NCBI GenBank assembly: GCA_951394045.1
Contig: OX595998.1
Location: forward strand, 124,001-188,000
Source: Nitzschia sp. DOCU1
Taxonomy: Eukaryota; Bacillariophyta; Bacillariophyceae; Bacillariales; Bacillariaceae
DNA: 64,000 nucleotides
Direction of reading: 5' to 3'
This document shows, in pieces, positions 1-64,000 of this stretch (the first letter of the stretch is position 1; each line of letters opens with the position of its first letter). The notes below the pieces were generated by a model. The model was not told the origin of the DNA. It saw nothing but the letters and a program-made list of their open reading frames with translations, and did no database searches. The position numbers were made by a program, and so were the translations under genes.

Positions 1-537
1 TTGAAAGGCCTCTATGACACCGGAGGATGCTGTACGATGGGCTGGTATGCCTATCATTGGGGAATCTCGCAACGACACCCCGAAATTGTCAAGGCATTCC
101 ACGAACTGGAAAAATACCGCTACGAGCCCATCGCAATTGGAGGAATTGATGGACACGTCAAGATCACACACCTCATCGAATATTATCTTCCATACGACGA
201 CGGAAACAGCAACTTCCACACGTTACTAGTGGGACTGGTAGACCAATTGCCACTGAACACAATTTACGGTCTACCGCTAATCATAAAGGCAAACATGAAG
301 GCGGATTTTACCGAGATGTTGGTGCACTCCAACGTTTTGGACGACGAATTCAAACTCACCATGGAGCGTCCGACACTGATACCCATAGAAGAACTGGATC
401 ACAAAGGCCACCTCAAGCACAAGACCTACGCCAACATCAAGGCGGACTACTCGTCATCCAGAGACATTCAGGACTACGAGATCATTGGTGATATCGAAGG
501 TAGCGACCCACAGCACATAGGCAGCCTGGCCGCCTGA
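1..537 (+). pseudogene. Retropepsin-like protease segment of G0 (partial)
   Basis: The reading frame is open from the window edge and closes at TGA 535-537. The first residues contain L-Y-D-T-G-G, matching the active-site D-T/S-G of retroviral-type aspartic proteases. A hydrophobic stretch about 80 residues later, ending L-N-T-I-Y-G-L-P-L-I, fits the flap and second-half strands. The enzyme would process the retroelement polyprotein in virus-like particles. The same frame continues downstream of the TGA without another stop until 1786, so this was, or is by readthrough, one polyprotein with the RT. The window edge truncates it at the N side. Confidence 0.6.
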
Positions 538-3500
538 AAGCCACGGGGGACAGACCTGATACCTCAATCAACTTTTAAAATAAAACATTTTGAGAGTTTT
601 GAGCGAATAGGATTGGCCCCCCGAATCAGGAAATTAATCATGTCCACAGAACATGCGAGAGTCTTTGCTGCATCATCCGCAACGGTCGAAGAGGAACGCA
701 GGGCAAAACTGGGAATCATGGAAGACGGCACCAAATCAGTCCACGTGCCCAAACGCGTTTGGCGGCCCCAAGTAAAAAATACATACGAAGAACCGGAATT
801 CCAAGACCTAGCTGAAACAATGGATTGGCTGTTCGAAGACAGCGGAAAAGTGGCAGCAAAACACAAGGCAGGCCCGGAACCAAGGAATGACATCATCGTT
901 TTTGACCCGATCCGACATCAACAACGACTGGACGAAAACATGCAGTGGCGGGACTGCCCGGAAGGTATGAAAGGCCCTATCGAAGCAATTGTGAAGGAAT
1001 TTTGGGATGTGTTCGACGCAACAGGCATGAAACGACATATACTGGGCTACGAATTCAACATAGACACGGCGACGGTCCAACCCATATGTTGCAAACAACC
1101 GAGATACGGCCCACACGAAACGAGAGTCATCACACAATTGGCAAATGCCCTCGAGGCGAAAGGCCTGATCGAAGACGACGAAGGACCATGGGGAGCAATG
1201 GTTGTCCTGGCAGCGAAACCAAATCAAGGCCACGTACATTGGTCCGAGTACATATTCCGACTCTGTGTTTCCTATCGCAACCTCAACGCCATCACCAGGC
1301 CATTTAATTGTTTCATCATGCGATGTGACGATGCAGTAGAGGGCATCGGAGACTCGAATTGTTTCCTGACTCTCGACTTGGATGCAGGATACTGGCAGGT
1401 AAAGATGCACGAAGCAGCCAAAGAAAAAACGGCATTTTTCACGCCGGAAGGGAAGAAACATTGGAAGGTGATGCCGATGGGAATCCTAAATGCGCACGCT
1501 TTTTTTGTCGCCATGTCCACGGATTTCAAGCGCGAATGGAACCAGCGATTCAGCGAGAACCCCACGGAGGCAATCAAGACACTGCTGCGCGTTATGGAAA
1601 AACACAAGTCGTTAATCACAGCACAAGGCATGGAATCAAAAATTGAGGAATTCACAATGTCCACGGCGTCAGCAGCAACACAAGGCAACCCAGGCAGCAA
1701 AGTCATCGTGGACGACGTGATGGTACATGACAACAACCCCATCACATTGTTAGCATACTTCGTGGGAATGCTAGAAGTATACAAATGATATCGCGTCACG
1801 GTCAACCTTCGCAAGACACGATTCTTCCCATCCCGAGCAGAATTCGTCGGGATCGACGTGCTGCCCGGCGGCAATTCCCCTGCCAAATCAAAATACGAGA
1901 CCATTCAGAAGATGCCCATCCCAAAGAGTTTCTCGGACATCAGGATGATCATCGGATGCATTGGGTTTTATTCCAGTTGGATCCCGCACTATGAAGTCGA
2001 GGTCGCACCGTTCAGGGACCTACTCAAACAAGAGCCCAACGCAGGAACCGACCCCGAACAAGCCGAAACAAAACTGAGGGAATTGTGGACGGAGGACCAC
2101 ACCGCGAAATTCGACCAGCTTAAACAGGCCATCATCAAGGGGCCAGTACTTCAAAGAGCAGACTCGAACAGAAGGTTCCTAATCAAGACAGACTGGTCCA
2201 AGCTTGCATTCGGTGCCGTGCTCTGCCAAGCCGACACCAGTTCAGAAGCAGAAACGGCCCTACTCAAAGAAATCGAAGGCGACAAATGCGAGTTCGACAA
2301 GACGCTCTCTGGACTCCGGCTCAGGCCAGTAGATTTTGCATCAAGAACGTGCAAAGGCCCAGAATGCACTTACCACTCATATGTGGGAGAAGCAGCGTGT
2401 GGCCGATGGGCATTCCAGAAATTTCGCAAGTGGCTTGTCGGCCGAGAATTCACATGGATCACCGACTGCAGCGGGTTGACAAGATTCTTCGAAGGGGAAG
2501 CCAACATAACCCACACGACGCAACGATGGAGGCTCGAGCTCCTCGCTTACAATTTCACCATCGTGCATCGCCCAGCCCGCATGTTGGTAGAGTGTGATCT
2601 ACTATCACGATACGAGTCCGTAGTAGCCAATTGGAGAGAAACGGAGACAGCACAACAAACCACGGACCACGTAACGGCGGCTTATTGGAAAGCGACCAAG
2701 GAACCCACGCCGCTACCTTTCGTACATCACAACCCTACAGTGATAGGACCTAACACAAGCGCAAGAACGACATTGGCGGCGACGTGCGACAAGGCTAGAG
2801 CGACATGGATTATAGGAGCAGGATTGGAAACGGCAACGAAGGCGATGGCGAGGTTAGGCCACGAGGCAATGATAACTTTGAAGACAGACGAAATGGAGTA
2901 TTGGCAGGAAAAGACGGATTGCACCAACTTAGGGAAGACATTACAGCGCATCGAAGCGAGCAACAAACCTCCGCCCCCAGTGGAATGGATCGTCGTTCCA
3001 GGAGCTGACGAGCTCAAGTCCAACGAACAACACCAATCACTAGAACAATTGATCGACAAAGCAACCCGAATTGGTTTGAAATCAGTCCTCATGATGTGGA
3101 CCAAGTCAAAGACCAACGAAGGGAACAAGGAACGGTGGGCGAAGACTTTGGCAGCAAAGGACATGGTGGTCAGCACACTTATACTCAATGGAGACACATG
3201 CGGAGCCCCGATGGCATCCACGCATATAGGGATTATAGCAACGACGGAGGAAACATCGATGCACTTACCGAAACATATCAACGCCTGCATTGCCGAAGAA
3301 AATCGACGACTGGAAGACGTGCTGGATCTACCCAACGCAAGCTACAGCGATTATGTCAACGTAGCACCCAAGCAAGGAGCGGACACAAGCCGAACAGTCA
3401 ATGTGTCATATGACAACACTCCCACATCAAGGACACTCTTTACGCAAGAAGACAAGGCACCTAATTTAGCGAACGTGGAGGAAATAATCGGTAGAGGGGA

Positions 3501-6069
3501 ATTCTTGGTGCAAACCCAGGATGCATGGGTTCCATCTCAAGTACAGGCAATGCGACCGTGGGAAACGCTACAACTACTCGGTATGGACAGAGATGAAGCA
3601 CGGGCACATCTGCAGCAACAAGGCACGAAATGGAACAACGAACGAGCCCGAGTTCGCACAGTGGCCCCGATGGAAGTATGGGCAACAGCAGTGGCATACC
3701 TCGTCGAAGCAGAGAGCCAAGCAAGAAATACTACGGAGGAAGAACAGGAGTCACTGCAGCAATACATGTCGCCGGAATTACGGGCATTCGCGTTCGGTAG
3801 AATCAACAGGCACACCACGTGGCCGTTGCCAACCAGGGAATTATGGATCAAAGAGCTCGACACGGATGCCGACACCTCGATGTTGATGGAGGCCATCAAG
3901 AAAGGCGAACGACTGGCGAGAGCCCGACTACAAGACAAAGCTTATTGGCCAGCCTATGAACGAGGCAGACTAACAGTGGAAGACGAGGTCCTGTACGAAT
4001 ACGAGGAACCCAAGGCCATGCACATCAGGCAATTACGACGAGCGGTGGTGCCAAGGAGACTACGAGACGTCATCATCGCCGCATATCATGCCACACCAAT
4101 CGCAGGACACATGTCAAGCCTCAAGACAACGTACCGGATAGCGACGCGATATTGGTGGCCCAAAATGACGACGGAAATTGATAAAGCAGTCACAGGGTGC
4201 GGCCACTGCAAAGCAGCAAATGCCACAAGTCATAAGGATCAGAAAATCCTACAAGCACTAGAAATGGACGAGCCCTTTGATGTTTGCGGTATGGATGTAT
4301 GGGTGCCAGGAACAACCAAGCCCACGGACACCCACTCAACAAAAGCAAAACGATTGAAAGTCGAACAACGGGCCGTCCTAACGTACATGTGTGTCACAAC
4401 TGGCTTCGTCACGACAGCATTCATGAGCAATATCGATTCGGACACATCGGCAAGGCTAGCATTCGGACAATTCTTTGTACCCCGAGGCATGCCAAAGCTA
4501 TTACTTTTGGACGAAGGAAGCGAATTCAAGAGCGTATTGATTACCATGTGCGACAGACTAGGTATCAATCACTACGTGGTCAGCCCCGAAAATCACGACG
4601 GGATTATCAACGAGAGGTTCCACAGGTACCTCAACAAGGTACAGAAGATACAGGCGGTGGACATGTCATCACACCAGGAATGGGCCATGAACACGCTCTT
4701 CGCCACGTACGCGTGGAACGCATCGCCGATAGCAGGAACGGACATCCAACGAGCATTTGTTGCAGTCGGACGACATTTCAATTTCCCACTAGACGAGGCG
4801 CCGGAAGAACTAGCAATACCACGCATACACACAGAAGGAATGACCGCAGTGCAAAGAATCGAAGCAATGTTCCCATTGTGGTGGAGGCAAAAAGAGTTGA
4901 TAAAAATATTGAACGAGAACAGGCGAAAATATCATCGGGATTTGAAGAACGGCACAAAGAAAAAGAGGATCTTCGAAATAGGAGACATTGTCGCAGTCAG
5001 GAAGCAAATAAAGTCAAAGGCGTCAGAAGGAGCACCGGCCAAACTCACCCTACGATCAAAGGGGCCATACCGCGTCATTGCGAAAGAATCAGACGAATCC
5101 TACAAACTGCAGAAAATCCCAGCTACAAGTAGGCTCGCGAGAGCAACAGGGAGAACGATAAAGGAGTCATCTTTCCGAATGGAGAAGCTCCCGTCACATC
5201 TGGTGGTACATCGGAGGGTGGACACGCCCGACACAAGATTAGCAAAAATGAGACAAACATTAGCGCACAACCCTTTGGAGGACAGCTTAGGCATACCAGA
5301 CTTCGGGAAGTACGCGAAAGCCCAACCGGACAAAGCGTACGCATTTGAAAAATTGGAGGATTTATGGCCGGAAGTGGAAGCTCACGACCAAGAAGATTCA
5401 TCGGACGAAGAGGCCGACGAAGCACAAATCAACCAAGCAGAAGAAATTATCGAAGAACAACAACGAGCTGAAGAACAACAAACCCAACAACAACCGAACA
5501 GGAGGAGACGAATCCAGGTACAAGAACAACTCACCCCCAAGATAGCGTTGGCGCTACTCAAGCGGAAAATCGAAAACTCCAAGGACAAGCTTTTTCTCAT
5601 CGCCTACAAGGAAGAAGGCGACCCGAGAGGACAATGGTATTTAGTACAAGTGGATGAAGAAGCGACGAGCAAGAATTTGGCAAAGAGGAAAGGTCAATAC
5701 CACTGCAGGTGGTACTTCACGCACCCGGGGGATGCCAAAACCAAATGGGTACGAGACTGCAGATTTTGGCCACTGATAAAAGAGTTGAACGAGGACGAAG
5801 TGATGGGCATGACCGTGCCAACGAGACCAAGCAAAGTCGATAAACTGCTGGCAACAAAAGGCTACAGATACGCATGGTACCAAAAGGAAGTGAACCTGGC
5901 CGAAGACGGAATGGTGGGACCATTCAACTTTGGACCCAGAAACACAATCCCAGTCGATGCATGGCCCAAATTGGAAGCAGCAGCACGAGAAATGGCGGCA
6001 AAAGACATCGATGTCTCCACAATAAACAAGATCATCCCACACAGAGAAGGAAAAAGAAAAAGAGGATAA
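538..6069 (+). pseudogene. G0 pol: reverse transcriptase, RNase H, insert, integrase
   Basis: One frame runs from the TGA at 535 to TAA at 6067-6069, with one TGA at 1786-1788 inside the RT. The first ATG is at 640. RT fingers and palm lie at about 1000-1790, with L-T-L-D-L-D-A-G-Y-W-Q and a catalytic V-I-V-D-D where most families have Y/F-x-D-D. RNase H is at about 2160-2600 (K-T-D-W-S-K, then I-T-D-C-S-G-L). Residues coded at about 2780-3250 form an extra domain resembling a decayed C5 methyltransferase. Integrase follows, with an HHCC finger at about 4080-4220 (H..H..C-G-H-C) and core acidic residues in M-D-V-W-V (about 4290), L-L-D-E-G-S-E-F (about 4510) and N-E-R-F-H (about 4610). The tail at about 5560-5800 is W/Y-rich and unassigned. 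The internal TGA makes the copy formally broken. Confidence 0.75.
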
Positions 6070-6899
6070 TTAGGGGACAAGAAGCAACAAAACGGGTACA
6101 ATGCAACAGTCCACGGACTCTAAAATAGCCACACACAACGACATACAACATCCAATGGGTACGAACAGAACAAAACAAAATGGGTACGAAGACGCAATGG
6201 AAAAATAGGGTACAACAGCAACAAGGTAGCTACAAAACAAGAGCAAACAAGAGAAGCACACAATAAAGGTCGGCGATCTCGATACACTAAGAGTCGGACT
6301 GATCATCCGGAATCCTGAAGTGTCGAGGGTTGATAACTACTGGCCGACGGCCGAGCTCGGAAACGATGGCGAGGCGGAGACAATAAGACGGGAAACGAGT
6401 CAGAACCAAGGCGATGTTCTCAGGAGTGTAGAACGAGTGAGATCGAGGTACCTGCGTTCGATCTGCGTTCCAGAGAGCCGAGCCAAAGTTGAGACAAGCA
6501 GACCGCAGTCTAAGAGGTCAAACCAAAATTGAAGAGTAGTCTCCATCATTGGAGACCCGCTGGAGGGTACCAAAACGTCTTGAGCCAAGGCTCGAACCTA
6601 CCCTTGGAGGTCCAAGAAGTAGCACTCTTCTTCACGGGTACGAAGCTATAAGAAGAAGAGGGGACGTAATGGGTGGCCGGAGACGTTAGCCGAGTCGGAG
6701 CAGTCAACTAGGGCAGCACCCAACGGAGTGACACGTCATGCGTTCGGAGGATCGGCAGCAGCAGCCGATCCCCAGAACGAGTGGCTAGAAGCTCTTGAAA
6801 GGAATACAGCACCCGAGCAATCTACTCAGTTATCAACCAACAGTTGCCTCGATAGCCCTAACGAGTCTAAGGACAAGTACGAACAAGTTAACATAAGCC
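6070..6899 (+). other. G0 3' non-coding region, presumed to contain the 3' LTR
   Basis: A purine-rich tract at about 6047-6085 straddles the end of pol and could serve as the polypurine tract. The motif GGGTACRA recurs at about 6093, 6154, 6180, 6207 and 6638. No convincing long ORF is present. Without the 5' LTR the terminal repeat cannot be bounded. A TG...CA span of about 6319-6893 is only one of several possibilities. Confidence 0.35.
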
Positions 6900-7052
6900 A
6901 TGAAGTTCCACGCTAGTGACTACTTTGCCAGCTTGGACCGTGATGAAGAAGATGTGGAAGGAAGCACTTTACGCACTGTGGACGACTTGAACGAACGCTT
7001 GTGCGCAGTTTGCGAACCCCTCCGACATCGACGACTGGGGTTTGTGCGGTAG
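6900..7052 (+). CDS. Short ORF of unknown function (50 aa)
   Basis: An ATG at 6900 opens 50 codons ending in TAG at 7050-7052. The peptide has an acidic middle (L-D-R-D-E-E-D-V-E-G) and a C-x-x-C pair (C-A-V-C). It lies just past the presumed right end of element G0. It could be the first exon of a host gene, a remnant of one interrupted by G0, or chance. No family is recognised and no clear splice donor was identified. Confidence 0.2.
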   Translation: MKFHASDYFASLDRDEEDVEGSTLRTVDDLNERLCAVCEPLRHRRLGFVR

Positions 7053-7265
7053 ATAATATGGTAGACAAAGTTGAGTCCATCTACGAACCCATAATGTTCA
7101 ATTTTCTACCGAAGTAGTTATTATCTACCAGGACCCCCCATCCCCGTATGTAGAAATCTCGATACGGTCGTCGTAGTCTGTAGAATTTTCACCGTATCCT
7201 CTATGTAGATTCTACTGCGATGTCACCAAAAAAGTAGATATTTTGAGGGCATTTTATCTACTCTA
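7045..7265. repeat. Cluster of GTAGA / TCTAC motifs, no gene
   Basis: About ten copies of GTAGA or its complement TCTAC occur in 220 bases, in both orientations (for example GTAGATAATATGGTAGACAA, TCTACCGAAG, TGTAGATTCTACT, AGTAGATA, TATCTACTC). The spacing is irregular, so it is not a simple tandem repeat. It could be a decayed inverted-repeat element or a cluster of protein-binding sites. The rest of 7053-7499 shows no gene. Confidence 0.4.
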
Positions 7266-7506
7266 AGGACTCCTTCCAAGCCCACGTGGCATGCAATTTC
7301 ATGCCAAATCATACCGTCATGCAGCGTCTACTCACACAAAGGTATTAAATAAAATGTCCGAAGGACGTACCCAGCATGCGGGTTTTTGGGAGCGCACACG
7401 GCCGTGCGTACCTTCCACGCGTCAACAAAATAAATGGGCGCGGCAGCGGCGGAAGCGGAAGCGGCAACGGGACTGAATTAAAACTTGGAAACCGGCAGCG
7501 GTGAAT

Positions 7507-8011
7507 CAAGAGATGCAAGGTGGGGGTCGGTAGATACGTATCGACGTACCTATAGTGATATATGCATCATAGGTAAGTTGATATGACGGCACGCTCGGAA
7601 CATATAATTTATTAGGCTGGATATAAGAATCGTTTTTCGTCTTCAGGTTTATGGGGGGGCCAACGCCGTGTTGTGGCAGCCGTACGCGAATGGGACCATC
7701 ACCGGTTTTTTTGCGACCGGTTCGACTGCAATTCCGCGCGATCCACAAGCGGTCATGTCGGTCAAGCATTTTGTGACCGTGTGGGATTGCCGCGGAATTG
7801 CAATCGAACTGGTCGCAAAAAAAGCAGGTGATGGTCCCGTTCGCGTACGGCTTCCACAACACGGCGTTGGCCCCATAAACTTAGAGACGAAAAACGATAT
7901 ATGTATAGGGCCGTATATAAATATGTTCCGAGCGTGCCGCCCTAATACTTTACCTACTATATATACACTCAAAAAGGTATGTAGGTACCGACCCCCACCT
8001 TGCATCTCTTT
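7507..8011. mobile_element. Foldback / MITE-like element, 505 bp, TSD GGTGAAT
   Basis: The two halves are imperfect inverted copies of each other over almost their whole length. The left end AAGAGATGCAAGGTGGGGGT is mirrored by the right end ACCCCCACCTTGCATCTCTT. Inner blocks such as GTTGTGGCAGCCGTACGCGA and its inverse also match. The 7-mer GGTGAAT occurs at 7500-7506 and again at 8012-8018, consistent with a target-site duplication. The open frames inside it are mirror images produced by the palindrome and are not genes. It is probably a non-autonomous DNA element; the superfamily is not decided. Confidence 0.8.
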
Positions 8012-8018
8012 GGTGAAT

Positions 8019-8833
8019 GATCGTGCATGATATGATAACAGTAATTATGATTTAAGTATGTGTCGCTACATTGTTCGGGGAACTGGCATTTCGGTGCGTG
8101 GTTAGCGATACGACGATATCGCCAACCCACTCGCTGAATCGCCAGAGGTGCGGACGGGCGCACTCAAACAGCGGGGCATGCTGGGAAACTTGGAAACCGG
8201 CAGCGGGGCATGCTGGGATAAAATTTCTACACCACGCTCAAACACATGAAGCGCTCGCGATGCAAAGAAACAATGACAAACACCAATGCAGCTGGCCCAT
8301 TTGCCAATACCGGATTGTACTCGTAAGCCTGGCGCACTTACTGCCACAGCGGATGATAGATTGCATGCATCGGCATGATGGGATTGTACACCTTGCAACT
8401 CCGTCATTTTTAGATTTACCGAGTGAGTTGCTGGCCATTCGAAGCGACAACCAGCAAAACAACAGGCCATCGTTGGTTCCATGCAGTCTCTGGTTGTGAA
8501 CCAGGATGCAGATGCAATGTCATGTGATGTGAACGTGGCACTGGTGGCTGTCCACTCTCGTCTTCTCTTGACGGATAGGGTAGAAAACGGAGCGCCAACC
8601 AACCCGCGCTCCGTTTTCTATCGCTCCCGCGTTACACTTATATCGACTATTCGTACTGAAGAAACTTCATTGACTTTTTTCCATTCTTGGCTGCCAGCCA
8701 CAAGCACCCATTGGATGGAGCAACACAACCAACGACAATGAAGCGAAAGTCGTTGATGGAAAGTCAATCTTTCGTTTATATCAATGGTATTACATGCATG
8801 ATGTTGAATGGGTCTTGCCATTCCAATCATCTC
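8019..8833. other. Intergenic; direct repeat and hairpin, no gene seen
   Basis: The sequence AACTTGGAAACCGGCAGCGG at about 8189-8209 repeats one at about 7481-7500 just left of the foldback element. At 8583-8619 the arms GAAAACGGAGCG and CGCTCCGTTTTC form a 12-bp stem. No ORF here has convincing coding character. Confidence 0.5.
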
Positions 8834-10678
8834 TTAAGTAGAAGATAGGCATTCGCAGTCTTTGCAATTCACAATGTTGGCCAAGTCGGCATAACGAAAA
8901 TTAGGAACACCACCACAAATTCTTGCGTCGACGTTGGTGCAAACCGAGGCAGTGCAAGTGGAATCTGAAATTGTCACGGAAGTCGCCTGGGAAGCACCAA
9001 TGGATCTGCACGAATGATCACTAGTGCATGATCCATCGCCAACGATGACGGAAGCAGCGTTAAGACCAATGTCATAGCATGAACGATAGCCGTTGCAGGA
9101 GCTGCGACCTACGGTGATGGCTGCAAGTGGGCTTTCAAAGTTGCAGGCTTGAAATCCATTGCAGGAGCCTTTGGAAATGGTGGCTTTGCCTGCCCAACCA
9201 CATGCGGCATTATAGTTACCATCAACGCAGCATCGATCTGCAAGTGGCAGCAATGCACACCAAGCCTTGACCTGAGCAACCGTTCCGGTAAACGAGTCTG
9301 GTTCGGGAACAGAGCATCCGGTCAACTCGACAGGAGTTTGCTTGCAGCACTTGTAGAGTGCCGGTAAAGGGTCATTGCCAATGTCAGCCCAATATTGATA
9401 GCCACCGTAGGGCAGATATATACCCACAAAGCGTTCTCCGTCTGTATTCGGTTCGGTATTTGGGAACCAGTTGGTGTAGACACCAGCGTCGGTATTGTCA
9501 CTTGCTACCTTTGACGTGAATGGAGGACCCGTGCCATCGGTCCATTTAAAAGTGAAAAACCCTTGCGCGAATGAGCCTCCGATCTTCTCAAGGCCAATAA
9601 AAACGGCACCAGACAAATTAGGGACCCCTATCAGGGCCGCCATCACTGCGGCAGTCTCCGCCCGGCTGTGGATCGAAGCCATCTGACATCCCACGGCTTG
9701 AGCAAACGCATTATGAGCTTCGAATAGCATTTGGGCACGGTTCAAAACAAAGGTCACCTCTCCGTCGCACGCGATACAAGAGTCGGTGGGAACCGAACTG
9801 GGCTGTGGGCTGGGCATCGAACTGGGGTTCAAGCTTGGCATTTCGCTGGGCTTTGGGCTTGGAGGCTCGCTGGGCTGCAAGCTAGGCTTCGCACTTGGCT
9901 TCTCGTTAGTGGGACCAGAACTGGGCTCCAAACTGGGCATGTTGCTGAGGGTCAAGGAGGTGCAATTAAAGGCGTTGCTCAACCTATTCTTCCCACTTTG
10001 CTTGAGCCCTAGTGTGCCCCTTGCGGCTTCGACCTCGGGGTAGCACTGGCAAGGTCCACATGCAACAACGTACTCGCTTGTTTTCCCTGGCAAGGTCTTT
10101 CCAACTTGGACTTGGCTTTTGGTTCGGTCGTAGCACCTGGAATGGTAGTCGTCGGGACTAGAGTCGTGGAAAATACACAGAGCATAAAAGCCTGCACTGC
10201 ATCCAAACAGATCGGGACCAGTGAAAGCGCAAGTACCGGACCCCACTTCGACAGGTGGAATTGGGGTCAGGTGGCGAGGACTGGTAAGAGCGCCTGCAGC
10301 ATCCTCCGGCGGCGCCTCCGGAAGCTCTTCTTCCACTATTTCAATAGTACCCCCAGTACTTGGAGTAGCCCCCGTTTGGGCCCCGCGAATGAGTACATTG
10401 CGGAGTTGCTGGGGATGGGCTTCTTGTTCTGGTGTTACATCGTTCTTGTTGATGATCTGAGTAAACCATCGCGGACGAAGAAAAAGTGAGAAGAATTCAT
10501 CATCCAGTTGTACTACTTGTGATAAGCAGAGGATCATGATGGCACTTTGACTTACCTCAGCAGCATCATTCTCGCCGCCAACGGCACCAGCGGCGTGGTG
10601 GGCTAGCAAATCTAGGAACAAGATCAACCACAGCAAGAGATGAAGCCATCCCACCCTACTAGTAGCAGAAAACTTCAT
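8834..10678 (-). CDS. Secreted C-type-lectin-like protein with Pro/Ser repeats
   Basis: Proposed gene: complement(join(8834..10456,10556..10678)), 581 aa. The N-terminus is a signal peptide (M-K-F then a hydrophobic W-L-H-L-L-L-W-L-I-L-F-L-D-L-L stretch), so the product is secreted or wall-associated. A Cys-containing region is followed by tandem P-S-x-x-P-S repeats, a linker type common in diatom extracellular proteins. Next is a C-type-lectin-like domain of about 130 residues with A-x-x-H-N-A-F-A-Q-A, G-C-Q-M-A-S-I-H-S, F-I-G-L, W-T-D-G-T, and W-F-P-N-T-E-P-N near the calcium site. The C-terminus has repeated S-C-N-G-x-x-S/A-C units with regular I/V spacing, as in a solenoid. Carbohydrate or surface binding is inferred. 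The unspliced frame is also open because the intron length is a multiple of three. Confidence 0.8.
   Translation of the reverse strand: MKFSATSRVGWLHLLLWLILFLDLLAHHAAGAVGGENDAAEVSQSAIMILCLSQVVQLDDEFFSLFLRPRWFTQIINKNDVTPEQEAHPQQLRNVLIRGAQTGATPSTGGTIEIVEEELPEAPPEDAAGALTSPRHLTPIPPVEVGSGTCAFTGPDLFGCSAGFYALCIFHDSSPDDYHSRCYDRTKSQVQVGKTLPGKTSEYVVACGPCQCYPEVEAARGTLGLKQSGKNRLSNAFNCTSLTLSNMPSLEPSSGPTNEKPSAKPSLQPSEPPSPKPSEMPSLNPSSMPSPQPSSVPTDSCIACDGEVTFVLNRAQMLFEAHNAFAQAVGCQMASIHSRAETAAVMAALIGVPNLSGAVFIGLEKIGGSFAQGFFTFKWTDGTGPPFTSKVASDNTDAGVYTNWFPNTEPNTDGERFVGIYLPYGGYQYWADIGNDPLPALYKCCKQTPVELTGCSVPEPDSFTGTVAQVKAWCALLPLADRCCVDGNYNAACGWAGKATISKGSCNGFQACNFESPLAAITVGRSSCNGYRSCYDIGLNAASVIVGDGSCTSDHSCRSIGASQATSVTISDSTCTASVCTNVDARICGGVPNFRYADLANIVNCKDCECLSST
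10457..10555 (-). other. 99-nt GT-AG intron of the lectin-like gene
   Basis: On the minus strand the donor is GAG|GTAAGTC and the acceptor GGTTTACTCAG|ATC. It falls directly after the signal-peptide exon (41 codons). Being 33 codons without a stop, it would add a hydrophobic, unrelated stretch if retained, while splicing joins two hydrophilic segments. Splicing is therefore the likelier state. Confidence 0.75.
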
Positions 10679-11299
10679 GGTGCTGGCAATGACTTCCTTT
10701 TACTTCTTCTTCGTCCCTGCTGCTGGTATGAAGCCGCAGTTTATGGATCGGCAAGTGATAGCGGCGTCGAGAAGAAGTAAAAGTCCAACTTTTGGGAGTG
10801 AACGGCTGAGCGGTCGACAAGTCCAACAACCATTCACGTGGGAAGGCGGCGAGGGTCTTCTTGAACAAAATATCGTACCAGAGAGAAGAAAGTATCTGCA
10901 TGTGGCATGCTTCGTTCTTTCTTCCTTTTTAAATTATAATACATATTCATAGGAATTTTGCACTTCATTTAAGATCGAGGCATTATCGTGAGGTGTTCGC
11001 TTTCGGCGAAAGTGACGATAGTCCAGCGCCAATAATTAACCTCCTGTCTTGATGTTGACCCGACCTCTTTTAATTAGGCAATAGTATTCCAACATTCAAG
11101 CCCTTGATGATGTCATCTTACTTACCGGGCGTCCCCAATAATTAGACCTCCTGTCTTCATGTTGGGCAATATTCCGACGGGCCTTCTTGAACAAAATAAC
11201 CGACGGAGAAATTGTCACTAGAACTACCAGAAAGCATTCCAAAAAAGCATAGCCCTTGTTGATGTTCTTCGTTCTTTCATCTTTATTATATATATTATT
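10679..11299. other. Intergenic with decayed direct repeats
   Basis: No gene is seen. The segment at about 11228-11289 (AGAAAGCATTCCAAAAAAGC onwards, through a DNA block containing GATGTTCTTCGTTCTTTC) is repeated at about 11357-11418. A second pair begins CCAATAATTA at about 11030 and 11135. These look like local duplications 3' of the neighbouring pseudogene. Confidence 0.4.
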
Positions 11300-11932
11300 A
11301 ACGCTATTAAAAGCATACCCTTGTTGACCCGACGGTCCACTTGTCACTAGAACTACTAACAGAAAGCATCCCAAAAATAGCATAGCCCTTGTTGATGTTC
11401 TTCGTTCTTTCGTCTCCAATATTCCTACCGGTATTTTGATGTGTCGTCGGAACTTGAGTGGTAGAGTCGTAAAGGCTTCTTTGCTTCTTCCTTTCATACA
11501 CTGTAAAAAAAATTGCATACCCTTGCGGCCCATCATTGCTAGTGACACATGGATGATTGTTGGTCTCGACAGTGGCCACGGAAGTGTCACCATCGTCATG
11601 GAACTGGCAGACAATGACTCGTCTTCAAGAACGCCGTGAGCCATTCTTCGTCCCTTGGCGACGCGGCACCCGTCCCCTTGTTGTTTGTCGGCAGCTGGAC
11701 TAGGAATGACAGCCGCCGCATCACCGGCTTTGCCCCCGTGGCCGCGGAGCCCCAAGGCCTCAGGTCAATTAGGAAATGATGGTTGGTGAAGACGATGGTG
11801 GCTTGTTGTTGTTCGGCTCTTGGCCTAGATCGGTCTTTTGCTTCTCCAACTCGGCTTGTCTGGCTTCGAGGTCTCGCAATCGCTGAGAAGTGATTCCTAG
11901 AAGATCTTCTTTTTGCGGCAAGCTAGCAGCAC
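11300..11932 (-). pseudogene. DUF6824/WWE paralogue, 3' part, left of G1
   Basis: Read on the minus strand, this segment matches the last quarter of the intact gene at 24537-26846. It carries the coiled-coil region (R-L-R-D-L-E-A-R-Q-A-E-L-E-K-Q-K), a G-L-R-S/G-x-G-G-K-A-G block and D-E-S-L-S-A-S-S-M-T. Frameshifts and stops break it. It ends exactly at the G1 insertion site and resumes at 22777, so G1 landed in an existing copy at the codons for M-S-A-A-S-L-P. Confidence 0.75.
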
Positions 11933-12548
11933 TGCCCTATCCCGGGGGTGACGATAATGACATAAAGACGATGATAATTGTGAGACCTATGTTACTTCTA
12001 TTATATGAACTTCCAACAACAAGATTGACGAGAGGAAAGATTTTTGTCTTTCAAATATTTGCAACCGGTCGTTCATTTTGTGAACGACTTTCCCTGCGCG
12101 TAAATAACGTGCATATATTTATTTATTCGAATATGTTGATTCGCCGATAGCGTCGCCTGTAACTAGGCGTCCCAAGTCTTGGCTAGCTATGACTCCTCGA
12201 TACCCATGGTCTGAATTATTTCCTTGTCCTAAATACATCTCCTCTATTAGGCGATGAATATTTACTACTTAGATTGTAGGCATGCCGTTGGCAAGGAGCT
12301 CTATGGGTTAGTCGAATGTCACTATGCAATATACTACAAAGCGCATTCATGTGCAATGCTGCGACTCCTTGGATCGCTGCGCCGGTGCGCCGTCCACGAC
12401 GACGTCACCATTCGTTCGTGTCCGTGTCCGTTAGCTGTCTGTACGTCGTCCGTTCAGCGGACGATTCCGTTCGCCTTCGACTACTAAGACTACCAACGTG
12501 TAGGACTAATATGACTAAACTATTTATGCGTCTCTGTGGGGTATGGCA
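11933..12548 (-). repeat. G1 3' LTR
   Basis: 616 bp, TG...CA on the minus strand (starts TGCCATACCCCACAG, ends GGGATAGGGCA). It contains the hairpin GTCGTTCA-TTTTG-TGAACGAC. The partner is at 22159-22776. Confidence 0.9.
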
Positions 12549-12573
12549 CCCGCTTCCCTATGGAACAGTTTGG

Positions 12574-15177
<2,604 letters not shown>

Positions 15178-15351
15178 TATGGCTCCAGCCGGCCGTGCTT
15201 TGACGTTTTTGCAATTCCGACTACCCCGAGCCGGCCGCGAGCCGGCCGACCCCCAGTCGGGACTCAACGGCTCTCACGATAGACCGTGCTTTTCTCAAAT
15301 TTCCAAACAACAGAGGGAGAACATCAAGCCACCTCCCTCGGCTTGTAGCAA

Positions 15352-15428
15352 GAATTGAGTTAAACCCTCATAGCAAATGCTCAATGATACCCCAATGGAG
15401 CATATGGCCATTGGGTTTAACTCAATTT
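15352..15428. repeat. Hairpin in the T1 left subterminal region
   Basis: AATTGAGTTAAACCC at 15352-15366 is the exact inverse of GGGTTTAACTCAATT at 15414-15428. A nested pair CCCAATGG/CCATTGGG lies inside the loop. It sits about 200 bp before the transposase start and could be a transposase-binding or regulatory structure. Confidence 0.7.
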
Positions 15429-15624
15429 GGTCTAGAAGTGTTTAAACTAGAGGGGAAGCATGCACCTCCAGTCTCCTTGTTGGCACCTCCAGTCTCGTCG
15501 GTGGCAATGCCACAAGTTCAAATGTGGATCGTTTGGCAGCGTGGATGGAAGATACGTGATGGTTTCCATCTTTCAACGATGTGGATGAAACAATACAACA
15601 ATTATCGCTCTATTGGCGTTGACG

Positions 15625-18600
15625 ATGGAAGAACAAGCAGATCTCTTTGTTCTTACTCATGATAGTAGCCCCGCCAAAGCCCTTGGCCGATTACTACTGG
15701 GGCTACACACTCGTTCCAAGAGTGTTCGTTGGTATATTTGGGGCAATGAAGGTGGACAGAAAAATCTTCACCATCTAATTGGTTTCGAGGATTATTCCGA
15801 ATACTTTCTTTTTATGAAGATCGCCGGCTTCAAGACCGACAAATCCACAGACAGCAAGCCAGGGTTTTCAATCAAGGCCCTGCTAGAAGTGACAGAAGGT
15901 ATGCTTCGAGCAGAACCTTTTAAGAAGGAGCGGCATTGGACCATCTCCATTGGCCAAATGAGCTATCAAGAGCAAGATGGAGATGCTGCAGAAAGGGACA
16001 GGCTGCGTCGCATGTTTTGGGAAAATAGCACGGTGCAAGATTTAATCCGGCGTATCCGTGCTGGAGAAACAGCTGCTGCCCCACCAACACCAACGCCACA
16101 ACCGCTCCCAGCTTCGCCAATCAGCCCATTGCTTGACCATTCTCCCAATAGCTTATTGCCATCTACACCTACGATACTGCCACCATCCCCCGGTGGTCAC
16201 CAACCGCCCCAAACTGCCCTGATCAAGATGCAGCTTTTCAAGGCGGCCGCGGAACTTTCTGCAAGAGAGAATCCAGAAGAACCCAGGAAGCTGAAAGATA
16301 TATTGTTGGAAGGTACCGGAAAGGTTCATGGACTTGGAGCTGCCGTGCGAGAAGTTGGCAAAAGGATGGTTACCCCCATGAAAAAGGGGAATCGGACCGA
16401 GCGCCAAGTGGGCGATGCCGAGTTTGCCACGGTGGCGCATGTAGACCCTACAATCAACAATCTGGCAATTATGCCTCGTATTGTTGAAATTGAAGGGGAG
16501 CCAAAGCGTGGCCAAAAGTACATTGGCATGGAGTACTGCGTTGTGTCTGGCCGGCATTTTCTGGTGACAAAAGGCTTCTATTTGACAGTCTTTGATCTTC
16601 CGAAAACGGTACATAGCCCAGCGGAGCAAGTATTGCTGGCTCTTCCCAAGATGAAGTCTCTGGTCAACAAGACCCAGCAGACGCTTCTTGCAAAGAATGC
16701 CAAAATTGGCATGGGCATAAAAGCATTTGTTGATGACGCAAAAGTTTTCAACTTTTCTGATTTCGGCAAGCCCCTTCTTGGTGGACTTGTGGCCTGTCTT
16801 CCCCAGATTTCGGCCCTTGGGTGGGAACAGTTGATCCCATTTGTGATCCAAGCATTCCTTGACTCCGGTGGGCTCAAGACAGATATTGAGCAGCTGATAA
16901 AGCTGTCGCCAAGTCGCAGTACGATTGAAGAGCTTGTTTTGAGGTTCGCCGTTGACACATCACTCCTCGTTTCAAAAGCTTTGTCCATGGCTGGTGTATT
17001 TTATCTCTCATATGACAAAGCAGATGCCCAGAAAGGATTGGGGGGCTTGTGCAAGCTTGTATCATGTTGGGATTCGTCGGATGCTGCTAAGTCCAATGAA
17101 TTTCCTGATGGACGAGTTGTCATCATGACACTTGATGCAGACAAGTCTGGCGACTCATCGGCAGCTGTTGCAGCAGCTCTCCATCATTCGATGGAGAAGC
17201 TTGACACCATTACGAAGGCAAGGGCATGTGGCTTGACCACAGATTCTGGTGGCGGTGGCAATACTGAGTCGGGTGCACGTGCCCTTGCCAAGTTTGATCG
17301 CCTAGAGGAAAGATACCTGACTGGCAATTGCACTCTACATAATATCCATCTAGAGGGCCAGGTGCAGATGAAGATTGTTTTCTTGGCTGGGTCCACGCAA
17401 GTGACAATTGGCCCTGACCAAATCAAGCGGAATGTTGAAACATTGATGTTCTCTAGTTTCCGTTGGGAAGCTCTTGTTGGGCTACAAAACTGCATTGCAA
17501 TGTGGAATTGTAGTTACAACCACTGCGCCCAATTGTTGGTAGACGACAGCATTGAAGATTTTGAAGGCATTGATGTGGAATTCGAAGAAGTCTTATTGAT
17601 GTTCTCCAGGCTAGATGAGTTCAGCCTGGAAGACTTGACCCACAATCAGAAGGGAGGCGCTTTTATTTGGATGACCCGTGGATCGCAGACACGATGGTGG
17701 ACAGAGGGACAAGCAGCCGATACGTTGTATTCAACGCTCCCCATGCGCCGCTTCATGACCAAGAATTACCTAGATATGGACAGCAAGGAGATCATGGAAA
17801 ACGATGAAGAACCCGTGACAACCGACGTTATTAGAAAGACTGCTGGTGACTTTATTTCGATGTCCAAGGAGCAGGTGCTGATTGTGGACTTGTGTTTTAT
17901 CAAGTGCCAGCATCGATTCTATCATGCCCCCCACATGTCTTTTCTTCAAGGAAGAGATATACTTACACAGTCAGCAGGATGCCAGCCATTCTCGGTATTT
18001 TGTCGGGACTTTTTAATGACACGGGACTACGTCAGTATGCAGAATGGTGGCTGGAACAGCCTCAAAGCTTTCGAAGATCTTGTCCAGGAAATGGCAAAAC
18101 TCAAGGATCTTGTTCAAGCCGGTGAGCTTGGGCCTGAGGTGGTAGCTCTTCAAGAATCGAAAATTTAAAAAGCACTTCAAGTTGGCTTGGATGAACACAA
18201 CAAGATGTTTGCTCGATGGCGAGAAATTGACAAAAATGCATTCCTAGCTGTCTTTTCGGAGGCCCCTACAGGCCGTATCGTTGGGCGGCGCATCCTGGGT
18301 AAAGAGAGCCTGGTTTTTGACGAAGAAACTCGTTTTTTTCAGTCTCCAAATCATGGTCGCACCTTCGATCTTGTTGAGTTCCAGGAGTTCGTTGAATCCC
18401 ATATTCCTGGTGATTCTTCACAGAACTCAAAGCAATGGCAAGTATCAAAAAACTGGGACGCCATCTTGGCCATTGCAAATGGTCTCGACATTTGGGATCA
18501 TTCCGAAGACGCTGACCCACGTTCGGCTTTGATCCGCACTGAGTGTTTACACCGATATGGCGCTTTCTTTACAAATCAACAAGCGGCAGAGCGGGCCAAC

Positions 18601-19248
18601 AAAGCGCAAAACTTGTGCCATTCTTATGACAGAAAGGAAAAGAACACTTCCTATCGTGTCATGGCGACATCTCTCATCAAAGAAATGGGGGATGTCAGGG
18701 TCATTGGCAAGGATCGCAATGAGTTTCGGGGCCCCGCAAAGATCAAGGAAATGGCCAAAAGAATCAAGTCCTTTGACCAGAGGATCAAAGCTTTGGAATG
18801 CGAAATGGGTCCAGACCACTTCAGAGATGCAAGGGTTTCAATGCACAAGAAGATTTGTCGTAATTTTGAACAGACCCGGGTGGCCAACTTGCAAGACCGA
18901 TTCCAAAAGGCTCTAGGTGTGGTGCATGTACCCTCCGCCAAAGAGAGCGTGAAAGGTTTTGATATTGCCCCCCTATTTGAAGGCAAACTGCAACTAGGTA
19001 AGCTCTTCGCAAAGGGCAACAATATTGAGCTCTTGCGGGAAGAGGTGGCAAAGCGGCTCGAAAGCCTTCATCAACTGCCGGACGGGGATCTTGGAATGTT
19101 TGGGATCACAAAGCTGAAGGGCTGTATAAAGAAGCTCGAAAAGGAAAGAGCAGCCCACGAACAAGAAGATTACAATGAAAAGTTCTTCAAAGTAATATAC
19201 ACTAACATTGATGACTACACCTATGAGCTGGTGAAAAAGAAGAAGTAA
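15625..19248 (+). pseudogene. T1 large transposase-like protein, one in-frame TAA
   Basis: An ATG at 15625 (M-E-E-Q-A-D) opens 847 codons to TAA at 18166-18168. The same frame then stays open to TAA at 19246-19248, for a total of about 1,207 codons. I infer an RNase H-like DDE transposase. Candidate acidic residues are in Y-D-K-A-D (about 17013) and T-T-D-S-G-G-G-G-N (about 17238). A C-T-L-H motif (C-x-x-H) follows at about 17329, as in hAT- and KDZ-like enzymes. An E in N-Q-Q-A-A-E-R-A-N-K lies beyond the TAA, so the stop would remove part of the core. A Pro-rich linker lies at about 16080-16210. Family assignment is tentative. A short intron across the stop was considered but no good GTRAGT donor is present. 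Confidence 0.6.
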
Positions 19249-19285
19249 AACAAGCCAAACGCTGTATACTAGTAGAAAGTTGTGC

Positions 19286-19864
19286 TTAACTATTGCTCGT
19301 GTGCATTCCGTAGGAAATGATAATAGAATAGAGCATTGTTAGCAAATGCCAACCTGCCATCAGGACGAAAACAAGGAAGTGGCAGAGGCTTAGTACGAAT
19401 GACTCAATTGCATCCATGAGAGCACGGCGGCGAGCCTTGTCGGCAATACGGCGGCTCTGTTGTATGACTTGTACCCGATCCAGTAGTTGCTGGATAGAGG
19501 CCCTATCCTCTTGAGAACTGCTATCACGGAAAAGAATGCTGATCCGTTCCTTGCATTCATGATCATGATCATCAAATGATCCGTAGACCTTGATTTGATA
19601 GCCAATGTGGCTTGAATTTGCAGATTTATATCGAAGAATTCGGCTCGATTCCATGTTGGAACCAAGGTCCATGTATAACAAAAGATCTTCTCTACCGGCC
19701 TTGGAATCCTCGAAGATGCTTATGCTCAATCCTTCGAAGTCAAATTGCGCCGTACCTCCAACCGCAAAAGGGACTTCGTCATTGTTTCCAGCCGCTGGCT
19801 TGTCTTCATTGCTAGAAATGTTGCAACGATAGACGCACTGAAGATCAAAGCATTGAGTTGTCAT
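19286..19864 (-). CDS. T1 ORF2, 192-aa protein with C-terminal membrane segment
   Basis: ATG at 19864, end at 19286, 37 bp from the end of the convergent transposase ORF. The protein has a hydrophilic N-terminal two thirds with Cys-containing ends (C-F-D-L-Q-C-V-Y-R-C) and an Arg/Gln-rich helix. A strongly hydrophobic C-terminal stretch (F-V-L-S-L-C-H-F-L-V-F-V-L and onward) is likely one or two membrane passes. No family is recognised. Its place inside T1 suggests an accessory ORF or captured host gene. Confidence 0.45.
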   Translation of the reverse strand: MTTQCFDLQCVYRCNISSNEDKPAAGNNDEVPFAVGGTAQFDFEGLSISIFEDSKAGREDLLLYMDLGSNMESSRILRYKSANSSHIGYQIKVYGSFDDHDHECKERISILFRDSSSQEDRASIQQLLDRVQVIQQSRRIADKARRRALMDAIESFVLSLCHFLVFVLMAGWHLLTMLYSIIISYGMHTSNS

Positions 19865-20116
19865 GTCGGCATTAATTTATGCTTCTATTCATCTAGGTAG
19901 CACCCGACAAATCCCATGATGAGCGGAGTTGTCAAAGGATGATGACACTCCTACTTTGAACTATTTGCTAACACAGAAGGAAACTTCCCGGGAATAAAGT
20001 ATAGACTAAATTTTACAATAGTCATCATCATTCCCGCGTTTCTCAATAAATAGTGGCAAAGTAGTCTCCAATGCTGGTATGAATTGGCCGGATCATAAAA
20101 TTGTTGTTTGGGCAAA

Positions 20117-20818
20117 ATGAAGTTCTCTACCGCAGTCACCTCGAAGATTTTCCAGGAGTCAGCCAACGAAGTAGCCAGGATCATTGGCAATCGAAAGAGT
20201 GGTGACTTTGTCAAGATTGAAGTCATCGAAGGTAGCAAAGGCTTGATACTTCAGTCATCTGTTGATGGCATGAATACCGATCGCACTCTCCTTTTTGAAG
20301 GATTGCCCGACCATCATGTTTCTTGTTTCGTGAAAGAACTGGAGGCAGCAATGGAAGAGATGACCTTCAAATGCGAGGGCATTGTGGAAAGAAACTTGAT
20401 GCATCTAAAGCAAGTGGCTGCAGAAGGCACATTGCACCGCGGAGAAGATACCGATGAGGATGATTGCCCCTCTCCATATGCTAGCTCTCTTGTTGCAGAG
20501 AGCCCTGATCTGAAGGCCAAGCTTCGTCCTTTGCTTGAGTCGCCTGCTGATTCTTCCCCCGAAGGCACACACGTCATTCCATCAACGGGCAAGGCTAAGA
20601 AGGAGCCGGAAGAAGGATCGGATGGTGGCAACATGAACGACACCAGCACCGAAGTGGATAGTCCAGCACCAGCTCCTATCCGGCGCATGACCAGAGGGCG
20701 CCAAAAGAAACTCGTCACCCATCAAGTCGACAACAGCGGGGATGAGGGATCTTTGGACAACATGGAGTGCTACAACAATTTGTCGCAACAAGTTGGCCTC
20801 CCCAAGGCGAAGTATTGA
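20117..20818 (+). CDS. T1 ORF3, 233-aa acidic protein of unknown function
   Basis: ATG at 20117 (M-K-F-S-T-A-V-T-S-K), TGA at 20816-20818. Two sections are visible. Residues 1 to about 110 look like a compact alpha/beta domain with alternating charged and hydrophobic residues. The rest is low-complexity, Ser/Pro/Glu-rich, and includes R-R-M-T-R-G-R-Q-K-K, a likely nuclear-localisation or AT-hook-like basic patch. It diverges from ORF2 and ends about 180 bp before the right end of T1. It could be a DNA-binding accessory to transposition; this is inference only. Confidence 0.45.
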   Translation: MKFSTAVTSKIFQESANEVARIIGNRKSGDFVKIEVIEGSKGLILQSSVDGMNTDRTLLFEGLPDHHVSCFVKELEAAMEEMTFKCEGIVERNLMHLKQVAAEGTLHRGEDTDEDDCPSPYASSLVAESPDLKAKLRPLLESPADSSPEGTHVIPSTGKAKKEPEEGSDGGNMNDTSTEVDSPAPAPIRRMTRGRQKKLVTHQVDNSGDEGSLDNMECYNNLSQQVGLPKAKY

Positions 20819-20997
20819 AACTTGGTGTTGGCATCAGCATTTGAATGGGTACTATGACATAACACCATAAACTAGCACGCCAGCAGGCATTTATTTTATA
20901 CATATCTATATAAATATATTCGCTGCCGTTGCCCGACGAGGTCCGAGCTCTCCTTTAAAAAGTGCAAAAACGTCCGCCGCGGTACCCTGGAGCCATA

Positions 20998-22134
20998 ACT
21001 GTCTGACTGTTTGTTCAGCTGGAAGCTTACTTGCCTTTTGGTTTTGGCTTTACCTTTGTCTTTCTTAGACTGTTTCTTGGCGAGGGCTTTGACGACAGTC
21101 TCCATCTGGAGTGCCGAGAACATGTTCTCACCGTTGCCTCTCGGACGATTGTTCGGACGATCTTTGGCATTGCCAGGGAGATTCCAACACTTGTCGTCAG
21201 GGGCCGGATGGAACCTGCCGCAATGCTTACAGGGTTCCTTTCGGTCCCCCTTCTCGCTCTTTTTGTGGTCTTTGCCTCGCTTACGTTTCTTGCCGCCGTC
21301 CTTGCTTTCGCCTTGGGACTTGCCGGCTTCTTTTTTCTTTTCTTTGTTCTTTTTCTCTTGCCGCATCCCATCGTCAAAGATGTGCTTGGCTTTGAGCTTC
21401 TCGAGATACTTGTAGTAATCATCGAGGCTCATAGCGAAAGGGTCGATGTTAGAGGTGAGTAGGTCTCTCTGCCACTCAATCCTCTTCGCCCGATCGAGTA
21501 TCTCCACAAGTTCGTCGTCGTCGAACGGCTCGCATGTGGTCTTGTCCTCAGGGATTGGAAAGTGGGCCAACATCCTGTTTTGATGTAGGAGTTCAGCGCG
21601 GAAGTCGGCTAGGGACATCTCCATCATGAAGACATGGTAGCGGAGGTACTGCTTTTGGCGCCGGTAGGCGTGCTCCGACCCGAAGTAGTCTCTCGACATC
21701 GTTTGGATCGTTTCGTTGAATGTGTCTTCAGCCTTCTCGTTCGGGTCCTTGAATCGCAGGTCCGCAACCTTGTTCATGAACTTCTCCCTCGCCGTTCCAC
21801 CCAATAGCATCTGGGCGTACTTGATCTTCTTCTCGCCGGTGTCCAGGGGGACATCGCGAATGAGTTCTTCGAACTGAATCCGCCACTTGGCCCATCGCTC
21901 CGCATCGCCGCTTTCGAAGATAAAGCAGCGGCTTACGAACTCATCCGATTCCTTGTCCTTGGGGTCGACCTTGATCTTGATCTTCTTGACCTTCTCGTCT
22001 TCTCCAACGATCTCGTCGTCCTCTTTCGGTTTCTCACGACGGAACGGAATCGGAGGAGGGTTAACATGCGCCGCTTGCGTCAACAAGAACGCAACCTTCT
22101 TGGCGTACTCGTGGTTGCTGTAGGCTGTCTTCAT
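20998..22134 (-). CDS. G1 gag (5' part of a fused gag-pol)
   Basis: ATG at 22134, 24 nt after the 5' LTR. The capsid-like core contains a W-x-x-W-R-I-Q-F-E region and an M-S-R-D-Y-F pattern usual in Ty3-like gag. A zinc knuckle C-K-H-C-G-R-F-H-P-A-P-D-D-K-C lies near residue 300. A Lys-rich stretch follows. The frame enters T1 at 20997 and stops 34 codons into it at 20896. In the pre-insertion element it would run straight into the Ser/Asp-rich start of pol with no stop. This Gag would assemble particles and bind element RNA. Confidence 0.8.
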
Positions 22135-22145
22135 AACCTAGCGGG

Positions 22146-22157
22146 AGTTTTAAAACT
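22146..22157 (-). promoter_or_regulatory. G1 palindromic primer-site position
   Basis: One nucleotide after the 5' LTR (minus strand) lies AGTTTTAAAACT, a perfect 12-bp palindrome followed by CCCGC. No TGG-initial tRNA complement is present. The position matches the palindromes in G-A, G-B and the TRIM. Confidence 0.7.
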
Positions 22158-22158
22158 G

Positions 22159-22776
22159 TGCCCTATCCCGGGGGTGATGATAATGAAATAAGGACGATGA
22201 TAATTGTGAGACCTATGTTACTTCTATTATATGAACTTCCAACAACAAGATTGACGAGAGGAAAGATTTTTGTCTTTCAAATATTTGCAACCGGTCGTTC
22301 ATTTTGTGAACGACTTTCCCTGCGCATAAAAACAACGCGCATATATTTATTTATTCGAATATGTCGATTGGCCGATAGCGTCGCCTGTAACTAGGCATCC
22401 CAAGTCTTGGCTAGCTACGACTCCTTGATACCCATGGTCTGAATTATTTCCTTGTCCTAAATACATCTCCTCTATTAGGCGATGAATATTTACTACTTAG
22501 ATTGTAGGCATGCCGTTGGCAAGGGACTCTATGGGTTAGTCGAATGTCACTATGCAATATACTACAAAGCGCATTCATGTGCAACGTGGCGGCTCCTTGG
22601 ATCGCTGCGCCGGTGCGCCGTCCGCGACGACGTCACCGTTCGTTCGTGTCCGTGTCCGTTATCTGTCTGTACGCCGTCCGTCCGGCGGACGATTCCGTTC
22701 GCCTTCGACTACTAAGACTACCAACGTGTAGGACTAATATGACTAAACTATTTATGCGTCTCTGTGGGGTATGACA
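22159..22776 (-). repeat. G1 5' LTR
   Basis: 618 bp, starting TGTCATACCCCACAG and ending GGGATAGGGCA on the minus strand. It presumably carries the element promoter, though no TATA box could be assigned with certainty. Confidence 0.9.
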
Positions 22777-23680
22777 AGCACTCAATTCTTCTAGCAGTGA
22801 TTCCTAGACGAACCACGACATGTTGAGCCCCGTCTCCATCCATAAAATCAAAGTCGTGGCCAGAAAAAGTTAGCTCAGCCACGCACGTTGATTTAGTAGA
22901 GGAGTGCATGGTAAGATCAGCCACATGGATCAGATACGGAAACTTTTCTATCGTCACAGATACTTTGGTTTGTTTCTCCAAGGCCTTTGGATACACGAAC
23001 TCCATTATTTCTCTGGGGCACTACCGTCAAAGTGGGCCCATTTGTTGATCTTGATGGAGCCACTGCCGTGACCCAAAGATGGCACTTCGTTTGGCTGTAT
23101 CTCGTAGTAGTGCATGTCTTAAAAAGCCAGTTCTACCGCATTGGTTTCTTCTACAATCATCCAACATTAAGTTCTTCCACGACATGATTCTCCAAAGCCA
23201 GCTCTACCTCCAAAATTGAATTCTTTCTTCTCCACCACCTTGCTGTTTTTGGTTCTTTCCCACCTTGCTCTTGGATGCTAACCTTTTTCGTGGTTGAGAA
23301 AACAAGTGACACAAGAAGCACTGTCGTTCTAATAATGAAAATTGTCTTGATGCATGAAAGAGCCATGATGCATAGATATGGGTAGGGCGTTGAGAGTTTT
23401 GACAGATTTCGGACAAGTCGTTGTTTTCAAAGACGACAGCAACACGGCATGTTCTTCTTGTCAAGAGGGGCTGTTTGGTGGAAATTCTGGATAGCTAGCC
23501 CCGCTTCAAGCCACAGGCAGTCGTCAAAAGAAACAAGGTGAAAGTCACGTCTTTGTCTGGGTCAATCCACCACTCACAACAAGTCGTCAAAGTCTCCTTG
23601 GGGCCGTCGTAATCACGGTGGTTGGACCAAAGAGCTTTTCCTCATCCTGGATGGAGAGGGCAGCACCATCCTTGTCAAGC
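22777..23680 (-). pseudogene. DUF6824/WWE paralogue, 5' part, right of G1
   Basis: The minus strand encodes a recognisable WWE segment (V-S-V-T-I-E-K-F-P-Y-L-I-H-V-A-D-L-T-M-H-S) and matches further up to the region before it. A piece at about 23600-23660 resembles the sequence at about 28640-28700 of the third copy. Stops and indels are frequent. It joins the fragment at 11300-11932 when G1 is removed. Confidence 0.7.
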
Positions 23681-24536
23681 GGAATTTCGTCAAGTCAATT
23701 GTCCGTTCCGGCCTGGCTTTCAAAACTGGAGTCTTTTCTTCTTCCACCAAATGCTCGACTGGTAATGGCGGGCAAAGCAGCAGTAGGAGCTACTACTACC
23801 GGTAGTGAGGAGGAATACAGACATTAGTATTGACAGATGTCATAGTAGCGTTTCCTGTTGCAAACGAATGCCTGGCATCTACGTCGTCTTTTCAAGACAA
23901 TGTTCTTGGATTTTGAGCTACTTCTAGCAAGTAGCGTTGTTGTTCGTTGTTGCGTTTTGATACGGGGATGCGCATCTTTGGAGACATAATACGGCACGAC
24001 GACCTACGTGCGTCAGCACATATCTTTCCACAATGACGATGGCATGGAGAAAACAAAAAGTACGTTAGGACATTCTCTTGGGGAGCCTACTCCGACGATG
24101 CTCGCTCATTTGTGGCTGACGACTGGAAAGGTACGCGAATTTCATTAATTAGATTGGGCATGGTCCGCTTCTGTAGGGTTCGCGATTTCTAAACGCCACT
24201 TTATATGTCAATCACGAAGTTCCTAGCGAAACTCTTCTTTGAGACATTTTGATGCCCTCTCAATATAGCCCAAAGACTGATCGCGGAAACACATAGCCAA
24301 GAACTAAGCCCTGATCTATTTAATGGAGGGCAACAAGATTCCAAGGCGAATCCCGCAAGAGACCAATCGCGGTAGAATAACTCATCGCGGGTTTCCGTTC
24401 GTGTCTTGCTTGCGGGTTTCTGCACATCCGTAATAAAAGCAAGATATCATATCTTCTTTCTTCCGATTGTCTCTTTTCACTCCAGTCTCATTATCCTTGT
24501 CAAGTGAAACCTTTCAAGATCATTATTATTATCATC
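23681..24536. other. Upstream region of the DUF6824-WWE gene, no gene seen
   Basis: No supported ORF. It should contain the promoter of the gene starting at 24537, and CT-rich sequence occurs just before the start. The part nearest 23681 may still be decayed paralogue DNA. Confidence 0.4.
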
Positions 24537-26846
24537 ATGTCTATCCTTGTTCCAGCCTGCGATGAAGATCATAACTTTGATATTGATGTTACCATGATGA
24601 GTTGTGAATCCAAACATGGTTTTTTGGATGGCGATTACGAAGGAAATCTGGATCAAAAAGAACCACAACTCTTTCCAGAAGATATGATGATGATGATGTT
24701 GGGAGATTCTTCTTCTTCAATGGGACAATACCCCTTGATGAAACCACCCAATCGAGTTCCTCCTGTTCCTCAAGAGAACGTTGTCGTGGATGATCAAACG
24801 GTCGCTTCGGCTCGATCTTGGGGTGTCATGTCCGTTGCGACTCCTGCCGGGCAGCACAGTCTGGCGAGTGAACAAAGTTTTTGTCCAAAAGACAGTTTTG
24901 TGTCGGCAATAAGTTTGAATAAAAGCATTTCTTCGTTTCAACAAGCATTGGACATGTTGGGTGGGACGACCACCAGACATGACAATAGCCACCGAGAATC
25001 CATTACTTCTAATGGCAGCCTTCCCTGGGGAGTTTCGAGCAGCATTCATCGCAAGAATAGTGATTTGTCGTTGCAACGTCGACGTTCCGATGCCACCTCT
25101 GGTAGTGATTACTTGGGTCTGGTGGAACTTTTGAAGAGTCAAGAAGAAACTGGTCCGCTCGATCATAACGATAATCTTGAAGATCACAGGATGATGCAGT
25201 CGCGAATGGTTGCACCGTCCCCCAACTTGAGTAATCCCAACCTACAAGTCCTCATCCAGAAACCACCACAACCCAAAAAGAAGAATGCCACTATGCCCCT
25301 CAAGACCAAGGTTCCAGTGGCTGCCAAAGCCAAAAAATCACCCAAGATCAAGACCAAAAGCAGCAAGACTGAAAGTGCCAGGCGAGGCCAGCAAATTCGA
25401 GCCTTGATGCAGGCACATGGTACTCAACATGTCTATTTTGGACGGGGAGAGCCTTTGCGCAATAATCCTGGCAATATTCGATTTCGTCAAATCATTGATG
25501 CACGATATGATGAATTTACGGCTGCCAATAAGAAACGCAAAGCCGAAATTCGAAAAGAAATTGAAGATCAAGTCAAAAATGATGGACCACAAGTCATTCA
25601 ATTCTTGATGATTGTGGAGGATACTGATACAGTAGAACTTGCCATGGACGAGGTGGTGGATGATCGTGTAGGACATACCCTACGAGATACACCCAAACGA
25701 CGTGCCACGTATTGGTCATGGGGACTCCGCCATGAAGATCAACATCAACAATGGACACCGTTTGACAGTAGTGCCGGAGAAAAGTTGGAACGCATGTATC
25801 AAAAGCCCATGGATAAACGAACCGAAGTATCCGTGACGGTTGACAGGGTCCCGTATTTGATTGATGTGACGGATCTTACCATGCATTCCATCAAATCGGG
25901 CAGTCAAACTGTCTTTGACGTGCGTCGACAAGAGCCCGACGCTGAACTACTAACCTCTGGTCAAGATGATCTTTATTTCATGGATGAGGACGGGGCCCAA
26001 GATGATAGTTCGGCAGATCGCTCGAATGGTGGTGGATCTTCTAGAAGTAATGGTGGTGGTGGATCTCCCTCCAATCGTGGTTCCAGCGGTACTAGTGGTG
26101 GCAGTCAAAACAGCCACGGAACAGCCAGTTGCAGTTTTGCCATGGCCGCAATGAGTGCTGCTAGTCTGCCGCGCGAAGAAGAAAAAGAAAAGGATTCCAA
26201 GAATAACGATCACGATGAAGAAGACGAAGAAGAGTATGAAATCTCTTTGCGTGTCTACCAAGCTACTCCCGACGAAATCGTACAAAACATTCTAACCGAG
26301 CTGTCCGTGGCACCATCTCGTGAGTCCTATCCGATGCAACGTGGAATGGATACTGAAGACGATGATGCAGCACCTCTACAAGCACCGCCTCGTCCCGAGC
26401 AACAGCAGCGAGTGATCTCGCAAGAGGCAGCTACTCTGAAAGCTCAACGATTGCGAGACCTCGAAGCCAGACAAGCCGAGCTGGAGAAGCAAAAGGCCGA
26501 TCTACTTCAGCAACGAAAGCAAGAGCTGAATAACAACAAGCCACCATCACCAACCATCATGTCTAAATTAACCAAGGGCTTTGGGGCCTTGGGACTCCGC
26601 AGCCGCGGGGGCAAAGCCGGAAATGTCAATCCTAGTCCAGCTGCTAACAAACAAGGGGGTGCCATCGTCAAGGGACGAAGAATGGCTCGGGACGTTCTTG
26701 ATGACGAGTCCTTGTCTGCCAGTTCCATGACGATTGCGACACTTCCAACCGTGGCCACTGTTGAGAGCAACAATCCACGTGTTACTACTACTAGCAAGGA
26801 TCAGCAACGGGTCCGAGTGCAGTTGCTTCCCGACACTTGCGGATAA
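24537..26846 (+). CDS. DUF6824 + WWE domain protein, 769 aa
   Basis: ATG at 24537 (M-S-I-L-V-P-A-C-D) is the first in frame; TAA at 26844-26846. The N-terminus is acidic with a run of Met, then Ser-rich. A basic Lys/Pro stretch (about residues 240-285) precedes a DUF6824-like domain at about 295-385 (Y-F-G-R-G-E-P, N-N-P-G-N-I-R-F-R-Q-I, W at its end), common and unexplained in diatoms. A WWE-like domain follows at about 400-470 (Q-W-T-P-F-D, L-E-R-M-Y-Q, V-P-Y-L-I-D-V-T-D-L-T-M). WWE domains bind poly- or iso-ADP-ribose in ubiquitin and PARP pathways. Then come Gly/Ser repeats, an acidic run and a Glu/Gln coiled coil at about 630-670. A nuclear ADP-ribose reader role is inferred. The gene appears intact and intronless. 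Confidence 0.75.
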   Translation: MSILVPACDEDHNFDIDVTMMSCESKHGFLDGDYEGNLDQKEPQLFPEDMMMMMLGDSSSSMGQYPLMKPPNRVPPVPQENVVVDDQTVASARSWGVMSVATPAGQHSLASEQSFCPKDSFVSAISLNKSISSFQQALDMLGGTTTRHDNSHRESITSNGSLPWGVSSSIHRKNSDLSLQRRRSDATSGSDYLGLVELLKSQEETGPLDHNDNLEDHRMMQSRMVAPSPNLSNPNLQVLIQKPPQPKKKNATMPLKTKVPVAAKAKKSPKIKTKSSKTESARRGQQIRALMQAHGTQHVYFGRGEPLRNNPGNIRFRQIIDARYDEFTAANKKRKAEIRKEIEDQVKNDGPQVIQFLMIVEDTDTVELAMDEVVDDRVGHTLRDTPKRRATYWSWGLRHEDQHQQWTPFDSSAGEKLERMYQKPMDKRTEVSVTVDRVPYLIDVTDLTMHSIKSGSQTVFDVRRQEPDAELLTSGQDDLYFMDEDGAQDDSSADRSNGGGSSRSNGGGGSPSNRGSSGTSGGSQNSHGTASCSFAMAAMSAASLPREEEKEKDSKNNDHDEEDEEEYEISLRVYQATPDEIVQNILTELSVAPSRESYPMQRGMDTEDDDAAPLQAPPRPEQQQRVISQEAATLKAQRLRDLEARQAELEKQKADLLQQRKQELNNNKPPSPTIMSKLTKGFGALGLRSRGGKAGNVNPSPAANKQGGAIVKGRRMARDVLDDESLSASSMTIATLPTVATVESNNPRVTTTSKDQQRVRVQLLPDTCG

Positions 26847-27048
26847 AAGAAGAAGGTTAAATTCATAATTGCCTTAATGTACTATAGCGAGAGTATTCGT
26901 ATTCCAACATTATCCAAACGAATCCATTCTAGCCATCGTACAAAAGGAGATTAGGAATGATTGCAAATGGCCGATTCATCGGCTGTGATATCCACGAGAT
27001 TAATTTCACGCCCAACTACTAGCGGCCATGAAGCGGTTTGCCAATTCC

Positions 27049-27777
27049 TTAGCGTACCCTGTACAGTTTGACAGATCGATTCAAAACCCTGGCTGCCTGT
27101 TGATTCATATCATGCCATTCCTTTGCTCTGTTGCAGACTTTGTTGTGACGATCCTTCCAGTCTTTAACTTGGCATTCCCTGGAGCAATAAACGGCTAGCT
27201 TGCACTGCATACATTGCTGGAACTGTTTGTCCAAGGTTTCAGTGTTTGGACAATTGCGTGCTGTACACAAGGCGTATCCGAGTCGATGTTTTTCTTGATT
27301 GTCCCCCCGCGTGCCGCATCGAGCGGCCTTGCTATTCCTAACCTTGTACCAACTAGGAACGGGGGCTGGAACTCCCGACTTTATTTCGTTTCGAAGAATC
27401 TGTAGCAAATCCGAGGTAGTCTTGGCTCCGGAAGCGCAAATCAACCGCTTGGACATGTGGCCTCGAAGTTTGTGGAAGATGAGAAACTCATGGTATTTCG
27501 ATTTTGCCGCGAACTCTGCAATTTCGTCAAGTTCAGCTGGCCCCCATCCAAATGCTGGCTGGTGCTTGTCAAATAGATCTTTGAAAAAGCCTTCGGGTGT
27601 GATTCCAAGCTCGCTCAATCCTCCATACTCGTCATCATTTAACCCTTCCCGAGGCCTGACAATAGACGGCCATAAGCACGGGGGAAGCTTTTCCAGGAGG
27701 TCCGCATCGTTACTCTCCCGCTTTTCCAGCTCCGTCATGGTCTCGGGAAAGTCAACGTAAATGTCTTCTAAATGCAT
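27049..27777 (-). CDS. MYND zinc-finger protein 1 (intact)
   Basis: The stop is at 27049. I choose the ATG at 27777 because the protein then begins M-H-L-E-D-I-Y-V-D-F-P-E-T-M, matching M-N-L-E-D-V-Y-F-D-F-P-E-T-M of the next copy. An upstream in-frame ATG at 27933 is possible. The 242-aa product has a conserved N-terminal domain (P-P-C-L-W-P, F-G-W-G-P-A-E-L, E-F-L-I-F, L-I-C-A-S-G-A-K-T-T-S-D-L-L-Q) and a C-terminal MYND finger. The finger has paired cysteines C-x-x-C, Y-C-S-R-E-C-Q and final H-x-x-x-C. MYND fingers bind proline-rich partners. The specific role is unknown. It is convergent with the DUF6824-WWE gene, with a 202-bp gap. Confidence 0.75.
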   Translation of the reverse strand: MHLEDIYVDFPETMTELEKRESNDADLLEKLPPCLWPSIVRPREGLNDDEYGGLSELGITPEGFFKDLFDKHQPAFGWGPAELDEIAEFAAKSKYHEFLIFHKLRGHMSKRLICASGAKTTSDLLQILRNEIKSGVPAPVPSWYKVRNSKAARCGTRGDNQEKHRLGYALCTARNCPNTETLDKQFQQCMQCKLAVYCSRECQVKDWKDRHNKVCNRAKEWHDMNQQAARVLNRSVKLYRVR

Positions 27778-27933
27778 GGTACTTCTATTTGCAAGAGAAG
27801 CTTTGATGTTCTTGCAATAATGATGAGAAGCTCTGATGTTGGTGCTGCAATGAGATCTTCTCGGCGATCCTCCGAGGAGAGTGATGGGGCCCGAGATTTC
27901 TCGTTTCACTCGTGGCAACTCGTTTCGCGCCAT

Positions 27934-28530
27934 AACGGTTTTGAGAGTCCGTCATTGCCATCTGTCCTCCATCCGCACGCAGACGTGCTGTCCATCATTC
28001 CCACCGCGGGAGGTGGCCGAAATCCATTTTGGTTCAAAAGAATCACATTGGATCAAAACGTCGTCTCTGCCCGAACGTTTCAAGGCTCGTCGGTACTCGG
28101 TTAAAGATACGGATCGCTGACTGATCGTCTGCAATCAAGGAGGTTTGTCCAGAAACTTCTTAACGTGGGTATACTGTTGACACCGATTGTTCTTGTGTGT
28201 GTTGTGGTCGGTCGCAATGGGTGATGTCCGTCGAGGATGATTCGACGCCGCATCGTGGTGCATGTATGTGCGTGGTTCCCGCCATTTCCCAGCTACGCTC
28301 CGATGACATTCCACGTGGATGTCTTTTCTTCCGTTTGTATTCGATTGGATCGATCATTATGTACCGACGAAGGCAGACACCTTCTCTATGTGCCCATGTA
28401 CCTAAGTTCAGGGTCATCGCATGTTAGTCATGGTGGTCAAACCGATGGGTCATTTTCGACAAAAGATACGGTCCCCAACTATCATACTTGGCCCGCAAGG
28501 GTGTAGCATTTCTTGGAACGAAGACCTACA
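27934..28530. other. Intergenic, no gene recognised
   Basis: Open frames here are short and mutually overlapping, with no family resemblance. The left part should hold the promoter of MYND copy 1. Confidence 0.4.
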
Positions 28531-28585
28531 AATTGCTGATTCTTGCTTGACGAATCGATGTTGAAAGTTCCACCATGTTATTGCA

Positions 28586-29650
28586 TTGGGATGGATGTTT
28601 ATCCTTGTGGACAAACTCCTCCTTCTTGTTGACAAAAGTGGTGCTGCCTTTTCTATCCATGCTGACGAGGAGGAAAAGCTCTTTCGTCAAACCATTGCGC
28701 TTGGTCCTCAAGAGCTTTTCGAATATCTTCTCAGTCGACGGCCCCATGACTTTGACGATGTGTTTGCATCGCGGTTGCTGCCTAATAGAGAAAAAGACAT
28801 GGCAGCGTAGGTTATATGGACGACAGAATCCTGGCTGCGGCTTGAAGCACGGCCGCTATCCATTTCCACCAATCACCTCGTGACAAGAACATCATGCAGC
28901 ATTGTTGTCTTTGGAATATGCGGAAAAAGTGACTTGTCCGCATCAAGAAGATTGTCACTATTACAACTTCAAGCACGCAGCAATGTTAGGAGGATGAATT
29001 TACGGCTGCATCCTCCAAAGAAACGCAAAGACCAAATGGAAGATCAAGTCAAGAGCAAGGTGGGGAAGACGAGATAATTCAATTTCAGATGATGGTAGAA
29101 GAAACCGATGCAGTAGAACTGTCTTTGGAGATTCATGTCATGGATGATTTTGTGGTTCACCCACTACAAGGTACACCAACAAGACGTACCATGTTTTGGT
29201 CACGGCGGGGGCTCCATCAAGATCAACAACAATCGACGCCGTTTGACGGCAATGCCTGAGAGAAATGATGGAGCGCGTGGATCAAATGGCCTTGGAGACA
29301 CGAACCAAAGTATCCGTGACGATTGAAAATGTTCCGTATCTGAAGTGATGGATCCTCACCTTCGTGTCGTATCTCAGGCGTCCAATCCTTCCGTCAGCAA
29401 GCTAGCTGCAGTGTTGCCATAACCGCTTTGAGTTCGGCTAGCTAGCTGCCAGGAGAAGTAGATCCAGCAATCGACCAGGCTACACCAGACGAAATCGTCC
29501 AAAGCCTTCTCGCCGAGCTGCAAAGTGGTGGATTGGAAACCGACGACGATGATGCATCACTTCTCCGAGCACCGCCTCGTCCCGAGCAAGAACAGCGAGC
29601 CCTCGCTGCTTTGCAAACTCAACGATTGTGAGACCTTGATTTCAGAAAAG
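28586..29650 (+). pseudogene. Third DUF6824/WWE-family copy, decayed
   Basis: Fragments in + orientation follow the order of the intact gene. A segment at 28586-28810 (K-S-G-A-A-F-S-I-H-A-D-E-E-E-K-L-F) is also present in the copy near 23600. Then come DUF6824-end similarity (about 29080-29130), a D-A-V-E-L-S-L-E motif, T-P-F-D-G-N-A, and the WWE motif V-S-V-T-I-E-N-V-P-Y-L (about 29310-29340). A tail at about 29490-29640 resembles the pre-coiled-coil region. Several stops and frameshifts are present. A shared segment absent from the intact gene suggests that the two pseudogenes derive from a related family member. Confidence 0.65.
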
Positions 29651-29802
29651 CCCCAAAACAGAAGTAAATGGCGGAATTACTAAACCGGAACTATATTATG
29701 CTTTCAGAATAGGAACCCTTTCGTCATAGTAGGACAAATTGCGATTGAGATTTACTGAACCCGAACCTGGGAGTAGTGGCAATGAAGTGGTTTGCCAGTT
29801 CC

Positions 29803-30516
29803 TCAGCGCCCCTCATGCATTTCGACAAATCGATTCAAGAAACTGGCAGCCTTTGCAGTCATATCATGCTGCTTTTTTGCCTTCTTGCAGACTTTTTTGT
29901 GACGATCCTTCCAGTCTTTTACCTGGCATTCCCTGGAGCAATAGACAGCTAGCTTGCACTGCACACATTGCAGGAACTGCTTGTCCAAGGTTTCAGTGTA
30001 CGGACAATCTCGTGTACAACACAGATCGTATCCGAATCGACGTTTCCCCTTGGTGTCCGGGCCATATCGGGCGTTGCTAAACTTGTACCAGCTAGGAACT
30101 GGGGCTGGGACGCCCGACTTCATCTCTTGTCTGAGAAACTGGAGTAAATCCGAGGTATTCTCTGCTCAAGATACGCAAATCAACCGTTTGGACATGCCGC
30201 GTCGAAGTTCTTTGAAGATGAGAAACTTGTGGTATTCCGACTTTGCCGCGAATCCGGCAATTTCCTCAAATTCGGTGGGTCCCCACCCGAAGGCTGGCTT
30301 GCGTTTGTCAAAAAGGTCTTTAGTAAAGCCATCGGCTATGATTTCGAACTGGCTCATTCCATCTTCATCCATAGTCTCCAATCCTTCCCGAACCCTTACA
30401 ATATGTGGCCAGAGGCACGGCGGGAGCTTTTCCAGGAGGGCATCATCGTCACCCTGTCGTTTTTCGAGTTCCGTCATGGTCTCGGGAAAGTCAAAGTAAA
30501 CATCTTCCAAATTCAT
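29803..30516 (-). pseudogene. MYND zinc-finger protein 2, one in-frame TGA
   Basis: Starts M-N-L-E-D-V-Y-F at 30516 and ends at 29803. The frame is continuous except for TGA where copy 1 has the Gly of A-S-G-A-K (GGA to TGA), just after L-I-C-V-S at about 30166. Both the N-terminal domain and the MYND finger (C-V-Q-C-K-L-A-V-Y-C-S-R-E-C) are otherwise whole. It is recently disabled, or expressed only as an N-terminal fragment. Confidence 0.75.
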
Positions 30517-30955
30517 AATGCTATAGTCGTTCTGTTTGAAAAAGAAAGAAACGTGACAAAATAATCTCTAATCGTCGTTCCAATGAGAAGAGCTACGTCG
30601 TTGCAACGCCGATGATGCTTCTCCTCCATCCGAGACTCTATTTCGCGCCCTTTTTTCCCGTGTTTCGAAAGGCCGTCATTGGTCGCCGATCGGTCCATCT
30701 GTCCTCCGACCAAACCGCAACGCCAAACGTGTCTCACGACAATCGTTGTGACGTTGCGCACGTTTGGCAATGGGTGCGGACGGCTCACAAACGGTGACGT
30801 CGGCATGGCAAGAACAAAGAAGCGCGCTTTTGCTGAGCGTGCCAGCGGCCCTCTCTGCGACGGCCAAAACCCCTACCTCGCGAGCATCATTCAAAAGATC
30901 GTCGCTGCAGCGACAGAGCTTCTCATTGCAACGACAAACTTCACTTCTCACTTTA

Positions 30956-30969
30956 CCCCTAACCCTAAC
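30956..30969 (+). repeat. Short telomere-like tract CCCCTAACCCTAAC
   Basis: Just over two CCCTAA units (TTAGGG complement) sit exactly where the N-terminal third of MYND copy 3 is missing. It is too short to be a telomere, but it marks a deletion or repair junction. Confidence 0.6.
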
Positions 30970-30977
30970 AGATAACC

Positions 30978-31481
30978 GCAAGCCAGCCTTTGGGTGGGGG
31001 ACCTGCCGAACTTGAACAAGTCGAAGAGTTTGCTGCCAAATCCGAATACCACGAGTTTCTCATCTTTAAAAGACTTCGAAGCAACATGTGCAGGCGATTG
31101 ATTTGCGTATCTGGAGCTAAAACTACCTCGGACTTGCTCCAGATTCTCCGAAACGAAATGGAGTCGGGCGTGCCAGCCCCCGTTCCGCACTGGTACAAGT
31201 TTAGCAACGACCGATACGGTCCTGATACCAAAGAAAACCGTCGATTCGGATACGCCGTTTGTAGCGCCCGAAATTGTTTCAAGACGGAAGATTTGCAGAA
31301 GCAGCTCAGGCAATGTATGCAGTGCAAGTTAGCCATGTATTGCTCCAAAGATTGCCAAGCCAAAGACTGGAAGGATCGCCACAAAAAAGTCTGCAAGAAG
31401 GCAAAAGAGCAGCACGATAAGACTGCAAGGGTAGCCAGCATTCTGCATCAATTTGTTGCCAGGCATGAGGGAGGACGCTGA
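30978..31481 (+). pseudogene. MYND zinc-finger protein 3, N-terminally deleted
   Basis: Coding similarity starts at N-R-K-P-A-F-G-W-G, then a 1-nt frameshift in the G-run shifts to the frame that is open from 30990 to 31481. That frame holds the rest of the conserved domain and a complete MYND finger (C-M-Q-C-K-L-A-M-Y-C-S-K-D-C, H-K-K-V-C). The first 85 or so residues are absent. The preceding DNA, with CGACAGAGCTTCTCATTGCA, matches the 5' flank of copy 4. Confidence 0.7.
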
Positions 31482-31970
31482 GCTGATGGGGGCAAGCTAG
31501 TAGCCGCTACTAGTGGGGGGTCCAGTAGAAAGATGAAAGAAGCGGCCAGGTGCAATCATTCCTACTACTAATCGAGTTTCGTACTATAACGATGAGATTC
31601 ATATTTACCAGGAGGGTTTGTATGCAGTACTACTTCCCTTTTAGGAATAGACTGAATGGAAGATGTTGCCATCTTGCACACATAGTAGAACTCGGCGTGG
31701 TGCCGACACGTCCGCCCATGATCATATGAGTCGGCCAGCTAAAGATCTTTACAATCGGGATGTGTATGTATGTATCATACCTGGCAAACACTTAACCCCA
31801 AAAGCAAGAATCTTTGGGCGCGGGCGAAAGATACGGAAGATCGCAGTTGCTCCGCCGTGGGGCCCCTCTCTCGGATTGCGAACAGGATCATTGCAACGAC
31901 AGAGCTTCTCATTGCAACGACCTTCGAGCTTCTCACTGACTTTTCGCAAGCAAGAAGGAAGAATACTATC

Positions 31971-32720
31971 ATGAATATTGAACACATTAACTTTGACTAT
32001 CTTCCTGAGAGCATGTGGTTGGAACTGGAAAAACAGGAGATTGACAAATGTGCCACTCTGGAACAAAAGATCCCACCTTGTCTTTGGCCGTCTGCTTGTG
32101 TGAGGCGTCGGGAAGGACTGGATGATGAAAATGAATTGAGCCAGCTAGATATTATGGCCAAAGGCTTTCGCAAAGATCGCTTTGACGAGCGCAAACCAGC
32201 CTTTGGGTGGGTGGGGGGTGGGGGGGGACGGCTGAACTTCAATACCACGAGTTTCTTATCTTCAAAAGACTCCAAGACTACATGTGCAGGCGGTTGATTT
32301 GCGCATCTGGAGCTAAAACCACCTTGGATTTGCTCCAGATTCTCCGAAACGAAATGGAGTCGGGTGTTCCAGCCCCCACTCCTAGCTGGTACAAGTTTAG
32401 CAACGACCGATTGGGCCCCGACACTAAAGACAAACGTTGATTCGGATACGCCGTTTGTAGCGCACGAGACTGTCCCTATACTCAAAATTTGGAGAAACAG
32501 TTCAAGCGATGTATGCAGTGCAAGGTAGTAACCGTGTATTGCTCCAAAGATTGCCAAGCCAAAAAGCCTGGAAGGATTGTCACAGAAAAGTCTGCAAGAA
32601 GGCAAAAGCAAGAAGAGCAGCACGATAAGACTGCAAGGGTAGCCAGCATTCTGCATCAATTTGTTGCCAGGCAGGAGGGAGGACGTCAGGAAGTTTTGGG
32701 GGAACTAGTAGCCACTACTA
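31971..32720 (+). pseudogene. MYND zinc-finger protein 4, frameshifted
   Basis: ATG at 31971 (M-N-I-E-H-I-N-F-D). The N-terminal domain is intact up to F-G-W, where an expanded G-run (about 32207-32230) shifts the frame. Later damage is a TGA at 32438-32440 (CGA to TGA) and indels in the second half of the MYND finger (K-K-P-G-R-I). The C-terminal R-V-A-S-I-L-H-Q-F-V-A-R matches copy 3, so copies 3 and 4 are the closest pair. Confidence 0.75.
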
Positions 32721-33070
32721 GTTTTTGGGTATACGGATGGAAGAAGTGGCTAGGTGCAACGATCATTTCTACTACTAATCACAAGAGGATTCATATTTGC
32801 CAAGAGCGTTTGCATGCAGTTCCCTTGCTTGGGGAATAGATTGAATTCACGTGTATAGTAAGTTACATTTCTTGCATGTTTTGCTGTCTGCTTGAGGCAA
32901 CAAATGTTTGTTCGTCATTTATGTCAAAAGGTACCTACATCAAAATAGTTGGAGTTAGCCATTTCAGTCGTGGGTTCCGTTGGTGATGACACGGGTTTTC
33001 GAGGTTTGGCCAAGCAGGCATGGCGCAGGCGGGAATGCATGATGCTTTTGACCGCGAAAAAGATCTGTCC
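32721..33070. other. Intergenic left of the copia element, no gene seen
   Basis: No supported ORF or repeat. The last five bases before the LTR, at 33071-33075, are the copia TSD ATCAG. Confidence 0.5.
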
Positions 33071-33075
33071 ATCAG

Positions 33076-33444
33076 TGTAGAGATAGTACTGAAATATACG
33101 TAGATTTCTGTGTGACAACTCGAACCTGTGTTCAAATTATAAGTCGTTATCGAGTGCTAGAATTTGCAAGATCAACCTCTTGATCTTGTCGAGTATGTTG
33201 AATGTATTGAAACCGGCTCTTGTAATAGTATCTTCAACTTCATCGTCGGCTTCAATTGTGGTAGTAATAGTAGTGGTGGTTTACAGCAAGATATCCTTCA
33301 ATAGTTGGGAATCCAAAGATACGGTAGCTAGAGTCGGTGAAGATTCATTCAAGATCGCTGACTCGTTTGAACCACCAAGGGATCCATAGCCCATTGATTC
33401 AATCGACCCCAGTTCATGACCGGATGACGTAGGCAACCTCAACT
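33076..33444 (-). repeat. Copia 3' LTR
   Basis: 369 bp, reading ...CTATCTCTACA at its minus-strand 3' end. The terminal 3 bp were set by the TSD; the strict TG...CA span is 33076-33441. The purine tract AATCGAGAGGGAG precedes it. Confidence 0.85.
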
Positions 33445-33503
33445 CTCCCTCTCGATTGAAGCTGCGAGGTCCATGATTGCAGAAGTCGAGGGACACATGA
33501 CCA

Positions 33504-33515
33504 TTACCACCCTTG
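33504..33515 (-). pseudogene. Last codons of copia pol beyond the TRIM
   Basis: Once the TRIM and one CTTG are removed the frame reads K-L-T-Q-G-W and ends with TAA at 33506-33504. This confirms that the TRIM inserted into the final codons of pol. Confidence 0.8.
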
Positions 33516-33716
33516 TGCAGTATACCGGAATATAGTGGGCTATGGAATAGCGCACTAATTCAACAATATGTAATTCCCCGCACTCTCATACAAGAGAGCT
33601 CCAGTAGCGCAGTGGTACTGCCTACAATCACCTTCTAAGCAAGGTCGAGGGTTCGAGACCGAACTCCTCAATCCCCTTTTCGCGCGCATACGCCGACTAG
33701 CGCACGGCGTAGTGCA
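33516..33716 (+). repeat. TRIM left LTR
   Basis: 201 bp, TGCA...TGCA. Orientation is taken from the palindrome and purine tract and follows the + strand. Confidence 0.9.
33596..33680 (+). ncRNA. tRNA-like Pol III unit in the TRIM left LTR
   Basis: TAGCGCAGTGG (33605-33615) fits the internal A box. GGTTCGAGACC (33650-33660) fits the B box, 45 bases on. TTTT at 33677-33680 fits a Pol III terminator. The D-arm pairs partly, but T-arm and acceptor pairing are poor, so this is a tRNA-derived relic rather than a working tRNA gene. Confidence 0.6.
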
Positions 33717-33717
33717 T

Positions 33718-33729
33718 AATGATATCATT
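33718..33729 (+). promoter_or_regulatory. TRIM palindromic primer-site position
   Basis: AATGATATCATT, a perfect 12-bp palindrome one nucleotide after the LTR. It stands where a tRNA primer site would be expected. Confidence 0.7.
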
Positions 33730-34035
33730 GCACCTTTGGTATGTACAAACAGTACAACCATCGTACTTCAACGCAATGATATGCCCCTTCCGAGCGAAGA
33801 GCGAAGCATGTCGAACATCAAGTTGAGGTTGACAACTTCAACATAAGTGTATAAGCCTGACGAACCTTGCGTTCTTCACACGCCACCTCTCAGTAGCATC
33901 ACCTAGACACAGGCCGTAGCGTAGCCTCGTGCTGGCAAATTACCAGACCTCCGCAAATAAGGAGCGCTTCTAGCAATCGCGAATGCTGTGACTGACGAAC
34001 AGATGTGAGCGTGCGACGAATGACATGGGGGCGCA

Positions 34036-34236
34036 TGCAGTATACCGGAATATAGTGGGCTATGGAATAGCGCACTAATTCAACAATATGTAATTCCCCG
34101 CACTCTCATACAAGAGAGCTCCAGTAGCGCAGTGGTACTGCCTACAATCACCTTCTAAGCAAGGTCGAGGGTTCGAGACCGAACTCCTCAATCCCCTTTT
34201 CGCGCGCATACGCCGACTAGCGCACGGCGTAGTGCA
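34036..34236 (+). repeat. TRIM right LTR with second tRNA-like copy
   Basis: 201 bp, same sequence as the left LTR by eye, including A box, B box and T4. Confidence 0.9.
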
Positions 34237-34731
34237 CTTGCGTTAATTTCCGTTCTCGTTCAAATTGGATCCGACTCAACCCTTTCGTCAAGTAGTTGGC
34301 CCGTTGAAGGTCGGTGGATACCTTTTTGACTTGGATGCATCTATTGCTGGCGTTGTCGTCTTCGTCGTCCTTGGGTCCGGCTCCCTTAATGTACTCCCAA
34401 AACCAGTGATAGGTGGTGAAGAAGTACTTCGTTCAGTTGGTGATCTTTTGTTCTGTCATTAGTTGGAAGCAGGCTTGGTTGTCTTCATGGACGGTCGTCA
34501 TGATCTCGGAGTGCAATTCTTGGTTTTCAGGGTGCACTTGAGCCAAAACTTCTTGTACCAAGCGACGAATTGGAATCAGGTGACGGAGGGCTCCAGATGC
34601 GGCGGTATATTCGGCCTCGAGCGTGGAAAGGCTTGTGCGTTGTTGGAGGTGGGATTTCCAAAGGAGGGGGCAACCGCCCAGCGTTATCAAAAATCCCGTC
34701 CGAGACTTGGAGGCGGTTGGGGCAGTATCAG
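34237..34731 (-). pseudogene. Copia RNase H C-terminal segment
   Basis: The minus strand reads T-L-G-G-C-P-L-L-W, then L-S-T-L-E-A-E-Y-T-A, the copia RNase H signature, and H-E-D-N-Q-A-C. It then meets TGA at 34435-34433, where the frame otherwise continues (T-K-Y-F-F-T-T-Y-H-W) to the TRIM. CGA (Arg) to TGA would explain the stop. The segment joins that at 41958-42330 when G-A is removed. Confidence 0.85.
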
Positions 34732-35251
34732 TGCAGTAGGCACGATAATGCCTGAAATGGCGTGACAGGACTAACAGGACTAATGTAGACTAACAGGACT
34801 AGCTATAACGCATAGCATATAACCTAACATACGTACGTACAAATATATACTGCCGACGGACGGACACAGAGGCCACGTGACGTCGTCGAGCATGCCGGAT
34901 GGCGCGCTTGCGCACAGAAAGTGCGACACACACATATGGTCGGAGCGAGGCGACGACGATGTCTATCTTGATGCTAGTCTTGACGCTAGGCGTCAGGACC
35001 TAGGGTCATGCTATAGGTGCTAGAAGGTCATAGGATGCTAGGCGTCACTAACTAGAGCAGTCACAAAGAAACACAACACTGCTAGTTAGGGACGGGCATG
35101 TCTTACCTTCTTGACAACTATCTTGTCTACTAAGATATATAGTCGTGATCACGATCAGATGGGAAGATGGAGTCGATGCAACGATAGATCTACTTTTAAA
35201 ATAGTCTCACAATTTCCAAAAACAATCTACTGCAGTTTCTAGCCTAGTGCA
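34732..35251 (+). repeat. G-A 5' LTR
   Basis: 520 bp. It contains a 12-bp palindrome TCGTGATCACGA at about 35144-35155 and short GACTAACAG repeats near its start. Confidence 0.95.
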
Positions 35252-35263
35252 CTTTGATCAAAG
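35252..35263 (+). promoter_or_regulatory. G-A palindromic primer-site position
   Basis: CTTTGATCAAAG, a perfect 12-bp palindrome immediately after the 5' LTR and 26 nt before the gag ATG. No tRNA-type TGG start is seen. Confidence 0.7.
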
Positions 35264-35289
35264 ACTTGTCAGTCTAGAGGATAAGTATC

Positions 35290-36606
35290 ATGCGTCTCGC
35301 TTTCAACTCGTTCGTTGCCGCTCGTGGCGTCATCCCGTTGTACCCGCCTTGCAAGTGGAAAACTGGCTCGACGGGCTCGTCTGACGGCGCCGGCGACGCC
35401 GACGAGGATGGCTTTCGTTCGGTGAAACTCGAGCTTCGTTCCGTTCCTGGGGATGCGACCTCCCCAAAATACTCCGAAAAGTTCTATGTGTTTGAATCGG
35501 GAACCCCCGAACAGTGGTGTCGCTGGAATGACGATCTCGTTAAGGTTTGGACTTGTTTGAGCCTCACCAATGGCCCCGATCGTCGCGCTATGACTCTTAC
35601 GCTTCTCGCGGGTTCGGCGAAGGACACGTTTGAGGAGTATTTCGCTCGTCCCAGCGTCACTGCGACTGTCGATCATGTGTCTCGTGCGTTGCGTTACGTC
35701 GCAGCTCGGTTCTTCCCTGATTATGCCGCCCAGAATCAGACGTCGTACCTCCGCTACGAGGGTCGTAAGCCTGCAAAGATGTCTGCTCGCGGATTGGCTA
35801 CTGGCTTGCGCCAGGTCAATAAGTGGTTCGATTACTTCCCCAACGATGGTGGCAATCGTACTGACGTGGTTGAACGCCTGAACGAGACCGAACTGCCCCT
35901 GATCTACGAGCGCATGTTGCCTGCCGCGTGGCTGAGTGTTAAGGAGTTGATGTTCCACGATTATCGCCAGAACCGCTTCAACTTCGAGAAGCAGATTGAT
36001 TATGCGGAGCAACTTGAAGTGTACGAGATGCGTCACGGTGTCACCGGACTGCTTGCCTTTGGCTCGAGCAAAGCCAACAAAGGGCGTAAACCCGGGGAAG
36101 CTGGCGTCGCCAGTGGAACCAATGCAGGACCCGAATTGGGAACCCTGAACCGCGGTCGGAAGACGAACCGTGACTCCCCTTCTAAGAAGGGCAATAATGG
36201 TAACAACTCAAAGAACTGCCGCTTGCACGGAGAAGGCTGTGGACACAGCGACTCTGAGTGCAAGGTCTGGCTCAATCATGCGTCTAAGGTCGCTGCGGTC
36301 CGTAAGGCCCAGCACCCCAGTACGCTCAAGAAGGCGCCCCACAAAGGGCGCACAACTCACAACAAGACTTGGCGTCGCGGAGAATCCAATGGCGCGAACC
36401 GCGGAGAACGCACTTACACTTCCAAGGAGGTCCTGGCCATGGTTAAGGCCGCGCGTGCCAGCGTGGAAAAGAAGGCCAAGGAAGACTCCGACGAGGAGAT
36501 GGAACTTAACAACATTGAAGAAGACGAGGATGGAATCTTCGAAGAACTAAGCCCCGAAGATGAGGCTCAGCTTGAGGCCTTCATCAACGAGAACACCAAT
36601 GAATGA
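35290..36606 (+). CDS. G-A gag
   Basis: ATG at 35290 (M-R-L-A-F-N-S-F), 438 aa, TGA at 36604-36606. The capsid-like region has W-C-R-W-N-D-D and a Y-V-A-A-R-F-F-P pattern. A Cys/His cluster near residue 315 (C-R-L-H-G-E-G-C-G-H-S-D-S-E-C) is a probable variant zinc knuckle. The C-terminus is Lys-rich, then Glu-rich. After the TGA the same frame stays open for more than 40 codons into pol, so readthrough would make Gag-Pol. Confidence 0.9.
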   Translation: MRLAFNSFVAARGVIPLYPPCKWKTGSTGSSDGAGDADEDGFRSVKLELRSVPGDATSPKYSEKFYVFESGTPEQWCRWNDDLVKVWTCLSLTNGPDRRAMTLTLLAGSAKDTFEEYFARPSVTATVDHVSRALRYVAARFFPDYAAQNQTSYLRYEGRKPAKMSARGLATGLRQVNKWFDYFPNDGGNRTDVVERLNETELPLIYERMLPAAWLSVKELMFHDYRQNRFNFEKQIDYAEQLEVYEMRHGVTGLLAFGSSKANKGRKPGEAGVASGTNAGPELGTLNRGRKTNRDSPSKKGNNGNNSKNCRLHGEGCGHSDSECKVWLNHASKVAAVRKAQHPSTLKKAPHKGRTTHNKTWRRGESNGANRGERTYTSKEVLAMVKAARASVEKKAKEDSDEEMELNNIEEDEDGIFEELSPEDEAQLEAFINENTNE

Positions 36607-39150
36607 TCACACTACATATGTAATAGCGACTTAATTAATAGGAAACGAATAGCCGCACAATGCCCCGCCGAATGTCACATTCTCTCTAGCCTACATAGGC
36701 CCAAGAAGCGACAGAAAACGCAGCGTTCGCCAGAGGTGCTAATCCTGGTCCCGTCTACAGTACCAGGAGGCGCGCCAATGGTGTTACGTGGGCTTGTTGA
36801 CAGTGGCTGCACAGGAACCATCATCCTAAATGACTTCACAGCTCGGCGCAAAACCTGGAAGGATCGCACCGGACAGTGGACGACGAAGGGTGGTACATTC
36901 TGCACCACGAAGAAGGCAAAGATACCACTGATATTCGCAGACTTCACAAGACAGAAGCAAATAGAATGGGAGTGCCACGTGGACACCCAGTCTAAGTCCA
37001 AACGAGAGAACTACGATATTATACTCGGTAAGGACATACAACAATACATGGGCTTAGATATACTAAATAGTAGCCTCACCCTCAAATGGGATGGAATAGA
37101 AGTACCCATGCGAGAGTTCGGAGCGCTACGCGACCGTAGCAGGGCTATGGAAGTATACAACCTCTCACAAGAGGCGGAGTCTACCGCCGAATTAGCCAAG
37201 CGCACCACCGAGATTTTAGACGCACACTATGAAAAAGCTAACCTAGAACAACTGTGCAAGGAGCAGTCGCACTTGTCAGAGACAGAACAAGGCGACTTGC
37301 TCCGACTACTTCGCAAATATGAAACACTATTTGACGGTACACTCGGCGAGTGGAAGGGAACCGATATTGAGTTAGAACTAAAAGATGATGCAAAGCCATA
37401 TCATGCACGTCCTTTCCCCATACCGCAAGTACACGAAGGCGCTATGCGACGCGAAGTCGAACGACTCTGCGCGTTAGGCGTCTTGGAAGAAGATAATGAT
37501 AGTGAATGGGGGGCACCCTCGTTTATTATCCCCAAAAAGAATGGAACCGTACGATTCATAAGCGACTTCAGAAAGTTAAACACGATGCTAAAGCGTAAGC
37601 CGTATCCTATCCCTAAGATTCAGGACATGCTATTGAAGCTGCAAGGCTTCCAATATGCGAGTTCCTTAGATCTGAACATGGGGTACTATACCATACGTTT
37701 AAGCCCTGCGGCATCAAAGCTATGTACTATTGTGCTGCCCTTCGGCAAGTACAAGTATAAACGCTTACCCATGGGAGTGGCTGGTTCGCCAGATATCTTT
37801 CAAGCAAAAATGTCCTCCCTGATGGCAGGACTCGAATTCGTGCGAACCTATCTCGATGACGTACTCATAGTCAGTCCAAGTACCTTTAACGATCACCTCA
37901 CCAAGCTAGAGAAGGCCCTAGCGCGTATAGCCAAAGCTGGGCTCAAGATCAATGCGCAGAAATCCTTCTTTGGGCGTGGCGAGATCGAGTATCTTGGATA
38001 CTGGGTAACTAGGGAAGGTGTCCAACCTCTCCCCAAAAAGGTTGACAGCATCTTGGCAATGAAAGCGCCGAAGAACAGAAAGGAACTTCGAGGCTTTATT
38101 GGTCTTGTCAACTATTACCGCGACATGTGGAGACGTCGTTCACACGTGCTCGCACCATTAACGTCTATGACATCCAAAAACGTCCCTTGGCGATGGGGCG
38201 AAGAACAGCAAAAGGCCTTCGATGAGGCGAAACATATAATTAGTAAGGAAGCTATACTAGCATTCCCAAATTTCTTAAAACGGTTCGTTATCTACACGGA
38301 CGCTTCTAAGTACCAGCTAGGTGGCGTCATCACGCAGGACGGACGTCCGTTAGCGTTCTACAGCAGGAAACTGACCGACGCGCAGACGCGCTACACGACA
38401 ACCGAGCGTGAACTGCTCTCAATTGTCGAGACTCTGAAAGAGTTCCGTACTATTCTTCTCGGACAGAAGATAACGATCTATACAGATCACAAGAATTTAC
38501 TATTTAATGATCTCAAGACGGATCGCGTGTTACGCTGGCGTCTACTAATTGAAGAATATGGTGCCAACATTGAGTACATCAAAGGCGTCAACAACGTCGT
38601 CGCTGACGTGCTCAGCCGCTATCCTCGTTCTGATACTCCAGTCGTTCCGGTCAGTGCGCCGACGCGAGAACAAGCGCACGAGCTCTTCGCGGGAGATAGG
38701 CTTCCAGCCGACCTCTTCCCTTTGAGCTTTCGCGTCATTGCTGAGTATCAACAACGGGATTTGCAAATGCAACAGCTCACGGAATCTCACCCGGAGGTCA
38801 CACGGAAGATATTCCATGGGGGCGAACAGCTGATTTGCTATAAGGATAAGATTTACATTCCGCGCATACTACGGAACCATGTCATCAATTGGTACCACGA
38901 ATACTTAATGCACCCAGGAGAATTGCGAACGGCAGAAACGATTGCCCAGCATCTCTATTGGCCAGGTATTAAAGCCGACGTTAAGAAAGTAGTTCAACGT
39001 TGCGACCCATGTCAAAAGGGTAAAACGAAAAGGCTTAAGTACGGGAAGCTTCCAGAGAAGCTCGCAGAAGCCCAACCATGGGAACATTTGTGTGTCGACA
39101 CGATTGGACCCTATAAGATCAGACGAAAAGGAAAGAAGCCGCTAGAATTC
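36607..39150 (+). CDS. G-A pol, part 1: protease, RT, RNase H, start of integrase
   Basis: The frame opens directly after the gag TGA. The first ATG is at 36777, after the polyprotein has already begun, so independent initiation is unlikely to give a full protease. Protease: L-V-D-S-G-C-T-G. RT: Y-L-D-D-V-L-I-V-S at about 37850. RNase H: Y-T-D-A-S-K-Y-Q-L-G-G-V and Y-T-D-H-K-N-L-L-F. Integrase finger: H-E-Y-L-M-H-P-G and C-D-P-C-Q-K-G-K. First core Asp: C-V-D-T-I-G-P-Y. Coding is interrupted after L-E-F by T2 at 39151. Confidence 0.9.
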
Positions 39151-39492
39151 CAGGTTTCCTGCAAAGGCAAAAACTGCGGACTTTTTGCCAAAAATAGGTT
39201 ATGAAGGCCTTCGCATCGCAGAATTCCCAAAAACTGGCATTTTACTTTGTGACAAAATGGTGGTTTCACCACCGTTTTGTGATGAAGTCTCCTAAGTACA
39301 AAGTTTACATACGCAATAGACTTTTTGCTTATTTGGGCCCAAAGATTAACACCGCGCCCAAAAATTAATAAGCCCCCCTTGCGGCGTCATTGCTTCGCGA
39401 AAATGCACGGCAGTCAACGCAAGTGTGCATTTCATCGCCTCGTGTCGTCGTCACATATCCCTTGGACTTGCCTCCATTGCATCCATCCAACC

Positions 39493-40119
39493 ATGAGTAG
39501 CACCATTCCAACTGAGAAAAGGAGCAAGCCACCCTTCAGGCGGTCCTTCCCTCTAGTTGAGAAAAATTACAATGCTGCGATTGCTGGCTCGGAATTGAGT
39601 TTTCCATTTCTCAGCCAGAACAACATGGAAGATCTCGTGTTGGTACGAGTGGTAAGTGCAGTCAGTCCATTCCTGGCCAAATACGGCGAGCAGGGCAAAA
39701 AATGGGATGCTGCTGTTGCCATGTTGGCGACAACCCAGGCTCCTGATTGCACTACCCCATTTGGTCAGAACCAGCCCACTGCCCAGAAACTCAAGGCGCG
39801 AGTGACTGAAATGATCAACCTGGGCGAGCAGCTTTTTGATCGTTCGAAGGAGACAGACTCTGACCTTGCCGAGGATAATGACGAAGACACATCCAAGTCG
39901 ACCAAGGCCGAGATTCGCAGTGCAATCATGGATTGGATCGACTTGATAAATGGTGAGAAGGAAGAGCTGGAAAAAGCTCGTTTAGAAAAAGAAGAGAAAA
40001 ACCGGAAAAAAGGTGCCCAGTTCCAAATGATCCAACGCAGTGCAATGGGCTTGGGACTGCTACCAACTACTGGCAATGAACCGAACATGTTAGCCTGGGT
40101 CCTTGCCCCCATGGAATAG
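39493..40119 (+). CDS. T2 ORF1, 208 aa, unknown
   Basis: ATG at 39493 (M-S-S-T-I-P-T-E-K), TAG at 40117-40119. An upstream open stretch from 39325 lacks coding character. The protein has a basic start (K-R-S-K-P-P-F-R-R-S-F-P-L) and a mixed middle. A Glu/Lys coiled coil follows near the C-terminus (E-E-L-E-K-A-R-L-E-K-E-E-K). It may be the accessory DNA-binding ORF of a two-gene transposon; the family is not identified. Confidence 0.5.
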   Translation: MSSTIPTEKRSKPPFRRSFPLVEKNYNAAIAGSELSFPFLSQNNMEDLVLVRVVSAVSPFLAKYGEQGKKWDAAVAMLATTQAPDCTTPFGQNQPTAQKLKARVTEMINLGEQLFDRSKETDSDLAEDNDEDTSKSTKAEIRSAIMDWIDLINGEKEELEKARLEKEEKNRKKGAQFQMIQRSAMGLGLLPTTGNEPNMLAWVLAPME

Positions 40120-40399
40120 TCATATCCTGAACATGACCAAAAACAAAAGTGTATTGGGATGACAAGTCTGGCACAACTTCTTCCAGGAACCACTCAACCA
40201 TGTCAACCTCCATTGTGCTGCTTTCTTCAGAATCTTCAGAATCTGTGGAGCTGCTGTCATCACTGCTCGTATCCTCATCCTCATCATCGTCTTCATCTTG
40301 ATCCATAGCCATGATGGAATCTGCAACACGGATTGACCCCAACAAAAAGTAATGGTACTGCAGCCTTTCGCTGATAGTATTCCATTGATGCAGTGACAT
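40067..40399 (-). CDS. T2 ORF2, 110-aa acidic protein, possible transposase N-terminus
   Basis: ATG at 40399 (M-S-L-H-Q-W-N-T). A long Asp/Glu/Ser tract is followed by V-E-W-F-L-E-E-V-V-P-D-L. It ends at 40067, overlapping the 3' end of ORF1 tail to tail. An acidic start followed by W/F-rich sequence could be the remnant of a truncated transposase. The open frame extends upstream to 40672 through repeat-rich DNA that I do not trust as coding. Confidence 0.3.
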   Translation of the reverse strand: MSLHQWNTISERLQYHYFLLGSIRVADSIMAMDQDEDDDEDEDTSSDDSSSTDSEDSEESSTMEVDMVEWFLEEVVPDLSSQYTFVFGHVQDMTIPWGQGPRLTCSVHCQ

Positions 40400-40710
40400 T
40401 GTATTTGTTGATTGTTGTAGTTGTAGTTCTGCAGTTGTTGTTGTAGTTGTAGTTCTGCAGCCACCACCCTGCTCGATCATCGGTGTTGTCGTTGTTGTTA
40501 TTGCGTGCATGCGGGAGAAATTGCCTGTTCTCGGTGGTGTGGGTTGGTCATAGCGTGCGAAGGCGCGGGAAGGCCAAAACTGGCACGAAGAAGTACCAAA
40601 TGCAGGAAGCACGCGGGGCGCAGCACTTTTTTCCGATGTGGTTTCTGCGGAGAAATCGATTTCTCCGAACAAACTTCCGCACTTTCTGCGTTTGCAGGAA
40701 ACCTCTATTC

Positions 40711-41409
40711 ATGGCACTAACGTTTATTGATCCTGCGACAGGATGGTTCGAGATGACAGAGATCAAGAACAAGCAAGCCGACAACATCGCGAACATGGTA
40801 GAGAAGCAATGGCTCTCGCGATATCCTTGGCCGGAGCTCATCACATATGATGCAGGCCCCGAGTTCAAGGCCGAATTTCAAGAGTTAATTCAGAAAGAAT
40901 ACGCGATCAAGGCGAAGCCTTCATCGAAGCGAAATCCCCAGTCAAACGCCATTCTCGAGAGAGTACATGGTACTATTGGGAACATGATTCGCACCTTCAA
41001 CTTCGACAACGTCGATGACGACGAACCGTTCGCCGGACTGGTGAGCGCCGTATGCTTCGGGATTCGGAGTACTTATCACACGACACTCAAGGCGACACCA
41101 GGACAATTGGTGTTCGGCCGAGACATGATCTTCCCGATCCAACATCAAGCGGATTGGCAGATGATCGAGGAACAAAAACAGCGACGAATTGCTGAAAACA
41201 ACAAAAGAGAAAATGAACGACGAGTCGAACACGACTACGCAGTGTGCGACCGCGTGCTGAAGCTAGTAGCTGACCCAAACAAGGTAGAACCCAAACGTGA
41301 GGGTCCTTGTACTATTGAACGAGTACATGCGAATGGTACGGTCACACTACGCTTCGGCAATATTATCGAGAGACTTAACATAAGACAGATCGTCCCTTAT
41401 AAGTCGTAG
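40711..41409 (+). CDS. G-A pol, part 2: integrase core and C-terminus
   Basis: Continues part 1 in frame after T2. It carries A-L-T-F-I-D-P-A-T-G-W-F, the second core Asp in Y-D-A-G-P-E-F, and the catalytic Glu in N-A-I-L-E-R-V-H-G. A G-P-C/Y module and the ending L-N-I-R-Q-I-V-P-Y-K-S are shared with G1 and G-B. TAG at 41407-41409. Before T2 the integrase would have been complete. Confidence 0.9.
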   Translation: MALTFIDPATGWFEMTEIKNKQADNIANMVEKQWLSRYPWPELITYDAGPEFKAEFQELIQKEYAIKAKPSSKRNPQSNAILERVHGTIGNMIRTFNFDNVDDDEPFAGLVSAVCFGIRSTYHTTLKATPGQLVFGRDMIFPIQHQADWQMIEEQKQRRIAENNKRENERRVEHDYAVCDRVLKLVADPNKVEPKREGPCTIERVHANGTVTLRFGNIIERLNIRQIVPYKS

Positions 41410-41437
41410 GATTAACGGCTTCGATCAGGGGGGCGAG

Positions 41438-41957
41438 TGCAGTAGGCACGATAATGCCTGAAATGGCGTGACAGGACTAACAGGACTAATGTAGACTAAC
41501 AGGACTAGCTATAACGCATAGCATATAACCTAACATACGTACGTACAAATATATACTGCCGACGGACGGACACAGAGGCCACGTGACGTCGTCGAGCATG
41601 CCGGATGGCGCGCTTGCGCACAGAAAGTGCGACACACACATATGGTCGGAGCGAGGCGACGACGATGTCTATCTTGATGCTAGTCTTGACGCTAGGCGTC
41701 AGGACCTAGGGTCATGCTATAGGTGCTAGAAGGTCATAGGATGCTAGGCGTCACTAACTAGAGCAGTCACAAAGAAACACAACACTGCTAGTTAGGGACG
41801 GGCATGTCTTACCTTCTTGACAACTATCTTGTCTACTAAGATATATAGTCGTGATCACGATCAGATGGGAAGATGGAGTCGATGCAACGATAGATCTACT
41901 TTTAAAATAGTCTCACAATTTCCAAAAACAATCTACTGCAGTTTCTAGCCTAGTGCA
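41438..41957 (+). repeat. G-A 3' LTR
   Basis: 520 bp, no difference from the 5' LTR noticed on direct reading. Confidence 0.95.
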
Positions 41958-42330
41958 TCAGGATCAACTTTGAAGAGTCCGGCGAAATTGGCATCGACCC
42001 AGAGGTCCAGGTTCAGATCAGTTCTTGGGTTGATAATTGTTCCCCAATCGGCGGTCCCTTTGAGGTAGCGGAGAAGATGCTTGACGGCTGTCGCATGACT
42101 TTGCTTCGGTTTGTGAACAAAGCGTCCAACTTGGCTGACAGCGAAGGCAATGTCAATGCGAGTATTTGTAGAAAGGTAAAGTAGCGACCCAACTATCGAA
42201 GGATAGCTCCATTTCTCCTGCATCTCCTCACCCTCTGGATCAATTCTGAGCGGCACTGTAGAACAGGGCGTCCAATTTGGATTGCAATCTGTCATACCGG
42301 CTTGTTCGAGTATCTTGTGGATCAAGCCAG
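41958..42330 (-). pseudogene. Copia pol segment between G-A and G-B (RT end / RNase H start)
   Basis: The minus strand begins L-I-H-K-I-L-E-Q-A-G-M, continues through Y-P-S-I-V-G-S-L-L-Y-L and R-Y-L-K-G-T-A-D-W-G, and ends D-L-W-V-D-A-N-F-A-G-L-F. This is the copia RT-RNase H connection with the first RNase H Asp. It has no stops and joins both neighbours in frame. Confidence 0.85.
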
Positions 42331-42844
42331 TGCAGTACACTGCTTTGCACGTCGACTCCTTCGAATGATTGTAGTCCAAAATTATTAGTCTATTTAGTCA
42401 TGTGTGACATCATGTGTGATGACGTAGCATGACGAAAGTGTTGCGCGCGGACCCGGACGCTAGGCCGGTCTCGGACATCGTCGGACAAGGCCCATTACCT
42501 ATTGACGTCACCGACGACGTGACGTTGCATGACGCAGGCATCGTGCATGACTCCAACTAGTCGAATGCCGATGAGATCCTAGTGTCAATGCCACCCAAGA
42601 ATTGGCACCTCGATGACATTGAGGTAACTATACTTTATTCCAGAGTAGCTGACGACGTCCAAAGAACCCTAGTACAACAAGATGCATCAACCTCCTGTTC
42701 GGATTGTTGTCGATGCATGTCAAAGGTCTCGACTCTACTGGAGCTACGAGAGCCTACGAGACAACTTGCATGAGAAATACATCTAGTTTCTAACCTAGCC
42801 ATAAATTTTCACAACTAATTCGATCCTACAAACGACGTAGTGCA
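42331..42844 (+). repeat. G-B 5' LTR
   Basis: 514 bp. It includes the inverted pair ACGTCAC/GTGACGT around GACGAC. Confidence 0.9.
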
Positions 42845-42845
42845 T

Positions 42846-42857
42846 AGTGTTAACACT
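42846..42857 (+). promoter_or_regulatory. G-B palindromic primer-site position
   Basis: AGTGTTAACACT, a perfect 12-bp palindrome one nucleotide after the 5' LTR. Confidence 0.7.
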
Positions 42858-42897
42858 CCACGACAGTCGTCGTGATCAAAACTAACTTACCATCAAG

Positions 42898-44071
42898 ATG
42901 AAGCTTTCTAACGCAACCGTCGCGGCCGTCCGCTATCCCTCGGAACGACATGATGAAAAGGGGTTTTCAACGCGCTCCAATCCCTATCCAACGTGAACCG
43001 GAAGTAATCGTGAACAAAGAGAAGCTCGTGACCTTCAAGTGCCGCAACATTCCCGACGATCCAAACTCGACTCAGTTTGAACTCTCGATCTTGCCTTTTA
43101 ACGGTGATGAGTCGGCCGAGACCTGGTTTCGCTTGCAAGACAAGGCCGAAAAAGTGATCAAGGGTCAGAACTTGACCACTGGTCCTCAGAGGTACGAGTT
43201 TTATCGCCGTATCCTCATCGGAAAGGCTCTTGCTAGGTTCGAAGAGTCTGCAGCGGCAGCTGGAAACGAGACGATCGCAAATCTCAAAGCGACCCTACAA
43301 GGAGTCACCAATTACGTCCTCCCGGCTCGCGCACTTCAAACTCAGAAACGCTACATGCGCCGTTTGTGTTGCAAGCCTCCCGAGATGACCATGAAGGAGT
43401 ACATCAGTCGCTTCCAGCAGCTCAACCATTATTTGTCGTTGTTTGATACTACGCGTGGCGACAGAAACAAACTGCCCAAGGACAAGATTATCGAGCATGC
43501 GGAGTTTGCCATCCCGGCTAGCTGGCGTCAGCAGATGATCCTGCAAGGTTTTGAGCCGATTGATCACACTTTGGACGAGTTCACCCAGTTCTGTGAGCGC
43601 CTCGAATTCACTGAAAAGTTACATGAAGCTAATCACGTCCGTAAGCCAAAGCCAGATGGCGCCCATCCTCCGAAGGGGAAGCGAGACCCGATAATGGATC
43701 ACTCGAAGCCCGCTGCTAAGCGCGGCCCCAATGACAAAACTCCTCCCTTTAAATGTGCCTACCATGACCCTAACTGGTCCCACAACACCGGGGACTGCAA
43801 GATGGTGGTGGCGCAGGCCCAGAAGATGGCTGCCGCCCATGGAAACTTCATCAAGAATGGCGAAAAGAAGCCTCGTTACGGCAACCGTACTTGGGTACGT
43901 GACGATGGCGTCGCCAACAAGAAGGAAGAACTGCATGCCATGATCCAGAACATGGTCAAGGATGCGGTCAAGGACGAACGCAAGCGCAAGGCGGTTGATC
44001 CACCCGACGAGGAAAACTTCAATGTGGACGAACTATTGGCTAACCTTGTCGCTAGCGACGATGAAAACTGA
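42898..44071 (+). pseudogene. G-B gag, N-terminal frameshift
   Basis: An ATG at 42898 (M-K-L-S-N-A-T-V-A-A) sits where the other gypsy gags begin, but that frame shifts by one nucleotide within about 42930-42955. From 42950 the gag frame is open for 373 codons to TGA 44069-44071. It contains W-F-R-L-Q-D-K-A, F-Q-Q-L-N-H-Y-L-S and a C-A-Y-H...H-N-T-G-D-C Cys/His cluster. After the TGA the frame continues into pol (R-C-E-R-A-V-H-E-K). Confidence 0.75.
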
Positions 44072-47000
44072 AGGTGTGAGCGAGCTGTACACGAAAAATC
44101 TAGTTTAATGCATGACTTTAAGGACGAGTTATCCTATTACAAAGTCTCTGAAAGAGTAGGTGGGAAACGCAAAAATTGCGGATGTGACGAAGTTTTCGTT
44201 TTCCACGAGCAACGCGATGGGGCACGACATACGCGCCCATCTGCCTATATACCATCCGAGCCAGGCGAGGTATTCGCCTCGTTGGACCAATGCATTAATT
44301 ACCGTATCGTGGCGGAATCGCACGCGATAACACGACTGTACAACCGAAGCTTCCAGGTGACATCCGACCTTGGCAACTACGACATGATCATTGGCAGAGA
44401 TCTTCTGCGAGAACTAGGTGTCAAGTTCGACTTCAAGACAAGGGAAGTCGAATGGGACTCAGCTGCTATTGCAATGAAAATATTTGGCGAGACGCCCGAC
44501 GAAGACGCCTGGCAGGCCGAGGCAGATGGCGGTGCCAAGTCTATTAAACAAATATTAGACGCTAAATATGCCCCAGCGGACATCCCGCAGAAAATCTCCG
44601 AGATGGACCATCTGTCGGAAGAGGATAAATCCGCCCTCAAGACGCTTCTTCAGAAACATGAGACGCTCTTTGACGGCACGCTCGGTACTTGGAAAGGCGA
44701 GCCCTATGATATTGAGCTAAAACCTAATGTCACGCCATATCATGCGAGGCCATATCCAGTGCCGAAGGCATATGAACAGACGCTACGCGACGAGGTCGAT
44801 CGCCTCTGCGCAGTCGGCGTACTAAAGAAAGTTAACCGCTCTGAATGGGCGGCACCGTCGTTCATCATCCCAAAGAAGGACAAAACGGTGCGGTTCATCA
44901 ACGACTTTCGCGAGCTCAACAAGCGAATTAAGAGGAAGCCATTCCCACTACCAAAGATACAAGAGCTACTGTTAAAACTAGAGGGTTTTCAGTACGGTAC
45001 TAGTTTAGACTTAAACATGGGCTACTACCATGTGGAACTTAGCCCGAATGCAAGGAAACTTTGCACTCTCGTCTTCCCGTGGGGAAAATATGAGATGCAA
45101 CGACTACCTATGGGACTCAGCAATAGCCCCGATATCTTTCAAGAAAAGATGTAGTCGCTGTTCGCGGATCTAGAGTACATACGTACGTACATAGACGACC
45201 TTCTAGTACTTACTAAAGGTAGTTACCTAGACCACCTAGAGAAGCTCGACGTGGTACTACAATGTCTGAAAAACACAGGACTCAAGGTGAACATCAAGAA
45301 GTCCTTCTTCGCAAAAGCAGAGCTTGAATACCTTGGCTACTGGATTACCTGAGACGGCATCCAACCCGTAGCAACCAAAGTGCAGGCAATTCAAGCCATG
45401 CTCGCACCGCGCAATAAAAAGGAACTACGCGCTTTCATCGGTATCGTGAATTATTATCACGATATGTGGGTGCGCCGCTCGCACATCCTCGCCCTGCTCG
45501 CATCACTTACGTCAAAAACGGCTAAGTGGGAGTGGACCAGCGCGCACCAAAATGCATTTGACACGATGAAGAAAATAATAAGTAAGGAAGTTCTCCTGAC
45601 TTACCCGAACTTTCACTTACCGTTCGATATACATACCGACGCGAGCGACACGCAGCTTGGCGCAGTCATCTCGCAAAACGGAAAGCCGATCGCGTGCTAT
45701 AGTCGCAAACTCAATCCCGCGCAAACACGGTATACTACTACCGAGCGGGAACTACTAGCTATTGTAGAAACGCTCAAGGAGTTTCGTACGATTCTCCTGG
45801 GTCAACAGATTCGAGTCTACACTGACCACAAAAATCTCACCTATAAGAATTTTAATACTGAACGCGTTATGCGCTGGCGACTCATCCTCGAAGAGTATGG
45901 TCCCGAACTAGTATACGTTAGAGGTGAGACGAACGTAGTAGCGGACGCTCTTAGTTGACTTGGTAAGGACGAAAAGCCCTTTACCAAGGCCAACTTCGCA
46001 GAGTACTTTGGGGGCGACGAGCTACCCGAAAGCATCTTCCCCCTCACCTACAAGTACATTATGCGACATCAACGCAAAGATACCGCGCTTCTCCAGAAAG
46101 CAGCGTCGGACAATAGATATAGTGTAAAGGTTTTTCGTGGGGGCGGTAAGAAACGTCCTCTAGTAGTTAGGGATAGTAAGATAGTTATTCCGCAGTCACT
46201 CCAACGTCGATGCGTTGAGTGGTACCACGAGACACTGTGTCATCCGGGCGAGACCCGAACGGAGCACACGATTCGGCAGCACTTCTACTGGAAAGGACTG
46301 CGAACAGACGTGGTCGACATCTGCAAAAAATGCAGGCTGTGCCAATTAACAAAGCACAAGACCCTTAAGTATGGGCACCTGCCAATTAAGGAACCCGAGA
46401 GCGAACCCTGGGAAATCCTATGTGTCGACCTCATAGGCCCTTCTTCGATTAACCAGGGTAAACGACATAAAGGTAAACAGAAACAACTCGAGCTTTGGTG
46501 CCTTACCATGATTGACCCGGCAACTGGCTGGTTTGAGATGGTTCGCGTGCCCAACAAAGAGGCTTTTAGTATCGCCGAATTAGCCGAAAAGACGTGGTTC
46601 ACAAGATACCCGTGGCCACAACAAGTCATTTATGACCGCGGTACGGAGTTCATGGGGGAATTCCGGCGAATGGTCAAGGAAGACTACAGCGTGCTTGCGC
46701 GCCCAATCACTGCGAGGAATCCGCAGGCGAACGCAATACTCGACATAGTACACCAAACTATCGGGAACATGATTCGTACGTTTGAACTGCAGCACTCAGA
46801 CGATACAGTCGGTCTCGATGGAATCCTGGCAGCTGTGATGTTCGCCGTTCGCGCGACATACCACACTACGCTACAGGCCACGCCGATGCAACTAGTATTC
46901 GGTAGAGATGCTATTCTCAACACCCGCTTCGAAGCTAACTGGAAGCTCATCCGTGAGCGCAAGATGCAGTGCATTGCGAAGAACAATGCAGCAGAAAACA

Positions 47001-47197
47001 AAACGCGATTGCCGTATGAGTATCGCGTAGGCCAACAGATCATGATCAAGCAGGACCAACAACGTAAATTCGGTGCTAACCCCTATGATGGTCCGTATCC
47101 AATAGTCGCCGTGAATGACAACGGTACAGTACGTATCCAGAAGGGTGCCGTTACTCAGACTTGGAACATTCGTAACATACATCCCTATCATAGTTAA
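44072..47197 (+). pseudogene. G-B pol with three in-frame stops
   Basis: One frame carries the second half of a protease (Y-D-M-I-I-G-R-D-L-L) without the usual D-S/T-G. RT has Y-I-D-D-L-L-V-L. RNase H has H-T-D-A-S-D-T-Q-L-G-A-V. Integrase has H-E-T-L-C-H-P-G, C-R-L-C, C-V-D-L-I-G-P, Y-D-R-G-T-E-F and N-A-I-L-D-I-V-H-Q. The last shows Asp where G-A has the catalytic Glu of L-E-R-V-H. Stops are TAG 45152-45154, TGA 45350-45352 and TGA 45956-45958. The true end is TAA/TAG near 47197 after H-P-Y-H-S. Confidence 0.85.
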
Positions 47198-47224
47198 GTC
47201 CTGTCCCTCCGTCATGGGGGTGGA

Positions 47225-47757
47225 TGCAGTACACTGCTTTGCACGTCGACTCCTTCGAATGATTGTAGTCCAAAATTATTAGTCTATTTAGTCATGTGTG
47301 ACATCATGTGTGATGACGTAGCATGACGAAAGCGTTGCGCGCGGACCCGGACGCTAGGCCGGTCTCGGACATCGTCCGACAAGGCCCATTACCTATTGAC
47401 GTCACCGACGACGTGACGTTGCATGACGCAGGCATCGTGCATGACTCCAACTAGTCGAATGCCGATGAGATCCTAGTGTCAATGCCACCCAAGAATTGGC
47501 ACCTCGATGACATTGAGGTAACTATACTTAATTCCAGAGTAGCTGACGACGTCCAAAGAACCCTAGTACAACGTCGTAGCTAGTCTACTACAAGATGCAT
47601 CAACCTCCTGTTCGGATTGTTGTCGATGCATGTCAAAGGTCTCGACTCTACTGGAGCTACGAGAGCCTACGAGACAACTTGCATGAGAAATACATCTAGT
47701 TTCTAACCTAGCCATAAATTTTCACAACTAATTCGATCCTACAAACAACGTAGTGCA
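47225..47757 (+). repeat. G-B 3' LTR
   Basis: 533 bp, with a 19-bp insertion (GTCGTAGCTAGTCTACTAC region, about 47570-47590) relative to the 5' LTR. Confidence 0.9.
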
Positions 47758-48590
47758 CCAGGTTGGTTCATGTGGGATTGAGCCATCGTCTCTTTGTTCC
47801 AATTTAATCCCTAGGAAACTTGAGAAGGATTCTTCGCGGGTAAGTGCGAATCCGTCGTCTTCGAGTTCTTTCACCAGCTTGTCGATCTCACTGTCTGTTG
47901 GCGCCGCAATCCCAGTGTCGTCAACGTATAGCATCATCATGAGTTTTGGTCGGTACAGTAGGCAAGGGTCCTGCTTTGACTCGGTGAATCCAAGTTTCTT
48001 CAGGGATTTGCGAAGATGAAGCCACCATAGCCGCGAGCTAATCGACAACCCATAGTGCGATTTTAGGAGCTTGAGACAAGTGTTGGGACCTTTGGTTGAT
48101 CGGAATCCTCGGGGCAGTTGCAACCAGATGGGGTCTTTGAGGGTGGCCTGGTCGAAGGCATTGGAAAAGTCGATGGTAGCCGTCACCCATTTCTTCAAGA
48201 GTGCGATGATTAGGAATACTCGCACTGTCGGCCAAGCCACAACAGGTGCGTATGTTTCTCTGTCTTCATCCTTCATGAGATCCCCTCGAGAACACCACCT
48301 GCCTTTGTATTTCTTGACTTCACCATCAGGTGCTCTCTTGCGGCGAAACGTCCAGGTTCCTGGATATATTCTTCCCTTTGCTTCCGAGGTAGGTACTTCG
48401 ATCCAGGTACCGTGGTCTTGGAGTTCCTGTATTTCACGTTGCGCCGCCTCACGCCATTGCTCCCTCTCTTCGGGAATTGCCATAGCTTCATCCCAAGTCA
48501 GAGTGTCGGGATCTTTCATGCTACCTGCGGTTGCGGCGCGATATGCTGCGGCTTCGAAGAAGGATGGGTCAGTTTCAATGCTGAAGTGGT
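47758..48590 (-). pseudogene. Copia reverse transcriptase segment
   Basis: On the minus strand: P-S-F-F-E-A-A-A-Y, W-R-E-A-A-Q-R-E-I, G-T-W-I-E-V-P, F-R-R-K-R-A-P-D-G, Y-A-P-V-V-A-W-P-T-V-R, D-F-S-N-A-F-D-Q-A and the catalytic L-Y-V-D-D-T. These are copia RT blocks in order. The frame is open upstream of M-K-D-P-D at 48519 to about 48650. It joins the segment at 42330 after G-B removal (E-P-T-W-L-I-H-K). Confidence 0.85.
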
Positions 48591-49860
48591 TTGCCTGGGG
48601 TTGTTCGAAGTCCTCATTGAACAGTGCAGGTCGGGAAAGTCTTCTTGGTTCAAATCGGCTGCTGTGCTTTCATCATCGTCGATTACTCGCTGTGCCAATG
48701 GAGGTAGTGAGCTTGCCTCGCTGTCGTTGTTGTTGCTGTGAGCATCATTTGCATTGTCAACTTCATTCTTCCACCGGGTTACCTTGTTCTCATACTCTTT
48801 GTCCAACTGCTCCAACGTCTTGCTAAGAGAGATTGTCGTCGCATGAGCAGAGTCATCAACACTTCGATGGTGGCTCGAGGCTGGGGTGACACAGTCAATG
48901 TTCATCCACTGATTGATGAGAGCCTGACCTTGGCCTTCAATTGATTCTTCAGAGTTGTTTGGGACGGTGGCATCGCTTCCATTGTTGATGGTGAGTTCCC
49001 GTCGATCATTGTCATTGGTTCTGCTTGTTTCACTCTCACCAACATTGTTATTTTCAAGGCTTGCATTCAGGATTGATTCCCAATCTTCAGGACTAAAGTC
49101 CGCCAGGTAGGCTCCGAATTCTTGACCTGGGTGTGGTTCGCCAACTTGCTCATTGCTCCGATCTAACTCCGAGTCCACATAGGATTGGTCGTTTGACAGA
49201 CCTTGTAACAGCGGCTGCGGATCTTGGCGAGGGTTAGACATGGCGACGAAATGATAGAACAGTTGGGTCTCGTGGTCGGGGCCAGGCACTCTTCCATTCA
49301 AGAGGTAAGTGACTCCAAGTCTGGCGATCAAGTCCTTGAATTCTGTTGGATATGTTGCACTGTTTTGATTTTGTAATAACATGCCTTCGTTGATGACGCA
49401 GAGGTTTTCCAAGAGATTTTTCATGGTAAAGATTTTCAGAGGTAAGCATCGCCATAGAAACCTGATCATGTACGCCGTTGCTTTCTCAACATCTTGATTC
49501 TCGAACAGTATTGCAATGTGAGGAGGACAGGAATAGACGAATCGCAGGAAGTTCCTTATGTGCCTTGCGTCTCGTGGAGGTCTTGCAGGGAATTTCCATG
49601 ATCGTTGTTGGTAGGTAGGAACTCCATTCCCATTGACGGTTCCACCGTTGTCCCACATTACATGGTAAGATCCAACGTTGGGATACTGTTCGTCTTGGAG
49701 GAATCGATGTCCAAATCTCTTGCGGATATAGTCGAGAACGTTGTTGAGATCTTGGAGAAATCGTTTCTTGTCGGATGGGTAGTTGAGAGCATTATCGACG
49801 GCGTAAACGACTCGACTTGGTAAGTTCGGAGATGGCCTGCTTGCTTGTTGTTCATCATAG
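48516..49860 (-). pseudogene. Copia linker ORF of unknown function between integrase and RT
   Basis: Open on the minus strand from about 49858 to TGA at 48518-48516, with a Met at 49658. The N-terminal half is folded-looking (N-Y-P-S-D-K-K-R-F-L, L-D-Y-I-R-K-R-F-G-H, F-L-R-F-V-Y-S-C-P-P). The C-terminal half is Asn/Ser-rich. It is shifted one frame from the RT, whose frame overlaps its last 40 codons. Such a long (over 400-codon) insert is not standard for copia. It may be a family-specific domain or a captured gene. Confidence 0.55.
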
Positions 49861-49874
49861 CGTTGGCTCTCATC

Positions 49875-52402
49875 TTACGTTTCGTCATCGTGTTCTTCAT
49901 CACTATCTTGTTGGCTTTGGTTCCGACGGTATTGCACGTAGGTAAGTCCTGTGTCCTCACAGTTGGTGCAGTAAAGGCCCAACAGTCCTTGGCTCTCACA
50001 TCGTGGACACTCGCCCACCTCATACTCAGCTGTCACCGTTGAGTCATCATCAGGGTAAGATTCGGCGTCAGGGTCGTCTTGATCGCTGGCTGAGATCATG
50101 TTTGCTTGATATTCCTCCATCGACATGTCATCTGACCATGCGTCTTCATCTTCTACGTAGCTCTCTGGGTCTGATGGATAATCTTGCTCCCATTGTTGGG
50201 AGTTGTCCTTGTATTCATGGTAAGCAAATTCGAAGTCCATTGTGCTATCGAATCGGATGATCTCACTTTCAATCTCTTGCAGGCTAAATTCATAGCCATA
50301 GCCTTGATGTCCGTCAAACCCAAGACGAGATGGAGCACGGCGTCGCCTTTGCGTTCTTGGTTGTGGCGGGATTGGTTCTTGACGCTTCTTTGGAGATGGC
50401 TTGGGAGGCGTTGGAGCGACTGTTGACGTTGGAACGGCTGCTGACTTTGGTGTTGGTAGCGGTGTCTCGGATGATTCGTTGACTATTGGGGAACTGGTTT
50501 CAATCGCAGGCAAAGTCGGTTTCAGTGGCGAAGGGGGCGTGGGAGTTTGAATCGTCGGCGGTGGTGGTGCAGAGGCAACCATTGGCGATTGCTTTGGTTG
50601 TGGGTCATTCTTCTCCCTCTCAATCGGCAGTGGGGACAGCGTCGGAGCCAAAGGTGGAAAGGGGGCGAGAGTTGGCAGTGGGGTTGGTGGGTGGGCGTCG
50701 AAAGCAGTACGAACTCGTTCTTGTTGTGCCGATGGTGGCTCGCTCGTCTCTTCGTCTTGCAGGTTTCCAATTTCTTCTTCGTTTGCAGGATATTGAAATG
50801 TGGAGTCCCCGAATAGCTTGGTCCATTGTGGCGTTCCAAAGTCTGGTAGCTCTTCGACATTGGCTGCCACCGTTGCGAACCAATCATCAAAGATGCAGTG
50901 CCATTGTGGTGTAATTGATCCAGTGCCGGTGTTCAAGACCAAAGGTACACTGTAGGCATGGCGGGAGCTCACTCCCATATGCATGGTACGATCTGATCGC
51001 ACTTTGAACCTTGGGATCTTCTTACCATCTTGTAGCCCTTTCTCCAATACGTATACAGGTGAGCCCCAGACGTGGAGGTCGTGGAGCTTGGATTGCAGCC
51101 ATCGAGTTCTGGTGAATACGTCGTGAGGGCTTAGACTGGTGGCAAGATTCGGCATGTGGTTGAATAAGAATACAGCGTAGTCCACTGCCATTGGCCAAAG
51201 ACATGGGTCTGCCATTTCGGGCCAATGAATCGCCGAATGAAGCATCATGACCCATGCCATGGTAAGTATTGATCGGATTGCGCGCTCAGCAACGCCGTTA
51301 TGATGATGGGCCCCAACGCCAGCGAATCTCAAAATCTGTCGAAATGTTTCCAGGTGCTTGGTAAATCTGCTGGAAGTGAACGCAGATCCATTGTCTGAAA
51401 CCTAAGTTCCTGCAATCACTCCGCAATCTCTTGCCATGGACTCAAAGTTGTTCTTTGCTTGTAGAGTCTCGTGAGTGTTCAAATGCTTCTGGTAAGTCAC
51501 ATGGACGAAACCAGAGCATTGGTCGACGAAGAGTGCGCCACCACTGTACATTTCGTTCTCACTTGTTTTCCCTTTGGACTCGAAGAGTCTCCCTTTAGTG
51601 CTGCAGACGAAGTGATCGACGCTCACTCTTTCTCCAGGGTGGAGAGCATCTTCCTTTAGTACTCCTTGGCGGTCTTTCACTTGGGTTGTTGTGGTCCCTG
51701 GAATAGAGCAGCGAACTTGTGCTCCAAAGAGGCAGGCGGCGCATTTCGGCGGTGAAGTAATGCGGCAGCAACTTTGATGTAAGTTACGCCTTGCTGTAGA
51801 TGTTGCAAGGACCCCAGCCCTCATCAAGAACTGAATCTTTTTCATCAACAGGTGCCCGAGGCGATAATGCCACCTCAAGAGCTCCTTCTCCGCTTCCGTT
51901 AGATTTGAATTGGAGTCATGGACCGTGGTCAGCATCTCGGCTAGCCCGGCCATGGCTTCATTCATTTTGTTGTTTCGGAAGGCAGTGGAAGTCGGCAGGT
52001 TGTTTAATGGGTTGTTGTGTGTGGCGATCTGTCCTAGTCCATGTTGGGACAGATCGCACAACAACTTGCCATCCGTGAGCTCAATCCTACCCTTGGGGTA
52101 GGCACGCAACAATCCTCCAGTACTCAGGAGCCGTACTGTGGAATTAGGTACGTAGAAGGCTTGCACTTCGATTGCGACTACTCTGCCGTCGGTTCCCATG
52201 AAACACCATCTCACCGTTCCAACTCCTTGGATTCTCAACCCTTTTGCAATCCCTTTTAGGATTAACAAAGCTCCAGGTCGCTTGAGGGCGCCGACGAAGT
52301 CATCTTTGTTGTTCGTGATGGCATAGCTGGCGCCGCTGTCCCAGATGACTTGAAAGCTCCCATATCGCTGGTAAGTGTAATCAAACCCTGAAATGGGGCT
52401 TT
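49875..52402 (-). pseudogene. Copia protease-integrase segment
   Basis: The protease active site W-D-S-G-A-S-Y lies at about 52331-52348. Integrase follows with finger H-Y-R-L-G-H and C-A-A-C, core V-D-H-F, V-S-D-N-G-S and N-G-V-A-E-R-A. A TAG at 51404-51402 splits it just before V-S-D-N-G (CAG to TAG). Beyond the core is a Pro/Ser-rich region, then Q-R-R-R-R-A-P-S-R. The end, TAA at 49875, is preceded by a C-P-R-C...C-T-N-C zinc-ribbon-like pair. A TGA just upstream of the protease separates it from the preceding ORF. Confidence 0.8.
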
Positions 52403-52498
52403 GTATTCGTCACTTGATTGGCTAACTGAATCCTTTCCTTCTCGAATGCTCACGGGTGGTACGTGATGAACCTCGTATGGGCGCATGTTGGGGTGTCT

Positions 52499-53245
52499 TC
52501 AGCGTCGGTTGGGACGGGGAGCTGGAGGTCGACTTCGTTTGCGGCATTTCGGCATTGGTGGTGTTGGCGGCTCAGTTTTTGTATTGTGTCCATTCGGGTA
52601 GAGGGTAATCTTGATGAGTTCCCAAAGTTGCTCCCTCCAGATCAGCTTTCGTCGGGTGTTGAAGTGTCCGTCGGTACGAAGTCTCGTTGGGTATTGTCGG
52701 TGAAACTTGTGGTTTCGGAACTTGTCGGGTTGACGGCGATTCTTCTTCTTCTTCCAACGCCAGTAGTGCTGGGCAATGAAGCGGAGTTGAGGGCGACGGT
52801 ACAGTGGGATTGGGTCTTGGAGGGCGGAGTACAAGAGAGTTCCGAAGGCAGATTCGAATAACCCGGCCCATAGCATCGGGGCTAGGGCATACAGCCCATA
52901 GTTCAAGAGCAAGAGCAACCCTGTTGTACCAAGCAGTCCCATCAAGGGAACTCCAAATGCTTCAAAGGAGTCTCCTAGATCGAGGCACCAGGCGGCTGGA
53001 TCCTCGATGAGACCAAGGTTCGCTTCGACTTGGCTTGGACCTTCAGTGCGCTTACGATGGGTACCAGAGTGGTGAGTAGTTGACCAGTGGCGGCACTTGT
53101 CACAGTAGAAGAACTTTGTTCCGTTCTGTTCCTTCTCATACACTTCGACTCCTCCTTCGCTTCTAGCAGGCTTCATTCCTTCAGGCGGAGGTGAGTACTT
53201 CCAATTTTTTTCTTGTTGTCTTTGTTTCCTTTGAAAGTTACTCAT
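52499..53245 (-). CDS. Copia extra ORF: C2H2-like finger plus hydrophobic segments
   Basis: ATG at 53245 overlaps the gag stop as ATGA (gag TGA 53244-53242), allowing coupled re-initiation or frameshifting. The 248-aa product starts M-S-N-F-Q-R-K-Q-R. It has F-Y-C-D-K-C-R-H-W-S-T-T-H-H-S-G-T-H (a Cys2/His finger like those before copia protease in diatom elements). Two hydrophobic stretches follow (L-M-G-L-L-G-T-T-G-L-L-L-L-L and L-Y-A-L-A-P-M-L-W-A-G-L). A basic C-terminus ends at TGA 52499. The membrane-like part is unusual for copia. Confidence 0.55.
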   Translation of the reverse strand: MSNFQRKQRQQEKNWKYSPPPEGMKPARSEGGVEVYEKEQNGTKFFYCDKCRHWSTTHHSGTHRKRTEGPSQVEANLGLIEDPAAWCLDLGDSFEAFGVPLMGLLGTTGLLLLLNYGLYALAPMLWAGLFESAFGTLLYSALQDPIPLYRRPQLRFIAQHYWRWKKKKNRRQPDKFRNHKFHRQYPTRLRTDGHFNTRRKLIWREQLWELIKITLYPNGHNTKTEPPTPPMPKCRKRSRPPAPRPNRR

Positions 53246-54498
53246 TTCTCATGCCTGTTACCATTGTTGCTTTGTTCCTTCTTTGGATCGGGGCAATCTT
53301 TGGAGAAGTGCCCAGGCTTTCCACAGTTGTAGCAGTTGCCAAAGATTTTCTTGTCCTTGTCTTTGGCTGGGTGACCGCGGTTCGCGATCAAAGTGTTGAG
53401 TTGGGCGTTGGTAAGTGTCACGAGATTGGTTCCGGGTGGTGCTACCGCCGATGCAAGGTGCGCACCAAATCCAGCTGGTGGCTTCTTGAGGTCTTTTGCA
53501 TGTGTTGCGGCTGGCCATGTCTTGGCTAACATGCGTACGTTGTATTCTTTCTCAGCCTTGTCGAGAATATCTTCGTAGGTGAGTCCTTCCTTTGTGACGT
53601 ATTTGTCCCGCTCCTCGATACTCATAAATTGCAGCTTCATCACGAGCGCTTCATCGAGTTTGTTTTCAAGAGTGCGCAACTTGTGGCGAAACCCTTCATC
53701 GCCGGCAGTCATCAAGTTGGTTAGGATGTTCTTGGTAAGTTGATGTTCGTAGCTGCTCGAGATGACAAGTTGTTCGCATTGTTCTCAAATGGCCTCACTG
53801 TACTCCTCGATATTTTCTCCAGGGAATGACTGCGGCTTGAGATCTTTGGCTTCTTGCTTGAGTATGTCGTTTCGGTCGAGCGTTGCGACCAAGATAGCAT
53901 GCGTAAAACGCAGCCAAAGGACGACAAAGGGTTCGTCAGGTTTCATGCGCTTCTTGATCTTCTCTTGAAGCTTGGAGTCAAGGACGTTGATCAAGGCTTC
54001 CTTGCATGCCATATCAGCAGTGGTATCGTAAGTGTCGAACTTTCTTAGTTCGGCCTTCTTCGTGGCGGTCTCAATATCATACCGCGTGAAGTGCTTGATG
54101 ATGTTAAGCGTGGTGAGTGGCTCGAGTGGGTCCTGTACGTATAGCACATGATCGATTCCATGGTGCTCACAGTTTTTCTGAAACTCGCGTTGTAAGGTAC
54201 GGAAGTCTTCAGGCTTCTTGTACTTGAACACTTCTTTTAATCCTTCGCACTGTTGCTTGTAGGCGGTTTGGTGGGACCCCACCTTGGTTGAACGGTGTTA
54301 CTTCGGGTTAGAGAAGGTTGCGTTGGGGTCGGCAAGACCACTCCAGTCGGCTTTGGGTACGCCGCCGGTCCAGGCGACGTAGGTGTCGTGGGATACCTGA
54401 TGGTATCCACCCATGATGGACTTCTGCGGCTTCCAGATGGTTGTAGCTTGAGTCGGGGTCGCGGCTACGGGCTCTTGGCCACTTGGTTCGGTCGACAT
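53242..54498 (-). pseudogene. Copia gag with two in-frame stops
   Basis: ATG at 54498 (M-S-T-E-P-S-G-Q-E-P). In-frame TAA at 54300-54298 and TGA at 53787-53785 interrupt it, with end TGA at 53242. The C-terminal third has a classic CCHC knuckle C-Y-N-C-G-K-P-G-H-F-S-K-D-C, which packages element RNA. The TGA can be explained by CGA to TGA. Confidence 0.85.
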
Positions 54499-54843
54499 AA
54501 CGCTCGACGGTAGAACTTCGATCCCTGTGGGCTCGATTGGTTCTTGTTCGGTTTGGTCTACTTCGTCCGATGCGGTTCCGGTGAAGAACGTAAACGTGCG
54601 TTCAAGGATTGCTCCTGGAGAGAACCTTGAAGTATCTGGCGATTGTTCTCCTTCGCGGTGGTTGATCAGTTCACCGCTTGTTAGAGACGTCCCAGATCCT
54701 GCAGAACTTGGCGTGTCGCCTTCCGGTAAGTCGATACCGTGCTCCAGCTTGTAGCTGTTTGTCTTTGCTCGAGTGACTCAAGCAGGTTTCTTCTTCAGAG
54801 GAAACGTGAAGCTTGTTAGGCAAACGATTTGGGCTCGTTAACC
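54499..54843 (-). other. Copia 5' leader
   Basis: 345 bp between LTR and gag. Right after the LTR the minus strand reads GGTTAACGAGCCCAAATCG. This partly resembles the complement of an initiator-tRNA anticodon arm, so a half-tRNA primer as in Drosophila copia is possible. There is no 12-bp palindrome. Confidence 0.4.
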
Positions 54844-55212
54844 TGTAGAGATAGTACTGAAATATACGTAGATTTCTGTGTGACAACTCGAACCTGTGTT
54901 CAAATTATAAGTCGTTATCGAGTGCTAGAATTTGCAAGATCAACCTCTTGATCTTGTCGAGTATGTTGAATGTATTGAAACCGGCTCTTGTAATAGTATC
55001 TTCAACTTCATCGTCGGCTTCAATTGTGGTAGTAATAGTAGTGGTGGTTTACAGCAAGATATCCTTCAATAGTTGGGGATCCAAAGATACGGTAGCTAGA
55101 GTCGGTGAAGATTCATTCAAGATCGCTGACTCGTTTGAACCACCGAGGGATCCATAGCCCATTGATTCAATCGACCCCAGTTCATGACCGGATGACATAG
55201 GCAACCTCAACT
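54844..55212 (-). repeat. Copia 5' LTR
   Basis: 369 bp, three differences from 33076-33444. ATCAG follows at 55213-55217. Confidence 0.85.
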
Positions 55213-55217
55213 ATCAG

Positions 55218-55378
55218 TACGGACTGTCCAACATGGCGCGGGTGATCCTTGCGCGGCGACGCTGGCAAGTCCGATTTTGCAACGACGACAAGCCCATGCT
55301 GGGATCGACGTATTACCAAAAGAACAGAACGAAATCATCTTCATGTATTACCTATGTATATTATACAACGAAACTTGG
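55218..55378. other. 3' flank of the LNR gene, no gene seen
   Basis: Short spacer between the copia TSD and the LNR gene stop codon. It presumably includes the gene's 3' UTR, so the copia insertion lies very close to, or in, the transcript end. Confidence 0.5.
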
Positions 55379-58300
55379 TCATGGTGCCGGCGCGGTGGTA
55401 GGATACGAGGACGGAAACTCGGTACTTTGTGGTTTGGGAGAAGGCTCGTCGGAGAGGAACGGTTGTTTGGTGCTTGGTTCCGCAGAAGGGGCGTCAGAGG
55501 GCTTGCTTGTCGGGGGCGAGGTATCCAAAACGAAAGCAGCAGCAGCGCCTGGTGCTGCAGTTGGACACGGTTCCGTCGTTTGAGTTTCCAGTTGGTCTGC
55601 ACATGGGTCCTGGCAATTGAATTCCCAAATATGCGACCCTCCATATCCTAGAGTTCGGTCACATTGCCAGAAAGCCTGATCGTTGCAGGTACTTTCACAA
55701 CAATCTCCTCCGTCTGCAACAACAGTCCGACGTGAGAAAAATGATGCGCTGGACAAGAATTGTAACAAAAACACTGCTGGTAGACTTACCATAGTCGCAT
55801 GCCGCATTATTGTTTTCATTATTACACCAGCCATTACCTAAGCCGAGACTTGGTGAGTATACTTGACATGGCGTCGGCTGGCATTTTTGCAAAAGAGTTG
55901 GTACTCACCGATCCATTGAAAATCAGCACCGGCAGCAGCAGGGCAGTCCACACAGACAGAATACCCAAGATAGTCCAATGCTTCCGGATCGCAGCAAGGG
56001 AAGCCTTGAACACCACAACCGTCACCCTTGCATGAGCTTTTACAGCAATCGCCGCCGTCTGTAGTTGACGGGTCAATGTTAAGCGTAATCGAGTAAGTTA
56101 TTGCTTCGACCGATCGTTCAAAAAGGCACCGTAGACTTACCATACCCGCAAGCTTCATTGTTGTTCCTTAAATCACACCACCCATTACCTAAGCCGAGAC
56201 TTGGTGAGTATACTTGACATGCGTGGGCTGACATCATTGTAAAGAGTTGGTACTCACCGATCCATTGAGGAACACCACCGGCAGCAGGACATCCGACACA
56301 TACAGAATATCCAAGATAGCCTAAAGCGTCCGGGTCGCAACACGCATACCCAGAAAACCCGCATCCATAGTATGATTTTTCTTTGTCGCAGGTACTTTCG
56401 CAACAATCACCGCCATCTGGTCCGACGCAGCGCATAGTATAGGTTTCGTGAGTCGGCTATCGCCACTGATTGAAACGACAAAGGTCGTGGGAGACTTACC
56501 ATAGTCGCATGCCGCATTATTGTTTTCATTATTACACCGGCCATCGCCTGAGCCATGACTTCGTGAGTATACTTGACATGCGTGGGCTGGCATCATTGTA
56601 AAGAGTTGGTACTCACCGATCCATTGAGGCCAACCACCGACAGCACTACATCCCCCACATATATCATCTCCATAATGTTCCGAAGATAGGGCCGGGTCCT
56701 TGCAGCAAGCGAAGCCATCAATGCCACAACCGCTGCCCTCGCAGGAGCTTTCACAGCAATCGCCGCCGTCTGTAGTCGACGGGGCAAGGTTAAGGGTAAT
56801 CGAGTAAGTAATTGCTGCGACCGATTGTTTAAAAAAGGCATTGTAGACTTACCATATTCGCAACCTTCATTGTTGTTCAACAAATCACACCACCCATTGC
56901 CTGAACGAAGAATTGGTGAGTATACTTGACATGCGTCGACTGGCATCATCGAAAATGAGTTTGTACTCACGGATCAACCAAGAATAACCGCCGCCGACGT
57001 TTTCACACTGACAGTCCCCGCCGTCTGTTCGGTAGGACAAGACGCGCCGCAACGTAAAGGGATCGTGGTGAGTCGGCTATTGCGGGTGATTGTAAAAGAC
57101 AATGATCATGGGAGACGTACCATATTCGCAAGCTTCATTGTTGTTCCTCGAATCACACCAGCCATTACCTAAGCCGAGACTTGGTGAGTATACTTGACAT
57201 GCGTCGGCTGGCATCATTGTTAAGAGTTGGTACTCACCGATCCATTGAGGAACACCACCGGCAGCAGGACATCCGACACATACAGAATATCCAAGATAGC
57301 CTAAAGCGTCCGGGTCGCAACACGCATACCCAGAAAACCCGCATCCATAGTATGATTTTTCTTTGTCGCAGGTACTTTCGCAACAATCACCGCCATCTGG
57401 TCCGACGCAGCGCATAGTATAGGTTTCGTGAGTCGGCTATCGCCACTGATTGAAACGACAAAGGTCGTGGGAGACTTACCATAGTCGCATGCCGCATTAT
57501 TGTTTTCATTATTACACCGGCCATCGCCTGAGCCATGACTTCGTGAGTATACTTGACATGCGTGGGCTGGCATCATTGTAAAGAGTTGGTACTCACCGAT
57601 CCATTGAGGCCAACCACCGACAGCACTACATCCCCCACATATATCATCTCCATAATGTTCCGAGGATAGGGCCGGGTCCTTGCAGCAAGCGAAGCCATCA
57701 ATGCCACAACCGCTGCCCTCGCAGGAGCTTTCACAGCAATCGCCGCCGTCTGTAGTCGACGGGGCAAGGTTAAGGGTAATCGAGTAAGTAATTGCTGCGA
57801 CCGATTGTTTAAAAAAGGCATTGTAGACTTACCATATTCGCAACCTTCATTGTTGTTCAACAAATCACACCACCCATTGCCTGAACGAAGAATTGGTGAG
57901 TATACTTGACATGCGTCGACTGGCATCATCGAAAATGAGTTTGTACTCACGGATCAACCAAGAATAACCGCCGCCGACGTTTTCACACTGACAGTCCCCG
58001 CCGTCTGTTCGGTAGGACAAGACGCGCCGCAACGTAAAGGGATCGTGGTGAGTCGGCTATTGCGGGTGATTGTAAAAGACAATGATCATGGGAGACGTAC
58101 CATATTCGCAAGCTTCATTGTTGTTCCTCGAATCACACCAGCCATTACCTAAGCCGAGACTTGGTGAGTATACTTGACATGCGTCGGCTGGCATCATTGT
58201 TAAGAGTTGGTACTCACCGATCCATTGAGGAACACCACCGGCAGCAGGACATCCGACACATACAGAATATCCAAGATAGCCTAAAGCGTCCGGGTCGCAA

Positions 58301-61300
58301 CACGCATACCCAGAAAACCCGCATCCATAGTATGATTTTTCTTTGTCGCAGGTACTTTCGCAACAATCACCGCCATCTGGTCCGACGCAGCGCATAGTAT
58401 AGGTTTCGTGAGTCGGCTATCGCCACTGATTGAAACGACAAAGGTCGTGGGAGACTTACCATAGTCGCATGCCGCATTATTGTTTTCATTATTACACCGG
58501 CCATCGCCTGAGCCATGACTTCGTGAGTATACTTGACATGCGTGGGCTGGCATCATTGTAAAGAGTTGGTACTCACCGATCCATTGAGGCCAACCACCGA
58601 CAGCACTACATCCCCCACATATATCATCTCCATAATGTTCCGAGGATAGGGCCGGGTCCTTGCAGCAAGCGAAGCCATCAATGCCACAACCGCTGCCCTC
58701 GCAGGAGCTTTCACAGCAATCGCCGCCGTCTGTAGTCGACGGGGCAAGGTTAAGGGTAATCGAGTAAGTAATTGCTGCGACCGATTGTTTAAAAAAGGCA
58801 TTGTAGACTTACCATATTCGCAACCTTCATTGTTGTTCAACAAATCACACCACCCATTGCCTGAACGAAGAATTGGTGAGTATACTTGACATGCGTCGAC
58901 TGGCATCATCGAAAATGAGTTTGTACTCACGGATCAACCAAGAATAACCGCCGCCGACGTTTTCACACTGACAGTCCCCGCCGTCTGTTCGGTAGGACAA
59001 GACGCGCCGCAACGTAAAGGGATCGTGGTGAGTCGGCTATTGCGGGTGATTGTAAAAGACAATGATCATGGGAGACGTACCATATTCGCAAGCTTCATTG
59101 TTGTTCCTCGAATCACACCAGCCATTACCTGAACGAGACATTTTGTGAGTATTTTTGTGAGCATAATACACTTGCACCGTAGTAGTTAGTACTTACCACT
59201 CCACTTTGGATCGCCAAAGGTAGCAGCACATTGACATTGTATACCATCCCCAACATATTCCGACGTTAGTGTCGGGTTGCAGCAGGTGTAGCCAATGGAA
59301 CCACAAAGATCACCAGGGCTGACACAGGTACTTTCACAGCAGTCCCCACCATCTAGAGCCAAGTAAAAGCAGGAGGTAGCACGAGGGGAAGTGTAAAGGA
59401 GTCAGTAAAAGTGGCTGAATGTGACAACAAATACTGGTTGTAGACTTACCATATTCGCACTCAGGATTGTTGTTGTGCGAATTACAATACCCATCGCCTA
59501 AAGCAAAGATTTCATGAGATTCCTTGGCAGCATTGACTGGTATCGGTGAGGATCCGTACTACTTACCAACAGAAGGTAGAAAACCACCGCAATCTGGATA
59601 TGCTGATTTGTCTTTGCAATTGAACGGGGCTATATTTCCACATGTATAAGTCGTACTGATGCAACTAGCTGGACAACAATCTCCGCCGTCTTGGAAAGGG
59701 GGAATGAGTCAGTACTAGTTCCGACGTTGTCGTCCAACACAATGATGGAGTGTGAACGTACCAAAATTGCACCCAAACTTGTTGTTGATCGAGTCGCACC
59801 GTCCATTACCTGACCCGCAAAATAAAGCACTCGTGAGAGTTGTCGGCTGCATCCGCTGGCGTGGAAGAGGAGTATTCCTTACCGATGAGATCATCGTCGC
59901 AAGAACACATTTCCATCGAATTAGTTTCCTGTGGGTCTGCACATGAGTCCCTGCAATCGTATCCATCCCAAGAACCGCAATCCCATTCTGGGGTAGGGAT
60001 GCAGGTACTTTCACAACAGTCCCCGCCGTCTGCAACAACAGTCCGACGTGAGGAAAATGAAACGCTGGACAAGAATTGCAAGAAAACCACTGGTGGTAGA
60101 CTCTTACCATACCCGCATGCAGCCATGTTGTTGATATCATCACACGCGCCATCGCCTGAAAAGAACATTTCGTGAGATTTATCGGCCTGTGTCGGCTGGC
60201 ATCGTCGGAACGAGATTGTACTTACTGATATAAGGAACAATACCGCCGGCAGCAGGACATCCCCCACATATATCCTCACCAAGATACTCCGAAGCTAGCG
60301 CCAACGGGTTGCAGCACCCGAAAATAGCATAACCGCAACCCCAGTATGCGTTAGCGTCGCAGGTGCTTGGGCAACAATCTCCGCCGTCTGATCCGACGCG
60401 ACGCACGGTAAGGGGCTCGTGAGTCATATATTGCGACTGATTGTAACAAATACACAGGTGGGAGCCTTACCATAGTCGCATTCAAAATTATTATTCTCAT
60501 TATCACAGTAGCCATCGCCTGAACAGGACATTTCGTGAGAATTCTTGTGAGCAGGCATTGAATGTTGGCACCGTACTGAATCCCTACTGCTTACCGATCC
60601 AGGGTAAATAACCACTGCAAACTGGATATGCTAATGGATCTTGGCAATCGAACCAAAAACAATCTCCGTCGCAAGTACTTTTGCAGCAGTCCCCACCGTC
60701 TAGAAGTTAAGTGGAAGCAGAACGAAGCACGAGGGAAAGGGTAATCAAGTCAGTAGCTGTGGTTGAGTGTGACAACCAATATACTGGTTGTAGACTTACC
60801 ATATCCGCACCCAGCATTGTTGTTGAACGAATCACAATACCCATCGCCTAAAGCAATGATTTCATGAGGTTCCGTGGCAGCTTTGACTGGTACCGGATGT
60901 GACCCCTGCTAGTACTTACCGACATACGGCAGATAACCATCATCGCAATCCGGATATGCTAATGGGTCTGTGCAGTTGAACGGAGCCTCTCCTCCACATG
61001 TATATGAAGTAGAACCTATGCAAGTAGCTGGGCAACAATCTCCACCGTCTTGGAAGGCGGAATTGAGTCACTATTAGTTCCGACAATACAATGATGGAGT
61101 GCTAACTTACCGAAATCGCACTCAAAATTGTTGTTGATCGAGTCGCACCGTCCATCACCTGAACCGAAAAAAAATTGTCAGAGCCGTCGGCTGCATCCAC
61201 TGGCGTCGTATTCTAACCCTACTTACCGATGAAGCTGGTAACGCCGGTACAAGCTGCGGCGGAAGCCGTTGCGCGTGCGGGCGCATTTGGATCGATGCAG

Positions 61301-64000
61301 TTGTAATACTGGGTCGCAGTACAGGTTTCTCCTAGCGGCGTTCGGCATGTACTTTGGCAGCAATCTTTGTTGTCGTAGGCACAGGCGAACACGTTGACTT
61401 CATCGTCGCAAATCCCGTTCCCAACAGACTCAAGAAGAGCAAAGTCGCTGCCTTGAAGACTAAGAAACTCTTCGCACTGCGAAATCACAATCTCTGTGAC
61501 CGGGGCACCAGTCTCCACAAAGCCATCCAAGTGGCAGGCAAACCCAAGCTCCCCGCAAACATAGGTCAAACCAGGCTGACATTCCGATTCGCAACAATCA
61601 CCGCCGTCTAGTGGGAACACGAAAGGGACGGAAGGATGCGAACAGGATGATGAGGATGACGAGCCACTTTAAAGGCGTACAATTGGATGCATCGTACCAT
61701 AGCCACAGTTGAGCACATTGTAGATGTATTTCGGAGGGTCCGTGTTCGGGATTGTAGCACGATCACAGTACCCATCCTATAAATGCATTGGTGAAGGATG
61801 TAGGAACGAGGCAACAAAGGTTAGTCCATTCTATCATTCTCACCACATCACTCACAAGAAGAAATTGCTATGCACACGGCACGAAACGGTTTATGCGGGG
61901 AGGCAGGAGACACAGCCCGGACCCATTCCCTAGAAGCCAGGCGCGAACGTGTGCGCGAACGCACGGCACGCAGGCGGAGTGAAAGGGAACAGCCCGGAAA
62001 AGCGCGATACGACACTTACTCCAATGTAATGTTCCGTCCCAGGTGGAACAACACAGTTTGGATACTTCAAATAATTGAGCATAGTAGGATCAAGAGCTGC
62101 TACAGAAGGTGCCCTCGTCGACTGCCCAACCCAAGCAAGAATAATGGTGTTATCGAAGTGGAGTTGCCCACTCTGAAGCTTTCGGCGACTTGCTAACACT
62201 TCGGCGTAGCCAGATTGAAACTCGTCTTCTGGGATAGCGTGGCCAGGTGCGTTCACCGGACAAAGACAAACATCCCCGTTGTCTTGCGTTCTTCGTCGGT
62301 CTGGATCTACATCTAGATGATATAGTTGCCGACTGCGTCGATCGTCGAACAAGTCTCCATTAGACCGGCATCCCCGGCAGCTGCCTTTTAGTTTCAAAGA
62401 AAAACGAACTCGGAGAAAGCCATTGTCGTTGCTTTCTCCGAGCGGCTCGTGGACGATCGAAAGGACCGCCTCTGGACGACGGAAAAGCTCGTCACAGTAA
62501 TCTTCCGAAAGTTGAGCGTACACCGAGATGAAACTCGAACCAATCAAGTTTTCGTCGTTGCTTGTTACATCACCACTCACATAAGCGTCGATGACTAAAG
62601 TCGTGATGAAATCGTTTGCTTCCAAAGCACATGGGACAATTCTCATTTCGCCGAGCGTCACGTTATCAATAAATGGAAGGCTATACAGGGCGAGCAAGAC
62701 CTGTTCTTGCGTAGGATCGACCCTGGTCGAATTTGGAGGGCAGAAGCAGCTATCAACTCTTGCCTTCAAAAGGCCAGACGAGCCTTGATTGTCTGCACCA
62801 TCTTCTTGCAAGTTGCGACGGCGGCCAGAGGTTTGGTCGAACAAGCCCGAATCGCTCGAACACCCTCGGCAAAAGCCCACGACTACCAGAAGCACCAAGC
62901 TCGTCTCCGCAGAATTTGAGACCGTTAAAGTTTGGTTTAGGTCGCCAGTTGAGGCCACTGTTGGGGAGTAGGTCGGTGCAAGAGTAGCCATCTGGGCTCG
63001 TCGCTTCCCCTGACCTGTGCTGTTACCAGCGAACCCTTCCGTAAAATTGAAGACCAAAGAAACGTCAAAATCGGTCAAGTTCCGAAACAAGCCATCACAA
63101 AAACCTTCGGAAATGGCTTGATTGTAGCTGTCCACAAACGTCTGGCCAAGCTGTGTAAGCTGGTCAGGACTCTCGACAGATCCGCTGATGGTCAAAACTA
63201 CAGCTGAACGGAAGGAAGTCAAGAACCTGCAGTCTGAGACTTCACTAATCGTCTCCAGCTCAAATCGATTCAAAAGTGCTTGATAGTTTTGAACCACCTC
63301 AGGCTCACTTAGCCCCAGCTCTTCTGACGAGGTTGCGCTACAATAGCATGTTGGGTCGAGTTCTTGGAGACTTCGAAGACTTCGGTGCTGCTGCTTCCAC
63401 TCCAGCTTGCGCTCTCGATTCGGCGTTCGGCGAAATGCCTCGGTGTCGTAGACGGGAATGGTCTCGTTGCAGTCACCCCGACACGTGCCCATTACAGAAA
63501 ATTCAAAGGAAGCTATAGCGCCGTCGATCGAAACTCGGTAAAAAAGAGATCTTGCGCTGGACAATCGACGAAAGTATGGATCGCAATATCGCCTAGCAAC
63601 CCCGTTGTAGCCCTTGACAAACTGAGTCTCAAGCAAGGCGATATCGTTTTCTGAGACGGCAGTCATATTCGGGATGAGGTCATATTCGACTACGGCGATA
63701 GCAGAGAAAACACTGAAGCTTGAACCACAATCTACTTCCTTCACTTGCATCACATCAGCAACTTGAGTAGGTGATGTCACGACTTGGGACACAACGATGT
63801 CCGAAGTCCCGCCGGAATCAAGGACAGCCTCTCCTAGGGCTTTCGTCAAGGGACGAATCAACCCCCGATCTCGGACACCTTGCTGTCTGGTTTCAACTGG
63901 GCAAAGGCAATTGGTAGAGTTTTGCACTTCGACCGTACCGAAAAGCTGCCCGTCGCAACCGAAGCATTCAAATGTCACTAGAAGAAGGAGCTCCACGTCG
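55379..64000 (-). CDS. Secreted multi-exon LNR (Notch-type) repeat protein, N-terminus outside window
   Basis: The gene reads right to left. Exon 1 (62020 to the window edge) encodes three tandem Cys repeats ending G-x-C-R-G-C/D, each starting C-x-C-P/S. Then exons 61698-61776, 61227-61607, and a regular alternation. 48-nt exons (for example 61111-61158, 60800-60847, 60471-60518, 60108-60155, 59762-59809, 59450-59497, 59081-59128) encode G-D/N-G-x-C-D-x-x-N-N-N-x-x-C-x-Y. Exons of 54-160 nt encode D-G-G-D-C-C-x-S-x-C and more Cys. The last exon, 55379-55715, ends in a Pro/Ser tail. After exon 1 every junction splits the G|AC Asp codon or its partner in phase 1. Donors are GTAAGT, GTGAGT or GTACG; acceptors end AG. 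About 37 exons and 19 LNR modules are visible. LNR modules bind calcium; cell-surface adhesion or recognition is inferred. Confidence 0.8.
56189..59128 (-). repeat. 980-bp coding tandem repeat, three copies
   Basis: Copies at 56189-57168, 57169-58148 and 58149-59128. Copies 2 and 3 look identical. Copy 1 differs at a few sites near its left end and at one base at about 56685. Each copy holds six exons (48, 54, 48, 153, 48 and 159 nt), that is three LNR modules, with their introns. Phase-1 ends keep the protein in frame. Confidence 0.9.

What the first reader, a model, noticed from the sequence alone, without database searches (positions are those of the whole stretch)
33718..42857. Perfect 12-bp palindromes at the primer site of four LTR elements
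Directly after the 5' LTR (0-1 nt), G-A has CTTTGATCAAAG (35252-35263), G-B AGTGTTAACACT (42846-42857), the TRIM AATGATATCATT (33718-33729) and G1 AGTTTTAAAACT (22146-22157, minus). The sequences differ but length, position and perfect symmetry are shared. A 12-bp palindrome at a fixed place has a chance of about 1 in 4,096, so four together are not accidental. No canonical TGG tRNA complement is present, and the copia element lacks the feature. Hypothesis: genomic RNAs pair through the palindrome, and a cut 3' of it gives a 3'-OH that primes synthesis into U5. This would be a dimer-based self-priming distinct from Tf1-type folding.
Basis: partly seen in the sequence, partly recalled or inferred. 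Interest (0 to 1): 0.92.

Follow-up and report, generated by a model that had tools for sequence, protein, structure and literature searches.

The report
Self-matching primer site in retrotransposons
A group of jumping genes carries, exactly where other such genes bind a host tRNA to start copying themselves, a short sequence that can pair with a second copy of itself, which suggests that two RNA copies of the element help each other start replication.

Summary
Four elements in the window have a perfect 12-bp palindrome 0-1 nt after the 5' LTR. In the same genome it recurs in each gypsy family of this RT clade whose junction I read, plus the TRIM: eight sequences, seven perfect, one with ten Watson-Crick pairs and U.G ends. 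One copia family has a ninth. Six other copia junctions have none; two of those carry an exact 13-nt complement of initiator tRNA. Five gypsy contigs from bacterial MAG records (probably eukaryotic contamination) all have one and add three sequences. Across 12 distinct sequences 70 of 72 pairs are Watson-Crick; column shuffles average 30. In one clade with the same adjacent bases, the inner bases changed on both sides (AGTTTTAAAACT, AGTGTTAACACT, AGTCAATTGACT): compensatory change. All 12 have a self-complementary centre, favouring pairing between two molecules over a hairpin. No complement was found in 21 tRNA sequences (an incomplete set) or, of the Tf1 kind, in the LTR. Best reading: a palindromic primer-binding site for priming between two genomic RNAs. 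Pairing is well supported; cut and priming are inferred. Closest precedent: fungal GalEa copia elements.

The parts
33516..33716 (+). TRIM 5' LTR (TGCAGTA...TAGTGCA)
   Evidence: direct repeat with 34036-34236, TSD CTTG
33718..33729 (+). TRIM palindrome AATGATATCATT, 1 nt after LTR
34036..34236 (+). TRIM 3' LTR
34732..35251 (+). G-A 5' LTR (TGCAGTA...TAGTGCA)
   Evidence: TSD TCAG
35252..35263 (+). G-A palindrome CTTTGATCAAAG, 0 nt after LTR
35278..41409 (+). G-A gag/pol reading frames (RT, RNase H, integrase), interrupted in this copy
41438..41957 (+). G-A 3' LTR
42331..42844 (+). G-B 5' LTR
   Evidence: TSD CCAG
42846..42857 (+). G-B palindrome AGTGTTAACACT, 1 nt after LTR
42902..47197 (+). 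G-B gag/pol reading frames (interrupted)
47225..47757 (+). G-B 3' LTR
22159..22774 (-). G1 5' LTR; inner edge at about 22159; outer edge approximate
22146..22157 (-). G1 palindrome AGTTTTAAAACT, 1 nt after LTR
12656..15220 (-). G1 pol (RT, RNase H, H2C2)
54829..54843 (-). window copia element: GGTTAACGAGCCCAA directly after its 5' LTR; looks like the half-tRNA-iMet site of two sister copia families but matches the tRNA over 7 nt only (contrast case, no palindrome)

Best explanation
The palindrome is the element's primer-binding site, selected to pair with itself between two genomic RNA molecules. Proposed cycle: two genomic RNAs pair through the 12-nt palindrome P. One is cut just 3' of P. Its 3'-OH, held opposite the first base of P on the uncut partner, is extended through the spacer, U5 and R, giving minus-strand strong-stop DNA. 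The cut RNA's own R-U5 tail is complementary to the cDNA just made, so RNase H can remove it in cis and leave a primer of about 12 nt. The partner RNA keeps P, so after minus-strand transfer and synthesis back to P the second (plus-strand) transfer can use P. Shown from sequence: place, length, symmetry, compensatory change, and no tRNA or LTR partner in the sets tested. Inferred: dimer, cut, extension, tail removal.
For: P starts 0-1 nt after the LTR's CA, where minus-strand synthesis must begin; in two copia families of the same genome the site at +0 is an exact 13-nt complement of the nuclear initiator tRNA. 12 distinct P: 70 of 72 pairs Watson-Crick against a shuffle mean of 30.0 and maximum of 43 in 2,000; for 10 junctions, moving the centre by -6 to +9 nt drops pairs from 59 of 60 to 7-19. 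Centre 4 nt self-complementary in 12 of 12, which a hairpin does not need. In the clade G1/L160/L157 (support 93/94) the adjacent TAGGGCAC and CCCG are unchanged while inner bases differ symmetrically. All five MAG-borne contigs in which a junction can be read have P, of seven loci returned. A non-autonomous TRIM has its own P, as expected if each RNA must pair with its own kind.
Against: No RNA or cDNA data. No conserved base 3' of P marks a cut site; hairpins after P reach p<0.05 in only 2 of 12 junctions, and in 1 of 5 non-palindromic control junctions. A 12-bp, mostly A+T-rich duplex is weak (-10 to -19 kcal/mol). A dyad-symmetric duplex might be cut on both strands, which would strip P from both RNA bodies. 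G-E and L159 have 10 Watson-Crick pairs, not 12. The tRNA set is incomplete and only exact complementary runs were scored.
Confidence: 0.52

Rival explanations
1. P is only a dimer-linkage or packaging signal (like a retroviral DIS), and the minus-strand primer is another molecule that has not been recognised.
For: Retroviral DIS are palindromes tied to reverse transcription (discussed in PMC5445492). The symmetry evidence supports pairing, not priming itself.
Against: P sits exactly at the primer position in gypsy and in one copia family; no other candidate was found in the first 20 nt against the tRNAs tested or the LTR. In the known DIS the palindrome lies in a hairpin loop in addition to a separate PBS.
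Confidence: 0.25
2. Snap-back priming: P folds on itself as a mini-hairpin (4-bp stem, 4-nt loop) after a cut and primes in cis.
For: Needs inverted halves next to the LTR; would also give covariation of the outer pairs.
Against: The loop need not be self-complementary, yet the centre 4 nt are palindromic in 12 of 12. A cut in cis removes P from that RNA's body, so a second RNA would still be needed.
Confidence: 0.09
3. DNA-level dyad: P binds a dimeric protein (transcription factor or integrase).
For: Palindromes are typical of homodimer binding sites.
Against: 12 different sequences keep mainly symmetry, with compensatory change; a protein site would keep sequence. It would not explain the missing primer site.
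Confidence: 0.06
4. A host RNA other than the tRNAs tested (remaining tRNAs, snRNA and so on) is the primer and symmetry is incidental.
For: Only 20 tRNA genes (16 anticodons) plus part of the initiator tRNA were tested.
Against: A host RNA partner would not need a perfect palindrome; different palindromes would need many partners.
Confidence: 0.07
5. Chance or shared descent of one fixed sequence.
For: Some families share one sequence (G-B, G-C, L157; L158, L162).
Against: 12 distinct sequences in two superfamilies and in contigs from several sources; background about 1 in 4,109 per place.
Confidence: 0.005

Closest known systems
Conserved Hairpin Site of fungal GalEa (Ty1/copia) elements, PMC5445492
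   Same: No tRNA primer site; [quoted passage not shown] the authors propose that it plays the PBS role and report no Tf1-type complement.
   Different: GalEa: copia, fungi, 10-nt palindrome that includes an LTR base, two sequences in 85% of families, and an inverse-complementary CHSeq2 12-41 bp downstream. Here: mainly Ty3/gypsy, 12 nt starting 0-1 nt after the LTR, 11 sequences outside copia, no second copy downstream in those.
Tf1/Tj1-type self-priming
   Same: Element RNA itself proposed as primer; no tRNA.
   Different: In Tf1/Tj1 the PBS pairs with a 5' segment of the same mRNA (PMC4600332 passages); here no LTR segment complements the site beyond shuffles and the site pairs with itself.
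Half-tRNA priming (Drosophila copia type, recalled; 1/2tRNA-Met also in plant copia, PMC6317226 passages)
   Same: Site directly after the LTR; shown here for two copia families (GGTTATGAGCCCA, complement of the tRNA-iMet anticodon arm).
   Different: Matches a host tRNA; not palindromic.
Retroviral dimer initiation site
   Same: Palindrome that pairs two genomic RNAs.
   Different: Lies in a hairpin loop and comes in addition to a PBS (as stated in PMC5445492); here the palindrome takes the PBS place.

Membership tests
Ty3/gypsy LTR retrotransposon | RT-RNase H followed by integrase, LTRs, TG...CA ends | tested here: met
   for the TRIM, which has no pol, only LTRs and ends
tRNA-primed element | PBS complementary to a host tRNA | tested here: not met
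   12 palindromic junctions of this genome against 20 tRNA genes plus part of tRNA-iMet: longest exact complement 8 nt, not beyond shuffles; positive control 13 nt in two copia families. tRNA set incomplete; MAG-borne junctions not tested.
Tf1-type self-priming | PBS complementary to the RNA 5' end (LTR R region) | tested here: not met
   best complement in the LTR stretch 4-7 nt, within shuffles, 11 of 12 junctions; G-C had too little LTR, G-E2 only about 60 nt
GalEa conserved hairpin site | palindrome directly at the 5' LTR end | tested here: met
GalEa conserved hairpin site | inverse-complementary CHSeq2 12-41 bp downstream | tested here: not met
   no run beyond shuffles in 15 gypsy/TRIM junctions; cop1871 has a 6-nt run (shuffle fraction 0.05) within an inverted repeat that its second copy keeps only in part
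GalEa conserved hairpin site | Ty1/copia GalEa clade | tested here: not met
   gypsy-type pol; clade of the copia family cop1871 not tested
Retroviral-type DIS | palindrome presented in a hairpin loop beside a separate PBS | tested here: inconclusive
   in the G-D fold P stands near the tip of a U5/leader stem, not in most others; no separate PBS seen
Dimer-primed reverse transcription | cDNA covalently joined to P of a second genomic RNA | not testable with these tools
   needs RNA/cDNA mapping
GyDi (diatom Ty3/gypsy) | RT clustering with GyDi1/2 | not tested
   GyDi sequences were not at hand; lineage known from PMC2806351 (passages)

The most novel reading that the evidence does not exclude
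A further class of LTR-element primer beside whole tRNA, half-tRNA and Tf1-type fold-back: homotypic trans-priming, in which two genomic RNAs pair through a palindromic PBS and one primes on the other. It would be the rule in a large gypsy clade, would have arisen separately in a copia lineage, would explain the fungal GalEa site, and would tie dimerisation (two genomes per particle) directly to the start of reverse transcription.
Probability: 0.45. Interest if true: 0.9.

Novelty: new variant of a known kind. Interest (0 to 1): 0.77.

Why it matters
The primers known for LTR elements are a tRNA, a half-tRNA, or a Tf1-type fold-back of the element's own RNA. A self-complementary primer site that changes in sequence but not in symmetry would be a new solution. 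It needs no host tRNA, makes priming depend on having two genomes, would keep families from priming each other, and gives a simple sequence mark for finding such elements. It also offers a model for the fungal GalEa site, for which its discoverers wrote that no previously described model fits.

Tried and rejected
Chance was rejected. Tf1-type pairing to the LTR and tRNA pairing were rejected within the sets tested. A conserved hairpin after P: suggestive in G-B (p 0.003) and G-E (p 0.037), not in general (2 of 12 junctions below 0.05; 1 of 5 non-palindromic controls, cop1507, at 0.047). A U5/leader stem around P in G-D: seen in the fold, but the G-D sequences show mismatches rather than compensation between subfamilies (read by eye). 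CHSeq2-like second copy: none in gypsy. I first took TTTGATATCAAA in L051/L052 for a chance palindrome in coding sequence (note); the two LTR copies then showed that it stands 1 nt after the LTR. Viral contigs: two scans, no relatives. First bacterial-genome scan with the G1 protein alone: nothing. Literature: searches listed no paper that reports palindromic primer sites in gypsy elements or dimer priming; only GalEa (PMC5445492) and, citing it, PMC6934838 (passages).

Unresolved or left out of the counts: L062 (LTR not found), L046 (junction outside the fetched stretch), G-W (junction read, no palindrome), cop1404, cop1432, cop1381, cop1471 and ten further copia loci (L133-L136, L138-L143 and L137: LTR end not located with two copies), L161 (begins inside the element), L163 (a 40-residue match only, no element recognised). 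The 12 sequences are the palindromic ones; non-palindromic junctions are not among them.
Full report
WHAT WAS CLAIMED AND WHAT IS THERE. In the flanks printed the target duplications are 4 bp (G-A TCAG, G-B CCAG, TRIM CTTG), so these LTRs run TGCAGTA...TAGTGCA and the palindromes begin 0 nt (G-A) or 1 nt (G-B, TRIM) after the LTR. For G1 the two LTR copies put the inner edge at about 22159 and the palindrome 1 nt further. The window has 22 palindromic 12-mers in 63,989 places against 15.6 expected, 1 in 4,109 per place.

SURVEY OF THE SAME GENOME. The window is part of a 52-Mb genome. From an RT search (150 of 410 candidates scored) I chose 20 loci to spread over families and fetched 1.3 kb where the junction was expected. 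19 of 20 carry the palindrome next to the LTR end: TCTGAATTCAGA (G-D, 13 loci), AGTTTTAAAACT (G1, 2), AGTGTTAACACT (G-B, 1), TTTGATATCAAA (g1212, 2) and TTCTGATCAGAG (G-E, 1; ten Watson-Crick pairs plus U.G ends). The twentieth (L046) does not reach its junction; a G-D-like junction match lies further upstream. From an integrase search (150 of 325 candidates scored) I chose eight more loci: four hold CGTGAATTCACG (G-F; in one of them, L061, three extra bases stand before it), one is G-B, two belong to one distant family (G-W, RT about 27% identical to G-A) whose terminal repeat contains the start of gag and is followed by TGGTATCCCGGG, no palindrome, and one (L062) is unresolved. G-C (L034) has AGTGTTAACACT.

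LTR ENDS. For the g1212 family, 5' and 3' LTR copies of one element end at the same base, 1 nt before the palindrome. For G-D, G-F and G-E, searches with junction DNA found LTR-only matches, most of which stop at the LTR end (query positions 299-300, 298 and 299; a few rows run 1-17 bases further or stop earlier).

COPY CONSERVATION. Of 16 distinct G-A copies whose flanking bases are intact enough for the pattern used, 15 have the exact palindrome and one has C-to-T at its outermost base, still a U.G pair. A genome-wide pattern GTAGTGCAY NN TG NNNN CA found 144 places (74 + 70; control 1). Of the 100 listed, 98 have a self-complementary central four bases, the free positions whose symmetry the listing shows; these 98 belong to families already known (G-B, G-C, G-F, TRIM), two are other sequence.

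COPIA AS CONTROL. Seven copia families had a junction that I could place by two LTR copies. Two, cop1489 and cop1507, have GGTTATGAGCCCA at +0, an exact 13-nt complement of the nuclear initiator tRNA anticodon arm. cop2085 (8 nt of it) and the window's copia (7 nt) look alike but do not exceed shuffles. cop1548 reads GGTAGCTCCAC with no match in the tRNAs tested; cop1396 shows neither. None of these six has a palindrome there. The seventh, cop1871 (L077), has LTR end CGTAACA followed at +0 by TACCGATCGGTA, and so does a second copy (L132). So a palindrome stands at the primer place in the other superfamily too. Further copia loci fetched were not resolved.

OTHER SOURCES. A scan of bacterial genome records with a gypsy alignment returned seven loci in MAG records, which I read as eukaryotic contamination (inference). 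In five a junction can be read, and all five have a palindrome 1 nt after an LTR-like end: L157 AGTGTTAACACT, L160 AGTCAATTGACT, L158 and L162 TATCAATTGATA, L159 TGTTATAACA (ten bp). L161 begins inside the element; L163 matches over 40 residues only. The LTR ends of these five rest on the shared end motif and, for L157, L158 and L160, on contigs whose ends overlap, as when the two LTRs are collapsed; not on two LTR copies.

SYMMETRY IS WHAT IS KEPT. Twelve distinct palindromic sequences give 70 of 72 Watson-Crick pairs (ten perfect; G-E has U.G and L159 C-A at the ends); column shuffles give a mean of 30.0 and a maximum of 43 in 2,000. For 10 junctions of this genome, shifting the centre by -6 to +9 drops pairs from 59 of 60 to 7-19. 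Junctions without a palindrome are not in these counts. In the RT tree L157, L160 and G1 form a clade (93/94, just under the tool's 95/80 mark). The bases next to the palindrome are the same (TAGGGCAC before, CCCG after), and the palindromes differ only in matching inner pairs. G-E and G-E2 keep the palindrome while the loop of a small hairpin overlapping its end has changed. The self-complementary centre in 12 of 12 is not needed by a hairpin but is needed by a duplex of two molecules.

WHAT IT IS NOT. For the 12 palindromic junctions tested, the longest exact complement to 20 nuclear tRNAs (16 anticodons) plus part of tRNA-iMet is 8 nt, within shuffles; no Tf1-type complement was seen in the LTR for 11 of them. 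There is no second, inverse-complementary copy downstream as in fungal GalEa, for 15 gypsy/TRIM junctions.

MECHANISM. Because minus-strand synthesis must start at the LTR border, whatever pairs with the palindrome there is the natural primer, and the one sequence sure to pair with each palindrome is the same palindrome on a second RNA. One objection is that the primer RNA would keep its R-U5 tail. That tail is complementary to the cDNA made from the sister RNA, so RNase H can remove it, leaving about 12 nt. If only one RNA is cut, the partner keeps P for the second strand transfer. Dimerisation, cut and extension are inferred; nothing here measures them.

NOVELTY. The nearest precedent is the palindrome at the LTR end of fungal GalEa copia elements (PMC5445492; passages, section 10 and the first of two parts of section 11 read); its authors propose that it plays the PBS role and say that no previously described model fits. 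Here the feature is mainly in another superfamily, is longer, has many sequences with compensatory change, and recurs in contigs from several sources. My searches listed no paper reporting it in gypsy elements; most subscription papers are outside that library. The diatom retrotransposon paper PMC2806351 (term search and passages) has no mention of 'primer binding' or tRNA in its main text.

Noticed in passing
L069-L074: In six of the ten copia loci, gag and pol lie in one frame separated by a single stop, and it is TGA in all six, suggesting stop-codon readthrough.
   Followed up: partly
window 1-6973 and upstream; L118, L119: A distant gypsy-like family (G-W) has about 310-bp terminal repeats that contain the start of gag; the repeat is followed by TGGTATCCCGGG, which looks like a canonical tRNA site but matched none of the tRNAs tested beyond chance.
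   Followed up: partly
L157-L163: Gypsy-type sequences sit in seven bacterial MAG records (Moorena, Sphingomonadales, Shewanella, Flavobacteriaceae, Balneolaceae, Muriicola, Leptolyngbya; the last a 40-residue match), probably eukaryotic contamination.
   Followed up: partly
L061:676-691: One G-F copy has three extra bases between the LTR and the palindrome.
   Followed up: no
L056, L152-L156: G-E and G-E2 share a GAGC...GCTC hairpin overlapping the palindrome's last bases, with changed loops, and a CAGAA further on that could pair with TTCTG of the palindrome.
   Followed up: partly
window 34732-41957: The window's G-A copy spans about 7.2 kb against about 5.7 kb between the LTR matches of a copy on C8, so it seems to carry roughly 1.5 kb of extra sequence.
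   Followed up: no
window 55684-61174: Array of related repeats within 980-bp higher-order units.
   Followed up: no
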